In this document: in pieces, positions 1 to 37,571 of the stretch
Layout: each line of letters opens with the position of its first letter
How positions within the stretch are numbered: the stretch's first letter is position 1
IMG/VR virus record: IMGVR_UViG_3300034418_011087
Location: 1 to 37,571 of that record
DNA: 37,571 nt
Direction: 5' to 3' (one strand)
From: a virus
Notes under the pieces: generated by a model
What the model was told of the DNA's origin: nothing
The model's input: the letters and a program-made list of their open reading frames with translations, nothing else
Databases searched by the model: none
Program-made: the position numbers and the translations under genes

Positions 1-9
1 AAAATACAA

Positions 10-105
10 AAGGGGAGAAAAACGTAAAATCCTAAGGTTACAGTCGACGGGCTGCTTAGGTTGGGACCTTGACGCTGGAAGCGCGCTAAAGAGGTGAAGC
101 CCCTT
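10..105 (+). ncRNA. Candidate structured RNA upstream of the tRNA cluster
   Basis: No known family was recognised. Hand folding gives a nested set of helices: AAGGGG (10-15) with CCCCTT (100-105) closes the element. CCTAAG (31-36) pairs with CTTAGG (55-60) and, after a GTTA bulge, CAGTC (41-45) pairs with GGCTG (50-54) around a GACG loop. ACCTT (66-70) pairs with GAGGT (91-95) and encloses CGCT/AGCG (73-76/80-83) around a GGA loop. It lies 5 nt before tRNA-Arg and would be cotranscribed with the tRNAs. It could also be a processed tRNA-operon spacer, or part of a larger RNA that starts before the window. Confidence 0.45.
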
Positions 106-110
106 ATTAT

Positions 111-184
111 GGTCGCATAGCTCAGCTGGATAGAGCAACAGCCTTCTAAGCTGTCGGTCAAAGGTTCGAATCCTTTTGCGATCA
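111..184 (+). tRNA. tRNA-Arg (anticodon TCT)
   Basis: A full cloverleaf is visible. The acceptor stem is GGTCGCA/TGCGATC with one G-U pair, the D stem GCTC/GAGC, the anticodon stem ACAGC/GCTGT around loop CTTCTAA with anticodon TCT at 145-147, and the T arm AAAGG-TTCGAAT-CCTTT. The discriminator base is A184 and CCA is not encoded. It reads AGA, a codon that AT-rich phage genes favour. Confidence 0.95.
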
Positions 185-190
185 CAAATA

Positions 191-275
191 GGAAGATTGG
201 CAGAGTGGTCGAATGCGGCAGTCTTGAAAACTGTTGTACCGCAAGGTACCGTAGGTTCGAATCCTACATCTTCCG
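191..275 (+). tRNA. tRNA-Ser (anticodon TGA)
   Basis: A type II tRNA with a long variable arm (about 235-251, pairing GTACC with GGTAC). The acceptor stem is GGAAGAT/ATCTTCC, the anticodon loop CTTGAAA with anticodon TGA at 225-227, and the T arm GTAGG-TTCGAAT-CCTAC. The discriminator is G275, as usual for serine tRNAs. CCA is not encoded. It reads UCA codons, which are common in the neighbouring structural genes. Confidence 0.95.
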
Positions 276-278
276 CAC

Positions 279-351
279 GGACTCAATTAGGTTGTGTATG
301 CAATTAGCTCCTCAACCTCATGCACCTGCAGATAGTGAGGTGATTGAGTCT
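279..351 (+). ncRNA. tRNA-sized structured element between tRNA genes
   Basis: The ends pair over nine positions: GGACTCAAT (279-287) with ATTGAGTCT (343-351), including one G-U pair. Inside, ACCTCA (315-320) pairs with TGAGGT (336-341), and GGTTG (290-294) can alternatively pair with CAACC (313-317). The length (73 nt) and acceptor-like closing stem match a tRNA, but there is no TTCGAAT-type T loop and no clear anticodon arm. It may be a decayed or highly divergent tRNA, or an unrelated small RNA. Function unknown. Confidence 0.35.
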
Positions 352-355
352 AAAT

Positions 356-428
356 GCCACAATAGCTCAGTTGGTAGAGCTTCTGATTTGTAATCAGATG
401 GTCGGCGGTTCGAGTCCGTCTTGTGGCT
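356..428 (+). tRNA. tRNA-Thr (anticodon TGT)
   Basis: The acceptor stem is GCCACAA/TTGTGGC, the D stem GCTC/GAGC, the anticodon stem TCTGA/TCAGA around TTTGTAA with anticodon TGT at 389-391, and the T arm GGCGG-TTCGAGT-CCGTC. The discriminator is T428 and CCA is not encoded. It reads ACA, which is frequent in the tail genes downstream. Confidence 0.95.
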
Positions 429-449
429 CTAGAGTAGGTAAGGAAAACT

Positions 450-484
450 AGGGAGATAGCGTGGCTATGTCCCTTTTTCTTTTT
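450..484 (+). terminator. Rho-independent terminator ending the tRNA cluster
   Basis: AGGGA (450-454) pairs with TCCCT (470-474), and ATAGC (456-460) with GCTAT (464-468) around a GTG loop, with one G-G mismatch between the two helices. A run of ten T broken by one C follows (474-484). It separates the RNA genes from the protein-coding block starting at 540. Confidence 0.85.
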
Positions 485-539
485 ATATTCTATTACAAGT
501 TACAAAAGTGTTCTTTGGCACATTAAAAATTAAAAAATT

Positions 540-944
540 ATGGAATTAACATCATTTATTTTAGGTGTATGTGCGGTTGTTGTTATTATGATGATCGTGG
601 GTACGTCTGTGAATTACATGGCGATTAAAGTTCTTAAGAAAGAATTAGAAAACCTCAAAAAGCAAGATTGGGAAACAATCGATTATGCTGATCAATTAAA
701 CAACAATCTCTACGATGAGATGAATAAACTCTACAAATATGTAGATAGTCGACACGATAAACTACAATCTAGTTTTGAAAAAGAAACAGAAAATATTTAT
801 CGTATTATTGATGAACGTCAAAAAAATACTGAAGGTAATATTCGCGATTACTTAACCAGTTGGCAGAATTCAGATGAATTCGCGATAATGTTAAATAAAA
901 TTAAAAAGAAGGAGTTTGATTCTGATTTAGGTCTCTCCTACTAA
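540..944 (+). CDS. Small membrane-anchored coiled-coil protein
   Basis: 134 residues, family not recognised. An N-terminal hydrophobic helix (about residues 5-27, rich in V, I and M) should anchor it in the inner membrane. The rest is charged and predicted helical, with heptad-like spacing through about residue 90 (KKELENLKKQ, later SFEKETENIYRIIDERQ), so a coiled coil facing the cytoplasm is likely. It is the first gene after the terminator at 450-484. The start is preceded by an A/T-only stretch with no Shine-Dalgarno sequence, as for most genes here. No function can be assigned. Confidence 0.75.
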   Translation: MELTSFILGVCAVVVIMMIVGTSVNYMAIKVLKKELENLKKQDWETIDYADQLNNNLYDEMNKLYKYVDSRHDKLQSSFEKETENIYRIIDERQKNTEGNIRDYLTSWQNSDEFAIMLNKIKKKEFDSDLGLSY

Positions 945-999
945 GTATGTATAATCCGTCAAAGACGCTTTTGTTAACTTTAAAAAATATTTTTGTAAA

Positions 1000-1194
1000 A
1001 TGGGTCATTACGAAGATGCTTTCTATGAAATCTATGAAGATATAGATCAAAAAGGTTTAAAACCCCAATTCGACGCTCAAGTCCAAAAGATGCTTAATCA
1101 AGAAAAGCATAAAAATAAATCTGCAAAAGAAATGTGGGAGTATGCCCACCACAAAGTAACCAGCTCATTTACTTCAGAGAGTAACTTGGATTAA
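1000..1194 (+). CDS. Small hypothetical protein
   Basis: 64 residues, not recognised. It is acidic at the N terminus (EDAFYEIYEDID) and lysine-rich in the middle (NQEKHKNKSAKEMW). It appears all-helical with no membrane segment and no cysteines. It sits between two other small hypothetical genes and ends 26 nt before the next start. Codon use matches its neighbours, which supports a real gene. Confidence 0.65.
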   Translation: MGHYEDAFYEIYEDIDQKGLKPQFDAQVQKMLNQEKHKNKSAKEMWEYAHHKVTSSFTSESNLD

Positions 1195-1203
1195 TAAGTC
1201 TAG

Positions 1204-1232
1204 CTTAGTATACTCCAAATATGTATACTAAG
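1204..1232 (+). promoter_or_regulatory. Perfect 10-bp inverted repeat over a start codon
   Basis: CTTAGTATAC (1204-1213) and GTATACTAAG (1223-1232) are exact reverse complements separated by 9 nt. The ATG at 1221 lies at the loop/3' arm boundary and a second in-frame ATG (1233) follows the last paired base directly. No T tract follows, so it is not a terminator. It may be an mRNA hairpin controlling initiation or a protein-binding operator. Confidence 0.5.
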
Positions 1233-1655
1233 ATGATTAACCTAAATAATATATTCTCTTTATTTTCAGCCAATGAAGAATTGGATGGGGTGAATTCTGA
1301 GGTTCAAATAGATTTTTCTCAAACCCCAATTTACTGGATTGGAATGTATAAAAAACTTGTTCTCAATCACATTAATTTTAATAAAAAAGTCCTTAAATTT
1401 TTCAAAGAATCAAACCAAGAACTTGACGTAGAAGACATGAAAGACGCGGGGGAATTCGTGGTTTACCATAGGGCATGGCATTACATACAAAACGTAAATA
1501 TAGACGTTGAAGAACACATTATAGCAATAAACAAATACACAGACGAATATTTAGATACAGCACTTAAACTAGGTATTTCATTTTTCGAGCAACATGAAGA
1601 ATATGAAAAGTGTGCACATCTTAAAAAAATCCTAGACAAATCAAAAGAATTTTAA
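1221..1655 (+). CDS. Hypothetical protein with UVR-like C-terminal helix pair
   Basis: 144 residues, not assigned to a family. The C terminus (about residues 122-143: FEQHEEYEKCAHLKKILDKS) follows the spacing of the UVR motif found in UvrB/UvrC and Clp-associated proteins, a two-helix protein-interaction module. The rest looks helical, with aromatic and acidic residues. Two in-frame starts are possible, ATG 1221 and ATG 1233 (MINLNNIF). A perfect inverted repeat covers the first and ends just before the second, so initiation here may be regulated. UVR similarity is by eye only. Confidence 0.7.
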   Translation: MYTKMINLNNIFSLFSANEELDGVNSEVQIDFSQTPIYWIGMYKKLVLNHINFNKKVLKFFKESNQELDVEDMKDAGEFVVYHRAWHYIQNVNIDVEEHIIAINKYTDEYLDTALKLGISFFEQHEEYEKCAHLKKILDKSKEF

Positions 1656-1662
1656 TCTTAGC

Positions 1663-1693
1663 TTGGAGTTAATTTTTCCCTATATTATATTTG
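1663..1693 (+). promoter_or_regulatory. Candidate Bacteroidota-type host promoter
   Basis: TATATTTG (1686-1693) matches the Bacteroidota -7 consensus TAnnTTTG, and TTGG (1663-1666) lies 19 nt upstream, near the expected distance of the -33 TTG element. The same heptamer TTGGAGT occurs at 1663-1669 and 1691-1697. It would drive the gene at 1790 and perhaps the run to the late sigma factor. It differs from the T4-late-like motif seen elsewhere in the window, which fits earlier, host-polymerase-driven expression. Confidence 0.45.
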
Positions 1694-1789
1694 GAGTACG
1701 GGTTAAGGGGAAAAAGAGATATAGAGAAATAAGGGATGAATGAGGGGGGGAGGTACTTCCGAAATATTAAAAATATTAAATATAAACAT

Positions 1790-1978
1790 ATGCGTAATCA
1801 AGAATTAATCGACAAACGTTTTGACCAAATTGATGGTAAGATTAAAACATTAAATTATTTATTAAGTCGTCAATCAAGTGTAAATGATTTTAAAAATGAG
1901 CTTGGACAACTTGAGGAATTAGTAAGTGATCTTAAATCATTAGTAGAAAGAAATCTTACACCACTTAGAAACGGATAA
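1790..1978 (+). CDS. Small coiled-coil protein
   Basis: 62 residues from ATG 1790 (MRNQELIDKRFDQIDGKIKT). The frame opens earlier at ATG 1736, but those 18 extra residues are encoded across a G-run and look like leader rather than protein, while ATG 1790 has the A/T-rich upstream context typical of this genome. Two amphipathic helices, the second with leucine/valine heptads (LGQLEELVSDLKSLVERNL), indicate a small oligomerising coiled coil. Function unknown. It lies 16 nt before the HD hydrolase gene. Confidence 0.6.
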   Translation: MRNQELIDKRFDQIDGKIKTLNYLLSRQSSVNDFKNELGQLEELVSDLKSLVERNLTPLRNG

Positions 1979-1994
1979 TATTTAAATAAAAGTT

Positions 1995-2789
1995 ATGATT
2001 TTAGAAGCAAAAGATATCCAAAACAATTGGGTTCAATTTATGGCTAATATTGATGCCCATATTACTGGGGAGCGTAAGCGTAAATTGATTGAATTTTATG
2101 AAAAGTATCAAGAGCGTATTATGCTTATGCCTGCTGCTCATAAAAAAGAATATCACAATGCATTCCCAGGTGGATATGTTGAGCATGTAAATCGTGTTGT
2201 ACGTTGTGCCCTTAAACAATATGATCTATGGTCAGATGAAGGAGCAGATATGACTACATTTACAAAGGAAGAACTCGTATTCTCTGCTATTAATCATGAT
2301 TTAGGTAAAATGGGAGATGAAAATGAAGAATCATATATCCCCCAGACTGATAAATGGAGAAAGGAAAAACTAGGTGAAGATTATATGTTCAACACTAAAG
2401 TTCCTTTCGCTTCAGTACCTGATCGTGGTTTATACCTCCTTCAATCCAATGGTATCCAATATTCATTTAATGAAATGGTTGCTATCCAGACTCATGATGG
2501 TTTATATGATGATGCTAATAAAAAGTATCTTATGACCTATATGCCAGAACAAAAGCCTCGTACTTGTTTACCATTTATTCTTCACCAAGCAGATTTAATG
2601 GCAGCACGTATTGAGTTTGAGCGTGAATGGTTACCTAAGTTAAGAGGAGAAAACAATAACTTGGATACCAAGAAAAATAATTTTACATTAGGTACTAATA
2701 CTAATACTAAATCCACATCTTCAACAAAATCCAAAGCATTGGGTTCTATTAAAAGTGAAGGGTTGAAAAATATGTTAGATAATTTATGA
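1995..2789 (+). CDS. HD-domain phosphohydrolase
   Basis: 264 residues. The metal-binding signature of the HD superfamily is present: H54 and H64 within HNAFPGGYVEH, the HD pair H101-D102 in NHDLGK, H167-D168 in QTHDGLYDD, and H197/D200 in HQADLMAAR. The PGGYVEH segment recalls the YhaM-type 3'-5' exoribonuclease branch, but substrate cannot be deduced; nucleotides, cyclic nucleotides and RNA ends are all possible. The C-terminal 45 residues are Ser/Thr/Asn/Lys-rich and probably disordered, ending in a short helix. The stop overlaps the next gene's ATG (ATGA), indicating translational coupling. An A/T-rich late-motif-like string (TTTAAATAAAA) precedes the start. Confidence 0.85.
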   Translation: MILEAKDIQNNWVQFMANIDAHITGERKRKLIEFYEKYQERIMLMPAAHKKEYHNAFPGGYVEHVNRVVRCALKQYDLWSDEGADMTTFTKEELVFSAINHDLGKMGDENEESYIPQTDKWRKEKLGEDYMFNTKVPFASVPDRGLYLLQSNGIQYSFNEMVAIQTHDGLYDDANKKYLMTYMPEQKPRTCLPFILHQADLMAARIEFEREWLPKLRGENNNLDTKKNNFTLGTNTNTKSTSSTKSKALGSIKSEGLKNMLDNL

Positions 2790-3067
2790 TTACCACAATA
2801 GTAATTACAGTTTTGTCAGTTTTGGTCGTGGTCTTAGGATTCACGACCATCAACCTATTACGTAAAAACGAAAGAGCCGAGGATATCGTAGTAGGTTATC
2901 TTATCTATTTAGAAAAGATTTCAAAGGTTATAGAAGCATCAGATGAAAAATTAAAAAAGATTGACTATAAAGGGTCATTCCGTTCAGATGATGAAGTAGG
3001 TTTTTTCTTCGAGCAAATCAAAAAGATTCAAGACATCTTAAATGATTTCAAGTTGAAAAAATCCTAA
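2786..3067 (+). CDS. Small single-pass membrane protein
   Basis: 93 residues. Residues 3-25 form a strongly hydrophobic helix (ITTIVITVLSVLVVVLGFTT) followed by positive charges (LLRKNERAED), consistent with an inner-membrane anchor and cytoplasmic C domain. The C-terminal part (about 63-93: SFRSDDEVGFFFEQIKKIQ) looks like the conserved core of a small protein seen next to late-gene regulators in T4-like phages, but I cannot assign a function. The start overlaps the HD hydrolase stop, and the sigma factor gene follows 7 nt later. Confidence 0.75.
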   Translation: MITTIVITVLSVLVVVLGFTTINLLRKNERAEDIVVGYLIYLEKISKVIEASDEKLKKIDYKGSFRSDDEVGFFFEQIKKIQDILNDFKLKKS

Positions 3068-3074
3068 AACCCCT

Positions 3075-3881
3075 ATGGACCATATAATTAGAGCTAAAAA
3101 AAGCGAAAAACAAAGTAGAAGATATTTTACAAAAGAAACAGAACAAGCTATTGTAAAATATAATAATTCTATTGATCCCGAAGAACGTAGTAAAATTTAT
3201 GAGCGTCATATCCATTGGCCCTTTTACAAGCTAACAGAAAATATAATCCACACATTTAAGTTTTATTATACTGATGGTGTGGAGAATTTAGAAGATCTTC
3301 AACATGAAATAATGACATTTCTTCTATCTAAAATCCATTTATTTGATCCTTCTAAGGGAGCTAAAGCATATTCTTATTTTGGTACTATTGTAAAACGATG
3401 GTTAATTGTATACAATCAAAAAAATTATAAGAAAAAAGTAAATAATATTCCAATTACAGATCTTTCAAATTATTCCAATTTAGATACCTCAGACCCAGGT
3501 TTTATTACTTCTAAAAGAATGGATAATGAAATCAATAATATTGTAGAAACCGAAGATTATTTAGATGATGAATTAGGGGCTCAAGGTTATAAACATGAAG
3601 ATAAATTATCTTGGTTTATAGATCGTTATGTAGAATATTGTACAGAACATATCTTTGAAATTTTTAATAAAGAATACGATGCCCAAATCGCAGATGCTAT
3701 CTTAGAATTATTTAGAAAAAGAGATGCGATTGATGTATTTAATAAAAAAGCTCTTTATATCTACATTCGCGAACAAGTAGATGTAAAAACCCCCAAAATT
3801 ACTAAAATAGCTAACGTTTTATACGATATCTTTAAGGAAAAATATTTATACTATTTGGAACACGGGAAATTCCCATCCTAA
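3075..3881 (+). CDS. 55: Late-transcription sigma factor, T4 gp55-like
   Basis: 268 residues, longer than T4 gp55 (185). Residues about 70-120 carry the region-2-like core: an acidic helix (NLEDLQHEIMTFLLSKIHLFD), then KGAKAYSYFGTIVKRWLIVYNQ and a basic stretch (KNYKKKVNN), matching the helix-turn-basic layout of gp55 used for core polymerase and -10 box recognition. The C-terminal 130 residues (after an acidic linker about 150-172) are not recognisable and may replace the gp55 C-terminal clamp-contact tail. In T4 this factor directs host polymerase to TATAAATA boxes; such boxes are present in this window, the first only 15 nt downstream. Assignment is by motif and context. Confidence 0.75.
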   Translation: MDHIIRAKKSEKQSRRYFTKETEQAIVKYNNSIDPEERSKIYERHIHWPFYKLTENIIHTFKFYYTDGVENLEDLQHEIMTFLLSKIHLFDPSKGAKAYSYFGTIVKRWLIVYNQKNYKKKVNNIPITDLSNYSNLDTSDPGFITSKRMDNEINNIVETEDYLDDELGAQGYKHEDKLSWFIDRYVEYCTEHIFEIFNKEYDAQIADAILELFRKRDAIDVFNKKALYIYIREQVDVKTPKITKIANVLYDIFKEKYLYYLEHGKFPS

Positions 3882-3895
3882 AGGTTTTATTTAGA

Positions 3896-3911
3896 TATAT
3901 TTATAAATAAA
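3896..3911 (+). promoter_or_regulatory. T4-like late promoter motif
   Basis: TATATTTATAAATAAA contains the T4 late box TATAAATA at 3902-3909. It lies 3 nt before ATG 3915 and heads the run 3915-6750. Using the T4 geometry, transcription would start at about the A of the ATG. Confidence 0.65.
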
Positions 3912-3914
3912 ACT

Positions 3915-4268
3915 ATGGGACAGTTAGATTCAATAGTCTTTGGTAAGAAAAAATTTTCCGATATTTTAGAGGAAATTTATAACAACCAAAAGAAAAAGGA
4001 AGCACAAGTAACAGCTCTAATCTCAGAATTAAAACCTTTAATTAATGAAATTGGAGATGCTACCCTTATTGTTCCCTTGATTAAAGAATACATGGAAATT
4101 GGAGTTAAAAATGATGAGCAACTTATCAAAATGGCTACAATTGTTCAACGTGCTCTTCAATCAGGTCAAAATGAGGATGGTAGTTTTGGTATTTCTGAAG
4201 AAGAAAAAGCTCAATTACTTGAGGCAATGGAAGATTTACAAGGTAAAAAAGGTAAGGAAGAAAAATAA
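3915..4268 (+). CDS. Conserved phage hypothetical protein, probably virion-assembly related
   Basis: 117 residues, helical and charged. After a short N-terminal segment (MGQLDSIVFGKKKFSDILEE) comes a conserved-looking core (NEIGDATLIVPLIKEYMEIGVKN) and an acidic, lysine-rich tail. I recall similar proteins next to baseplate genes in marine T4-like phages but know no function. It is the first gene behind a late-type promoter motif and its stop shares bases with the spike gene's start (TAATG), so it is probably made with the baseplate proteins. Confidence 0.7.
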   Translation: MGQLDSIVFGKKKFSDILEEIYNNQKKKEAQVTALISELKPLINEIGDATLIVPLIKEYMEIGVKNDEQLIKMATIVQRALQSGQNEDGSFGISEEEKAQLLEAMEDLQGKKGKEEK

Positions 4269-5500
4269 TGGCTAAAAGATCCACAGGTCAAGCAAGTTCA
4301 CCCTCACCCTCAGCAGCCCCTACTCAAGCAAGTATTTTTCCTGGGAGGGTATTATACACTATATTAGATGATAAAGAAGATTCTAATGCTTTTAATCAAT
4401 ATGGTGAATGGGGTGGTATTGGGTGTATTTTTTGGGCTTCGACTGTGAATACAAACTCTAACCCAACAGTTACCGATAAAAACTTTGCAAGACCTCTTTT
4501 CCCAAACCAAAAACATTACCCATTAAAAAATGAAGTTGTTTATTTAATTGGATTACCTAGTAATGCCTCTGAAAAAACACCAGGTACTATTCAATATTAT
4601 TATTTCCATGCTATTAATTTTTGGAATAATAACCATCATAATGCCATCCCAGATCCTATTATTGGAGCTGGGAATATTCCTGAATCTCAACAAAGAGATT
4701 ATATCCAAACCGAAGCAGGAGCTGTAAGAAGAGTAACAGACGGGGGGACTGAAATTGATTTAGGAACTACTTTTACTGAAAGGTTAACAGTTAAAACATT
4801 ACTTCCTTATCAAGGAGATATAATTTACGAAGGTAGATGGGGGCAAGGTTTAAGATTTGGTTCAACTGTTAAAAATGCTAATATCCCCAATGAGTGGTCT
4901 AAAGATGGAGAAAATGGTGATCCTATTGTTATTTTAAGAAATAATCAATATGATGATGGTAAAGATCCTTGGGTACCACAAGTAGAAGATATTAACAAAC
5001 AGGGTTCTTCTGTTTATTTAACTTCAACCCAAATAATTCCTTTAGAAGCATCTAGTACATCTTATAAATCTTATTCAACATCTCCCACAAACCCAAACCA
5101 ATTTGCAGGAGAACAAATTATTTTAAATTCTGGTAGGTTAGTTTTTAATACTAAAGAAGATCACTTATTACTTTCTTCAGCTAAATCTATTAATTTAAAT
5201 GCTGTAGATAGCGTTAATATTGATTCTCCCAAAACTATATTACAATCTAATAATGTTTATTTAGGAGATAAAAATGCAACAGAATCAGTAATTTTAGGAG
5301 ATAAATTTTTAACAGATTTAAGTAAATTACTTACAAATATTATAGCATTAAGTACAGCACTTCAAACACCTGTAGGAACCCCAGCACCATTTGTTCCTAA
5401 TGTTGCTATCCCGGGTCCTGCGGTTCAGGTGACTCAAACAGCAACCCAAATGTTAAATAAAATTCAAACTTACAAATCAAAAGTAAGTAAAACTAAATAA
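4268..5500 (+). CDS. Putative baseplate spike/hub protein (gp5/VgrG-like organisation)
   Basis: 410 residues. A low-complexity Ser/Pro/Ala N terminus (about 1-24) precedes a beta-rich domain (about 25-250) that could be the OB-like part of a spike (PGRVLYTILDD, YPLKNEVVYLIGLP, GDIIYEGRWGQGLRFGS). Residues about 290-345 have short alternating beta repeats (LLLSSAKSINLNAVDSVNIDSPK) like the beta-helix of gp5/VgrG tips. The C terminus is helical. No lysozyme catalytic motif is visible, so unlike T4 gp5 it may lack muramidase activity. It is coupled at both ends to its neighbours and lies upstream of the gp25/gp6-like genes. Position and organisation support the call; the fold is inferred. Confidence 0.55.
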   Translation: MAKRSTGQASSPSPSAAPTQASIFPGRVLYTILDDKEDSNAFNQYGEWGGIGCIFWASTVNTNSNPTVTDKNFARPLFPNQKHYPLKNEVVYLIGLPSNASEKTPGTIQYYYFHAINFWNNNHHNAIPDPIIGAGNIPESQQRDYIQTEAGAVRRVTDGGTEIDLGTTFTERLTVKTLLPYQGDIIYEGRWGQGLRFGSTVKNANIPNEWSKDGENGDPIVILRNNQYDDGKDPWVPQVEDINKQGSSVYLTSTQIIPLEASSTSYKSYSTSPTNPNQFAGEQIILNSGRLVFNTKEDHLLLSSAKSINLNAVDSVNIDSPKTILQSNNVYLGDKNATESVILGDKFLTDLSKLLTNIIALSTALQTPVGTPAPFVPNVAIPGPAVQVTQTATQMLNKIQTYKSKVSKTK

Positions 5501-6750
5501 TGGGATTAGAAAGATTAATTATAAGGAGTATTACTAAATCAGTAAAAAGTTCAATAAAGTTCCAAGGAACTGTAGATGATCTTATTTCTGATTTTCAAAA
5601 AGGGTGTCCTCCTAAGGAGAGATTAATTGCTATAATTAAAACAAAAAACCAAATTACTTCTGCCCTTCAAAATATTAATAAAACTTTAAATAATTTAAGT
5701 TCAACAGCAAGTACAATAGATAATATTATTTCTACTCTTTCATTAGTTGTAACAACTGTAAAAGCTATCCCTATACCAACATCTGTTCCTCCTGGGGTAG
5801 GTTTACCCTTAAATGTTATTACTATACTTTCTAACACATTAGATACTATTGGGGATGCCTTGAAAAAGAATAAAGGATTAGTAAAGGTAATTCCTGGTGC
5901 TTTAAGAAGTATAACTACATCTATTGATCCTGTATTAACTTCATTAAGAGCTTTAGATGGGTTAATTCAAGTTTGTATTACTGAAGCTGTTGAAGGGATG
6001 AATGAGGATGAGAAAAATGCTTTTATAGATGAATTAAATTTTTCTTTGACACAAACAGGAGATTTTTCTAATCCTGATTTGAATGCATTAAGTAATGATC
6101 TTTTATTAGAGAGATTAAGACCTAATTCTAATAATCCTTTAATTTACCAAAACTTTAAACTAGAAATCCAGTTTAATGATCAAAATGAATTTAGTTTTCC
6201 TTCAAGAAGAGTAAGAGGTACTAATCTAGTAAGATCTGATATTAAATTATTTAATACAGATGATGCTCAATATTCATACTCAGTATCTACCCAAATATTA
6301 GTAGAAGAAGCCAAATTTAGGATTGATAGTTATTTACAAAGATATCCTTCTTTAGCTAGAATTATTACATCTTCAGCACTTACAGGCTCAGTTCAAGATG
6401 TAAATGACCCTAACATTAATGGGGGTGTTGGTAGTGGAGGTGGTCTTATAGGTTCATCATCTTCAACATCAGGTACTCCACCACCACCAGATTACACACC
6501 ATTTACTACAGCCGGTACTGTAGATGGAGAGGTTAGATTTCAAGGTGGTCAAGCTTGGCGTTGGTTAGGTGGTTCTCAAAAAAGATGGGTTCAACACACA
6601 GTATCTTATGCACCTTTTACTCGAAAAGGAGCATATAATGGAGAGGTAAACACAATAGCTACTACTAACACATTCCCTAGAACAGTTACCTATTATAAGT
6701 GGAATGAAACACTTTATAAGTGGGTATTTGATAGAACAGTTGTACAATAA
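5500..6750 (+). CDS. Virion structural protein with C-terminal tandem Trp-rich repeats
   Basis: 416 residues. The N-terminal half (1-215) is helical with Ser/Thr/Leu-rich amphipathic segments. A beta-type region (about 215-290) follows, then a glycine/serine linker (about 304-325) and a PPPP stretch. The C terminus holds two related units starting YTPFT (332) and YAPFT (370), each with a GEV element and paired tryptophans (WRW...RWV and YKW...YKWVF). Such units may bind glycans. The gene is coupled to the spike-like gene, so it is likely a baseplate or tail-tip component. No family recognised for the N-terminal part. Confidence 0.6.
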   Translation: MGLERLIIRSITKSVKSSIKFQGTVDDLISDFQKGCPPKERLIAIIKTKNQITSALQNINKTLNNLSSTASTIDNIISTLSLVVTTVKAIPIPTSVPPGVGLPLNVITILSNTLDTIGDALKKNKGLVKVIPGALRSITTSIDPVLTSLRALDGLIQVCITEAVEGMNEDEKNAFIDELNFSLTQTGDFSNPDLNALSNDLLLERLRPNSNNPLIYQNFKLEIQFNDQNEFSFPSRRVRGTNLVRSDIKLFNTDDAQYSYSVSTQILVEEAKFRIDSYLQRYPSLARIITSSALTGSVQDVNDPNINGGVGSGGGLIGSSSSTSGTPPPPDYTPFTTAGTVDGEVRFQGGQAWRWLGGSQKRWVQHTVSYAPFTRKGAYNGEVNTIATTNTFPRTVTYYKWNETLYKWVFDRTVVQ

Positions 6751-6770
6751 TGAAAAAAACAATTAATTTT

Positions 6771-6786
6771 AATATTTATAACAAAA
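6771..6786 (+). promoter_or_regulatory. Variant late promoter motif
   Basis: AATATTTATAACAAAA differs from the exact 16-bp motif at three positions but keeps ATATTTATAA and the A-rich end. It directly precedes ATG 6787 and opens the gp25/gp6-like run in a 36-nt intergenic gap. Confidence 0.4.
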
Positions 6787-7137
6787 ATGAAATCTACAGA
6801 ACTTAAAAAAATGATCAAAGATGCCGTAAAAGAGGCAATCCAAGAGGAATTGAAAGATATTCTTTTGGAAGCAGTTCGTGCTCCAAAAGGATCTGTAGCA
6901 GTTGTACAAGAATCAATCAAACCAGAAGCTCCTTATGTAGGTGTTTCAACCCAACCATCAATGACTGCTGAACAAAAACGTAACTTATACGAGCAAGCAT
7001 TAGGTGAAACAACACTTTCATTCAATTCCTCACAAGCTCAATCATTTAGACCACAAGCAGGGTACGATGCCGCAAATGGTACTTTACCAGCAGGGGAAGT
7101 TGATATGAGTCAAATTATGGGGTTAATGACAAAATAA
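6787..7137 (+). CDS. Small hypothetical protein in the baseplate operon
   Basis: 116 residues. The N-terminal 32 residues form an amphipathic, charged helix (MKSTELKKMIKDAVKEAIQE) similar in pattern to helices inside proteins at 31520 (KKSELKEMIRTAFLNE), 32818 (DKLREIIKDAL) and 30603 (ERLQEIIQESL). The rest is Ala/Gln/Pro-rich and probably flexible, ending MSQIMGLMTK. No enzyme motif. It lies 3 nt before the gp25-like gene, so a structural or chaperone role in tail assembly is plausible but unproven. Confidence 0.65.
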   Translation: MKSTELKKMIKDAVKEAIQEELKDILLEAVRAPKGSVAVVQESIKPEAPYVGVSTQPSMTAEQKRNLYEQALGETTLSFNSSQAQSFRPQAGYDAANGTLPAGEVDMSQIMGLMTK

Positions 7138-7140
7138 TAA

Positions 7141-7548
7141 ATGGCACAAATTATAGCAAATAAATATCCTATTGATACCGAAGCTAGAAAAGCTGTTGGG
7201 TTTGGATTACCTATAAATGGTGATGCTGTGTTTGTGCCTACTTATACAACTGCTGATCAAATTAAAGCTAATTTAGTAAATTGGTTATTAACTAATAAAG
7301 GCGAAAGAATATTAAATCCTGAATTTGGAGCAGATTTAAAATCTTTATTATTTGAACAAGTTGAGGTTGGGTTAGAGGAAAATTTAAAATTTACTATTCA
7401 AAATAGTATTAAAAATTATTTCCCAATGGTAAAAGTAAAAGAACTAGATTTTATAACAAACCCAGATGAAAATACTACTAATTTTATCTTAACCTATGAA
7501 ATAGTTTTATTTGGAATTGAAGATACTGTTAATATATTATTACAATAA
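7141..7548 (+). CDS. 25: Baseplate wedge protein, T4 gp25-like (GPW/gp25 family)
   Basis: 135 residues, the usual size for this family. The conserved core is clear: an N-terminal strand region, then IKANLVNWLLTNKGERILNPEFGADLKSLLFE (about 41-72) with the family signature of a Leu-rich helix, GER and NPEFG, followed by a helix and C-terminal strands. gp25 joins the sheath to the baseplate wedge and nucleates sheath polymerisation. The stop shares bases with the gp6-like start (TAATG), and gp25-gp6 adjacency is typical of contractile tails. I see no sign of lysozyme activity despite the historical family name. Confidence 0.9.
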   Translation: MAQIIANKYPIDTEARKAVGFGLPINGDAVFVPTYTTADQIKANLVNWLLTNKGERILNPEFGADLKSLLFEQVEVGLEENLKFTIQNSIKNYFPMVKVKELDFITNPDENTTNFILTYEIVLFGIEDTVNILLQ

Positions 7549-9410
7549 TGGCTAATTTAAATAGAGATATAAGATATATTAATAGGGATTTTAATGATTT
7601 TAGAAGTGCTTTAATTGAGTATTCTAAAACCTATTTCCCTAATACTTATAATGACTTTACAGATACTTCTACAGGTATGCTGTTTATGGAAATGGCATCT
7701 TATGTAGGTGATGTTTTATCATTTTACTTAGATAACCAAATTCAAGAAACTTTTATTACAAAAGCTAGACAAACTGAAAACTTATTTAACTTAGCTTATA
7801 TGTTAGGTTATACCCCTAAAGTCACTACAGCAGCTTCAGTTATGATTGATATCTACCAGCAATTACCCGCAAAGGTAAGTGGTAGTACTACAGTTCCAGA
7901 TTTTGATTATTGTCTTAAATTACCTCAAAACACTACAATCTCCTCTAATTTAAACTCAGGTTTACAATTCTTAATTGAAGATGTAGTAGATTTCTCAGCA
8001 TCAAGTTCATTAGATCCAACTGATATTTCTGTATATCAATTACAAGGAACTCAACCAACATATTATCTTTTAAAGAAACAAAGAAAAGCTATTTCAGCAA
8101 CTATTAAATCTACTACATTTAATTTTAATGCTGCTACAAGGTTTGATACTAGAACTATTAATGATACTAATATTATAGGTATTTTAGACGTATTTGACAG
8201 TAATGGTAATGAATGGTATGAAGTACCTAACCTTGCCCAAGAAAATGTGTTCGATACAATTAAAAACACGAATGCTAACGATCCTAATTACTCATCAGAT
8301 ACAGAAGTTCCATACTTACTTCAATTAAAACAGGTACAAAGAAGATTTGCATCTCGTTTTGTAAACACCGGATCACTTCAACTTCAATTTGGTGCTGGTG
8401 GTACTTCAAGTAATACAGAAGAAATTATTCCTAACCCAGATAATGTAGGTTTAGGTTTACCATTTGAAAAGTCAAAACTTACAACAGCATTTTCTCCATT
8501 AAACTTTGTATTTACAGATACTTATGGAATTGCTCCTTCTAATACAACATTAACAGTTAGATATTTAACTGGAGGAGGAGTAGCTGCTAATGCTCCATCT
8601 AATTCTTTAACAGGAATTGATGATACTAATGTAGTATTTTTAAACCAAAATCTTACAAATACAACTTTAGCTAATACTATATTTAACTCATTAGCATCAA
8701 ATAATCCATTAGCTGCTGATGGGGGTCAAGATGGAGATACTGTTGAAGAATTAAGACAAAATGCTGTTGGTAATTTCCAAAATCAATTACGTACTGTAAC
8801 TAAACAAGATTATTTAATTAGAGCATTATCAATGCCTTCTAATTTAGGAGTTATAGCTAAAGCATATGCTGAACCTGTTAAAATAGCAGAATACCAACCC
8901 GGGGAATTGCCTGCAATTTTAGATTTATATATTTTATCTTACGATTCAACTAAAAAATTAAGAACAGCATCATCACTTTTGAAACGTAATCTAATGACTT
9001 ATCTTTCTGAATACAGGATGATTAATGATTCTATTAAAATTAAAGATGCTTTTGTTATTAATATAGGAATTAATTTTGATATTATAGTTTTACCTAATTA
9101 TAATAATAATGAAGTATTAACAAAATGTATTGATGCTTTAACAGATTATTTTAACATAGATAAGTGGCAGATTAATGAACCTATTATGTTAAAAGATTTA
9201 TATATTCTTTTAGATAAAGTAGAAGGTGTTCAAACCGTTAAAAATGTATCTATTTCAAATTTAAATGAAACTGCTTTAGGGTATAGTGAATATGCCTATG
9301 ATGTTGTTGGAGCTACTTTAAATGAAGTAGTTTACCCTTCACTTGATCCTATGATTTTTGAAGTTAAATACCCTAATACAGATATTAAAGGTAGAGTAGT
9401 ACCACTATAA
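7548..9410 (+). CDS. 6: Baseplate wedge protein, T4 gp6-like (baseplate J family)
   Basis: 620 residues, close to T4 gp6 (660). The N terminus (about 6-90) carries the gp6 signature: YINRDFNDFRSALIEY, then DFTDTSTGMLFMEMASYVGD, LDNQIQETFITKARQ and NLAYMLGYTP. The centre is beta-rich and the C-terminal third (LRTVTKQDYLIRALSMPSN onward) matches the J-like domain with its insert-rich strands. gp6 forms the inner ring of the wedge with gp7 and gp53. Coupled to the gp25-like gene upstream. Confidence 0.88.
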   Translation: MANLNRDIRYINRDFNDFRSALIEYSKTYFPNTYNDFTDTSTGMLFMEMASYVGDVLSFYLDNQIQETFITKARQTENLFNLAYMLGYTPKVTTAASVMIDIYQQLPAKVSGSTTVPDFDYCLKLPQNTTISSNLNSGLQFLIEDVVDFSASSSLDPTDISVYQLQGTQPTYYLLKKQRKAISATIKSTTFNFNAATRFDTRTINDTNIIGILDVFDSNGNEWYEVPNLAQENVFDTIKNTNANDPNYSSDTEVPYLLQLKQVQRRFASRFVNTGSLQLQFGAGGTSSNTEEIIPNPDNVGLGLPFEKSKLTTAFSPLNFVFTDTYGIAPSNTTLTVRYLTGGGVAANAPSNSLTGIDDTNVVFLNQNLTNTTLANTIFNSLASNNPLAADGGQDGDTVEELRQNAVGNFQNQLRTVTKQDYLIRALSMPSNLGVIAKAYAEPVKIAEYQPGELPAILDLYILSYDSTKKLRTASSLLKRNLMTYLSEYRMINDSIKIKDAFVINIGINFDIIVLPNYNNNEVLTKCIDALTDYFNIDKWQINEPIMLKDLYILLDKVEGVQTVKNVSISNLNETALGYSEYAYDVVGATLNEVVYPSLDPMIFEVKYPNTDIKGRVVPL

Positions 9411-9419
9411 TAAAAAGAT

Positions 9420-10463
9420 ATGGCAGTATATAAAATTTTCCCAACTCAAGATGCTACATTATATGAGCAATACCCTAGTAAAAATACTGGATTAGACCAG
9501 ATTTTAGAGGTATCTTCTTATTATTATTTGGGAGATAGATACAATAGCAGATACCTAATTCAATTTTCTACAGATGAAATTCAAGACGTTATTGATAATA
9601 AAGTAACTGGAAGTTGGACATCTTACTTAAGAAATTTTAATGCTAATGTTTCAGGATTAGCTATTAATACTAATCTTCATTTTTTCACAGTATCTGGGAG
9701 TTGGGGTATGGGTACTGGAAGATATTCAGATTCACCTGATGTAGTTAATGGAACTAGTTGGGTTTGGAAAGATTATTCTGGCTCAGTAGCTTGGATTTCT
9801 GCTGGGGGTGATTATAATGCTTCTCCAGAATATTCACAATCATTTTCATATTCTAACCCAATAGATATTAATGTTAATGTATCTACCACAGTTGAAAGTT
9901 GGTATAGTGGGTCTGATAATGATGGATTTTTAGTAAAACTTTCAAGTAGTGTTGAAGATAGTACTAGTACTACTAATCAACCTATTTTTAAATATTTTTC
10001 AATTGACACTAACACTATTTATCCTCCTTGTTTAGAATTTAGATGGAATGATTCTATTTGGAATACCGGTTCTAATGCTGTATTAAGTACTCCTGAAGCA
10101 TTTATTTCAATTTATAATAATGCAGGTGTTTATTATTCTGAAAGTGTTCCACGATTTAGATTAGCAGCTATCCCAAAATACCCAGATAGACAATTTATTA
10201 CAGCTTCTTATTATACTGAAAACTATTATCTTCCTGAATCTCAATCATTATATGCTATTAAGGATAGTGCAACAAATGAATTTGTAGTTGATTTTGATTC
10301 TACTTATACTCGTATTAGTGCTGATGCTACCTCAAGTTATTTTGATGTGTATATGAATGGTTTAGAACCTGAAAGATACTACACAGTATTAGTTAAAACT
10401 GTAGTAGGTGGGGTTACTAAAGTATGGGACGAAAATATTATGTTTAAAGTTGAAAAAGGATAA
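9420..10463 (+). CDS. Virion protein with DNRLRE-like beta-sandwich
   Basis: 347 residues, beta-rich with many Ser, Tyr, Trp and Asn. The N terminus (FPTQDATLYEQYPSKNTGLD, then LEVSSYYY and SRYLIQFS) follows the pattern of DNRLRE/CBM96-type jelly-roll domains, which open with a D-A-T strand and a P-x-x-N-x-G turn. A C-terminal Ig- or FnIII-like segment (about 255-347) ends the protein. Likely an exposed baseplate or tail-fibre component that may bind surface polysaccharide. It lies between gp6-like and the giant tail protein, in the same run. The fold call is from motif pattern only. Confidence 0.6.
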   Translation: MAVYKIFPTQDATLYEQYPSKNTGLDQILEVSSYYYLGDRYNSRYLIQFSTDEIQDVIDNKVTGSWTSYLRNFNANVSGLAINTNLHFFTVSGSWGMGTGRYSDSPDVVNGTSWVWKDYSGSVAWISAGGDYNASPEYSQSFSYSNPIDINVNVSTTVESWYSGSDNDGFLVKLSSSVEDSTSTTNQPIFKYFSIDTNTIYPPCLEFRWNDSIWNTGSNAVLSTPEAFISIYNNAGVYYSESVPRFRLAAIPKYPDRQFITASYYTENYYLPESQSLYAIKDSATNEFVVDFDSTYTRISADATSSYFDVYMNGLEPERYYTVLVKTVVGGVTKVWDENIMFKVEKG

Positions 10464-10465
10464 TT

Positions 10466-10969
10466 ATGGCTGCGACAGATTTACAATCCCCAACCCCAAT
10501 AGATCCTTCAAGCTTAAAAAATAAGGCTCAAATTACCCCTCAACCAACAACTACTCCTACTACTTCTAGTATGAAGTTAAGAGTAAACCCAACCGGAGAA
10601 GGAGCTAATGTAAGTTTAAGCAGGCAAGTATTTAATAAAGATGATTTTAATAAATCAGTAAAAACTGGATTTACTCAATTAGTATCTACACAAGATCCTA
10701 GTTTTTTTGATATTAACTTGGCTACAATAGAAGACTTTTTTACGTTATACGACAAGTTTTTTTACGAAATTCCTAAAGAGGGTGATACTAATTCTCACAC
10801 TTTCTTAATTACTGAAAGTAGTGAATTTGTTAATTTTAACCCAAATCAAGAAGAGATTGAAGCTTTACTTGAAGAAATTACGGACTTAAGAGAAGAAAAC
10901 TTAGAATTAAGACAGGAATTAGTTCAAACTATTCAATCAGTCCAAGATTTTAAAGATGGTGCTGAATAG
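10466..10969 (+). CDS. Baseplate-region protein with C-terminal coiled coil
   Basis: 167 residues. The N-terminal 45 residues are Pro/Thr/Ser-rich and probably disordered. A compact middle segment (about 85-125: IEDFFTLYDKFFYEIPKEGD) is followed by a strong coiled coil (about 128-160: EEIEALLEEITDLREENLEL). It starts 2 nt after the preceding gene and ends the run before the late motif at 10993. The coiled coil suggests an oligomeric linker or a chaperone for the giant protein downstream; no homologue can be named. Confidence 0.6.
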   Translation: MAATDLQSPTPIDPSSLKNKAQITPQPTTTPTTSSMKLRVNPTGEGANVSLSRQVFNKDDFNKSVKTGFTQLVSTQDPSFFDINLATIEDFFTLYDKFFYEIPKEGDTNSHTFLITESSEFVNFNPNQEEIEALLEEITDLREENLELRQELVQTIQSVQDFKDGAE

Positions 10970-10992
10970 TTTTTCTAATTTTTATACTAAAA

Positions 10993-11008
10993 TATATTTA
11001 TAAATAAA
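10993..11008 (+). promoter_or_regulatory. T4-like late promoter motif overlapping a start codon
   Basis: An exact copy of TATATTTATAAATAAA with TATAAATA at 10999-11006. The last base of the motif is the A of ATG 11008, so a T4-like start site would fall inside codon 2. Either the start site is closer than in T4 or the motif also acts in translation. Confidence 0.6.
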
Positions 11009-14000
11009 TGGCGTCTGAAGTTACAGCATCTATAATCCCCGTTACCCCTAGCGATCTTTTTCCAAATGGATATGAGTTGGATGAATCTGTAGTTCCTAGT
11101 GAAGTCATAGATTCATATTTTGATCCTAATTTAAATAGAGTTGAATTTTGGATTTATGATCTTAGTTTAAATTTCTTAGAAGGTAGTTCTAATTTTGATG
11201 GGTGGTATATCTCAAATAAATCTTCTACTGGAGAAAATATATCTCTTGTAAATGAATTATCTTTAGATCCTGTAGCTAACTTATCAAGTTTTGGTTATTC
11301 AACAGGACAACTTTATACTGTATATAATTTCGTTAATAACGAATTAGCATCTTCTGAAGATAAACAATATTATATTTCGGAAATCTCCTCAGATAGAACT
11401 GAATTAAGATTAGAAACTAATTTTATTACTGGGGAAGAAATTGTAAAAGGATTCCAAGATCTTACTCAAAAATTAGATGATCCAAAATATTTTGATGAAT
11501 TTTACCTTAATTTTGGTAATAATGATTTAATAATTGGTGTTAATATTTTACTTGACACTACAGGGCCTGAAGAATATTCTATTTTAGTAAAGCTTTACGA
11601 ACCACTTCCTGAATCTTTTGGATTAAAAGATGAATTGTATGTAGTAACTAAAGTAGCTGAAACATCAACTTTCCAAGTGGTGTTTCCTAATAATGTTAAT
11701 GTTTCTTCAAATTTAAAATATATTCAGGGGCCTAATGTTAATTTAGAAATTAAAGATTTTGTTAACAATTCAACAGAATTAAAATCAAAATCTGAATTAT
11801 TAAGTACTACATCCTCAGGTTCTAAAGATAATTTACTTAATGTATTAAATCAAAAAGGTGTAAAAATCACACCTAACTATTCATACAATACATTTAATGA
11901 GTTTGTTAATTTTTCATCTGCAAAGAAAAGAATTGAAAACTTTGTTGAGAAATTAGAACAAATCCAAGCATATGAAGCTGATCTTGATGCTTTAGCAACT
12001 ATTACAGGTTCAACTTCAGCATCATTCCAAGTATCTTCAAGTATTGCCTCAGCATATTCTAAAGTTGAAGATATTATTAAGAATTTTGATGGATATGAAT
12101 ATTACTTATACTATAATACTTCATCATTATCTTATCCTAAAACCGGTTCTTCATTCCCATATACTCCTCTTCCTACTACAGATGTAAGTGTTTCTGTATG
12201 GTTGGGTAGTGATATTGAAGGTTCTCAATATTATGGAGGTATTTTATTATCTGCCTCTTTATATGATAATAATAATCAAAACTGGCTATATTATACAATC
12301 CCAGAATTTATTAGGGATAATAGTGATAACAACCAATATATTGAGTTTTCAAATATGGTTGGTCAACACTTTGATGAAATTTGGCTTTACACTAAAGCTG
12401 TTTCTCAAAGAATAAACACTACTAGTGAACTTGAAAAAGGTATTCCTTTAAAGTTAGCTGAAGAGGCAGTCAAATCTTTAGGATATCAAGGGTTTGGAAA
12501 TAATTACAATAACGAAGGAAATTATATAGGATTAACAGGTGAAAATAATGGTGTTTATGTTCCTCCAACTGGTAGTGAGTTAATTACTAATTATATTGCT
12601 GTTAATAATGGATCTATAGTTAATTACTGGGTACTTGATTATTCATATGCTGATTATGTTCAACAGCTTTTAGACCCAGGTTATCCTTATCCTATTGATT
12701 CTGTAAGTAAAGAAATTTTTAAACGTCTTTACCACAATATGTCTTACCTTGTTAAGAAAAAAGGTACGATTTCTGGTTTAAGACAACTTATCAATATTTG
12801 GGGTATTCCAAATACTATTCTTCGCATTAATGAATTTGGTGGTAAAAATAAAGATAATTCTGATGACTATGATTTATGGTACAACAGATATAGTTATGAA
12901 TTCTCTCCAATTTCTACCCAACATATGCCTAGTGCTTCTGTTGTATTCCCTTGGATGCCTTTATATAGAAACTATATATCTTCAAGTGAAGAAATAGTAC
13001 CTGATAGTATTCAATTTAGATTTAAAACAACAGGGTATCCATCATCATCATTCGGTGGGGAATTTTTTACTCAATCTTTATTAGTTAAAAAGTCTGATGG
13101 AGACGATACTTCAACAGATTTTGACTTTGGTATTGCTTTATTCTATACAGGATCTACCTCTGGTTCATATTCGGGTTCATATACTAATGAGTATAACGAT
13201 TGGGGTCTAATGAGATTCTATATGTCTGGTTCAAGCGCAGACGGTGGTGTAGCTGTGTCTAACGACATCTATTTACCATTCTTTAATAAGGGGTGGTGGT
13301 CCGTAATGCTCCAAAGAAACCAGCATGTAAGTGCGAGTGATAACAATAATGCTACAACTTATACCTTATATGCTAAAAATAAAATCTATAATGGATTTGA
13401 TGGTAATACTATAGGATTTGAAGGATCTGCTAGTATTACTTCAAATATCTCAGAATCTATAAATGATGCCTGGAACAAATATGGAACCGGGTCTGCTGAT
13501 GGTGTTTATTTAGGTGGTTTTATTTCAGGTTCACAAGTAGGAGGAGTTACATTAAATGAATCAGGTAAAATTATCTCAGGTTCACTTCAAGAATTTAGAT
13601 ATTATGCTTATGCTATAAGTGAAAGTATATTTAATGATTTTGTAATGAACCCAGAATCTATTGAAGGTATTAACCTTACAGGTTCATTAAGTTCATTTGA
13701 TATTGTAAACTTTAGAGCACCATTAGGAAATGAATTAGAAAGTTTATTTACTAGTTCATTAAGTTCTTCATATACTGAATCAATGACATCTATGCACCCT
13801 GCTATTACAGGTGCTGCTGCTATTTTAGTTACAGAATCATTCTACAACCCAGGTACTCAAGTATCATCAAGTAATTATGACATTATTTACTATGAAAATA
13901 GTACACTAAGAACATTTAGTAAAACTAATACTGAGGTATATTTCTTAGATCAACCTGCAGTTGGTTTACGTAATAGAATTTCTAATAAAATTCAAGTTGC

Positions 14001-17000
14001 TGATGGAAGTGATTACGGTACTATCCTTTCAAACCAAATTAGTATCCAACAAGACTACCAAATCAGTAGAAGTTATACAGAAGATATTAACAGTTTAGAA
14101 GTAGCATTCTCACCTCAAGATGAGGTAAATGATGATATTATTCAAACATTTGGTTTTGGTGTGGTAGCTGACAGTTTAGCTGATCCTAGATTCCTTTCAG
14201 AATCGGTTGATTACTATCCTCAATTAAGAAGAACAGCTGAATACTATTTCCAAAAATATACAAAAGGTAATGTTTATGATTATTTAAGATTAATCAAATA
14301 TTATGATGATTCAATCTTTAAAGCAATTAAATCGTATGTTCCTGCTCGTACAAATGTTTCTACAGGTATTGTAATTAAACAACATTTACTTGAAAGAAAT
14401 AGATACCCATTACCTACATTAAACGAAACTACTACAGTAGCTCGTTATGCTTCAGGTTCAGGAGCGAACATTACTTATAACAATCCAATCAACTATGAAA
14501 ACCTTGAATTAACTTCAAGCATTTCAGTTGGCTCATTTAGTGGTGGTGCTGGAGGATCAGCAAATCAATATAATGTTCCTGCCGGATATTTTAGACTTCA
14601 AGATAATGATCCTTCTAGCCCATACACTTTAAACTCAGGTAGTGCCACTAGAATATTTACAAATCCTACCTATAGCTGGATTGACACTAGAGAAGACACT
14701 TTCCTAGATGTATCTTCTTCATTAATTGATTTGGGTAATGGGTTTACAAATACTGATGGTGAATTTACAAACTATACTACTAATGATTATACAGGAAATA
14801 TATTATTTGCTGTTAGAAACTTAAATGCCGGTTCAGGTAGTGTCGTAGCTAATGTTGAAGTAGCTTTAAATGAAGTAGGTACTGGAGTAATTGCTACTCA
14901 AACTCGTTATTTACCTTTAGGTACTACTGTTGATTATGGGTTTAGAGATATAACTTTTAAATCTAAAAAAACATACTATTTCACCTTAACCTCAGATGCA
15001 AACACTGTAGTAAGAAGATTAACAGCTCAATTTGATAATAATGCTTCAACTAATTGGGGTGGTCAAGCATATCCTGATAGTAATGTTAATGTTACTGGAT
15101 TAACTGAATTTACCAATCATAATGAATCTGAATTCTTTGATGGTGAATATAGTGGTAGTGAATTTGCAGCAACAACCCAATCATTATTTAATAATCCATT
15201 TACTAAACCTTCAACTACTGAAACTACATATAATTTCTTGGTAGGTGAATATGGTCCTATTTTAGATTATGGTAATACTAAAATTGATGTAAAGTTTTGG
15301 GATTCTGTTATTGATACTTTTGAAACAACAGTTCGTCCCTACAACCCAGGATCTGGTACAGGTTCAGCAATTTGGATAACCCAATCAGCTAATGGTGTTT
15401 CTACCCCTCAAAATTATTATGAAGTAGTAGCTATAGCTTTATTAGATAGTGATGGAGCTAACACTGTTATAGGAGGTGGGTGGTATGAGGTTGGGACTGA
15501 AGGAAATATTTACCCAAGTGAATCATATTATTGGGCTAACCAAGTTACTTGGGACAGTGCTCCAATGGTTCGTTTTGATATCAATGGTGCTATATCAGCA
15601 GGTAGTGTAGATACTGATACAGAATCATCAGGAATTCCACTTACAGATATTGTTCTTCAAGGTTTAAAAATTAAACAACAAGATGATTTAGCCGCCTCTT
15701 CAGGGTATGGTTATAGATTTTACTATACAGGAGATGGAGAATATCTTGATACCCCTGGTGATCAAGGTTCTTCAAGATGGATTCTTGGAACAGATCCTAC
15801 GTTTGCATTATCTGAAGGAGCATATTCTTCATATTTAAAATATTTTAGTACAGCTGTACTTACTTTTGGAGGTAGTGGACTAGGAGCTACTAGTTCTTTA
15901 GGGTATGCTATTAAAAATAGTGCTTCTGTTAGTGAAGGTATTGTTTATTATGCTCCTGCTAATTATTACCATACAGGTAGCGAATTAAACAGATGGAAAC
16001 CTTTTGGGTTATGTTTAAATGCTGTTGATGTTAATAATAACGACAATACTTCTACTTTAAATTATAGTGGCTCACAAATTGAATTTGCACTTTCTGCTTC
16101 TGGAACTTCTTTTGTAGATGGTACTGGGTTAAATAGCTTTATTATAAACTCAGACTATATCCCAGTTTTATCAAAAACCTACAGCTCAACTAATAACTCT
16201 TTCTTATACAAGTATAATTTACTTAACACTAGTAGGAATAATTCTAGAGTTGGTGATGAAACTTCATTAGTAAGTTTTGATCCTTATATTTCTTCTTTAG
16301 GAGTTAATTTTGAAAATTCGGTTTATTATGCTACTCCTAATAACTACAACGAAAATAGAAACAATTCATTTATATACGATGTAGATTATTCTACAAATGC
16401 TACTACAGCTACTAACCGTATAGCAGTTATCTCAGGTTCAGCCACTCCAGCTGAAGTACCTGATAGTAATTACACTATGCGCAGAATTATTAATCCTAGA
16501 TATGATGGGTGTGAGGTAGCAAGTGCTGATTATAACTTCTATACCCCTTCTACTTCAAGTGTAAATTTCCTTTCGGGGGGATCTGGAAGTTGGGGTGGTG
16601 ATACCACTGGTGGTAAATTTGGTAAAGTTGCAGCTGTTGACAAACATCCTATTTATTTTGCCCATTTTAAAAATTCAAAAGAAAATTACGAACTTTGGGA
16701 TTCTTATACTTTTAGATTAGATGCCTTAATTCAAGTACCTTCTAATGATATCTCAGGAACTAATATTGTTCCTAAAGTATATAAATTAGATGGTTCAAAT
16801 GAAAGATTAGATGAAGTATCTTCTATATTTGAAAAAGGGAGAAATGCTATTGTAGCATATGATAAAAATATTTTTAATGGTATTGACTACTCATCTTTAA
16901 CAGTAGGATCTTCTGAAATTTTACAAGGTGGTCTTGAATATAATGCTGTACTTACCAACGAAATTTCTGAGGTTGAATTTAAAGATACTTGTTCATTTAT

Positions 17001-17904
17001 TTCCTCTAGTTGGGGTGAAATGAGGTATGGTACTAGCTACACAACTTCCCCATATGTTAACTTACAACTCCTCTCGGGTGGTAATGAGGGTAGAGATTAT
17101 TTCTTAGAAACAGGAAGTGGTCATTTCCTTCTTCAAGGTGGTGGTTTATTAATTAGTTCTTCTTACGAACCAACTTCCGGGATAAGAGTTCAACAAAGAG
17201 GTCCTGGGTTAGGTTTAGTTCACACCCTGAATATAGCTATTTCTAATTCACTTCAATTAGTAGCAAACACAGGTTCTACTGCTGTCGGAAGATTAGGGAT
17301 GCCTAGATCTGGATCATTACCTTATAAAAAATTAAATCCAAATCTTCCAAGTAATTATATTAGGTTTGCTCCAATCTCAGCTTCAGGTGTAGATACTTAC
17401 GAAGATTTTGATTTACCATTTATTATTAAAAAAGGTGATGAAATTAGAGTTACATGGAATCAAACCACAGCTACAAGAGCATTATTTGAAACTCAAGATT
17501 TTATAGTAACTGATGTCCGTACCTCAGCATCAGCATTATCCGCAGCATATGGTGATGATTATAATATTTCAACTTATAATCCAATCTACAATCATGATGT
17601 TTTTCATAGTTCTATTTGGAATACTATTAATGTAACACCTGACCCTTCAACATTTAATATTCCTGCTGGGGAAGTATTTAATTTTACTATTAGAAGAAGA
17701 GTAAATGCTGATGATAGAGCAGTGATTTTCCAATCACCTCCATCTGGTTCTTTAGGAATTAAAACCCCTTCAGGACAAGGATATTTAATACCCAATGATT
17801 TATCAGCGGTACAAAAACGAAATGTTCAAACAATCATTACTCAACTTAAATCTAGAAATCTATTTTTAGATACATTAGATGTTGAACAAACGTCCTCAAC
17901 TTAA
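11008..17904 (+). CDS. Giant baseplate/tail protein (2298 residues)
   Basis: The largest gene in the window. Residues 1-545 are mixed beta/helical. About 545-630 holds a wedge-type module (KEIFKRLYHNMSYLVKKKGT, then ISGLRQLINIWGIPNTILRI) resembling the phage tail protein I/gp7-like fold that joins the baseplate. About 678-880 looks like a LamG/concanavalin-like sandwich (alternating strands, GFISGS, ending QEFRYYAYAISES). About 1065-1136 is another conserved-looking block (YYFQKYTKGNVYDYLRLIKY, then VPARTNVSTG and HLLERNRYP). The remainder is Ser/Gly/Thr-rich beta structure typical of fibres. It probably combines wedge attachment with receptor or glycan binding. A single ATG start fits the frame; no later Met is close. 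Confidence 0.75.
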   Translation: MASEVTASIIPVTPSDLFPNGYELDESVVPSEVIDSYFDPNLNRVEFWIYDLSLNFLEGSSNFDGWYISNKSSTGENISLVNELSLDPVANLSSFGYSTGQLYTVYNFVNNELASSEDKQYYISEISSDRTELRLETNFITGEEIVKGFQDLTQKLDDPKYFDEFYLNFGNNDLIIGVNILLDTTGPEEYSILVKLYEPLPESFGLKDELYVVTKVAETSTFQVVFPNNVNVSSNLKYIQGPNVNLEIKDFVNNSTELKSKSELLSTTSSGSKDNLLNVLNQKGVKITPNYSYNTFNEFVNFSSAKKRIENFVEKLEQIQAYEADLDALATITGSTSASFQVSSSIASAYSKVEDIIKNFDGYEYYLYYNTSSLSYPKTGSSFPYTPLPTTDVSVSVWLGSDIEGSQYYGGILLSASLYDNNNQNWLYYTIPEFIRDNSDNNQYIEFSNMVGQHFDEIWLYTKAVSQRINTTSELEKGIPLKLAEEAVKSLGYQGFGNNYNNEGNYIGLTGENNGVYVPPTGSELITNYIAVNNGSIVNYWVLDYSYADYVQQLLDPGYPYPIDSVSKEIFKRLYHNMSYLVKKKGTISGLRQLINIWGIPNTILRINEFGGKNKDNSDDYDLWYNRYSYEFSPISTQHMPSASVVFPWMPLYRNYISSSEEIVPDSIQFRFKTTGYPSSSFGGEFFTQSLLVKKSDGDDTSTDFDFGIALFYTGSTSGSYSGSYTNEYNDWGLMRFYMSGSSADGGVAVSNDIYLPFFNKGWWSVMLQRNQHVSASDNNNATTYTLYAKNKIYNGFDGNTIGFEGSASITSNISESINDAWNKYGTGSADGVYLGGFISGSQVGGVTLNESGKIISGSLQEFRYYAYAISESIFNDFVMNPESIEGINLTGSLSSFDIVNFRAPLGNELESLFTSSLSSSYTESMTSMHPAITGAAAILVTESFYNPGTQVSSSNYDIIYYENSTLRTFSKTNTEVYFLDQPAVGLRNRISNKIQVADGSDYGTILSNQISIQQDYQISRSYTEDINSLEVAFSPQDEVNDDIIQTFGFGVVADSLADPRFLSESVDYYPQLRRTAEYYFQKYTKGNVYDYLRLIKYYDDSIFKAIKSYVPARTNVSTGIVIKQHLLERNRYPLPTLNETTTVARYASGSGANITYNNPINYENLELTSSISVGSFSGGAGGSANQYNVPAGYFRLQDNDPSSPYTLNSGSATRIFTNPTYSWIDTREDTFLDVSSSLIDLGNGFTNTDGEFTNYTTNDYTGNILFAVRNLNAGSGSVVANVEVALNEVGTGVIATQTRYLPLGTTVDYGFRDITFKSKKTYYFTLTSDANTVVRRLTAQFDNNASTNWGGQAYPDSNVNVTGLTEFTNHNESEFFDGEYSGSEFAATTQSLFNNPFTKPSTTETTYNFLVGEYGPILDYGNTKIDVKFWDSVIDTFETTVRPYNPGSGTGSAIWITQSANGVSTPQNYYEVVAIALLDSDGANTVIGGGWYEVGTEGNIYPSESYYWANQVTWDSAPMVRFDINGAISAGSVDTDTESSGIPLTDIVLQGLKIKQQDDLAASSGYGYRFYYTGDGEYLDTPGDQGSSRWILGTDPTFALSEGAYSSYLKYFSTAVLTFGGSGLGATSSLGYAIKNSASVSEGIVYYAPANYYHTGSELNRWKPFGLCLNAVDVNNNDNTSTLNYSGSQIEFALSASGTSFVDGTGLNSFIINSDYIPVLSKTYSSTNNSFLYKYNLLNTSRNNSRVGDETSLVSFDPYISSLGVNFENSVYYATPNNYNENRNNSFIYDVDYSTNATTATNRIAVISGSATPAEVPDSNYTMRRIINPRYDGCEVASADYNFYTPSTSSVNFLSGGSGSWGGDTTGGKFGKVAAVDKHPIYFAHFKNSKENYELWDSYTFRLDALIQVPSNDISGTNIVPKVYKLDGSNERLDEVSSIFEKGRNAIVAYDKNIFNGIDYSSLTVGSSEILQGGLEYNAVLTNEISEVEFKDTCSFISSSWGEMRYGTSYTTSPYVNLQLLSGGNEGRDYFLETGSGHFLLQGGGLLISSSYEPTSGIRVQQRGPGLGLVHTLNIAISNSLQLVANTGSTAVGRLGMPRSGSLPYKKLNPNLPSNYIRFAPISASGVDTYEDFDLPFIIKKGDEIRVTWNQTTATRALFETQDFIVTDVRTSASALSAAYGDDYNISTYNPIYNHDVFHSSIWNTINVTPDPSTFNIPAGEVFNFTIRRRVNADDRAVIFQSPPSGSLGIKTPSGQGYLIPNDLSAVQKRNVQTIITQLKSRNLFLDTLDVEQTSST

Positions 17905-17935
17905 CAACTAAATTTGGATAGAAACTAAAAAAACG

Positions 17936-17951
17936 TATATTTATAAATAAA
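17936..17951 (+). promoter_or_regulatory. T4-like late promoter motif
   Basis: An exact copy of TATATTTATAAATAAA (TATAAATA at 17942-17949), 11 nt before ATG 17963, in the 58-nt gap after the giant tail gene. With T4 geometry the mRNA leader would be about 8 nt. Confidence 0.65.
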
Positions 17952-17962
17952 ATAATCTAACA

Positions 17963-18631
17963 ATGGGATATTTAAATAACCAAGTAGTAACAATTGATGC
18001 CATCCTTACTAAAAAGGGAAGAGAATTACTCTCGAAAGGTGATGGTTCTTTCAAGATTACTCAATTTGCTCTAAGTGATGATGAAATCGATTATACCTTG
18101 TATAATCCAAATCACCCCTCAGGTTCTGCTTACTATGGTGAGGCGATTGAAAACATGCCTTTAATGGAAGCTTTTCCTGATGAAACCCAAATCATGAAAT
18201 ATAAATTAGCTACATTACCTCGTGGTACAGCTAAAATGCCTGTTTTAGATGTTGGTAGAAGCAGTGTTATTTTAAAACAAAATGCTCCTTCAAATATTAC
18301 ACCATCAACATTAAATTACTTGGGTAATAACCAAACAACCGAAAGTTCAGGTTATACCTTTACAATTTCTGATATTAGATTATTCTCAACATTTGAAGGA
18401 ACTGGAATTGATACTAAAGCTTCTCAAGCATTAAACTCAACTTCAACTAATGGTACCAATGTATCTAAAACAGTAATTGGAACTACATTGAATATGAGAG
18501 CAACAGGTGTTAATACATTATTTGGTAGTCAAACTACTTTATATGCTACATTAACAATTGTTGGTAGAGACAGTGGTGCAAGATTGCAAATCCCAGTAGA
18601 GATTAGAAAAACAAATACAACAACTGCATAA
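17963..18631 (+). CDS. Virion structural protein
   Basis: 222 residues. The N terminus (about 1-45: VTIDAILTKKGRELLSKGDG, then KITQFALSDDEIDYTLYNP) is a pattern I associate with a conserved structural protein of T4-like and related phages that sits with baseplate genes. The middle binds nothing recognisable, and the C-terminal half is beta-rich (TFTISDIRLF, TLYATLTIVGRDSG). It is the first gene after a late motif and is followed by two mutually similar structural genes. Likely baseplate or tail-tip, exact role unknown. Confidence 0.6.
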   Translation: MGYLNNQVVTIDAILTKKGRELLSKGDGSFKITQFALSDDEIDYTLYNPNHPSGSAYYGEAIENMPLMEAFPDETQIMKYKLATLPRGTAKMPVLDVGRSSVILKQNAPSNITPSTLNYLGNNQTTESSGYTFTISDIRLFSTFEGTGIDTKASQALNSTSTNGTNVSKTVIGTTLNMRATGVNTLFGSQTTLYATLTIVGRDSGARLQIPVEIRKTNTTTA

Positions 18632-18651
18632 GCTATATAACACTATAAGAT

Positions 18652-19680
18652 ATGGGATTTTCATTATTACAACCTGAAGATTTAGTACTAAGTAACGATT
18701 CTGTTACCGCTGCTATATGGAGCAATAATACTCCAACACTAACTTCTTTTTATACTTCATCAACTCAAGTAGTTAGCAGCACCTCAGAATTTTTCTTTTC
18801 AGTTTACCAAACTGCATCTACTGATTCAACAGCTGCTGTACAATTTAACATTGCATATTGTGATGCTGATGGTAGTGGTAGTACATTTTACAATGCTTTA
18901 GTAACAGGTTCAACACCTACTAAATCAAACTATGGTCAATATCGTACTTTGATTTTAGGAGATGAAAACGCAAGCTTCATCTTTGGTAACTATTCTGCAT
19001 CTTATTTTTATGCTATCAACGTAGAAAGAGCAAGATATAAAGAAAAATTATTCCCTGGTACAATGACTCTCCATCTTTCAGGTTCAGGAGGTATTGTTAA
19101 ATTAACAGATGATAGTGTTGTTGCTTCTTCAGTAACCTATACTGATGCCGGTAGAAAATATAACCTAGTTTCAGGCTCAGCTGGAACAGTTTACACAGGT
19201 TCAAATGCTAATGGTTGGGCTGATTCAGGTTCATATGGTTGGGTGTTACCTGATATTGGAGTAATTTTATTAAATGGTGAAGCTTTAAGTGGATCTATGT
19301 CTGTAGGTGGTATTTCACTTCCAACAACACGTTCATTTGATTCAGGATCATTTAACCAAGCTAAAATTGTAAACTCTTTAAATATTGCTGGAGCTGCCGG
19401 ATCCGGATTTACTCTAAACTCAGAAGAAACACTTTCATCTGATTTTATTTTCGTTAGAGCTAGAAACAGTGAATTTAACTATTCAGAAAACCCATCATTT
19501 ATTTCGGGTTCTACTGGTGAAGTATTATTTAATTCATTTATTGATAACCCTAAAACCTATATTACCACAGTAGGACTTTACAACGATAATAACGAACTCT
19601 TAGCTGTAGCGAAGTTGTCAAGACCTTTACCAAAAGATTTTACAAAAGAGCTACTTGTGAGAGTTAAGCTAGACTTCTAA
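18652..19680 (+). CDS. Baseplate structural protein, paralogue A
   Basis: 342 residues, beta-rich. The C-terminal domain (about 262-342) has FVRARNSEFNYSENPSFISG, then a TYITTVGLYNDNNELLAVAKLS strand pair and a closing RVKLDF strand. The next gene has the same layout (NEFDFSLNP, YVTTIGLYDENNQLLVVGKLS), so the two are paralogues. A middle RYKEKLFPGTMTLHLSG element also has a counterpart in the neighbour. This organisation resembles proteins annotated near the wedge genes of cyanophage-type myoviruses. Probably a baseplate component; the exact T4 equivalent is uncertain. Confidence 0.6.
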   Translation: MGFSLLQPEDLVLSNDSVTAAIWSNNTPTLTSFYTSSTQVVSSTSEFFFSVYQTASTDSTAAVQFNIAYCDADGSGSTFYNALVTGSTPTKSNYGQYRTLILGDENASFIFGNYSASYFYAINVERARYKEKLFPGTMTLHLSGSGGIVKLTDDSVVASSVTYTDAGRKYNLVSGSAGTVYTGSNANGWADSGSYGWVLPDIGVILLNGEALSGSMSVGGISLPTTRSFDSGSFNQAKIVNSLNIAGAAGSGFTLNSEETLSSDFIFVRARNSEFNYSENPSFISGSTGEVLFNSFIDNPKTYITTVGLYNDNNELLAVAKLSRPLPKDFTKELLVRVKLDF

Positions 19681-19685
19681 AATGA

Positions 19686-20702
19686 ATGAGTGCGTTCAAA
19701 CAATTTACAACGAAGGATGTTGCTATAACACCATTTGATGCTATTAAAGGATTTTCTTTTAGTGGTAATGAGATAACTGGTTCTACCGTTGGAATTGAAG
19801 TCTATCAGGGAATAAAACCAACATCATCAGTTTTTATATCCCAGTCTGAACAACCTACAGGATTAGTTTTTATACAAAATACTACGGGTATTTACTCTAG
19901 TATTAAACAATTATATTATTCAAACTATTTAACCTCAAGTTTAGGAGATACAGTTCCTACACGAAGTATTATAGCAGGTGCTACTCCTGAAGACCTTAGG
20001 TATGTAGGTGCTATTGAAGCTCCTAGATATGAAAATTATCTTCAATCAACTCTAACCCAATCAAGATATTTTCCAACAGGATCAGGGGATAAAATCTCCG
20101 TAGTTTCTGTACCTGCTAAATTATTTGGTGAAAATATTGTTCCTTATACATTTGAGGTAGAATATACTAACTCTTTAGGATTAGCTGCTAAAGTTATTGA
20201 TGATGGGGAAGGTAATCTTAAAGTATTATCAACATCAGGTTCTATAGCTGCTTATGGGGCAGGAGCTTATGGAGCTGGAAGTTATGGGTCACTAACCGGT
20301 CTTAATTCTGGGAGTATTGTAGGTCAAGTATTTTATTCTCATGGTATAGCAACATTTACTACTAGTTCCCTTATTACAATGGGTGGTGAAGTAAGTGAAT
20401 CTGTTGCTAATTTAGCTAATTTTACAGTTAATTTTTCATCCTCATTTAGATTATACGAACATCAATATAAGTGTGGTATTAGAAATAATGAATTTGATTT
20501 CTCTCTTAACCCAACTTTACTCTCAGGCAGTGCTGATGATGTTTATTATGATTTTGCAACAGGATCAGAATTTAATCCATATGTAACAACCATCGGCTTG
20601 TACGATGAAAATAATCAATTATTAGTAGTAGGAAAACTTTCATTTCCCGTACCAATTTCTAGGTATGTAGATACTACTTTAATTGTTAATTTCGACACTT
20701 AA
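19686..20702 (+). CDS. Baseplate structural protein, paralogue B
   Basis: 338 residues. It shares with the preceding protein the C-terminal module (GIRNNEFDFSLNPTLL, then YVTTIGLYDENNQLLVVGKL) and a central KLFGENIVPYTFEVEY strand. A Gly/Ala/Tyr-rich loop (AAYGAGAYGAGSYGS, about 193-207) is a distinctive insertion. ATG 19682 is out of frame; ATG 19686 gives MSAFKQFTTKDV and is used here. The two paralogues could form a heteromeric ring or alternate in one complex. It ends 10 nt before the GIY-YIG gene. Confidence 0.6.
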   Translation: MSAFKQFTTKDVAITPFDAIKGFSFSGNEITGSTVGIEVYQGIKPTSSVFISQSEQPTGLVFIQNTTGIYSSIKQLYYSNYLTSSLGDTVPTRSIIAGATPEDLRYVGAIEAPRYENYLQSTLTQSRYFPTGSGDKISVVSVPAKLFGENIVPYTFEVEYTNSLGLAAKVIDDGEGNLKVLSTSGSIAAYGAGAYGAGSYGSLTGLNSGSIVGQVFYSHGIATFTTSSLITMGGEVSESVANLANFTVNFSSSFRLYEHQYKCGIRNNEFDFSLNPTLLSGSADDVYYDFATGSEFNPYVTTIGLYDENNQLLVVGKLSFPVPISRYVDTTLIVNFDT

Positions 20703-20712
20703 AAAAACAATC

Positions 20713-21162
20713 ATGAACTGGATTTATCAAAATGAAGAAATGAAGGGAGTCTCTGACTTTCCTGATGAAACTTATGGCTTTGTTTATAGAATAGTTCACA
20801 AACCAACTGGCAAAGCTTATATTGGAAAAAAAATACTCCAAAACACAACTAAAGTAAAATTAACCAAAAAAGAATTAGCTGAATATGAAGGTGTAGTAGG
20901 TAGAAGACCTGCTTACAAACTCGCAGTTAAAGAATCAAATTGGAAATCATATTGGGGCTCTAACAAATACCTAAAAGAATTATACGAGACCGAACCAAAA
21001 GAAAATTTTGAACGTCATATTATAATTTGTGCCCCTACAAAAAAGTTATTAACTTATTATGAAGTAAAATACCAAATGGTATACCAAGTACTAGAAAAAC
21101 CAGATGAATTCTTTAATGATAACATTCTTGGAAAGTTTTTTACACGTGACTTTGATGTCTAA
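20713..21162 (+). CDS. GIY-YIG-type endonuclease
   Basis: 149 residues from ATG 20713; an upstream in-frame TTG overlaps the preceding gene and is less likely. The N-terminal motif YGFVYRI...TGKAYIGKK (about 21-40) is the two-strand GIY-YIG hallmark, with V24-Y25 and Y36-I37-G38. WKSYWGSNKYLKELYE (77-92) fits the helix with its usual basic residues, and E117 in YYEVKYQ is the likely metal ligand. The insertion 42-75 is long for the family. It may be a freestanding Seg-like homing nuclease or a phage nuclease conserved in this position. It sits between tail and replication genes, a common site for such elements. Confidence 0.75.
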   Translation: MNWIYQNEEMKGVSDFPDETYGFVYRIVHKPTGKAYIGKKILQNTTKVKLTKKELAEYEGVVGRRPAYKLAVKESNWKSYWGSNKYLKELYETEPKENFERHIIICAPTKKLLTYYEVKYQMVYQVLEKPDEFFNDNILGKFFTRDFDV

Positions 21163-21186
21163 AAATGGTTTCGTATATTACCCTCT

Positions 21187-22113
21187 ATGGTAAATGAACT
21201 ACTTGTTAATCTAGTTGATTCTGTCTTAGGTGCAGGGAAAAGAACAGCGAGGGGCAATAAAGCTTATCACTGTCCTTACTGCAACCACCATAAACCTAAA
21301 CTAGAAGTCAATTTCACCCAGCATAAAAAAGGATATAATCCTTGGCATTGTTGGGCTTGTGATAAAAAAGGTAGTCGTATATCTCAAATCTTTAAAAAAG
21401 TAGGAGCATCATCTGAAAAATTTGAAGAATTAACCAAACTTATAGGTTCAGAAGTTGAATACAAACAAGTAACTACTTCTACAGAACTAAAACTTCCCGA
21501 AGAATTTAAACCAATTATAGGTAGTCGTGATATTGTAGCACGTCATGCTTTTGCTTATCTTAAAAATAGAGGCATTACAAGAGATGATATTGAAAAATAT
21601 AATATTGGTTATTGCGAATCAGGTCGATATGCTAAAATGGTTATTATTCCATCTTATGATGAAACAGGAAAATTAAACTATTTTACAGGTCGTTCATTTG
21701 AAAAGGATCCTTATGTAAAATATCGCAACCCAGAAACATCACGTGACATTGTACCATTTGAATTGTTTATAAACTGGAGTATACCGCTTATATTGTGCGA
21801 AGGACCATTTGATGCCATAGCCATTAAAAGAAATGCTATCCCGCTATTAGGCAAAAATATACAACAAAATTTAATGAAAAAAATCGTCACATCTGAAGTT
21901 GAAAAAATCTATATAGCTTTAGATACAGACGCCCAAAAGCAAGCCCTCAAGTTTGCTGAATATTTTATAAATCAAGGTAAGGAAGTCTATTTTATGGACT
22001 TAGATGGGAAAGACCCGAGTGAAATGGGATTTGAAAATTTCACAAAACTAATTCAAAAAACGTTTCCAATAGATCAATATGGTTTGATGGAAAGGAAGCT
22101 ACAACTACTATGA
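21187..22113 (+). CDS. 61: DNA primase, T4 gp61-like
   Basis: 308 residues, close to T4 gp61 (342). The N terminus has a zinc-binding domain with C29-P-Y-C32 and C55-W-A-C58, followed by a linker and a TOPRIM domain with E205 in LILCEGPFDA, the DxD at D246/D248 in ALDTDAQ, and FMDLDGKDPSEMG (269-281). It makes the RNA primers for lagging-strand synthesis with the gp41-type helicase. The stop overlaps the start of the nuclease gene (ATGA), so the two are translationally coupled. Nothing appears missing. Confidence 0.88.
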   Translation: MVNELLVNLVDSVLGAGKRTARGNKAYHCPYCNHHKPKLEVNFTQHKKGYNPWHCWACDKKGSRISQIFKKVGASSEKFEELTKLIGSEVEYKQVTTSTELKLPEEFKPIIGSRDIVARHAFAYLKNRGITRDDIEKYNIGYCESGRYAKMVIIPSYDETGKLNYFTGRSFEKDPYVKYRNPETSRDIVPFELFINWSIPLILCEGPFDAIAIKRNAIPLLGKNIQQNLMKKIVTSEVEKIYIALDTDAQKQALKFAEYFINQGKEVYFMDLDGKDPSEMGFENFTKLIQKTFPIDQYGLMERKLQLL

Positions 22114-22883
22114 GTAAGAGAAACATTAAAAAGTCTTACGATCGTATCTTAGAAATTTCTGAAGATGCCAAGCAAATTACAATGCCTGATTCGCGCTATT
22201 ATAGACGAAATGGCGAATATTACCCCTCAGTAACTTATGTTTTAGGAACTTACCCTAAAGGTAAGTATTTTGAAGACTGGCTAAAAAAAGTAGGTTATTC
22301 ATCTGAATATATTGTTAAAAAAGCAGGGGAAGAAGGTACACAAGTTCATGAAATGATTGAAGCGTATTTAAACGGGGAAGAATTAAACTTCTTAGGTCCT
22401 CATGGTCGCCCCTTATATCATCCAGATGTTTGGCAAATGTTTTTACGTTTTGTTGAATGGTGGGAAGAATACAATCCTATACTAATCGAAACTGAAGTAC
22501 ACCTATTTTCAGATGAACTTAAAGTAGCAGGTACTTGTGATATGGTTTGTGAGATTGATGGTGAACTTTGGATTATCGACTTTAAAACATCTAATAATCT
22601 ACAAACAACATATGATTTACAGGCAGCTGTTTATGGTCAAATGTATAAAGAATGTTATGGTAAAGAAGCAAACCGCTATGGTATCCTTTGGTTAAAATCT
22701 AACAAACGTAAGGGTGCAAGTGGTAAAATGCAAGGTAAAGGATGGGAAATGTATGAGTCATCTCGTTCACAAGAAGAAAATCTTGATATTTTTAAAACAG
22801 TTAAAAAATTGTTTGATTTAGAAAACCCAACCCATAAACCTATTTTTACCCAATTTAAAACGCAAGTGAAACGAAAGTTGTGA
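22110..22883 (+). CDS. PD-(D/E)XK nuclease, RecB/Cas4-like
   Basis: 257 residues. Motifs in order: GTQVH with H80, GTCD with D144, IDFKTS with D157 and K159, and a QAAVYGQ helix with Q171, the standard RecB-nuclease arrangement. Before these, YYPSVTYVLGTYPKGKYFEDW forms the helical N-terminal part common in exonucleases of this clan. No cysteine cluster for an iron-sulphur site is evident (C143, C147, C182 only), unlike Cas4/AddB. It is coupled to the primase gene and probably acts in recombination or DNA end processing. Confidence 0.85.
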   Translation: MSKRNIKKSYDRILEISEDAKQITMPDSRYYRRNGEYYPSVTYVLGTYPKGKYFEDWLKKVGYSSEYIVKKAGEEGTQVHEMIEAYLNGEELNFLGPHGRPLYHPDVWQMFLRFVEWWEEYNPILIETEVHLFSDELKVAGTCDMVCEIDGELWIIDFKTSNNLQTTYDLQAAVYGQMYKECYGKEANRYGILWLKSNKRKGASGKMQGKGWEMYESSRSQEENLDIFKTVKKLFDLENPTHKPIFTQFKTQVKRKL

Positions 22884-22897
22884 TATTTATATTAAAA
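22882..22897 (+). promoter_or_regulatory. Variant late promoter motif
   Basis: GATATTTATATTAAAA resembles the exact 16-bp motif and lies 7 nt before ATG 22905. It overlaps the stop of the nuclease gene and would open the cargo block 22905-27958. Confidence 0.4.
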
Positions 22898-22904
22898 CAC
22901 ATTG

Positions 22905-23708
22905 ATGATTTCACTGACACGACTTTTAAAGGAAGTTCAAGGTAACCCAAAAGCTATAATCCTTGCTGGCGCCCCTGGTGCTGGTAAGGGTTCTATCTTG
23001 GGGGATTTAGATTTATCGGGGTTAAAAATATTCAATTTAGATGATACTATTTTAGCTTTAGCAAAAGCCGAAAAATTTTCACTAAATCAAAAAGATACAG
23101 ATGCTGAAAACAGAAGTGCTTTTATGAAGGCAATGGCTGCAGCAACTAAAAAACTTAAAGGAGAACAAATCCCTACAGCAATCGCTAATAAAGATTCATT
23201 TATCTTAGATGGCACGGCTGCATCAGCTAAACAAACTCAATTATTAGTTGACCAATTAAAGGAAGCTGGCTATGATATAATGATGTTATATGTTTATACG
23301 CATCTTGAAACGTCTCTAAAACGCAACGAACGTAGGTTCGAGAAGAGTGGTGGTGAAGATAGAAGTTTAATGCCAAGCGCTGTATACAGAACTTGGATTG
23401 ATGTAGCTAAAAATTTTGAAACTTACCAACAAATGTTTGGTAATAATTTTGTATCTGTTTCAAACTTAGGTAAAGATGAAACAATGAAAGATGTAGAAAA
23501 AATTCTAAAAACCTACATCGATCCATTTAAACCAACAGATGCTAAACCTAAAACTGATAAGGAAATAGCTAGATCTAAAAAACAATCTGAAGAATTAAAT
23601 AAAGAAATCCAAGATTTCTTAAATTCAGATAAAGTCCAAAATATTATTGATAATTCAGTGTCTAAAGAAGAGGCACAATCAAAGATAACATCATTTGTAA
23701 ATGGCTAA
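22905..23708 (+). CDS. P-loop kinase (zeta-toxin/polynucleotide-kinase-like) with N-terminal tag
   Basis: 267 residues from ATG 22905 (a TTG one codon earlier is less likely). A Walker A motif GAPGAGKGS (22-30) follows the hydrophobic strand KAIILA. NLDDTI and a FILDGTAAS strand suit a nucleoside/polynucleotide kinase fold, and RNERRFEKSGGEDR may be the arginine-rich lid. The C-terminal 70 residues are Lys-rich and helical. The first ten residues (MISLTRLLKE) precede the kinase strand and end in an LxE tripeptide, like the tags on later proteins. The 3' end overlaps the next gene by 8 nt. Substrate unknown; a zeta-like toxin is an alternative. Confidence 0.75.
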   Translation: MISLTRLLKEVQGNPKAIILAGAPGAGKGSILGDLDLSGLKIFNLDDTILALAKAEKFSLNQKDTDAENRSAFMKAMAAATKKLKGEQIPTAIANKDSFILDGTAASAKQTQLLVDQLKEAGYDIMMLYVYTHLETSLKRNERRFEKSGGEDRSLMPSAVYRTWIDVAKNFETYQQMFGNNFVSVSNLGKDETMKDVEKILKTYIDPFKPTDAKPKTDKEIARSKKQSEELNKEIQDFLNSDKVQNIIDNSVSKEEAQSKITSFVNG

Positions 23709-26700
23709 AACAATCGCAGCATACGGAGGTGGATTCAAACCACCCACAGCAGGTCATTTTGAAGTAGTAAAACGTGCTTTAGAACAATTCCCTGAAATAG
23801 AGGAACTTACAATTTATGTAGGTGGTGGTGAACGTGATGGTATTACTCAAGCTGAAGCTGTTTTAATTTGGGAAATTTATCAATCATACCTTCCAATGAA
23901 GGTTAAAATTGAACCCTCAAAAGCCCCTATTGGGGATATTATCCGTTTAGGTAAAAATAATCCACAAGACAAAGTTTACTTTGTAATTGGAGCTCGTGAA
24001 AAAAATGAAGGGGATCTAAAAGATATTGAATCACGTACTAAGGGGGTTGAAGAAAAATACCCTAATATGGAGATTAAAATTATTCAAACACCTGGAGGAG
24101 GTATGAGTGGTACTAATGCTCGTAAAGCCGCTAAAGTATCTGCTGAAGAATTTTACAAATACCTACCCTCAGAATTAACAGATGAAGAAAAACAAGAGGT
24201 TTACGATATTGTAAAACCTATGGTAAATGAAACACTTTTACCTTCTGCTTCTGATATTAAAGCTAAATTTAAAGATTTAATATTTGCTGTAAAACAACAA
24301 GGTGGAGATGCTAAAAAAGCACTTGTTATGTTAGTTAAAGCCGCTAAAGGTGAAATTGATCTAACAGATGATGATAAAGCATTTATTAAGTTGCAATTAA
24401 AAGATGCTCTTAAAGCTGTTTTAGGAACAGCTATATTTGCTCTCCCAGCAGGTTCATTAGTATTGCTCTTGCTTAAAGCTATTAAACTACATGGGTTAGT
24501 AATCCCAACCGCATTCCTAAATGAAAGATTAGAGCCATATAAGTTTAAGGTATTATTTTTAGAAAATGAAGATAATACTACAAGATATACTTTTACAACA
24601 AACCAGGGTACCGAATATTTAGTAGATTTAGTTAGAAAACCTAAAACTGAAGTAAAAATTGAATATGGTGCTATTAAAGAAGGTCAAAAATCTTGGGTTA
24701 AACCTACTAACGAAGGTGAACCCCTTAAAGTTATCTCTACCGTAACTGAAATTATTAAAGAGTATTATGTAAGTAATCCTAATCTTGAAGTTGTAAAATG
24801 GAAAGCAACTAAGGGTAAAAATAATACTAAAGTTGATAGTCAAAGAGACAAACTAAACATTAAATTCTTCCAGAGAGAAATGCCTGGGATTAAAGTAGTT
24901 CATGAAGGTCAAGAAACAAGAATTATCTTACCTAAATTAAATGAAAATGCTACTTATTCTAAAGACATTGACATTATAGAAAAATGTGCTGCCTTAACAA
25001 ACCACATGCGTGAAAAAGGATACAAGATTGATCCTTTACCTTCGATTGAATTTGTTAACGGTGATACTGAAAATGCTAGAGATTTCTTTGGTAAAACAGC
25101 ATATTACGATCCAAACGAACAAAAAATTGTTTTATATACTGAAGGTCGTCATCCTAAAGATATTGTTCGTTCATTTGCTCACGAGATGATTCATCATGTG
25201 CAAAATCTTGAGGATCGTTTAGGTAATATTACAACAACAGATACAACTGAAGATTCTAATTTAGAGGATATCGAAAAAGAAGCATATCTAAATGGTAACA
25301 TCTCATTCAGAAACTGGACTGATAGTCTACAGGAAAAGAAAAAGAAAGATCCATTTGGTTTAAATCAATATGCTCGTGAATTAGCTCAGGGTTTAGAAGA
25401 ATCATTAAATGAAGGTCGTTACGATAGTATTTCAAGACAATTAGCTTCAATTGCTCTTAATTCTTGGAAAAGCGATTTCAAAGATGGAGCAAGCTATGGA
25501 TATTTTGTGGGTGAAATTACTCCTGAAGAATATCCAACGGATTTAACATTTACATTTAAAGCATTAGGTCGATTTGTAGATGGTCCTTACAAGCACAACG
25601 GTTATTCAAGATCAGATGGTGAAGTAGGAGTTAAATATGAAATTCCAAAAGATTCTATCCCTCAAATTTGGGAAGAAGTTTATATGGATTTAATTTCTAC
25701 TATTCGACATGAAATTGAACATCAAACCCAAGGTGGTAAAAATGTTAAACCTGGTAAAGGAATGGCTTCTGACCAAGAATTAAGAAAATTAATTCAAAAA
25801 GGAGGAAGTGATTTAGTAGCATATGTTACTCTACCTAAAGAAATCGAATCAAACGTTCAAGGTTTATATCTTAAAGCTAAAAAGTGGAGACGTCCTTATG
25901 ACGAGATAGCTGATGAATATATTAAGGATTTCCTTAAAATCACCAACCCAGCTGATGTAAACTATGTTAAAAATAAATGGCAAGAAGTAGCTAAAAAACG
26001 TAATCTACCTAGTTTATTAAATGAAGGTCGTTACGATGCTTTTGTAAATAAATTGTCTCGAATCGTATTTGAAATGTTTAAAGACATTCACGATAGAGGA
26101 GATAAAGAAGGTGAATTTGAATTTAGAGTAGACCACCCAGATGAAGAACACGATATCCCATCTGAAGATTTTTACTTTGATCTAGCAGGTACAGTTAAAA
26201 TTACTGATGATGAATACATGGTAGATGGGGGGGCAAATGCTGGATTTGATGATGAAGGAGAAGAAATTACTCCAATGCTCGCAGTTAAATTTAAAATCCC
26301 TAAAAACCCAGATTGGCAAAAAGTATCTTTTGATATTAAAGATGTTGTAAGACACGAGCTTGAACATTTAACCCAAGATGGAGAAAACGTTAAAGGTGTT
26401 GTAATAGATCCTAAAGATCCAAGATTAAATAGACCTGGTAAGCAAATGGATGATGATCAAACAATTAGAGATTTAATTGATCTTGATTTATTGCCTAAAG
26501 CAGATTACTTTAGATTACCTAAAGAAATAGATGCTATGCTTCAAGGTCTGTATTATAAAGCTAAAAAATCTAGAACTCCATTTAAAGATGTAATTAATAA
26601 TTATCTTGATACTCAACCCATTAATGATGAGGAAAGAGAAAATATATTAAAAGTTTGGAGAAGCAGAAATAAGGCCTTATCTTTACCATTATTCGAAGAA

Positions 26701-27183
26701 CTAGAAGAAATGGAATACGAGATTTACTCCGATATGGACGGGGTTATTACTGATTTTGATGCTCAATTTATGAAAGCTTCTGATGGCATTCGTCCTTCAG
26801 AATATGAGCGCAATATGGGTAAAGATGGATTTTGGGAATTAGTAGATGGTAAAGGTGTAGGTTTCTGGGTAGGGATGCCTTGGATGCCTGATGGTAAACA
26901 ATATTGGGATTATATTAAAGAATACAATCCTATTTTATTATCATCACCCTCAAGATCAAATACTTCACGTTTAGGAAAACGTTTATGGGTTAGAAACCAA
27001 CTACCAGGAACTAAATTAATTTTGGCTCAAGCTAAAGATAAACAAAACTATGCTCGTAAAAATCGTATCTTAATTGATGATCGTCCTTCAAATATTGATG
27101 AATGGCGCTCACAAGGCGGTATTGGGATTTTACATACCTCAGCATCAAACACTATTAGACAGTTAAAAGAATTAGGATTATGA
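23701..27183 (+). CDS. Multidomain cargo polyprotein: nucleotidyltransferase, LETM1-like, three metallopeptidase-like domains, HAD phosphatase
   Basis: 1160 residues. 1-176: nucleotidyltransferase with GGGFKPPTAGHF (H19) and MSGTNARKA (135-143). 178-275: LETM1-like segment (LTDDDKAFIK, LPAGSLVLLLLKAIK). 276-415: unrecognised. 416-571: metallopeptidase-like, HEMIH 494-498. 572-775 and 776-1003: duplicated domains opening GRYD, with HEIEH (670-674) and HELEH (885-889), then a shared LPKEI...QGLY..KAKK block. 1004-1160: HAD phosphatase, DMDGV with D1011 and D1013, and ILIDDRP. The tripeptide LNE occurs at 273-275, 413-415, 569-571 and 773-775, each time at a domain boundary, and LEE at 1001-1003 before the HAD domain. 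T4-type prohead proteases cut after (L/I)xE, so processing into separate enzymes is plausible. Domain calls are by motif. Confidence 0.75.
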   Translation: MAKTIAAYGGGFKPPTAGHFEVVKRALEQFPEIEELTIYVGGGERDGITQAEAVLIWEIYQSYLPMKVKIEPSKAPIGDIIRLGKNNPQDKVYFVIGAREKNEGDLKDIESRTKGVEEKYPNMEIKIIQTPGGGMSGTNARKAAKVSAEEFYKYLPSELTDEEKQEVYDIVKPMVNETLLPSASDIKAKFKDLIFAVKQQGGDAKKALVMLVKAAKGEIDLTDDDKAFIKLQLKDALKAVLGTAIFALPAGSLVLLLLKAIKLHGLVIPTAFLNERLEPYKFKVLFLENEDNTTRYTFTTNQGTEYLVDLVRKPKTEVKIEYGAIKEGQKSWVKPTNEGEPLKVISTVTEIIKEYYVSNPNLEVVKWKATKGKNNTKVDSQRDKLNIKFFQREMPGIKVVHEGQETRIILPKLNENATYSKDIDIIEKCAALTNHMREKGYKIDPLPSIEFVNGDTENARDFFGKTAYYDPNEQKIVLYTEGRHPKDIVRSFAHEMIHHVQNLEDRLGNITTTDTTEDSNLEDIEKEAYLNGNISFRNWTDSLQEKKKKDPFGLNQYARELAQGLEESLNEGRYDSISRQLASIALNSWKSDFKDGASYGYFVGEITPEEYPTDLTFTFKALGRFVDGPYKHNGYSRSDGEVGVKYEIPKDSIPQIWEEVYMDLISTIRHEIEHQTQGGKNVKPGKGMASDQELRKLIQKGGSDLVAYVTLPKEIESNVQGLYLKAKKWRRPYDEIADEYIKDFLKITNPADVNYVKNKWQEVAKKRNLPSLLNEGRYDAFVNKLSRIVFEMFKDIHDRGDKEGEFEFRVDHPDEEHDIPSEDFYFDLAGTVKITDDEYMVDGGANAGFDDEGEEITPMLAVKFKIPKNPDWQKVSFDIKDVVRHELEHLTQDGENVKGVVIDPKDPRLNRPGKQMDDDQTIRDLIDLDLLPKADYFRLPKEIDAMLQGLYYKAKKSRTPFKDVINNYLDTQPINDEERENILKVWRSRNKALSLPLFEELEEMEYEIYSDMDGVITDFDAQFMKASDGIRPSEYERNMGKDGFWELVDGKGVGFWVGMPWMPDGKQYWDYIKEYNPILLSSPSRSNTSRLGKRLWVRNQLPGTKLILAQAKDKQNYARKNRILIDDRPSNIDEWRSQGGIGILHTSASNTIRQLKELGL

Positions 27184-27386
27184 GCCATTTAAAAACATTA
27201 GCAGGAGGATACAAAGAAAATTCTCCTAGAGTTCGTAGTGAACATTCAAAAAAACCTTTTGTAGATACTAGTATTAAAATGATTAATGCTCAAGAGCTAG
27301 CTAACAATATTAAATTATGGGCTAGTGAGGGTAGGTTATCTTCTGAAGACATCCAATTAATTATATCTGAATTACAAAAATTATAA
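27180..27386 (+). CDS. Small hypothetical protein
   Basis: 68 residues. The N-terminal 30 residues are basic and probably extended (SHLKTLAGGYKENSPRVRSE). The C-terminal half forms two helices (INAQELANNIKLWASEGRL, then SEDIQLIISELQKL). No cleavage-like tag. It overlaps the stop of the polyprotein gene (ATGA) and shares TAATG with the zinc-ribbon gene, so all three are translated together. Function unknown. Confidence 0.65.
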   Translation: MSHLKTLAGGYKENSPRVRSEHSKKPFVDTSIKMINAQELANNIKLWASEGRLSSEDIQLIISELQKL

Positions 27387-27958
27387 TGAGTGATAATGTT
27401 TTAAAAAAAGAGTTTTCTAAACAAGATGTTACCCGTTTACGAAATCTAGTACAAGGTAAATATGGAGATAAAACTCAACAAAGTGTAGGTTATACTAAAT
27501 CTCAAGAATTTCATTCTGAAGGAGATGTTTGGGAAGAAGATGGTCGTAAATGGACTATTAAAAATGGTATCAAACAAAACATTACAAAGTTAGATAAAGC
27601 AAAAAAGGCACACGTAATGCCTATTTTTTGTCCTAATTGTAAAAATGTAATGAAAAAACGTTTTGATAAGGATTATTATAATATCCATAAAAAATGTTTT
27701 GATTGTGTAATCGAGTTTGAACACGATTTACGCAAAGCAGGTTTATACGAAGAATACGAAAAAAATATCCGCAATGCTGATATTGATGGGTTTATCAAAG
27801 ATTTTAAAGCATACGTTGAAGATGAATTAACCCAAAATAACTCATCATTTGTTACTGAAGCTGGAGATGTTGAAAAGTGGGTTGGTGGTCTGAATGAAAA
27901 ACGTGTATTAGAGGCATTAGACAAAACTATAGAACATCTCGAGAAAATGAAAAAGTAA
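27386..27958 (+). CDS. Zinc-ribbon protein
   Basis: 190 residues. Two cysteine pairs, C82-P-N-C85 and C104-F-D-C107, form a zinc ribbon between a basic N-terminal region and a helical C-terminal half (FEHDLRKAGLYEEYEKNIRN). The pattern recalls small zinc-ribbon proteins of T4-like cyanophages with unknown function. The C-terminal piece after G-G-L-N-E (LNE at 169-171) is a separate short helix (KRVLEALDKTIEHLEKMKK), so this protein may also be trimmed by the proposed protease. Coupled to the gene before it. Confidence 0.7.
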   Translation: MSDNVLKKEFSKQDVTRLRNLVQGKYGDKTQQSVGYTKSQEFHSEGDVWEEDGRKWTIKNGIKQNITKLDKAKKAHVMPIFCPNCKNVMKKRFDKDYYNIHKKCFDCVIEFEHDLRKAGLYEEYEKNIRNADIDGFIKDFKAYVEDELTQNNSSFVTEAGDVEKWVGGLNEKRVLEALDKTIEHLEKMKK

Positions 27959-27968
27959 CAGATTTTCG

Positions 27969-27984
27969 TATATTTATAAATAAA
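27969..27984 (+). promoter_or_regulatory. T4-like late promoter motif
   Basis: An exact copy of TATATTTATAAATAAA (TATAAATA at 27975-27982), 7 nt before ATG 27992. The expected leader is about 4 nt. It heads the run 27992-31479. Confidence 0.65.
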
Positions 27985-27991
27985 ATCTACA

Positions 27992-28438
27992 ATGTCTGAC
28001 TTTAATATTCATGCTTGGAAAAAAAATCAATATCTTGCTGAAGCAGGACTTGGTAGCTCTCAGGCACAATCCTTAGCTAATCTTATTAATGATGCTATTA
28101 TGCAAGTAGATGAGTCTCTATCTTATAGAGACTTTGCTATTGCTGTTGGTATCGTACTTAAAGAAGAGTATGGCTCTCATAACTTTGGAAAGTTTATGGA
28201 AGTATTACATGCTGAATTAGGTATAGAAGAATCTATAAACGAAGAACAAGCTTACGATACATACAAAGTACACGTTGTTACTTCTGATCCTTACGAAGGT
28301 GGTCCTGATGAGTGGTTTGATCATGAAGTAAAGGTAGATTCTTCTTTAACTGGTGACGATATTAAAGCAAGTATCAAAGATACTATCTATGATATGGGTT
28401 ATAGACATTTGTACAAACTCAATTACGAGAAAGCATAA
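27992..28438 (+). CDS. Tagged two-domain hypothetical protein
   Basis: 148 residues. The N-terminal tag MSDFNIHAWKKNQYLAE ends in LAE (15-17). Residues 18-80 form a helical domain (SLANLINDAIMQVDESLSYR, then GKFMEVLHAELGIE). ESINE is followed by a second, alpha/beta domain (about 85-148: YDTYKVHVVTSDPYEGGPDE, then a KASIKDTIYDMGYRHLYKL helix). An IxE tripeptide (INE) separates the two domains, so the protein may be a mini-polyprotein. No enzyme motif. It is the first gene behind an exact late motif and shares its stop bases with the next gene. Confidence 0.65.
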   Translation: MSDFNIHAWKKNQYLAEAGLGSSQAQSLANLINDAIMQVDESLSYRDFAIAVGIVLKEEYGSHNFGKFMEVLHAELGIEESINEEQAYDTYKVHVVTSDPYEGGPDEWFDHEVKVDSSLTGDDIKASIKDTIYDMGYRHLYKLNYEKA

Positions 28439-30603
28439 TGGAAGATATTAAAAAAATACAAGAATTCTTCTCTAAACCTTTAGAAGAAAATTCCTTTAAA
28501 AAAGGTGATAAAGTAACCTATTTGGGAAACCCAGCCGAAATCACTTTCGTAGGCAAAGACCAAATGGATAGAACATATTATAGTGTATCCTACGATAAAG
28601 GTAATGGTAAAACTAAAGCATCAAACCTTTATAACAAAGGTGGTGAAATTAAACCTTTAAACGAGGGAAGCGAAAATATAGATGTTGAAGACTTTGCTAA
28701 AGTAGTTCAAGCAATCAGCCAAACAAACCACCCCGTAACTGTATTGTTAACTCCAATTTTTGGAAAAAATGAAATCGAAATCATTGTAGGTAATGATGCA
28801 CCCGATCCTATTGTTGATGATATGTTTAATATAATAGCTGACTTAGGATACAAACGTGGGGAGTATAGTATAGTAGGTGATACATCTAGTTTATCAAGAA
28901 GAGAATATTCCCAAATTCGTAGAATAAATGGTGGTCATAAAGATTACCAACGCTGGGAAGAATCGGTAAACGAAATGGATATCAATGACCCAGTCTTAAT
29001 GAAAATGAGAGCTGCTAAAGATAAATTAGCTAAAAAAGGAACAGATAATACTAGTGGTGATCCTAACGACCGTTTCTTTAAGAAGAATATGGATAGACTA
29101 AAAAAGTTAGATGCTTTAAAGAAAAAACGCGCTCAAATTATGCGCGATATGGAACAAGAAGCTGAACCCGAAGGTGGCCCAATCGCAGACAAGTATGGTG
29201 ATATGCTTAACAAAATTGATAAAGCAATTGATCTACTTTCACCCCAGAAAAAAGGGGATGAATATATGTCTAAGGATGAAATTGAAAGACGAGCAGCAAT
29301 GATTCAAGATCCTTACGCTAATTATATATCACAAGTAAATGCTATGTTTGGTTTAGAAGAAAACAAACCGGTAGCAAACCCCAACAAACACATTAAAGGA
29401 ATCCAAATTCAATTAGATCAATTAGGTATTAAATATGAAATGGATCCTAAAAATAAAGTCCAACCATTCAAAGTAATTTACAAACCAGTAAATAAAGATG
29501 ATGACTTTTATGATAAATTTGATGATATTGTATTCAGATACAATCTTAAAGGTGTTGTAAAAACATCAATGAGTGAAGCTTCTAAAGAAGAAGAAACTGA
29601 ATTTCATAAAAAATTAGATAAATTAGTTCATAGCACTTTCGGTAAAAGAAAAGACGAACTAGAAGAAGGCGCTGTTGAAATAATGGATGCTTATAATCGT
29701 ATTTTAGATTTACTTAAAAAAGAATCTCGTGCTTTAAATGATGACGATTCATATGCTTTAGGTTTAAAATTAAGAGCATGGTTTGAAAAGAATATTATAA
29801 ACGAAGATTCTAAAGGTGCTTTAAATTATTTTAACGATTTAAAATATTATTATCAAAAAGCATTTAGATATCTAGATGTTAAAGAAAGAGAAGAATATAA
29901 ACAATTAGCTAAAGATTTCTTTTCTAACTTACAAATTGACGATAAAGTTAGAGCTGTTGGTTTAGAAGAAAATGATCAATTAACCGAAGCTTACGTTCCT
30001 CAAAACATCAAAGAATTTGCTAAAAGAAAAGGTGTTTCACGTTTAGTAAACACTGTAGCAGGTTGGGCTGAAAAAGTAGGCGCTCGTATTACTGGTGGAA
30101 CTGCTATTGGTAAATACTATAATACTCTTATTTTAGATTTAGGTTATCAAACCGGTGACATTCGTATCGATTGTGATGAAGAAACAGTTGAATTATATTA
30201 CGAACCAGTAAACAGCTTTGCTGAATTTAAAAACGTGTTTATGGAAGAAGAAAGCCGTAAACAAGCTGAACACGATGAAGAAACTTTACGTCGTGAACAA
30301 GGTTTAGAAGAAGGTGCTTCAACTGAAGAGAAAAAAATTGCTCAACAAGCAGTTAATAGAATTGCCAAATACAGAGGCGTAGGTAAAGATGAAGCCAAAA
30401 ATGATTTAATTAGAGCAGCTAAAGAATTAGCCGAAACAATTAAATTAGGTGAAGGCGTTATCTACGAAGAACTTTGTGAAAAAGGCAAACGCTACATTAA
30501 AGCAAGACAAGCTGCTGGTGAAAAATCATCTGCTTACCTCTCAGGTCGTGCTGTTAGAGTATGTAAAGGTCAAATCGAATGGCCTAAAAAAGGAAAAAAA
30601 TAA
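28438..30603 (+). CDS. Mosaic protein of short modules separated by LEE/LNE sites
   Basis: 721 residues with no single recognisable fold. LxE tripeptides separate apparent modules: LEE 15-17, LNE 74-76, LEE 306-308, LEE 408-410, LEE 509-511, LTE 515-517 and LEE 623-625, plus VNE 177-179. Modules: 18-73 KOW/SH3-like (FKKGDKVTYLGNPAEITFVG); 77-179 alpha/beta; 180-305 helical, with DINDPVLMKMRAAKDKLAKK; 309-407 alpha/beta; 411-508 helical; 518-622 alpha/beta; and 626-721 ending ELCEKGKRYIKARQAAGEKS and YLSGRAVRVCKGQ, a C-terminal motif I recall from phages. The first 17 residues look like the targeting tags. It probably encodes several small capsid-associated peptides. Confidence 0.65.
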   Translation: MEDIKKIQEFFSKPLEENSFKKGDKVTYLGNPAEITFVGKDQMDRTYYSVSYDKGNGKTKASNLYNKGGEIKPLNEGSENIDVEDFAKVVQAISQTNHPVTVLLTPIFGKNEIEIIVGNDAPDPIVDDMFNIIADLGYKRGEYSIVGDTSSLSRREYSQIRRINGGHKDYQRWEESVNEMDINDPVLMKMRAAKDKLAKKGTDNTSGDPNDRFFKKNMDRLKKLDALKKKRAQIMRDMEQEAEPEGGPIADKYGDMLNKIDKAIDLLSPQKKGDEYMSKDEIERRAAMIQDPYANYISQVNAMFGLEENKPVANPNKHIKGIQIQLDQLGIKYEMDPKNKVQPFKVIYKPVNKDDDFYDKFDDIVFRYNLKGVVKTSMSEASKEEETEFHKKLDKLVHSTFGKRKDELEEGAVEIMDAYNRILDLLKKESRALNDDDSYALGLKLRAWFEKNIINEDSKGALNYFNDLKYYYQKAFRYLDVKEREEYKQLAKDFFSNLQIDDKVRAVGLEENDQLTEAYVPQNIKEFAKRKGVSRLVNTVAGWAEKVGARITGGTAIGKYYNTLILDLGYQTGDIRIDCDEETVELYYEPVNSFAEFKNVFMEEESRKQAEHDEETLRREQGLEEGASTEEKKIAQQAVNRIAKYRGVGKDEAKNDLIRAAKELAETIKLGEGVIYEELCEKGKRYIKARQAAGEKSSAYLSGRAVRVCKGQIEWPKKGKK

Positions 30604-30896
30604 TGACAAACGAGCGCCTGCAAGAAATTATTCAAGAGTCATTGCGCGACTGGTTCAAAAAAGAGGACTGGGTGCGCATTGATACTCAAGGTAATATTAC
30701 TGGCCCTTGTGGTACTATGAAAAAAGGTGATGCAACTACTCGTTGTCTACCAAAAAAGAAAGCTCAATCACTAACTAAAGCGGAAAGAGCTAAAACATCT
30801 CGTAAAAAAGCAGCAGCATCTCGTAAAGGTAAACAATTTGTTTCCAATACAGATAAAGCAAAGTATAAAAAAGGAACATACCATAACAAGAAATAA
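30603..30896 (+). CDS. Basic DUF5872-like protein
   Basis: 97 residues, very lysine-rich in its C-terminal half (KKKAQSLTKAERAKTSRKKA, later RKGKQFVSNTDKAKYKK). The middle has GNITGPCGTMKKGDATTRCLP, matching the GPCG...RCLP pattern I associate with DUF5872 proteins of phages and large viruses. Two cysteines might bind metal. The N-terminal helix (ERLQEIIQESLRDWFKKEDW) resembles helices in neighbouring proteins. Strong positive charge suggests DNA binding, possibly to packaged DNA. The start shares bases with the preceding stop. Confidence 0.65.
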   Translation: MTNERLQEIIQESLRDWFKKEDWVRIDTQGNITGPCGTMKKGDATTRCLPKKKAQSLTKAERAKTSRKKAAASRKGKQFVSNTDKAKYKKGTYHNKK

Positions 30897-30897
30897 A

Positions 30898-31479
30898 ATG
30901 GGTACATTTGATTATAAATCATATATTGCTAATAATCCTCTTTTAAAAGAATTTGAGGACAATGGAGCTGAAGAAAAAGCATTTGATGCTGAATTAATGG
31001 CTACCGCTAATGGTATTGCTGCTACTTTAGGTAAAGAACTTAAAGCTAAAAAAGGAGATAAAGACCAATTAGACGAAGTTCTTGGTTCAGTTATTGCCGG
31101 TATTTTAACAGCTAATACATTAGTCAATTTTATCTCTAAAATGGCTGCTAAACTATTTAAAAAATTAAACTTTAAAAAAGGTGAAGATATCGCTGAAAAA
31201 ATTCATCATTGGGCTCACGATAACGAAACCGCCTTCCAAGCTCCAATCAAACGTGTTTTAGCTTTCTTTATTAAAGATGAAAAAAAATTAGATATGGTTA
31301 CTAAAGCATCCTATGCCATTGTGGTTGGTTTAATGGCAGCTGGTTACGGAGCAGAAGCAGTAGAGGGTTTATCTAAAGCCGATTGGTTTAAAGGAACTTT
31401 ATCTTCATTAAAAGCTGTTGCTAAGAGCGATGAAGCATTAGTTAACGCTTATCCAGCAATTAAAACCCTTATGGTATAA
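30898..31479 (+). CDS. Tagged protein with amphipathic/hydrophobic helices
   Basis: 193 residues from ATG 30898, one base after the previous stop; the frame is open further upstream, but that part overlaps the preceding gene. The N terminus MGTFDYKSYIANNPLLKE (1-18) aligns with MDNFDFKKYLAENRL and MDNFDLKKYLAEGRL of genes at 31520 and 35039. Hydrophobic helices at about 60-82 (VLGSVIAGILTANTLVNFIS) and 135-155 (ASYAIVVGLMAAGYGAEAVE) may insert into or bind a membrane, for example during DNA entry. No family recognised. Confidence 0.65.
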   Translation: MGTFDYKSYIANNPLLKEFEDNGAEEKAFDAELMATANGIAATLGKELKAKKGDKDQLDEVLGSVIAGILTANTLVNFISKMAAKLFKKLNFKKGEDIAEKIHHWAHDNETAFQAPIKRVLAFFIKDEKKLDMVTKASYAIVVGLMAAGYGAEAVEGLSKADWFKGTLSSLKAVAKSDEALVNAYPAIKTLMV

Positions 31480-31493
31480 GGTAAAATTTTTGA

Positions 31494-31509
31494 TATATTT
31501 ATAATAAAA
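31494..31509 (+). promoter_or_regulatory. Variant late promoter motif
   Basis: TATATTTATAATAAAA keeps the first eleven bases of the exact motif and replaces TATAAATA with TATAATAA. It lies 10 nt before ATG 31520 and heads the run 31520-37202. Confidence 0.5.
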
Positions 31510-31519
31510 ATCTTATATA

Positions 31520-32638
31520 ATGGACAACTTCGATTTTAAAAAATACTTAGCTGAAAACAGATTACATGAAAACATGTTTGACGTTGCTACAACAGAGAAA
31601 ATTGCTCAAGCTGTAGCAGACGCGTTTACAGCTGACGATGAACTAGACCTAAAATATACAGTCCACCCAGGAACAGAAGAAAGTTCATTCGATCTTGATG
31701 TTGAGGCTGGTCCTAACACCCCAGGTGAAGATTGGAAAGATAAAAATGGATTTAGTATCGATAACTACCTTGGCGAATTTGCAGGTGGTTCTTTTTACAT
31801 CAAAGACGGAGTAGTATACAATGCTGCTAGCAGAAATGCTCCCGTTGCTAATGTATCACCAGAAGGTGAAGTTGAAATGATTTCAGCTGAAGAATCAAGA
31901 GCTGCCATTGATTCACAAGATGATATCCCAGCAATTGATAGAATGTATAACTCTGATGCTTGGGTGCAAGCTCAAAGAGATGCAATGGAAGAATCTAAAG
32001 AAGAAAAAAAATCAAATAAAATGAAAAAATCCGAATTAAAGGAAATGATCCGCACTGCATTCCTTAACGAAACAGAAGAAAAAGTTGAAGAAGGCACTTG
32101 GGCAGTATTGCCTGCTCGTATTCCTGAATTTATTCAAGCTGTAGAAGATCTTAAAGATGAATATCATGGTGTAGTAGGTAGTGATGATGTGTTTGATGGT
32201 TTAGACGCTGCTATTAGCGCTGCTGAAGAATTATTAATGAACACAGCTGAAATTAAAGAAGCTGAAGAAGATGAAGAAGAAGTAACTGTAGATGACACTG
32301 AAGAAATCGATGTTGATACAGATGCTGAAACTGCAGATGCAGGTGAAGTAGATGTTGAAGCCGATGCTGAAGTTGAAATGACAGGCGATAAAAAAGAAGT
32401 TCAAGACAACTTACAAGCTGCTCTTGAAGCTGCTAAAGCATTAGGTGACCAAAAATTAGTAGACCAAATCGGTAACTCAATTACATTCTTTACTCGTACA
32501 CACGTTGTAGGTAAATCTGAAGTAGCTGAAGCTGATGTAGATGTTGAAGTAGATTCACCTGTTGAAGATGCTGAAGTAGGAATGAAATTAGATGAATCAA
32601 TCAACCGCATGAAAAAACTTGCAGGTTTAATTAAATAA
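31520..32638 (+). CDS. Tagged, acidic, core-like protein
   Basis: 372 residues. The N terminus MDNFDFKKYLAE ends in LAE (10-12). Residues 20-155 are alpha/beta (FDVATTEKIAQAVADAF, YLGEFAGGSFYIKDG). A helix KKSELKEMIRTAFLNE (169-184) ends in LNE. A helical region (193-240) is followed by a very acidic stretch (247-288, almost all E, D, V, A and T), reminiscent of prohead core/scaffold proteins such as T4 gp22 and gp67. The protein ends with MKLDESINRMKKLAGLIK, a short C-terminal signature I have seen in other T4-like phage proteins. Role in the prohead core is inferred from tag and charge. Confidence 0.6.
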   Translation: MDNFDFKKYLAENRLHENMFDVATTEKIAQAVADAFTADDELDLKYTVHPGTEESSFDLDVEAGPNTPGEDWKDKNGFSIDNYLGEFAGGSFYIKDGVVYNAASRNAPVANVSPEGEVEMISAEESRAAIDSQDDIPAIDRMYNSDAWVQAQRDAMEESKEEKKSNKMKKSELKEMIRTAFLNETEEKVEEGTWAVLPARIPEFIQAVEDLKDEYHGVVGSDDVFDGLDAAISAAEELLMNTAEIKEAEEDEEEVTVDDTEEIDVDTDAETADAGEVDVEADAEVEMTGDKKEVQDNLQAALEAAKALGDQKLVDQIGNSITFFTRTHVVGKSEVAEADVDVEVDSPVEDAEVGMKLDESINRMKKLAGLIK

Positions 32639-32643
32639 AAACT

Positions 32644-32814
32644 ATGAACACACAAGAATTAAAAGAAAAATTAGACGCATTGTACGAAACATTCTCAATG
32701 GAACACGAAGGTAAATCTAAAGCAGCTCATGGTAGAGCTCGCAAAGCGTTAGGTGAAATGAAAAAACTCGTAACCGAATATCGTAAAGCATCAGTTGCTG
32801 AAGATAAAAAATAA
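32644..32814 (+). CDS. Histone H1-like (Hc1-type) DNA-binding protein
   Basis: 56 residues: a short helix (TQELKEKLDALYETFSMEHE) and then the lysine/alanine-rich core KSKAAHGRARKALGEMKKLV followed by TEYRKASVAEDKK. The KAA-x-x-R-A-R-K-A-L pattern and its spacing match Hc1/H1-like proteins of Chlamydia and Bacteroidota (GNKAAGTRARK-type core). Such proteins coat and condense DNA. Here it sits 5 nt after the acidic tagged protein and 3 nt before the next tagged protein, so a role in packaged or incoming phage DNA is plausible. The assignment rests on a short but characteristic motif. Confidence 0.75.
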   Translation: MNTQELKEKLDALYETFSMEHEGKSKAAHGRARKALGEMKKLVTEYRKASVAEDKK

Positions 32815-32817
32815 AAT

Positions 32818-34548
32818 ATGCTTAACGAACGCAAACTTACCAAAGCTGAACTCAATAAAAGAGAAGATATCGTAAAAGATATGAAAAAAAACAAGCGTGC
32901 TTTAGTTAAAAAGTACGGTAAGGATGCTGAACAAGTAATGTATGGTCGCGCCACGAATATAGCAAAAAAACAAGCCGAAAGTATGAATCAAGACAAACTT
33001 AGAGAAATAATCAAAGATGCTTTAATGGGTCCTATGGTTGACCCTGAAGCAGGTGAAGACCAATATAAAGATGAGCAAGACCTTGCTACCGTATCTCATG
33101 CTTTAGACCAATTAGAAGCTAAATTAAAAGCTCACGATTGGTTTTACATGATGTCGGATGACCATAGAGCATACACTAATGGAAGACACGAACAAAGTGA
33201 AATTAGATCCATTATGAATGATCTTGAAGGCCTTGGATACGGTAAAGACGCTAAAGAATTATACAATCAATATGCTCCTTTCTCTGAAGGAGGTCCTGAT
33301 TTTAGAATGAAAGAAGCTAAAGGTAAAGATATGGACAAAGATGGAGACATCGATTCAGATGATTACCTAGCTGCTCGCGATAAAGCAATTAAAAAAGCAA
33401 AAGGCGAAATCAAAGAAGATTGGGGCAGTTCAGATCAATCAATCATGAACCAATCCATTCATAGAGATTTAGGTAACCCAACAGAATTCCCTGGTCTATC
33501 TCAAATTATGGATGCTGCTGAATCTGCAGTTGACTTTTATTGGGACGATTGGGATGAATATCAAACAGATAGAGAGGGTTTGATCATGTCTGCAGCTCAA
33601 AGATACGCTAGACAATACCACCCAGAATTTATGGCTAATGCTGCTAGAATGATGGAACCAATTGATGAAATGGACATCAATGGCCCAATAAGAGAAATAA
33701 GCGGAGATAAAGTAGAAGCCCTAATGGAGCTAAGAAATATCTTAGATGAACTTCAAGTATTAGGAGATCAAGCCAGAGATATTATCGCACAAAACTTCCC
33801 ATCTTACCTTAGTAAAGGAGAAGCATATGGTGCTTTTGATTTAGGTTCAAGCACAAACAGATACGATACTACAATTGCTTCAATCGTAGACGAAATTGAA
33901 GAATACGGTGAGGAAGAAGATGAAGATGAGGACATGATGCAAGAAGATATGGATCTTGGTCATCAAGATAATGAACCTCATATGTTAAAAGGTGACCTAT
34001 ACCGTATTGGAAAATACGCTATGGAATTATACCAAATGGTAGATGGTTTCGAAGGTCAAGGTGAAGTAGATTTCCCACATTGGTGGCAATCAAAAGTAAT
34101 CAAAGCTAAAGATTATTTAGTAGGCGCTAAACATTACTTAGATTTTGAAATTAAAGAACCTCAAATCGATGCTATGGTAGATGTTGCTCAAGATGTTGAA
34201 GCAATTGATGAAGCAGCAGGTAAATTTGTAGTTCGTCCTTGCTCTAATCCAGGTACACCATTTGCTGTATGGCAAACTTCTAAAGATGGAGAAAACGACA
34301 AGCGTATTGAAGGATTCAAAACTAAAGAAGATGCTCAAAAATTCGCTGATGAAAAAAATTCATTAAAAGAAGAAGAAGCAGGCGAAGCAGATATGGTAGC
34401 TTCAGATATCCAAAAAGCAATGAATGCTGTTAAAGGAGATGACGCTAAAACATACCAACTTCAACAAGCTAGAAAAGCAATGAACAAAGGTGATTTAGAT
34501 AAAGCTAAAAAAATCGCTGATCGAATTGCTAAAATGTTAAAAAAATAA
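32818..34548 (+). CDS. Modular protein with EF-hand-like loop
   Basis: 576 residues. It begins MLNERKLTKAELNKREDIVK, with an LNE at residues 2-4. Residues 5-55 are a basic helical module (NKREDIVKDMKKNKRALVKK, MYGRATNIAKKQAE). 80-165 is a helical domain. 171-182 (DMDKDGDIDSDD) fits the EF-hand calcium loop DxDxDGxIxxxD. 200-285 and 298-445 are acidic helical domains, the latter with HWWQSKVIKAKDYLVGA. 467-515 is a small alpha/beta module (KFVVRPCSNPGTPFAVWQ, FKTKEDAQKFADE). The last 50 residues are helical and lysine-rich. Junctions often carry (I/L)xE (IKE 198-200, IDE 282-284, IDE 463-465), in line with protease processing. No enzymatic motif found. Confidence 0.6.
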   Translation: MLNERKLTKAELNKREDIVKDMKKNKRALVKKYGKDAEQVMYGRATNIAKKQAESMNQDKLREIIKDALMGPMVDPEAGEDQYKDEQDLATVSHALDQLEAKLKAHDWFYMMSDDHRAYTNGRHEQSEIRSIMNDLEGLGYGKDAKELYNQYAPFSEGGPDFRMKEAKGKDMDKDGDIDSDDYLAARDKAIKKAKGEIKEDWGSSDQSIMNQSIHRDLGNPTEFPGLSQIMDAAESAVDFYWDDWDEYQTDREGLIMSAAQRYARQYHPEFMANAARMMEPIDEMDINGPIREISGDKVEALMELRNILDELQVLGDQARDIIAQNFPSYLSKGEAYGAFDLGSSTNRYDTTIASIVDEIEEYGEEEDEDEDMMQEDMDLGHQDNEPHMLKGDLYRIGKYAMELYQMVDGFEGQGEVDFPHWWQSKVIKAKDYLVGAKHYLDFEIKEPQIDAMVDVAQDVEAIDEAAGKFVVRPCSNPGTPFAVWQTSKDGENDKRIEGFKTKEDAQKFADEKNSLKEEEAGEADMVASDIQKAMNAVKGDDAKTYQLQQARKAMNKGDLDKAKKIADRIAKMLKK

Positions 34549-34551
34549 AAA

Positions 34552-35022
34552 ATGACCGCAAGCGAGTTAAGAGAAAAAATTAGGGCTATTATACCCATAG
34601 TATATAAAGCTCAACAGAAATCCGACGCTGCAGCCGTTGAGTACGATGAATTGACTAAATTCCCCGAACTCAAAGCGGTTATAGTCGATCTATTAACGTC
34701 GGATTTCGATTCATTCTTAGCTTCTATTGATTGGGTTGCTCCTCGTCCTACCACGTTTCGTATAAACTTAAAAAACGGACAGGAATTTTATCTTATCTAT
34801 AATAGCAGAAGTTGGATTGCTCAAGTTGAAGGTAAAAAGTATTATCTTTTAAATCTTCCTGAAGAAGAGCGTGCTGCTGAAGCAATTGCTCGTATATTAC
34901 GATATGGTGCTAAAACACCTGAAGGTGAAGGTGCTGATACTAGTGGAGCAGAAGATTTATCACTTGATACAGGCACTGAAACTGAAACAGAAACTGAAAC
35001 TGAAACAGATTTAGAAGTATAA
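34552..35022 (+). CDS. Small hypothetical protein with Thr-Glu repeat tail
   Basis: 156 residues. The N-terminal 110 residues are mixed helical/beta (ELREKIRAIIPIVYKAQQKS, PTTFRINLKNGQEFYLIYNS). The C terminus becomes Gly/Ser/Asp-rich and ends in an uninterrupted Thr-Glu run encoded by a hexamer repeat (34975-35010). The first part looks folded; the tail is disordered and strongly acidic. No targeting tag. Function unknown. Confidence 0.65.
   Translation: MTASELREKIRAIIPIVYKAQQKSDAAAVEYDELTKFPELKAVIVDLLTSDFDSFLASIDWVAPRPTTFRINLKNGQEFYLIYNSRSWIAQVEGKKYYLLNLPEEERAAEAIARILRYGAKTPEGEGADTSGAEDLSLDTGTETETETETETDLEV
34975..35010 (+). repeat. Hexamer tandem repeat ACTGAA/ACAGAA
   Basis: Six consecutive hexamers (four ACTGAA, one ACAGAA, one ACAGAT) encode the Thr-Glu tail of the preceding gene. 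In-frame length changes would only alter tail length, so this is a candidate variable repeat. Confidence 0.8.
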
Positions 35023-35040
35023 AATAAAATAAAATAAAAT
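35021..35040 (+). repeat. AAAAT pentamer repeat before a start codon
   Basis: Four exact AAAAT units run from the stop codon of one gene into the ATG (35039) of the next. A similar A/T-only ladder (about 35628-35642) precedes the TTG start at 35643. In a genome without Shine-Dalgarno sequences such A-rich, unstructured leaders probably promote initiation. Confidence 0.6.
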
Positions 35041-35623
35041 GGATAACTTTGATTTAAAAAAATATTTAGCTGAAGGTAGACTATTTAAAGAATCCATAAA
35101 TGAACAATTAACAAAAGGATTTAACCCAGGTGAAAAATACTTCTTACCTGATGACGGATATATGGCTGCTAAACTTCGTGCAGAAGATGGTTGGTATACT
35201 CCTAGAGCAGGTAAAGCCGGATACAGTGAAACACCAGAAGAACAAGCTTACCATACTATTAGGTATGAAATGGGAGTTAAAGATCCTGAAAAAACTAAAA
35301 ATTTTATTGCTGGGTGGATGAAATACAATCAAGAAGTACTTGATGGAATCACGAAACTTGTAGTTAATAAAGATCCCATACCAGATGAAAAAAGCAAAAG
35401 TGGTGTAATTTGGAATTGGGATGGAGATAGAAACTCTTTAGAACAAGTTCCACCTAAATTCAAATTAGCTGTAAAATCAGAATTTGAAGGTAAATTAAGT
35501 GATGAAGAATTCGAAGAGGCTTTTGACGGAATTAAAAACTTTTTTGCTGACGAGGCAGGTAGAGGTAGTAAAAAGTTCAACTCGGACGATTGGGCCGAAA
35601 TGATTGAAATGGACTACTTATAA
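35039..35623 (+). CDS. Tagged hypothetical protein
   Basis: 194 residues. The N-terminal MDNFDLKKYLAE is almost identical to the tag of the gene at 31520 and ends in LAE (10-12); a second (I/L)xE tripeptide, INE, follows at 20-22. The remaining body looks like one compact domain (PGEKYFLPDDGYMAAKLRAE, then HTIRYEMGVKDPEKTKNFIA and a C-terminal SDDWAEMIEMDYL). No known family or catalytic motif. The start lies at the end of a pentamer repeat. Likely another capsid-directed protein; function unknown. Confidence 0.65.
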   Translation: MDNFDLKKYLAEGRLFKESINEQLTKGFNPGEKYFLPDDGYMAAKLRAEDGWYTPRAGKAGYSETPEEQAYHTIRYEMGVKDPEKTKNFIAGWMKYNQEVLDGITKLVVNKDPIPDEKSKSGVIWNWDGDRNSLEQVPPKFKLAVKSEFEGKLSDEEFEEAFDGIKNFFADEAGRGSKKFNSDDWAEMIEMDYL

Positions 35624-35642
35624 TATAATAAAATAAAATAAA

Positions 35643-37202
35643 TTGGATCCAATTACAAAATATTTAAATAGGATTGCATATAAGTTTCCTAAAGGATATC
35701 CTGACATGAATAATGATCAGGATGTTTTGTTGTTGGAGACATTACTAAGTGAAATCGAATTCCCAGTAGATTTAAATGAAGTTTCAGAAGAAGACTCACC
35801 AAACCTCCCAGATGATATTCTACAATTAAAAGATGATATTAAATCTATTGTAGATAGTATAAGTAATGTTAGAGATGGTGGTACAAAATCTTCTTTTAAT
35901 TTTTATGTTAAAGGGATAGGTGATAGGGATAGGGAAGAAAGACGTAGCATTGCTCAAAAAATTACTCAAAATCTTCCTAAAGGGTATACTATAGGAGATA
36001 ATAATTTTACTAAAACTGATGAAGGTCCTTACTTTTACGTAACTATAGGAGATAAAAAATATAGAATATTTGTTAAAGGTCTAGGTAAAAGTCCATTTGA
36101 TACAGATACTGATCAAAAAGAAGGATTAGTAATTTTTATGTATAATATCCTTAATGCTGGAGAAAACTTAAAACCTTTTAATAAAGAAAATTTAGAATCT
36201 AATGTTGAAATTCTAAATAAGTCAATTGATAGTTCTTCTTTAACTGAAGGTATTGATAATAAAGCACTAGGGGCCATTAAATCCCTATTAACAGCCCTTA
36301 ACAACTCAGATCTAGACAAGTTCCCTGTCAATAAATTTAAAAACTTTAATAACCCATACTCTATTGCTCTCAAAATTAATCAAGATTATTCTGGTGAAAA
36401 AATCATTAGAGATGGAGCATTTAATGAAGCTAGAGCAATGGGTCAACAATTGTGTAAGATTCCGGCTGATAAATGGAACCCTGGAGACATTTATATTGAA
36501 ATAAACCCCCCAGGGGAAATGCCTAATAGTTTAGAGAGTTTAAATGGTTTGTTTGTAAATGATTGGGGTAGTAAAGATAGTGATTTAGTTTCAATCTCAC
36601 TTAAAGAATCTTCATCCCAACCCGGTAGAGCAAAATCCTATTTTAAAAACTTTACAACCTTAGATGGCAATTTAAGAGACCAAGAGTATAATCTAACCAA
36701 AGATGAATTAGAATGGGATCTTGATACTCTCCAACAAAATGTTAAGGTCCAACAAGATAAATTTGTAAAATTAGTTCAAGGAAAAGGCATTAAATTATCT
36801 GGTGATGGTTGGGATAAATTATTGGATGATGAAAAGCAATTAAAAGCTACTTATGGTTCTTTTAAATTAATAAACTTTTTATTAGATAATAGTGAAAGAA
36901 CTAATCCTCGTGATGCTATATTAGATTTAGTTAGCTATGGCTTATCCTTATCAGGTGTTAATCCTACTTTCTTTAAACTAAGAGGCACCAATGATGGATC
37001 AGCAGCCAACGACCCAGTTAAATTCCCAGCTGGTTCTACAACTTCTCTTAATGAAGATCCTGAAATTATAAACAGTTCAAAAGCTGGAGGATTTTTACTT
37101 AAAACTGTTATCAATACAGTTCAAGGAGGGGAAATCACAGATACTAAAAAATATTCTCATAGATTTAGAACATCGGGTGGAGACCAAATATCAATTGTAT
37201 AA
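35643..37202 (+). CDS. Large hypothetical protein with cleavable-looking N-terminal segment (TTG start)
   Basis: 519 residues starting at TTG 35643, which gives MDPITKYLNRIAYKFPKGYP; no nearby ATG precedes it, and a Met start 21 residues later would cut the conserved-looking KFPKGYPDM segment. The first 46 residues end in DLNE (LNE 44-46), so they could be a propeptide. A domain at about 84-165 has paired strands (SSFNFYVKGIGDRDREERRS and GPYFYVTIGDKKYRIFVKGL) with acidic residues and K140/K146 arranged somewhat like a PD-(D/E)XK core, but I cannot establish this. The C-terminal half is helical with no known motif. Confidence 0.65.
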   Translation: MDPITKYLNRIAYKFPKGYPDMNNDQDVLLLETLLSEIEFPVDLNEVSEEDSPNLPDDILQLKDDIKSIVDSISNVRDGGTKSSFNFYVKGIGDRDREERRSIAQKITQNLPKGYTIGDNNFTKTDEGPYFYVTIGDKKYRIFVKGLGKSPFDTDTDQKEGLVIFMYNILNAGENLKPFNKENLESNVEILNKSIDSSSLTEGIDNKALGAIKSLLTALNNSDLDKFPVNKFKNFNNPYSIALKINQDYSGEKIIRDGAFNEARAMGQQLCKIPADKWNPGDIYIEINPPGEMPNSLESLNGLFVNDWGSKDSDLVSISLKESSSQPGRAKSYFKNFTTLDGNLRDQEYNLTKDELEWDLDTLQQNVKVQQDKFVKLVQGKGIKLSGDGWDKLLDDEKQLKATYGSFKLINFLLDNSERTNPRDAILDLVSYGLSLSGVNPTFFKLRGTNDGSAANDPVKFPAGSTTSLNEDPEIINSSKAGGFLLKTVINTVQGGEITDTKKYSHRFRTSGGDQISIV

Positions 37203-37216
37203 TATTTATAATAAAA
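37201..37216 (+). promoter_or_regulatory. Variant late promoter motif
   Basis: AATATTTATAATAAAA is nearly the same as the motif at 31494. It overlaps the stop of the preceding gene and lies 9 nt before ATG 37226. Confidence 0.45.
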
Positions 37217-37225
37217 CAAAACAAT

Positions 37226-37571
37226 ATGTGTAGCTGCGGATGTAATACTTGCGATACGAAAAAGGCGCTTACTTTAAATGAAAGTCTAGCTCCAAAACAG
37301 ATATTGTCTGAAGGTTTAAAATACCATATGGACAATAATAGACCGTTAACCGAGCATGTTTATCGTGCTGGTTCACAAAACTATTTTAATTTGTGGGCTG
37401 AAGCTCGCTCTTTATATTCTCGTAATATTTTAGAAATTACAAACGAGGATGATTTAGCTGTTTTAACTGAAACAAATTTAGGTCATTTTGGTACTTTAGA
37501 AGATGGTACTCGCGTTCCTCTAGACTTCATCATGGAAGATGAATATCTTGATTTGAATGAAGAAATGCTTG
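37226..37571 (+). CDS. Partial conserved phage protein with Cys-rich N terminus
   Basis: At least 115 residues, cut by the window end. The start MCSCGCNTCDTKKALTLNE carries four cysteines in nine residues, which could bind metal, then an LNE (17-19), ILSE (26-29) and PLTE (40-43). The following part (HVYRAGSQNYFNLWAEARSL, later TNLGHFGTLEDGTRVPLDFI) matches a protein I recall from T4-like marine phages, usually listed as hypothetical or structural. Preceded by a late-type motif. Full length and function cannot be seen from here. Confidence 0.7.
   Translation, partial: MCSCGCNTCDTKKALTLNESLAPKQILSEGLKYHMDNNRPLTEHVYRAGSQNYFNLWAEARSLYSRNILEITNEDDLAVLTETNLGHFGTLEDGTRVPLDFIMEDEYLDLNEEML

Follow-up and report, generated by a model that had tools for sequence, protein, structure and literature searches.

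What is a short N-terminal start for when the proteins that carry it have unrelated bodies? The question is raised by the window analysed here, the whole of a 37,571-nucleotide stretch of DNA. It is a 37.6-kb fragment from a virus record, with T4-type baseplate genes (7141-9410), a primase (21187) and an exonuclease (22110-22883). The initial annotation had pointed to similar starts on the proteins at 31520, 35039, 30898 and 27992, and to short starts of the same kind on the kinase at 22905 and the mosaic protein at 28438, and had likened them all to the capsid-targeting sequence of T4 internal proteins. All six quoted starts are found in the sequence. The proteins under study lie in one block, with the following features (slashes mark putative tag ends):

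22905 to 37202, + strand: predicted cargo block, entire; the exonuclease (22110-22883) lies upstream, and the head-module terminase past the window end (by synteny).
22905 to 22934, + strand: short tag MISLTRLLKE/ on the zeta-toxin-like P-loop kinase 22905-23708, with exact T4 capsid-targeting spacing.
23701 to 27183, + strand: 1160-aa polyprotein with a cytidylyltransferase-like module, three HExxH metallopeptidase-like modules and a 5'-deoxyribonucleotidase.
27992 to 28042, + strand: W-type tag MSDFNIHAWKKNQYLAE/ of protein 27992-28438; relatives have MNQFNVHKWKNNQLLKE and MSEFNMSSWMKKQYLAE.
28438 to 28488, + strand: start MEDIKKIQEFFSKPLEE/ of the multi-module protein 28438-30603; L003 and L005 have the same start on other bodies.
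30603 to 30638, + strand: short start MTNERLQEIIQE/S of a small basic protein, with the same hydrophobic spacing before E12.
30898 to 30951, + strand: divergent tag MGTFDYKSYIANNPLLKE/ of protein 30898-31479; the same body has other tags in relatives.
31520 to 31570, + strand: F-type tag MDNFDFKKYLAE/NRLHE/ of the 372-aa protein 31520-32638.
32021 to 32071, + strand: second, internalised tag MKKSELKEMIRTAFLNE, residues 168-184 of protein 31520; seven relatives begin here.
32606 to 32635, + strand: C-terminal motif RMKKLAGLIK of 31520, common to the C-terminus of the relatives' gp22-like scaffold.
35039 to 35104, + strand: F-type tag MDNFDLKKYLAE/GRLFKESINE/ of the 194-aa protein 35039-35623, whose C-terminal domain is a tagged protein of its own elsewhere.

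The starts at 31520, 35039 and 27992 are ATG codons; that at 30898 is an ATG inside a longer ORF whose first codon is TTG 30838, and the kinase ATG at 22905 sits one codon past TTG 22902. Two of the window tags are weak and are backed by relatives: that of 30898 by the FDL(R/K)KYL tag found on most homologues of its body, and that of 27992 by the two related starts given above. Searches of Pfam and PHROGs gave no family at a useful score for 31520, 35039, 30898 or 27992, and the AlphaFold model of 30898 is poor (mean pLDDT 52), too weak to test anything.

The F-type start can be defined strictly. A first scan of IMG/VR with the pattern M..FD(F/L)KKY(L/F) returned at least 120 stretches, and a second scan of viral contigs targeted the R variant of the pattern; the counts are lower bounds. 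Both viral scans and the other loci examined together yield at least 280 distinct tagged proteins on at least 205 loci. The strict tag, MDNFDLKKYLAE(G/N)(K/R)L..E, is mobile and N-terminal: among the matches listed, 265 of 280 lie within 30 codons of an in-frame upstream stop, which puts them at the gene start. The bodies behind them, at least 276, fall into at least 125 unrelated clusters (87 of them singletons, among the matches listed) with the tag as the sole shared part, and an alignment of one member per cluster has only MDNFDLKKYLAExKLxxE in common. Glutamate occupies position 12 in 136 of the 144 matches listed, a residue left free in the first search pattern. Other positions that the pattern did not fix are also conserved (A/V at 11, G/N at 13, K/R at 14, L at 15), and a second E site is seen at 17-18 among the matches listed.

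A position matrix of the tag reaches a score of at least 5 at 178 of 2182 N-termini, against 0.44 expected from internal windows, with the reservation that the scored loci were partly retrieved through the tag pattern itself. In about 1.9 Mb (16 tag-bearing records) the tag pattern matched 33 times and its reverse not once. For the strict tag, chance can be ruled out. Across 257 Gb of genomes from bacteria and archaea the tag is all but missing. Of its two matches there, one (L269) is a viral contig that had been binned into a metagenome assembly and shows the same order of genes, and the other (L268) is an antisense chance match. Three pattern matches were set aside as chance, one internal (L026) and two antisense (L109 and L268). 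A tblastn search of named phages with the 20-residue tag found no match, the query being too short for such a test, and the tag sequence was not found in the literature searched. Because the loci were fetched by pattern, the tag counts are conditional; the joint and spacing tests below are independent of the residues that the pattern fixed, yet they draw on the same contigs, most of which are fragments. No F-tagged protein has a match among the group's core proteins of replication, tail or head, and only 9 Pfam families were matched across the 125 body clusters, among the matches listed. Judged from these genomes, a large group of viruses of aquatic bacteria places the same short start on well over a hundred unrelated proteins.

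A shared start need not act as a peptide. It could be an expression cassette (promoter, ribosome site and first codons) that recombination has spread, and tagged genes do stand in tandem within variable regions, where certain neighbouring copies share their upstream DNA (L072:7067 and 7700, at 100%). For tagged genes within a locus, identity is 0.87 in the tag DNA and 0.33 in the body, and the 40 bases upstream have a median identity of 0.43, compared with 0.375 for random pairs. Within the tag the synonymous sites are heavily diverged (pS 0.53), and pN/pS is 0.29 at codons outside the constraint of the search pattern. The low upstream and body identity, together with these two values, argue that the start is not a recently copied promoter-and-start cassette, and the cassette leaves aside that different peptides substitute for one another with LxE retained. 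We regard it as very improbable; the substitution pattern indicates that the tag is selected as a peptide.

The exchange of tags is best seen by following single bodies. The 30898 body stands behind MGTFDYKSYIANNPLLKE in the window, MDNFDLRKYLAEGRLYEE in others and MKKSELVKLIKE in phage Immuto; elsewhere it follows MDNFDLRKYLAEG or lies within polyproteins after LxE, as in L017, where it is part of a 975-residue polyprotein and is preceded by KKINKLNE. The kinase body VQGNPKAIILAGAPGAGKG follows MISLTRLLKE in the window, and in L059 its counterpart AKGNPKAIILAGAPGAGKG follows the F-type tag MNDFDFKKYLAEGRLLKE. Residues 120-193 of protein 35039 form a domain that comes directly after the tag in L119:9834 and L066:4841. 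The internal tag MKKSELKEMIRTAFLNE of 31520 is exactly where seven separate proteins start in relatives, and in L093:4046 a complete second tag likewise lies at residue 89; gene fusion can account for tags trapped inside a protein, as here and at residue 168 of 31520.

What survives these exchanges is the end of the tag. The joint carries (L/I/V)xE in 54 of the 57 cases in which an F-tagged body is found behind an alternative start, and in 46 of the 55 in which it is found within a polyprotein; random positions in these proteins give 22% and 31%, respectively. At 1919 internal junctions of domain shuffling the motif occurs 576 times against 364 (z 14), and among 17 (L/I/V)xX trimers tested at junctions (L/I/V)xE alone is enriched. 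The polyprotein at 23701 follows the rule throughout: its module joints, located via relatives, are at E177, E415, E567/571, E775 and E999/1003, all of them LxE or VxE. Its deoxyribonucleotidase is well matched (phrog_2643, E 1.3e-21) and its cytidylyltransferase and metallopeptidase only weakly; Immuto splits its parts over two genes, gp088 and gp087.

These joints also bear on a reading in which the tags load heads and then stay uncut, or are cut by a different protease. Polyprotein 23701 offers candidates in its three HExxH modules, and autoproteolysis by metallopeptidase modules has been proposed for polyvalent proteins (PMC5512222). However, the LxE rule extends to small tagged proteins without a protease module, and LxE matches the site in the capsid protein, so that we think this reading unlikely while keeping it in mind.

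The head assembly of T4 provides the closest precedent. There, residues 4 and 7 set targeting, residues 8 and 10 set processing, and gp21 cleaves after L/I-x-E (PMC9026906). In the T4 record IPII and IPIII begin with MKTYQEFIAE and gp24 with MAKINELLRE. The window kinase reproduces the T4 spacing exactly (L4, L7, L8 and E10 for Y4, F7, I8 and E10 in T4), and the F-tag does so when aligned on E (L6, Y9, L10, E12). On the same alignment 31520 and 35039 fit, and 27992, 28438 and 30898 are not exact. In relatives, 53 N-termini have a hydrophobic residue at 4 and 7, an aliphatic one at 8 and E at 10, against 3.3 expected; the excess is greatest with E at position 10, with Q and S there also somewhat in excess. 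Such starts are found on none of 223 non-head core proteins and on 96 of 2722 others. The F-tag ending YLAE resembles FIAE of T4, in peptides too short for a homology test, and as a helix the F-tag is not strongly amphipathic, unlike MISLTRLLKE.

The tag also keeps company with the head machinery. All 14 tag-bearing records with a Gp23 (T4-type) capsid gene encode a gp21-type (S77) prohead protease, as do 7 of 7 records of at least 138 kb. In a MAFFT alignment the cut site of T4 gp23, FLTE/A, lies opposite (V/I)xE in 5 of 5 relatives aligned, which is consistent, by alignment alone, with a protease specific for (L/I/V)xE. The motif RM(K/Q)KLAG is common to the relatives' scaffold protein, cargo starts and window protein 31520. 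A cultured relative, Flavobacterium phage Immuto (host Flavobacterium sp. LMO8), has a capsid protein 56% identical to that of the relative G002. Tags of the F or W type stand on its gp092, gp077, gp076 and gp069, and the gene for gp069 directly adjoins that of the S77 protease, gp070. Cleavage immediately behind LxE would leave the predicted N-termini NSNTRSADYD (gp076), GSDYGYEAV (gp077), STIQEQGG (gp069) and SDFMPKYQIY (gp087); we found no published virion proteome for Immuto.

Direct evidence of localisation is lacking, and the cargo block comes after the tail and baseplate genes in the window. One might then suppose that the tag targets another phage structure (tail tube or baseplate) or a cellular site, with LxE a coincidence of the linker. 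Against this, LxE is the known motif of a prohead protease (PMC9026906) which these phages encode, the junction enrichment is specific to E among 17 residues, and the scaffold shares its motif with cargo starts and with 31520. We consider such a target improbable.

The gene order agrees with a T4-type role in the head. Most of the window is colinear with G002, where genes for terminase, portal, S77 protease, scaffold and capsid come after the cargo block; the counterpart block of Immuto likewise precedes this set of genes. By synteny, we place the window's block immediately upstream of the head genes. The window's own protease is out of view because the window stops short of the head module. 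Strict (L/I)xE sites number 29 in the block 22905-37202, against 12.5 in shuffled sequence (z 5.3), and are not enriched in 540-22883 (14 against 13.5). A simple tally of (L/I/V)xE across the block is only weakly raised (z 1.6) and is not telling; the telling tests are the stricter site and the position-specific ones. Since (L/I/V)xE is frequent, at 2% of positions, isolated sites carry little weight.

Sequence comparison alone establishes that the tag exists, is selected as a peptide and can be exchanged, that starts and joints obey the LxE rule, that the tag is confined to phages and co-occurs with the prohead protease, and that the capsid protein conserves the protease site. The parallel with T4 drawn by the initial annotation met every computational prediction that could be tested: tags that are N-terminal, end in LxE, are interchangeable and sit on unrelated bodies, in phages that encode a gp21-type protease. 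Packaging and cleavage remain inferred only. The shared starts noticed there are real; their scale and the recurrence of the same code at internal polyprotein joints had been missed.

The best reading is a greatly expanded T4-like code of capsid targeting and prohead proteolysis, with swappable tags and with polyproteins that would be cut at their module joints (cleavage inferred). The hydrophobic N-terminal peptide would dock the new protein onto the gp22-like scaffold core of the prohead, and the head would then assemble around it. The S77 protease would cleave after (L/I/V)xE at the tag end, and polyproteins at the (L/I/V)xE joints between modules. The released bodies would remain with the DNA and enter the next host on injection, where they would probably counter defences and take over metabolism or transcription. 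We think it very likely that the tag is such a propeptide, cut by S77 at tag ends and joints, with bodies that are injected; docking, cleavage, packaging, injection and body functions are all inferred, in the absence of virion data.

The principle is already known. The novelty lies in the consensus itself, in the scale of its use, in the existence of several tag types and in polyproteins whose module joints bear protease-type sites. T4 IPI, IPII, IPIII and the gp24 propeptide are also N-terminal, 10-20 residues long and end in (L/I)xE, and T4 likewise puts one tag on unrelated small bodies and has a gp21-type protease in its genome. The T-even internal proteins have been described as a highly diverse defence set in which the capsid-targeting sequence alone is conserved (PMC3012670). 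Unlike in T4, the F-tag consensus of this phage group, MDNFDLKKYLAE, is different and two residues longer, several tag types are interchangeable, the body families exceed 100 rather than being few, and tags also occur in fusion proteins. Polyvalent proteins of phages and plasmids (PMC5512222) also combine several enzymatic modules, unrelated and with metallopeptidases among them, within a single late-gene polypeptide, whereas joints of the 23701 type bear prohead-protease-type sites and the same modules also exist as separate tagged proteins. In phiKZ and SPN3US (PMC5694885, PMC10052503) a gp21 relative cleaves inner head proteins behind a short motif with E as its last residue, but their propeptides are mostly longer than 100 residues and share no single short tag. 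A region of P1 DarB (PMC9024508) steers cargo into the head for injection, but DarB is a single large anti-restriction protein without a shared tag family.

Unrelated and mostly unknown bodies make injected head proteins difficult to find. With a readable tag, injected proteins for anti-defence and take-over could be sought by pattern throughout a widespread group of aquatic phages, and the tags would offer ready packaging signals for protein delivery. A bolder reading, which we favour only modestly, is an open cargo code: any frame behind any interchangeable tag would be packaged, and the prohead protease would split polyproteins that arose by fusion of tagged genes into individual injected effectors. 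If this is true, hundreds of unknown injected effectors could be listed straight from sequence, among them a sigma factor carried in the virion. The bodies that can be recognised so far are the zeta-toxin-like kinase, a sigma factor (L103), and the nucleotidase and metallopeptidase modules of the polyprotein.

The C-terminal ends of the gp22-like scaffold, the prohead core protein of relatives, and of the tagged 372-aa protein 31520 of the window share the motif RM(K/Q)(K/M)LAG(I/L), and many small proteins also begin with it, in the form ..LRMQMLAGIITE|S. The motif is located as follows:

Window 32606-32635, also L134:2203-3150 and other loci: RM(K/Q)(K/M)LAG(I/L) motif

We count 46 cases of this motif, against 0 for two scrambled controls, and it is possibly a second core-binding tag.

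Among the bearers of the F-type tag, the short N-terminal peptide read as a T4-like capsid-targeting sequence, is a sigma-70-type factor (L103:8509-9105; Pfam Sigma70_r4_2, E 1.9e-14; r2, E 8.5e-7). Because this protein carries the tag, we predict from sequence that it would be delivered from the virion. Two tagged proteins of NC_055915.1 in L160, gp082 and gp077, are publicly annotated as 'tRNA(Ile2) agmatinyltransferase' and 'cob(I)alamin adenosyltransferase', labels that look like misannotations. At L093:4046-5074 a single reading frame contains two complete tags, at residues 1 and 89; as judged from its sequence, two tagged genes have been fused in frame here.

In the viral record G025 (150626-152065) the match to the capsid gene runs across one TAA stop, for which an intron, recoding, an error or decay may account. 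The record G027 (268,739 bases) is a single contig with two capsid genes and two S77 (gp21-type) prohead proteases, perhaps reflecting two joined phages or a doubled head module.

The window also contains three tRNA genes:

Window 111-429: tRNA-Arg (tct), tRNA-Ser (tga) and tRNA-Thr (tgt)

Follow-up and report, generated by a model that had tools for sequence, protein, structure and literature searches.

A mosaic polyprotein with modules bounded by LxE sites, a probable head cargo of a T4-like phage

The stretch of viral DNA analyzed here (the window) is 37.6 kb long and has a G+C content of 32.6%. Its genes run from tail and baseplate genes through a primase, an exonuclease and a kinase-like gene to a head-type block with few database matches. 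An ORF in this block, at 28438-30603, begins with ATG and encodes exactly 721 amino acids, as the initial annotation had it. No credible family was found for this ORF in Pfam, PHROGs or NCBIfam; Mannitol_dh_C and WbqC appeared below cut-off only. Homology to the T4 internal proteins IPI-III or to Alt was also not detected, with no Pfam match above the curated cut-off and no PHROG of known function. The internal proteins (IPs) of T4 are poorly conserved, and homology to IPI-III or Alt is optional for membership of the class.

The ORF consists of a leader and a series of modules, all on the plus strand. The leader MEDIKKIQEFFSKPLEE (28438-28488, residues 1-17) ends in LEE and resembles a capsid-targeting sequence. 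Module 1 (28489-28665, residues 18-76), SH3/KOW-like by sequence only, ends in PLNE; in other contexts its exits are PLKE, PLEE, LTE, MAE and VKE. Module 2 (28666-28974, residues 77-179), a compact alpha/beta domain, ends in SVNE and is predicted with a pLDDT of about 90 at residues 81-140. Module 3 (28975-29361, residues 180-308) is helical, has the core QIMRDMEQEAEPEGGPIADKYG and ends in FGLEE. It is the most widespread of the modules and also lies within gp79 of Flavobacterium phage immuto. The core stretch RAQIMRDMEQEAEPEGGPIADKYGDMLNKID (29107-29220, residues ~224-261) is nearly invariant across very different phages, with identity of up to 94% over 38 residues; the peptide EAEPEGGP within it occurs in 36 ORFs, and no match to a known family was found for this core in the libraries searched.

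Module 4 (29362-29577, residues 309-380), another compact alpha/beta piece with a pLDDT of about 90, ends in SMSE. The short helical module 5 (29578-29667, residues 381-410) ends in ELEE and is preceded in relatives by VYE, MDE, LLE, LNE or VNE. Module 6a (29668-29805, residues 411-456) ends in IINE, and the same piece is found in the related locus L032 (7670-9691), where it has GLEE before it and is followed by SLEE and module 8a. Module 6b (29806-29970, residues 457-511) ends in GLEE; its support is weaker, a single relative behind LAE in L033. The hexapeptide NDQLTE (29971-29988, residues 512-517) is flanked by two sites, and comparable double sites, such as VNETEELTE and MKEGELNE, stand ahead of the next module in several relatives. 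That module, module 7 (29989-30312, residues 518-625), is an alpha/beta domain with the sequence AYVPxNIKEFAKRKG and ends in GLEE, with a pLDDT of about 90 and 44 loci. Relatives of module 7 were not found in bacterial genome contigs, and tblastn detected neither module 7 nor module 8 in isolate phages. Module 8a (30313-30468, residues 626-677), whose GASTEEK entry follows LEE in three contexts, ends in IYE. Module 8b (30469-30600, residues 678-721), ELCEKGKRYIKARQAAGEKSSAYLSGRAVRVCKG, is a basic C-terminal piece. This last piece, SAYLSGRAVRVCKG, and the next gene, WFKKEDWVRIDTQGNITGPCGTMKKG, are separate in the window (30469-30896) and fused in L087 (7935-8468); in immuto gp84, two similar basic pieces are joined.

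Scans of viral contigs with the whole protein returned 29 loci; about 90 further loci, some of which overlap, came from scans with single modules. Across these ~120 related loci, the modules are found in different orders and beside different neighbors. The leader is exchanged as a unit: there are 30 distinct leaders, and what follows them varies freely. For instance, a leader stands immediately before module 2 in L002, L025, L029, L033 and L067; in L007, module 3 follows immediately after the leader MEDLKQIQEFFSKPLEE (PLEE|MD); in L006, a leader and a short stretch precede module 7, with module 3 further along the chain; and in L107, by our reading by eye, a leader directly precedes the last piece, ELCAKGKRYIK, which is fused on to a relative of the window gene at 30898-31479. 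For this window gene, the listed TTG start at 30838 (30838-31479) overlaps the preceding gene, and the ATG at 30898 gives a leader-like N-terminus, MGTFDYKSYIANNPLLKE. Module 8a, in place of module 4, follows the seam FGLEE in L043.

Several modules are also found outside long chains. Module 2 is a separate gene of 104 aa in L012 and L035-L039, with MKHFKTFESFINE or MKKVKLFEQFIGE as its leader. In L036, it belongs to a row of four consecutive genes whose leaders are MRNVKLFESFINE, MKKVKLFEQFIGE, MKHLKLFEEFTSLNE and MAKLKSFEQFLSE. A free module 2 gene with a short leader has exactly the layout of the T4 internal proteins. Module 7 lies within a 188-aa gene in L085. A free copy of module 1 in L096 (4632-4841) has 69 aa and neither a leader nor an LxE start, and module 1 is therefore not always tied to the head system. 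Since both module 2 and the deoxynucleotidase described below occur in both forms, the same module can move either alone behind a leader or in a chain behind LxE. The initial annotation had proposed, as a check, a search for the segments as separate genes in related phages; modules 1, 2 and 7 occur in this way, and other orders are found as well.

The polyprotein reading of the initial annotation is thus strongly supported: homology breaks at LxE, modules occur as separate genes and in reshuffled order, and the predicted structure consists of separated islands. For the last point, the two halves of the ORF were folded apart with AlphaFold2, using alignments of 24 and 20 rows. Confident islands were obtained at residues ~81-145 (module 2), 220-270 (module 3 core), 319-378 (module 4) and 519-605 (module 7), with a pTM of 0.35 in each half, and module 1 had a pLDDT of ~30-50 with the alignment at hand, too low to bear out its KOW/SH3-like label. 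Most junctions fall in low-confidence linkers between the islands: stretches with pLDDT <50 include 14-47, 62-78, 148-179 and 498-515, which contain sites 17, 76, 179 and 511. Sites 410 and 456 lie inside a predicted low-confidence helix. A continuous fold across the sites, the outcome that would have spoken against separate modules, was not predicted in either half. In Foldseek searches with both half-models, no PDB entry matched under E 0.001, and among viral models one uncultured-phage protein of unknown function was found (E 4e-14).

The sites listed in the initial annotation are all present: LEE with its E at residues 17, 308, 410, 511 and 625, LNE (76), LTE (517) and VNE (179). That list was selective, as the ORF has 10 LxE and 16 [LIV]xE tripeptides in total. 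Because [LIV]xE does not exceed the level seen after shuffling of the protein (16 vs 13.3 expected, p=0.24), the raw count proves nothing alone. LEE is far above chance (5 vs 0.5, p<0.002), and so is LxE with G or N as the next residue (7 vs 0.6 expected, p<0.002). At least three junctions that had not been listed, MSE (380), INE (456) and IYE (677), are backed by relatives, few of them in the case of site 456, and no junction support from relatives was found for LAE 666, LGE 672 or LCE 681. The supported sites are therefore those at residues 17, 76, 179, 308, 380, 410, 456, 511, 517, 625 and 677.

Positions at which homology to relatives starts or ends were compared with random draws. These tests were confined to the 721-aa ORF, since boundary statistics over all ORFs are diluted by unrelated genes. 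On the window side, 45 of 87 homology starts fall at [LIVM]xE (null 17.3, maximum 28 in 300 draws); on the relatives' side, the count is 47/87 (null about 17.6-18.1, maximum 27-29), and a repeat agreed. About half of the starts thus lie away from any LxE. The signal at homology ends is weaker (21/65 in the window and 25/65 in relatives, null ~13), partly because BLAST ends are fuzzy. A control with tail genes yielded nine internal boundaries only, too few for a strong negative.

At individual junctions, with different sequence beyond, [LIVM]xE stands at the junction or within 2 residues of it in 25/25 entries to module 7 (AYVP; here [LI]xE, the sequence upstream of which differs), in 24/24 entries to module 8b (ELCxKGK; [LIV]xE) and in all 30 distinct leaders. 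Likewise, [LIVM]xE lies within 2 residues of the conserved start of module 3 in 23 of 25 entries. Module 5 exits are [LM]EE in 6/6 cases, with different followers. Module 4 exits read VK[STQ][ST]MxE in 19/19 distinct rows with about ten kinds of follower, a count that covers only the rows with VK[STQ][ST]M, a looser pattern having caught unrelated sequences. At site 76, nine rows read by eye have LNE, LKE (three times), LEE, LTE, MAE, VKE and LGE.

These columns bear on whether the chain is cut at all. It might be an uncut mosaic produced by domain shuffling, in which LxE is a linker habit or a seam favored by recombination; the unremarkable total of [LIV]xE and the boundaries that have no site would fit this. 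However, only P3 and P1 are kept at orthologous junctions, P2 and P1' being free to change, a hallmark of protease sites, and one motif class covers seven different junctions plus the leader. In the 30 distinct leaders, P1 is E in 30/30, P3 is L in 25, M in 3 and I and V in one each, and P2 is E in 12, N in 11, K in 5 and D in 2. Such alternation at P2 is what would be expected of a protease that ignores this position, and the column pattern is that of a protease site and not of a DNA seam. We consider an uncut mosaic very improbable.

The P2 counts also bear on a further proposal, namely that this ORF prefers LEE and thereby differs from its neighbor, which prefers LNE. This preference did not hold up, because phages differ in whether a given leader junction has E, N, K or D at P2, and two protease specificities, one for LEE and one for LNE, are ruled out on the same ground. 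Family-wide, [LIV]NE is over-used 4.7-fold (147 vs 31 shuffled) and [LIV]EE 1.8-fold (112 vs 62 shuffled), bulky residues are avoided at P2, and A, G, M and N are preferred at P1'. Given that P2 varies at the same junction and both motifs are over-used, LEE and LNE represent one specificity.

The neighbor is a polyprotein-like ORF of 1160 aa at 23701-27183 (plus strand), which contains nucleotidyltransferase, metallopeptidase-like HExxH modules (HEMIH, HEIEH and HELEH) and a deoxynucleotidase. Its homology also breaks at LxE: 29 of 74 starts fall at [LIVM]xE (null 9.6), and other head-block genes have 39 of 91 (null 21.1). The same boundary signal in these genes suggests that the whole head block works likewise. 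The deoxynucleotidase, fused at the end of this ORF, is a free gene with leaders ending LLLE in immuto, LVQE in HTVC008M and SINE in Melnitz. Within 25500-26700, HExxH modules occur in tandem, each beginning LNE|GRYD, and immuto has a single copy behind MAE|GRYD; the pair is a module duplication with the cut motif at its borders.

The enzymes of this neighbor recall polyvalent proteins (Iyer et al. 2017), and the 721-aa ORF could be such an injected effector, with its domains freed by an embedded or neighboring zincin in place of the prohead protease. Both the metallopeptidase-like HExxH modules next door and the zincin link and proposed zincin processing of polyvalent proteins (PMC5512222) are in line with this. 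Yet the 721-aa ORF has no peptidase module. No enzymatic domain was recognized in it with Pfam, PHROGs or NCBIfam, whereas a polyvalent protein would combine several unrelated ones. In addition, its junctions bear the gp21 consensus, which is also conserved in the capsid protein of relatives, and the leaders have the architecture of T4 internal proteins. Release by a zincin suits the enzyme-rich neighbor better than the 721-aa ORF, for which we regard it as improbable.

The candidate protease is the prohead protease. In T4, gp21 cuts after L/I-X-E (PMC9026906); the IPs of this phage are directed to the prohead core by leaders of 10-19 residues, which gp21 then takes off (PMC9026906). No gp21 gene is present in this 37.6-kb fragment, and judging by synteny the fragment would end before its expected position: the order in immuto is the polyprotein block, terminase, gp20, gp21, a scaffold-like gene and gp23. 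PF03420 (S77) was found in 6 of 15 relative contigs, and all six encode a gp23-type capsid protein. T4 gp23 loses an N-terminal propeptide of 65 residues (PMC9958956). LLES/LFEG, GLLEG and LVxE/IVSE are conserved within the first 65 residues of the capsid protein in immuto and the six relatives; in the relatives' gp23-type proteins, LLES lies near the start and LVxE near residue 60, and LVxE/IVSE is close to the position at which T4 gp23 loses its propeptide. Because the capsid proteins keep LxE sites, the protease of this lineage very probably reads LxE.

Relatives also have an acidic scaffold-like gene between gp21 and the capsid protein, with 28-34% D/E. The window contains an acidic head-block ORF at 31520-32638 (plus strand) with the leader MDNFDFKKYLAE and a C-terminal tail, SINRMKKLAGLIK, that is common to scaffold-like proteins. 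The peptide R-M/W-Q/K-K-L-A-G-I/L makes up roughly the final ten residues of scaffold-like proteins in L125, L126, L129, L132 and L030, and it ends the window ORF as well (32600-32638). The same peptide is N-terminal, directly before LxE, in the leaders of L007, L047, L070, L083 and L010 (e.g., EFSRMQKLAGIINE). It may be that one class of targeting leader mimics the scaffold tail, which would serve as a docking signal.

These core genes introduce the main rival, which is the clearance of core peptides from the head. The 721-aa protein could itself be a scaffold or core protein like T4 gp22, gp67 and gp68, cut by gp21 for clearance, so that its pieces would be spacers and not cargo. T4 core proteins are indeed cut to multiple fragments that are mostly removed (PMC9026906), and modules 3, 5 and 6 are predicted to be helical or coiled-coil-like. 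On the other hand, relatives own the separate acidic scaffold-like gene in the gp21-capsid interval, modules 2, 4 and 7 are predicted compact domains, module content differs between phages in a manner that fits cargo better than an essential scaffold, and the architecture is shared with the enzyme-bearing neighbor. A scaffold role thus appears unlikely to us, though less so than release by a zincin.

We think it probable that the ORF encodes a head-cargo polyprotein of a T4-like phage and that the prohead protease processes it after LxE; it would then be the polyprotein counterpart of the T4 CTS/internal-protein system. The first ~17 residues would serve as a capsid-targeting sequence and draw the whole chain into the prohead core. 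There, the active prohead protease (gp21/S77 type) would cut after [LIM]xE, so that the leader is lost and about nine to eleven small proteins are freed. These would stay in the head with the DNA and be injected along with it. The sequence analysis itself establishes the module mosaicism, the LxE junctions and the exchanged leader, and in relatives the protease and the capsid-protein sites; entry of the chain, cutting inside the head, and retention and injection rather than expulsion are the steps that we infer by analogy with T4. With a minimal cut site at every module boundary, modules could be swapped, fused or split between genes with release kept.

A broader proposal, which we put forward tentatively and with a little less than even confidence, is that T4-like phages of aquatic bacteria use a single targeting peptide to load mix-and-match polyproteins, from which the maturation protease frees injected effectors. 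The LxE seam would then be both the cut site and the unit of exchange, and the RMQKLAGI leaders would copy the C-terminal tail of the scaffold-like protein for docking. If true, this would account for how a large set of injected proteins is packed and renewed at low cost in uncultured T4-like phages. Any head-block sequence flanked by LxE seams or by a capsid-targeting leader would become a candidate early effector, and many "hypothetical" modules that lack relatives in databases would be among these candidates. A portable tag system would also be predicted in lineages beyond T4. The fate of prohead-protease products becomes testable in immuto, an available isolate.

Single-cargo CTS proteins and multi-cut core proteins are already known in T4, and removal of propeptides in phiKZ-like phages; a prohead-protease cargo polyprotein was not described in the open-access papers searched, a negative limited to that literature. 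Like the ORF described here, IPI, IPII, IPIII and Alt of T4 have a short leader ending in an L/I-x-E-like site and belong with T4-like head genes, S77 being present in relatives of the window. However, each T4 internal protein has its own leader, whereas here a single leader serves a chain of up to about ten modules, each parted from the next by a site. T4 gp22, gp67 and gp68 receive several prohead-protease cuts per chain, as proposed here, but their fragments are mostly expelled, whereas the modules in this ORF appear to be folded, their content varies, and phages exchange them. Inner-body and ejection proteins of phiKZ and SPN3US are likewise matured by a prohead protease, at S/A-x-E, and some have several sites. 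In SPN3US, 13 of the 14 sites that were mapped serve to detach N-terminal propeptides (PMC10052503), whereas the sites described here would part folded modules. Polyvalent proteins (Iyer et al. 2017) are multidomain and thought to be injected, and the neighbor shares with them nucleotidyltransferase and zincin-like domains; for them, release has been attributed to zincins embedded in the chain or to C-terminal assemblin-like peptidases, in contrast to the inter-module LxE sites and separate S77 protease of the present system. A parallel in gene order is offered by immuto, a syntenic isolate with the same block (gp79, gp87 and gp88), which lies a short way ahead of the genes for terminase, portal, gp21 and gp23. 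In this phage, the module order is different, the deoxynucleotidase is separate, and gp79, annotated as hypothetical, fuses modules that lie in three genes in the window.
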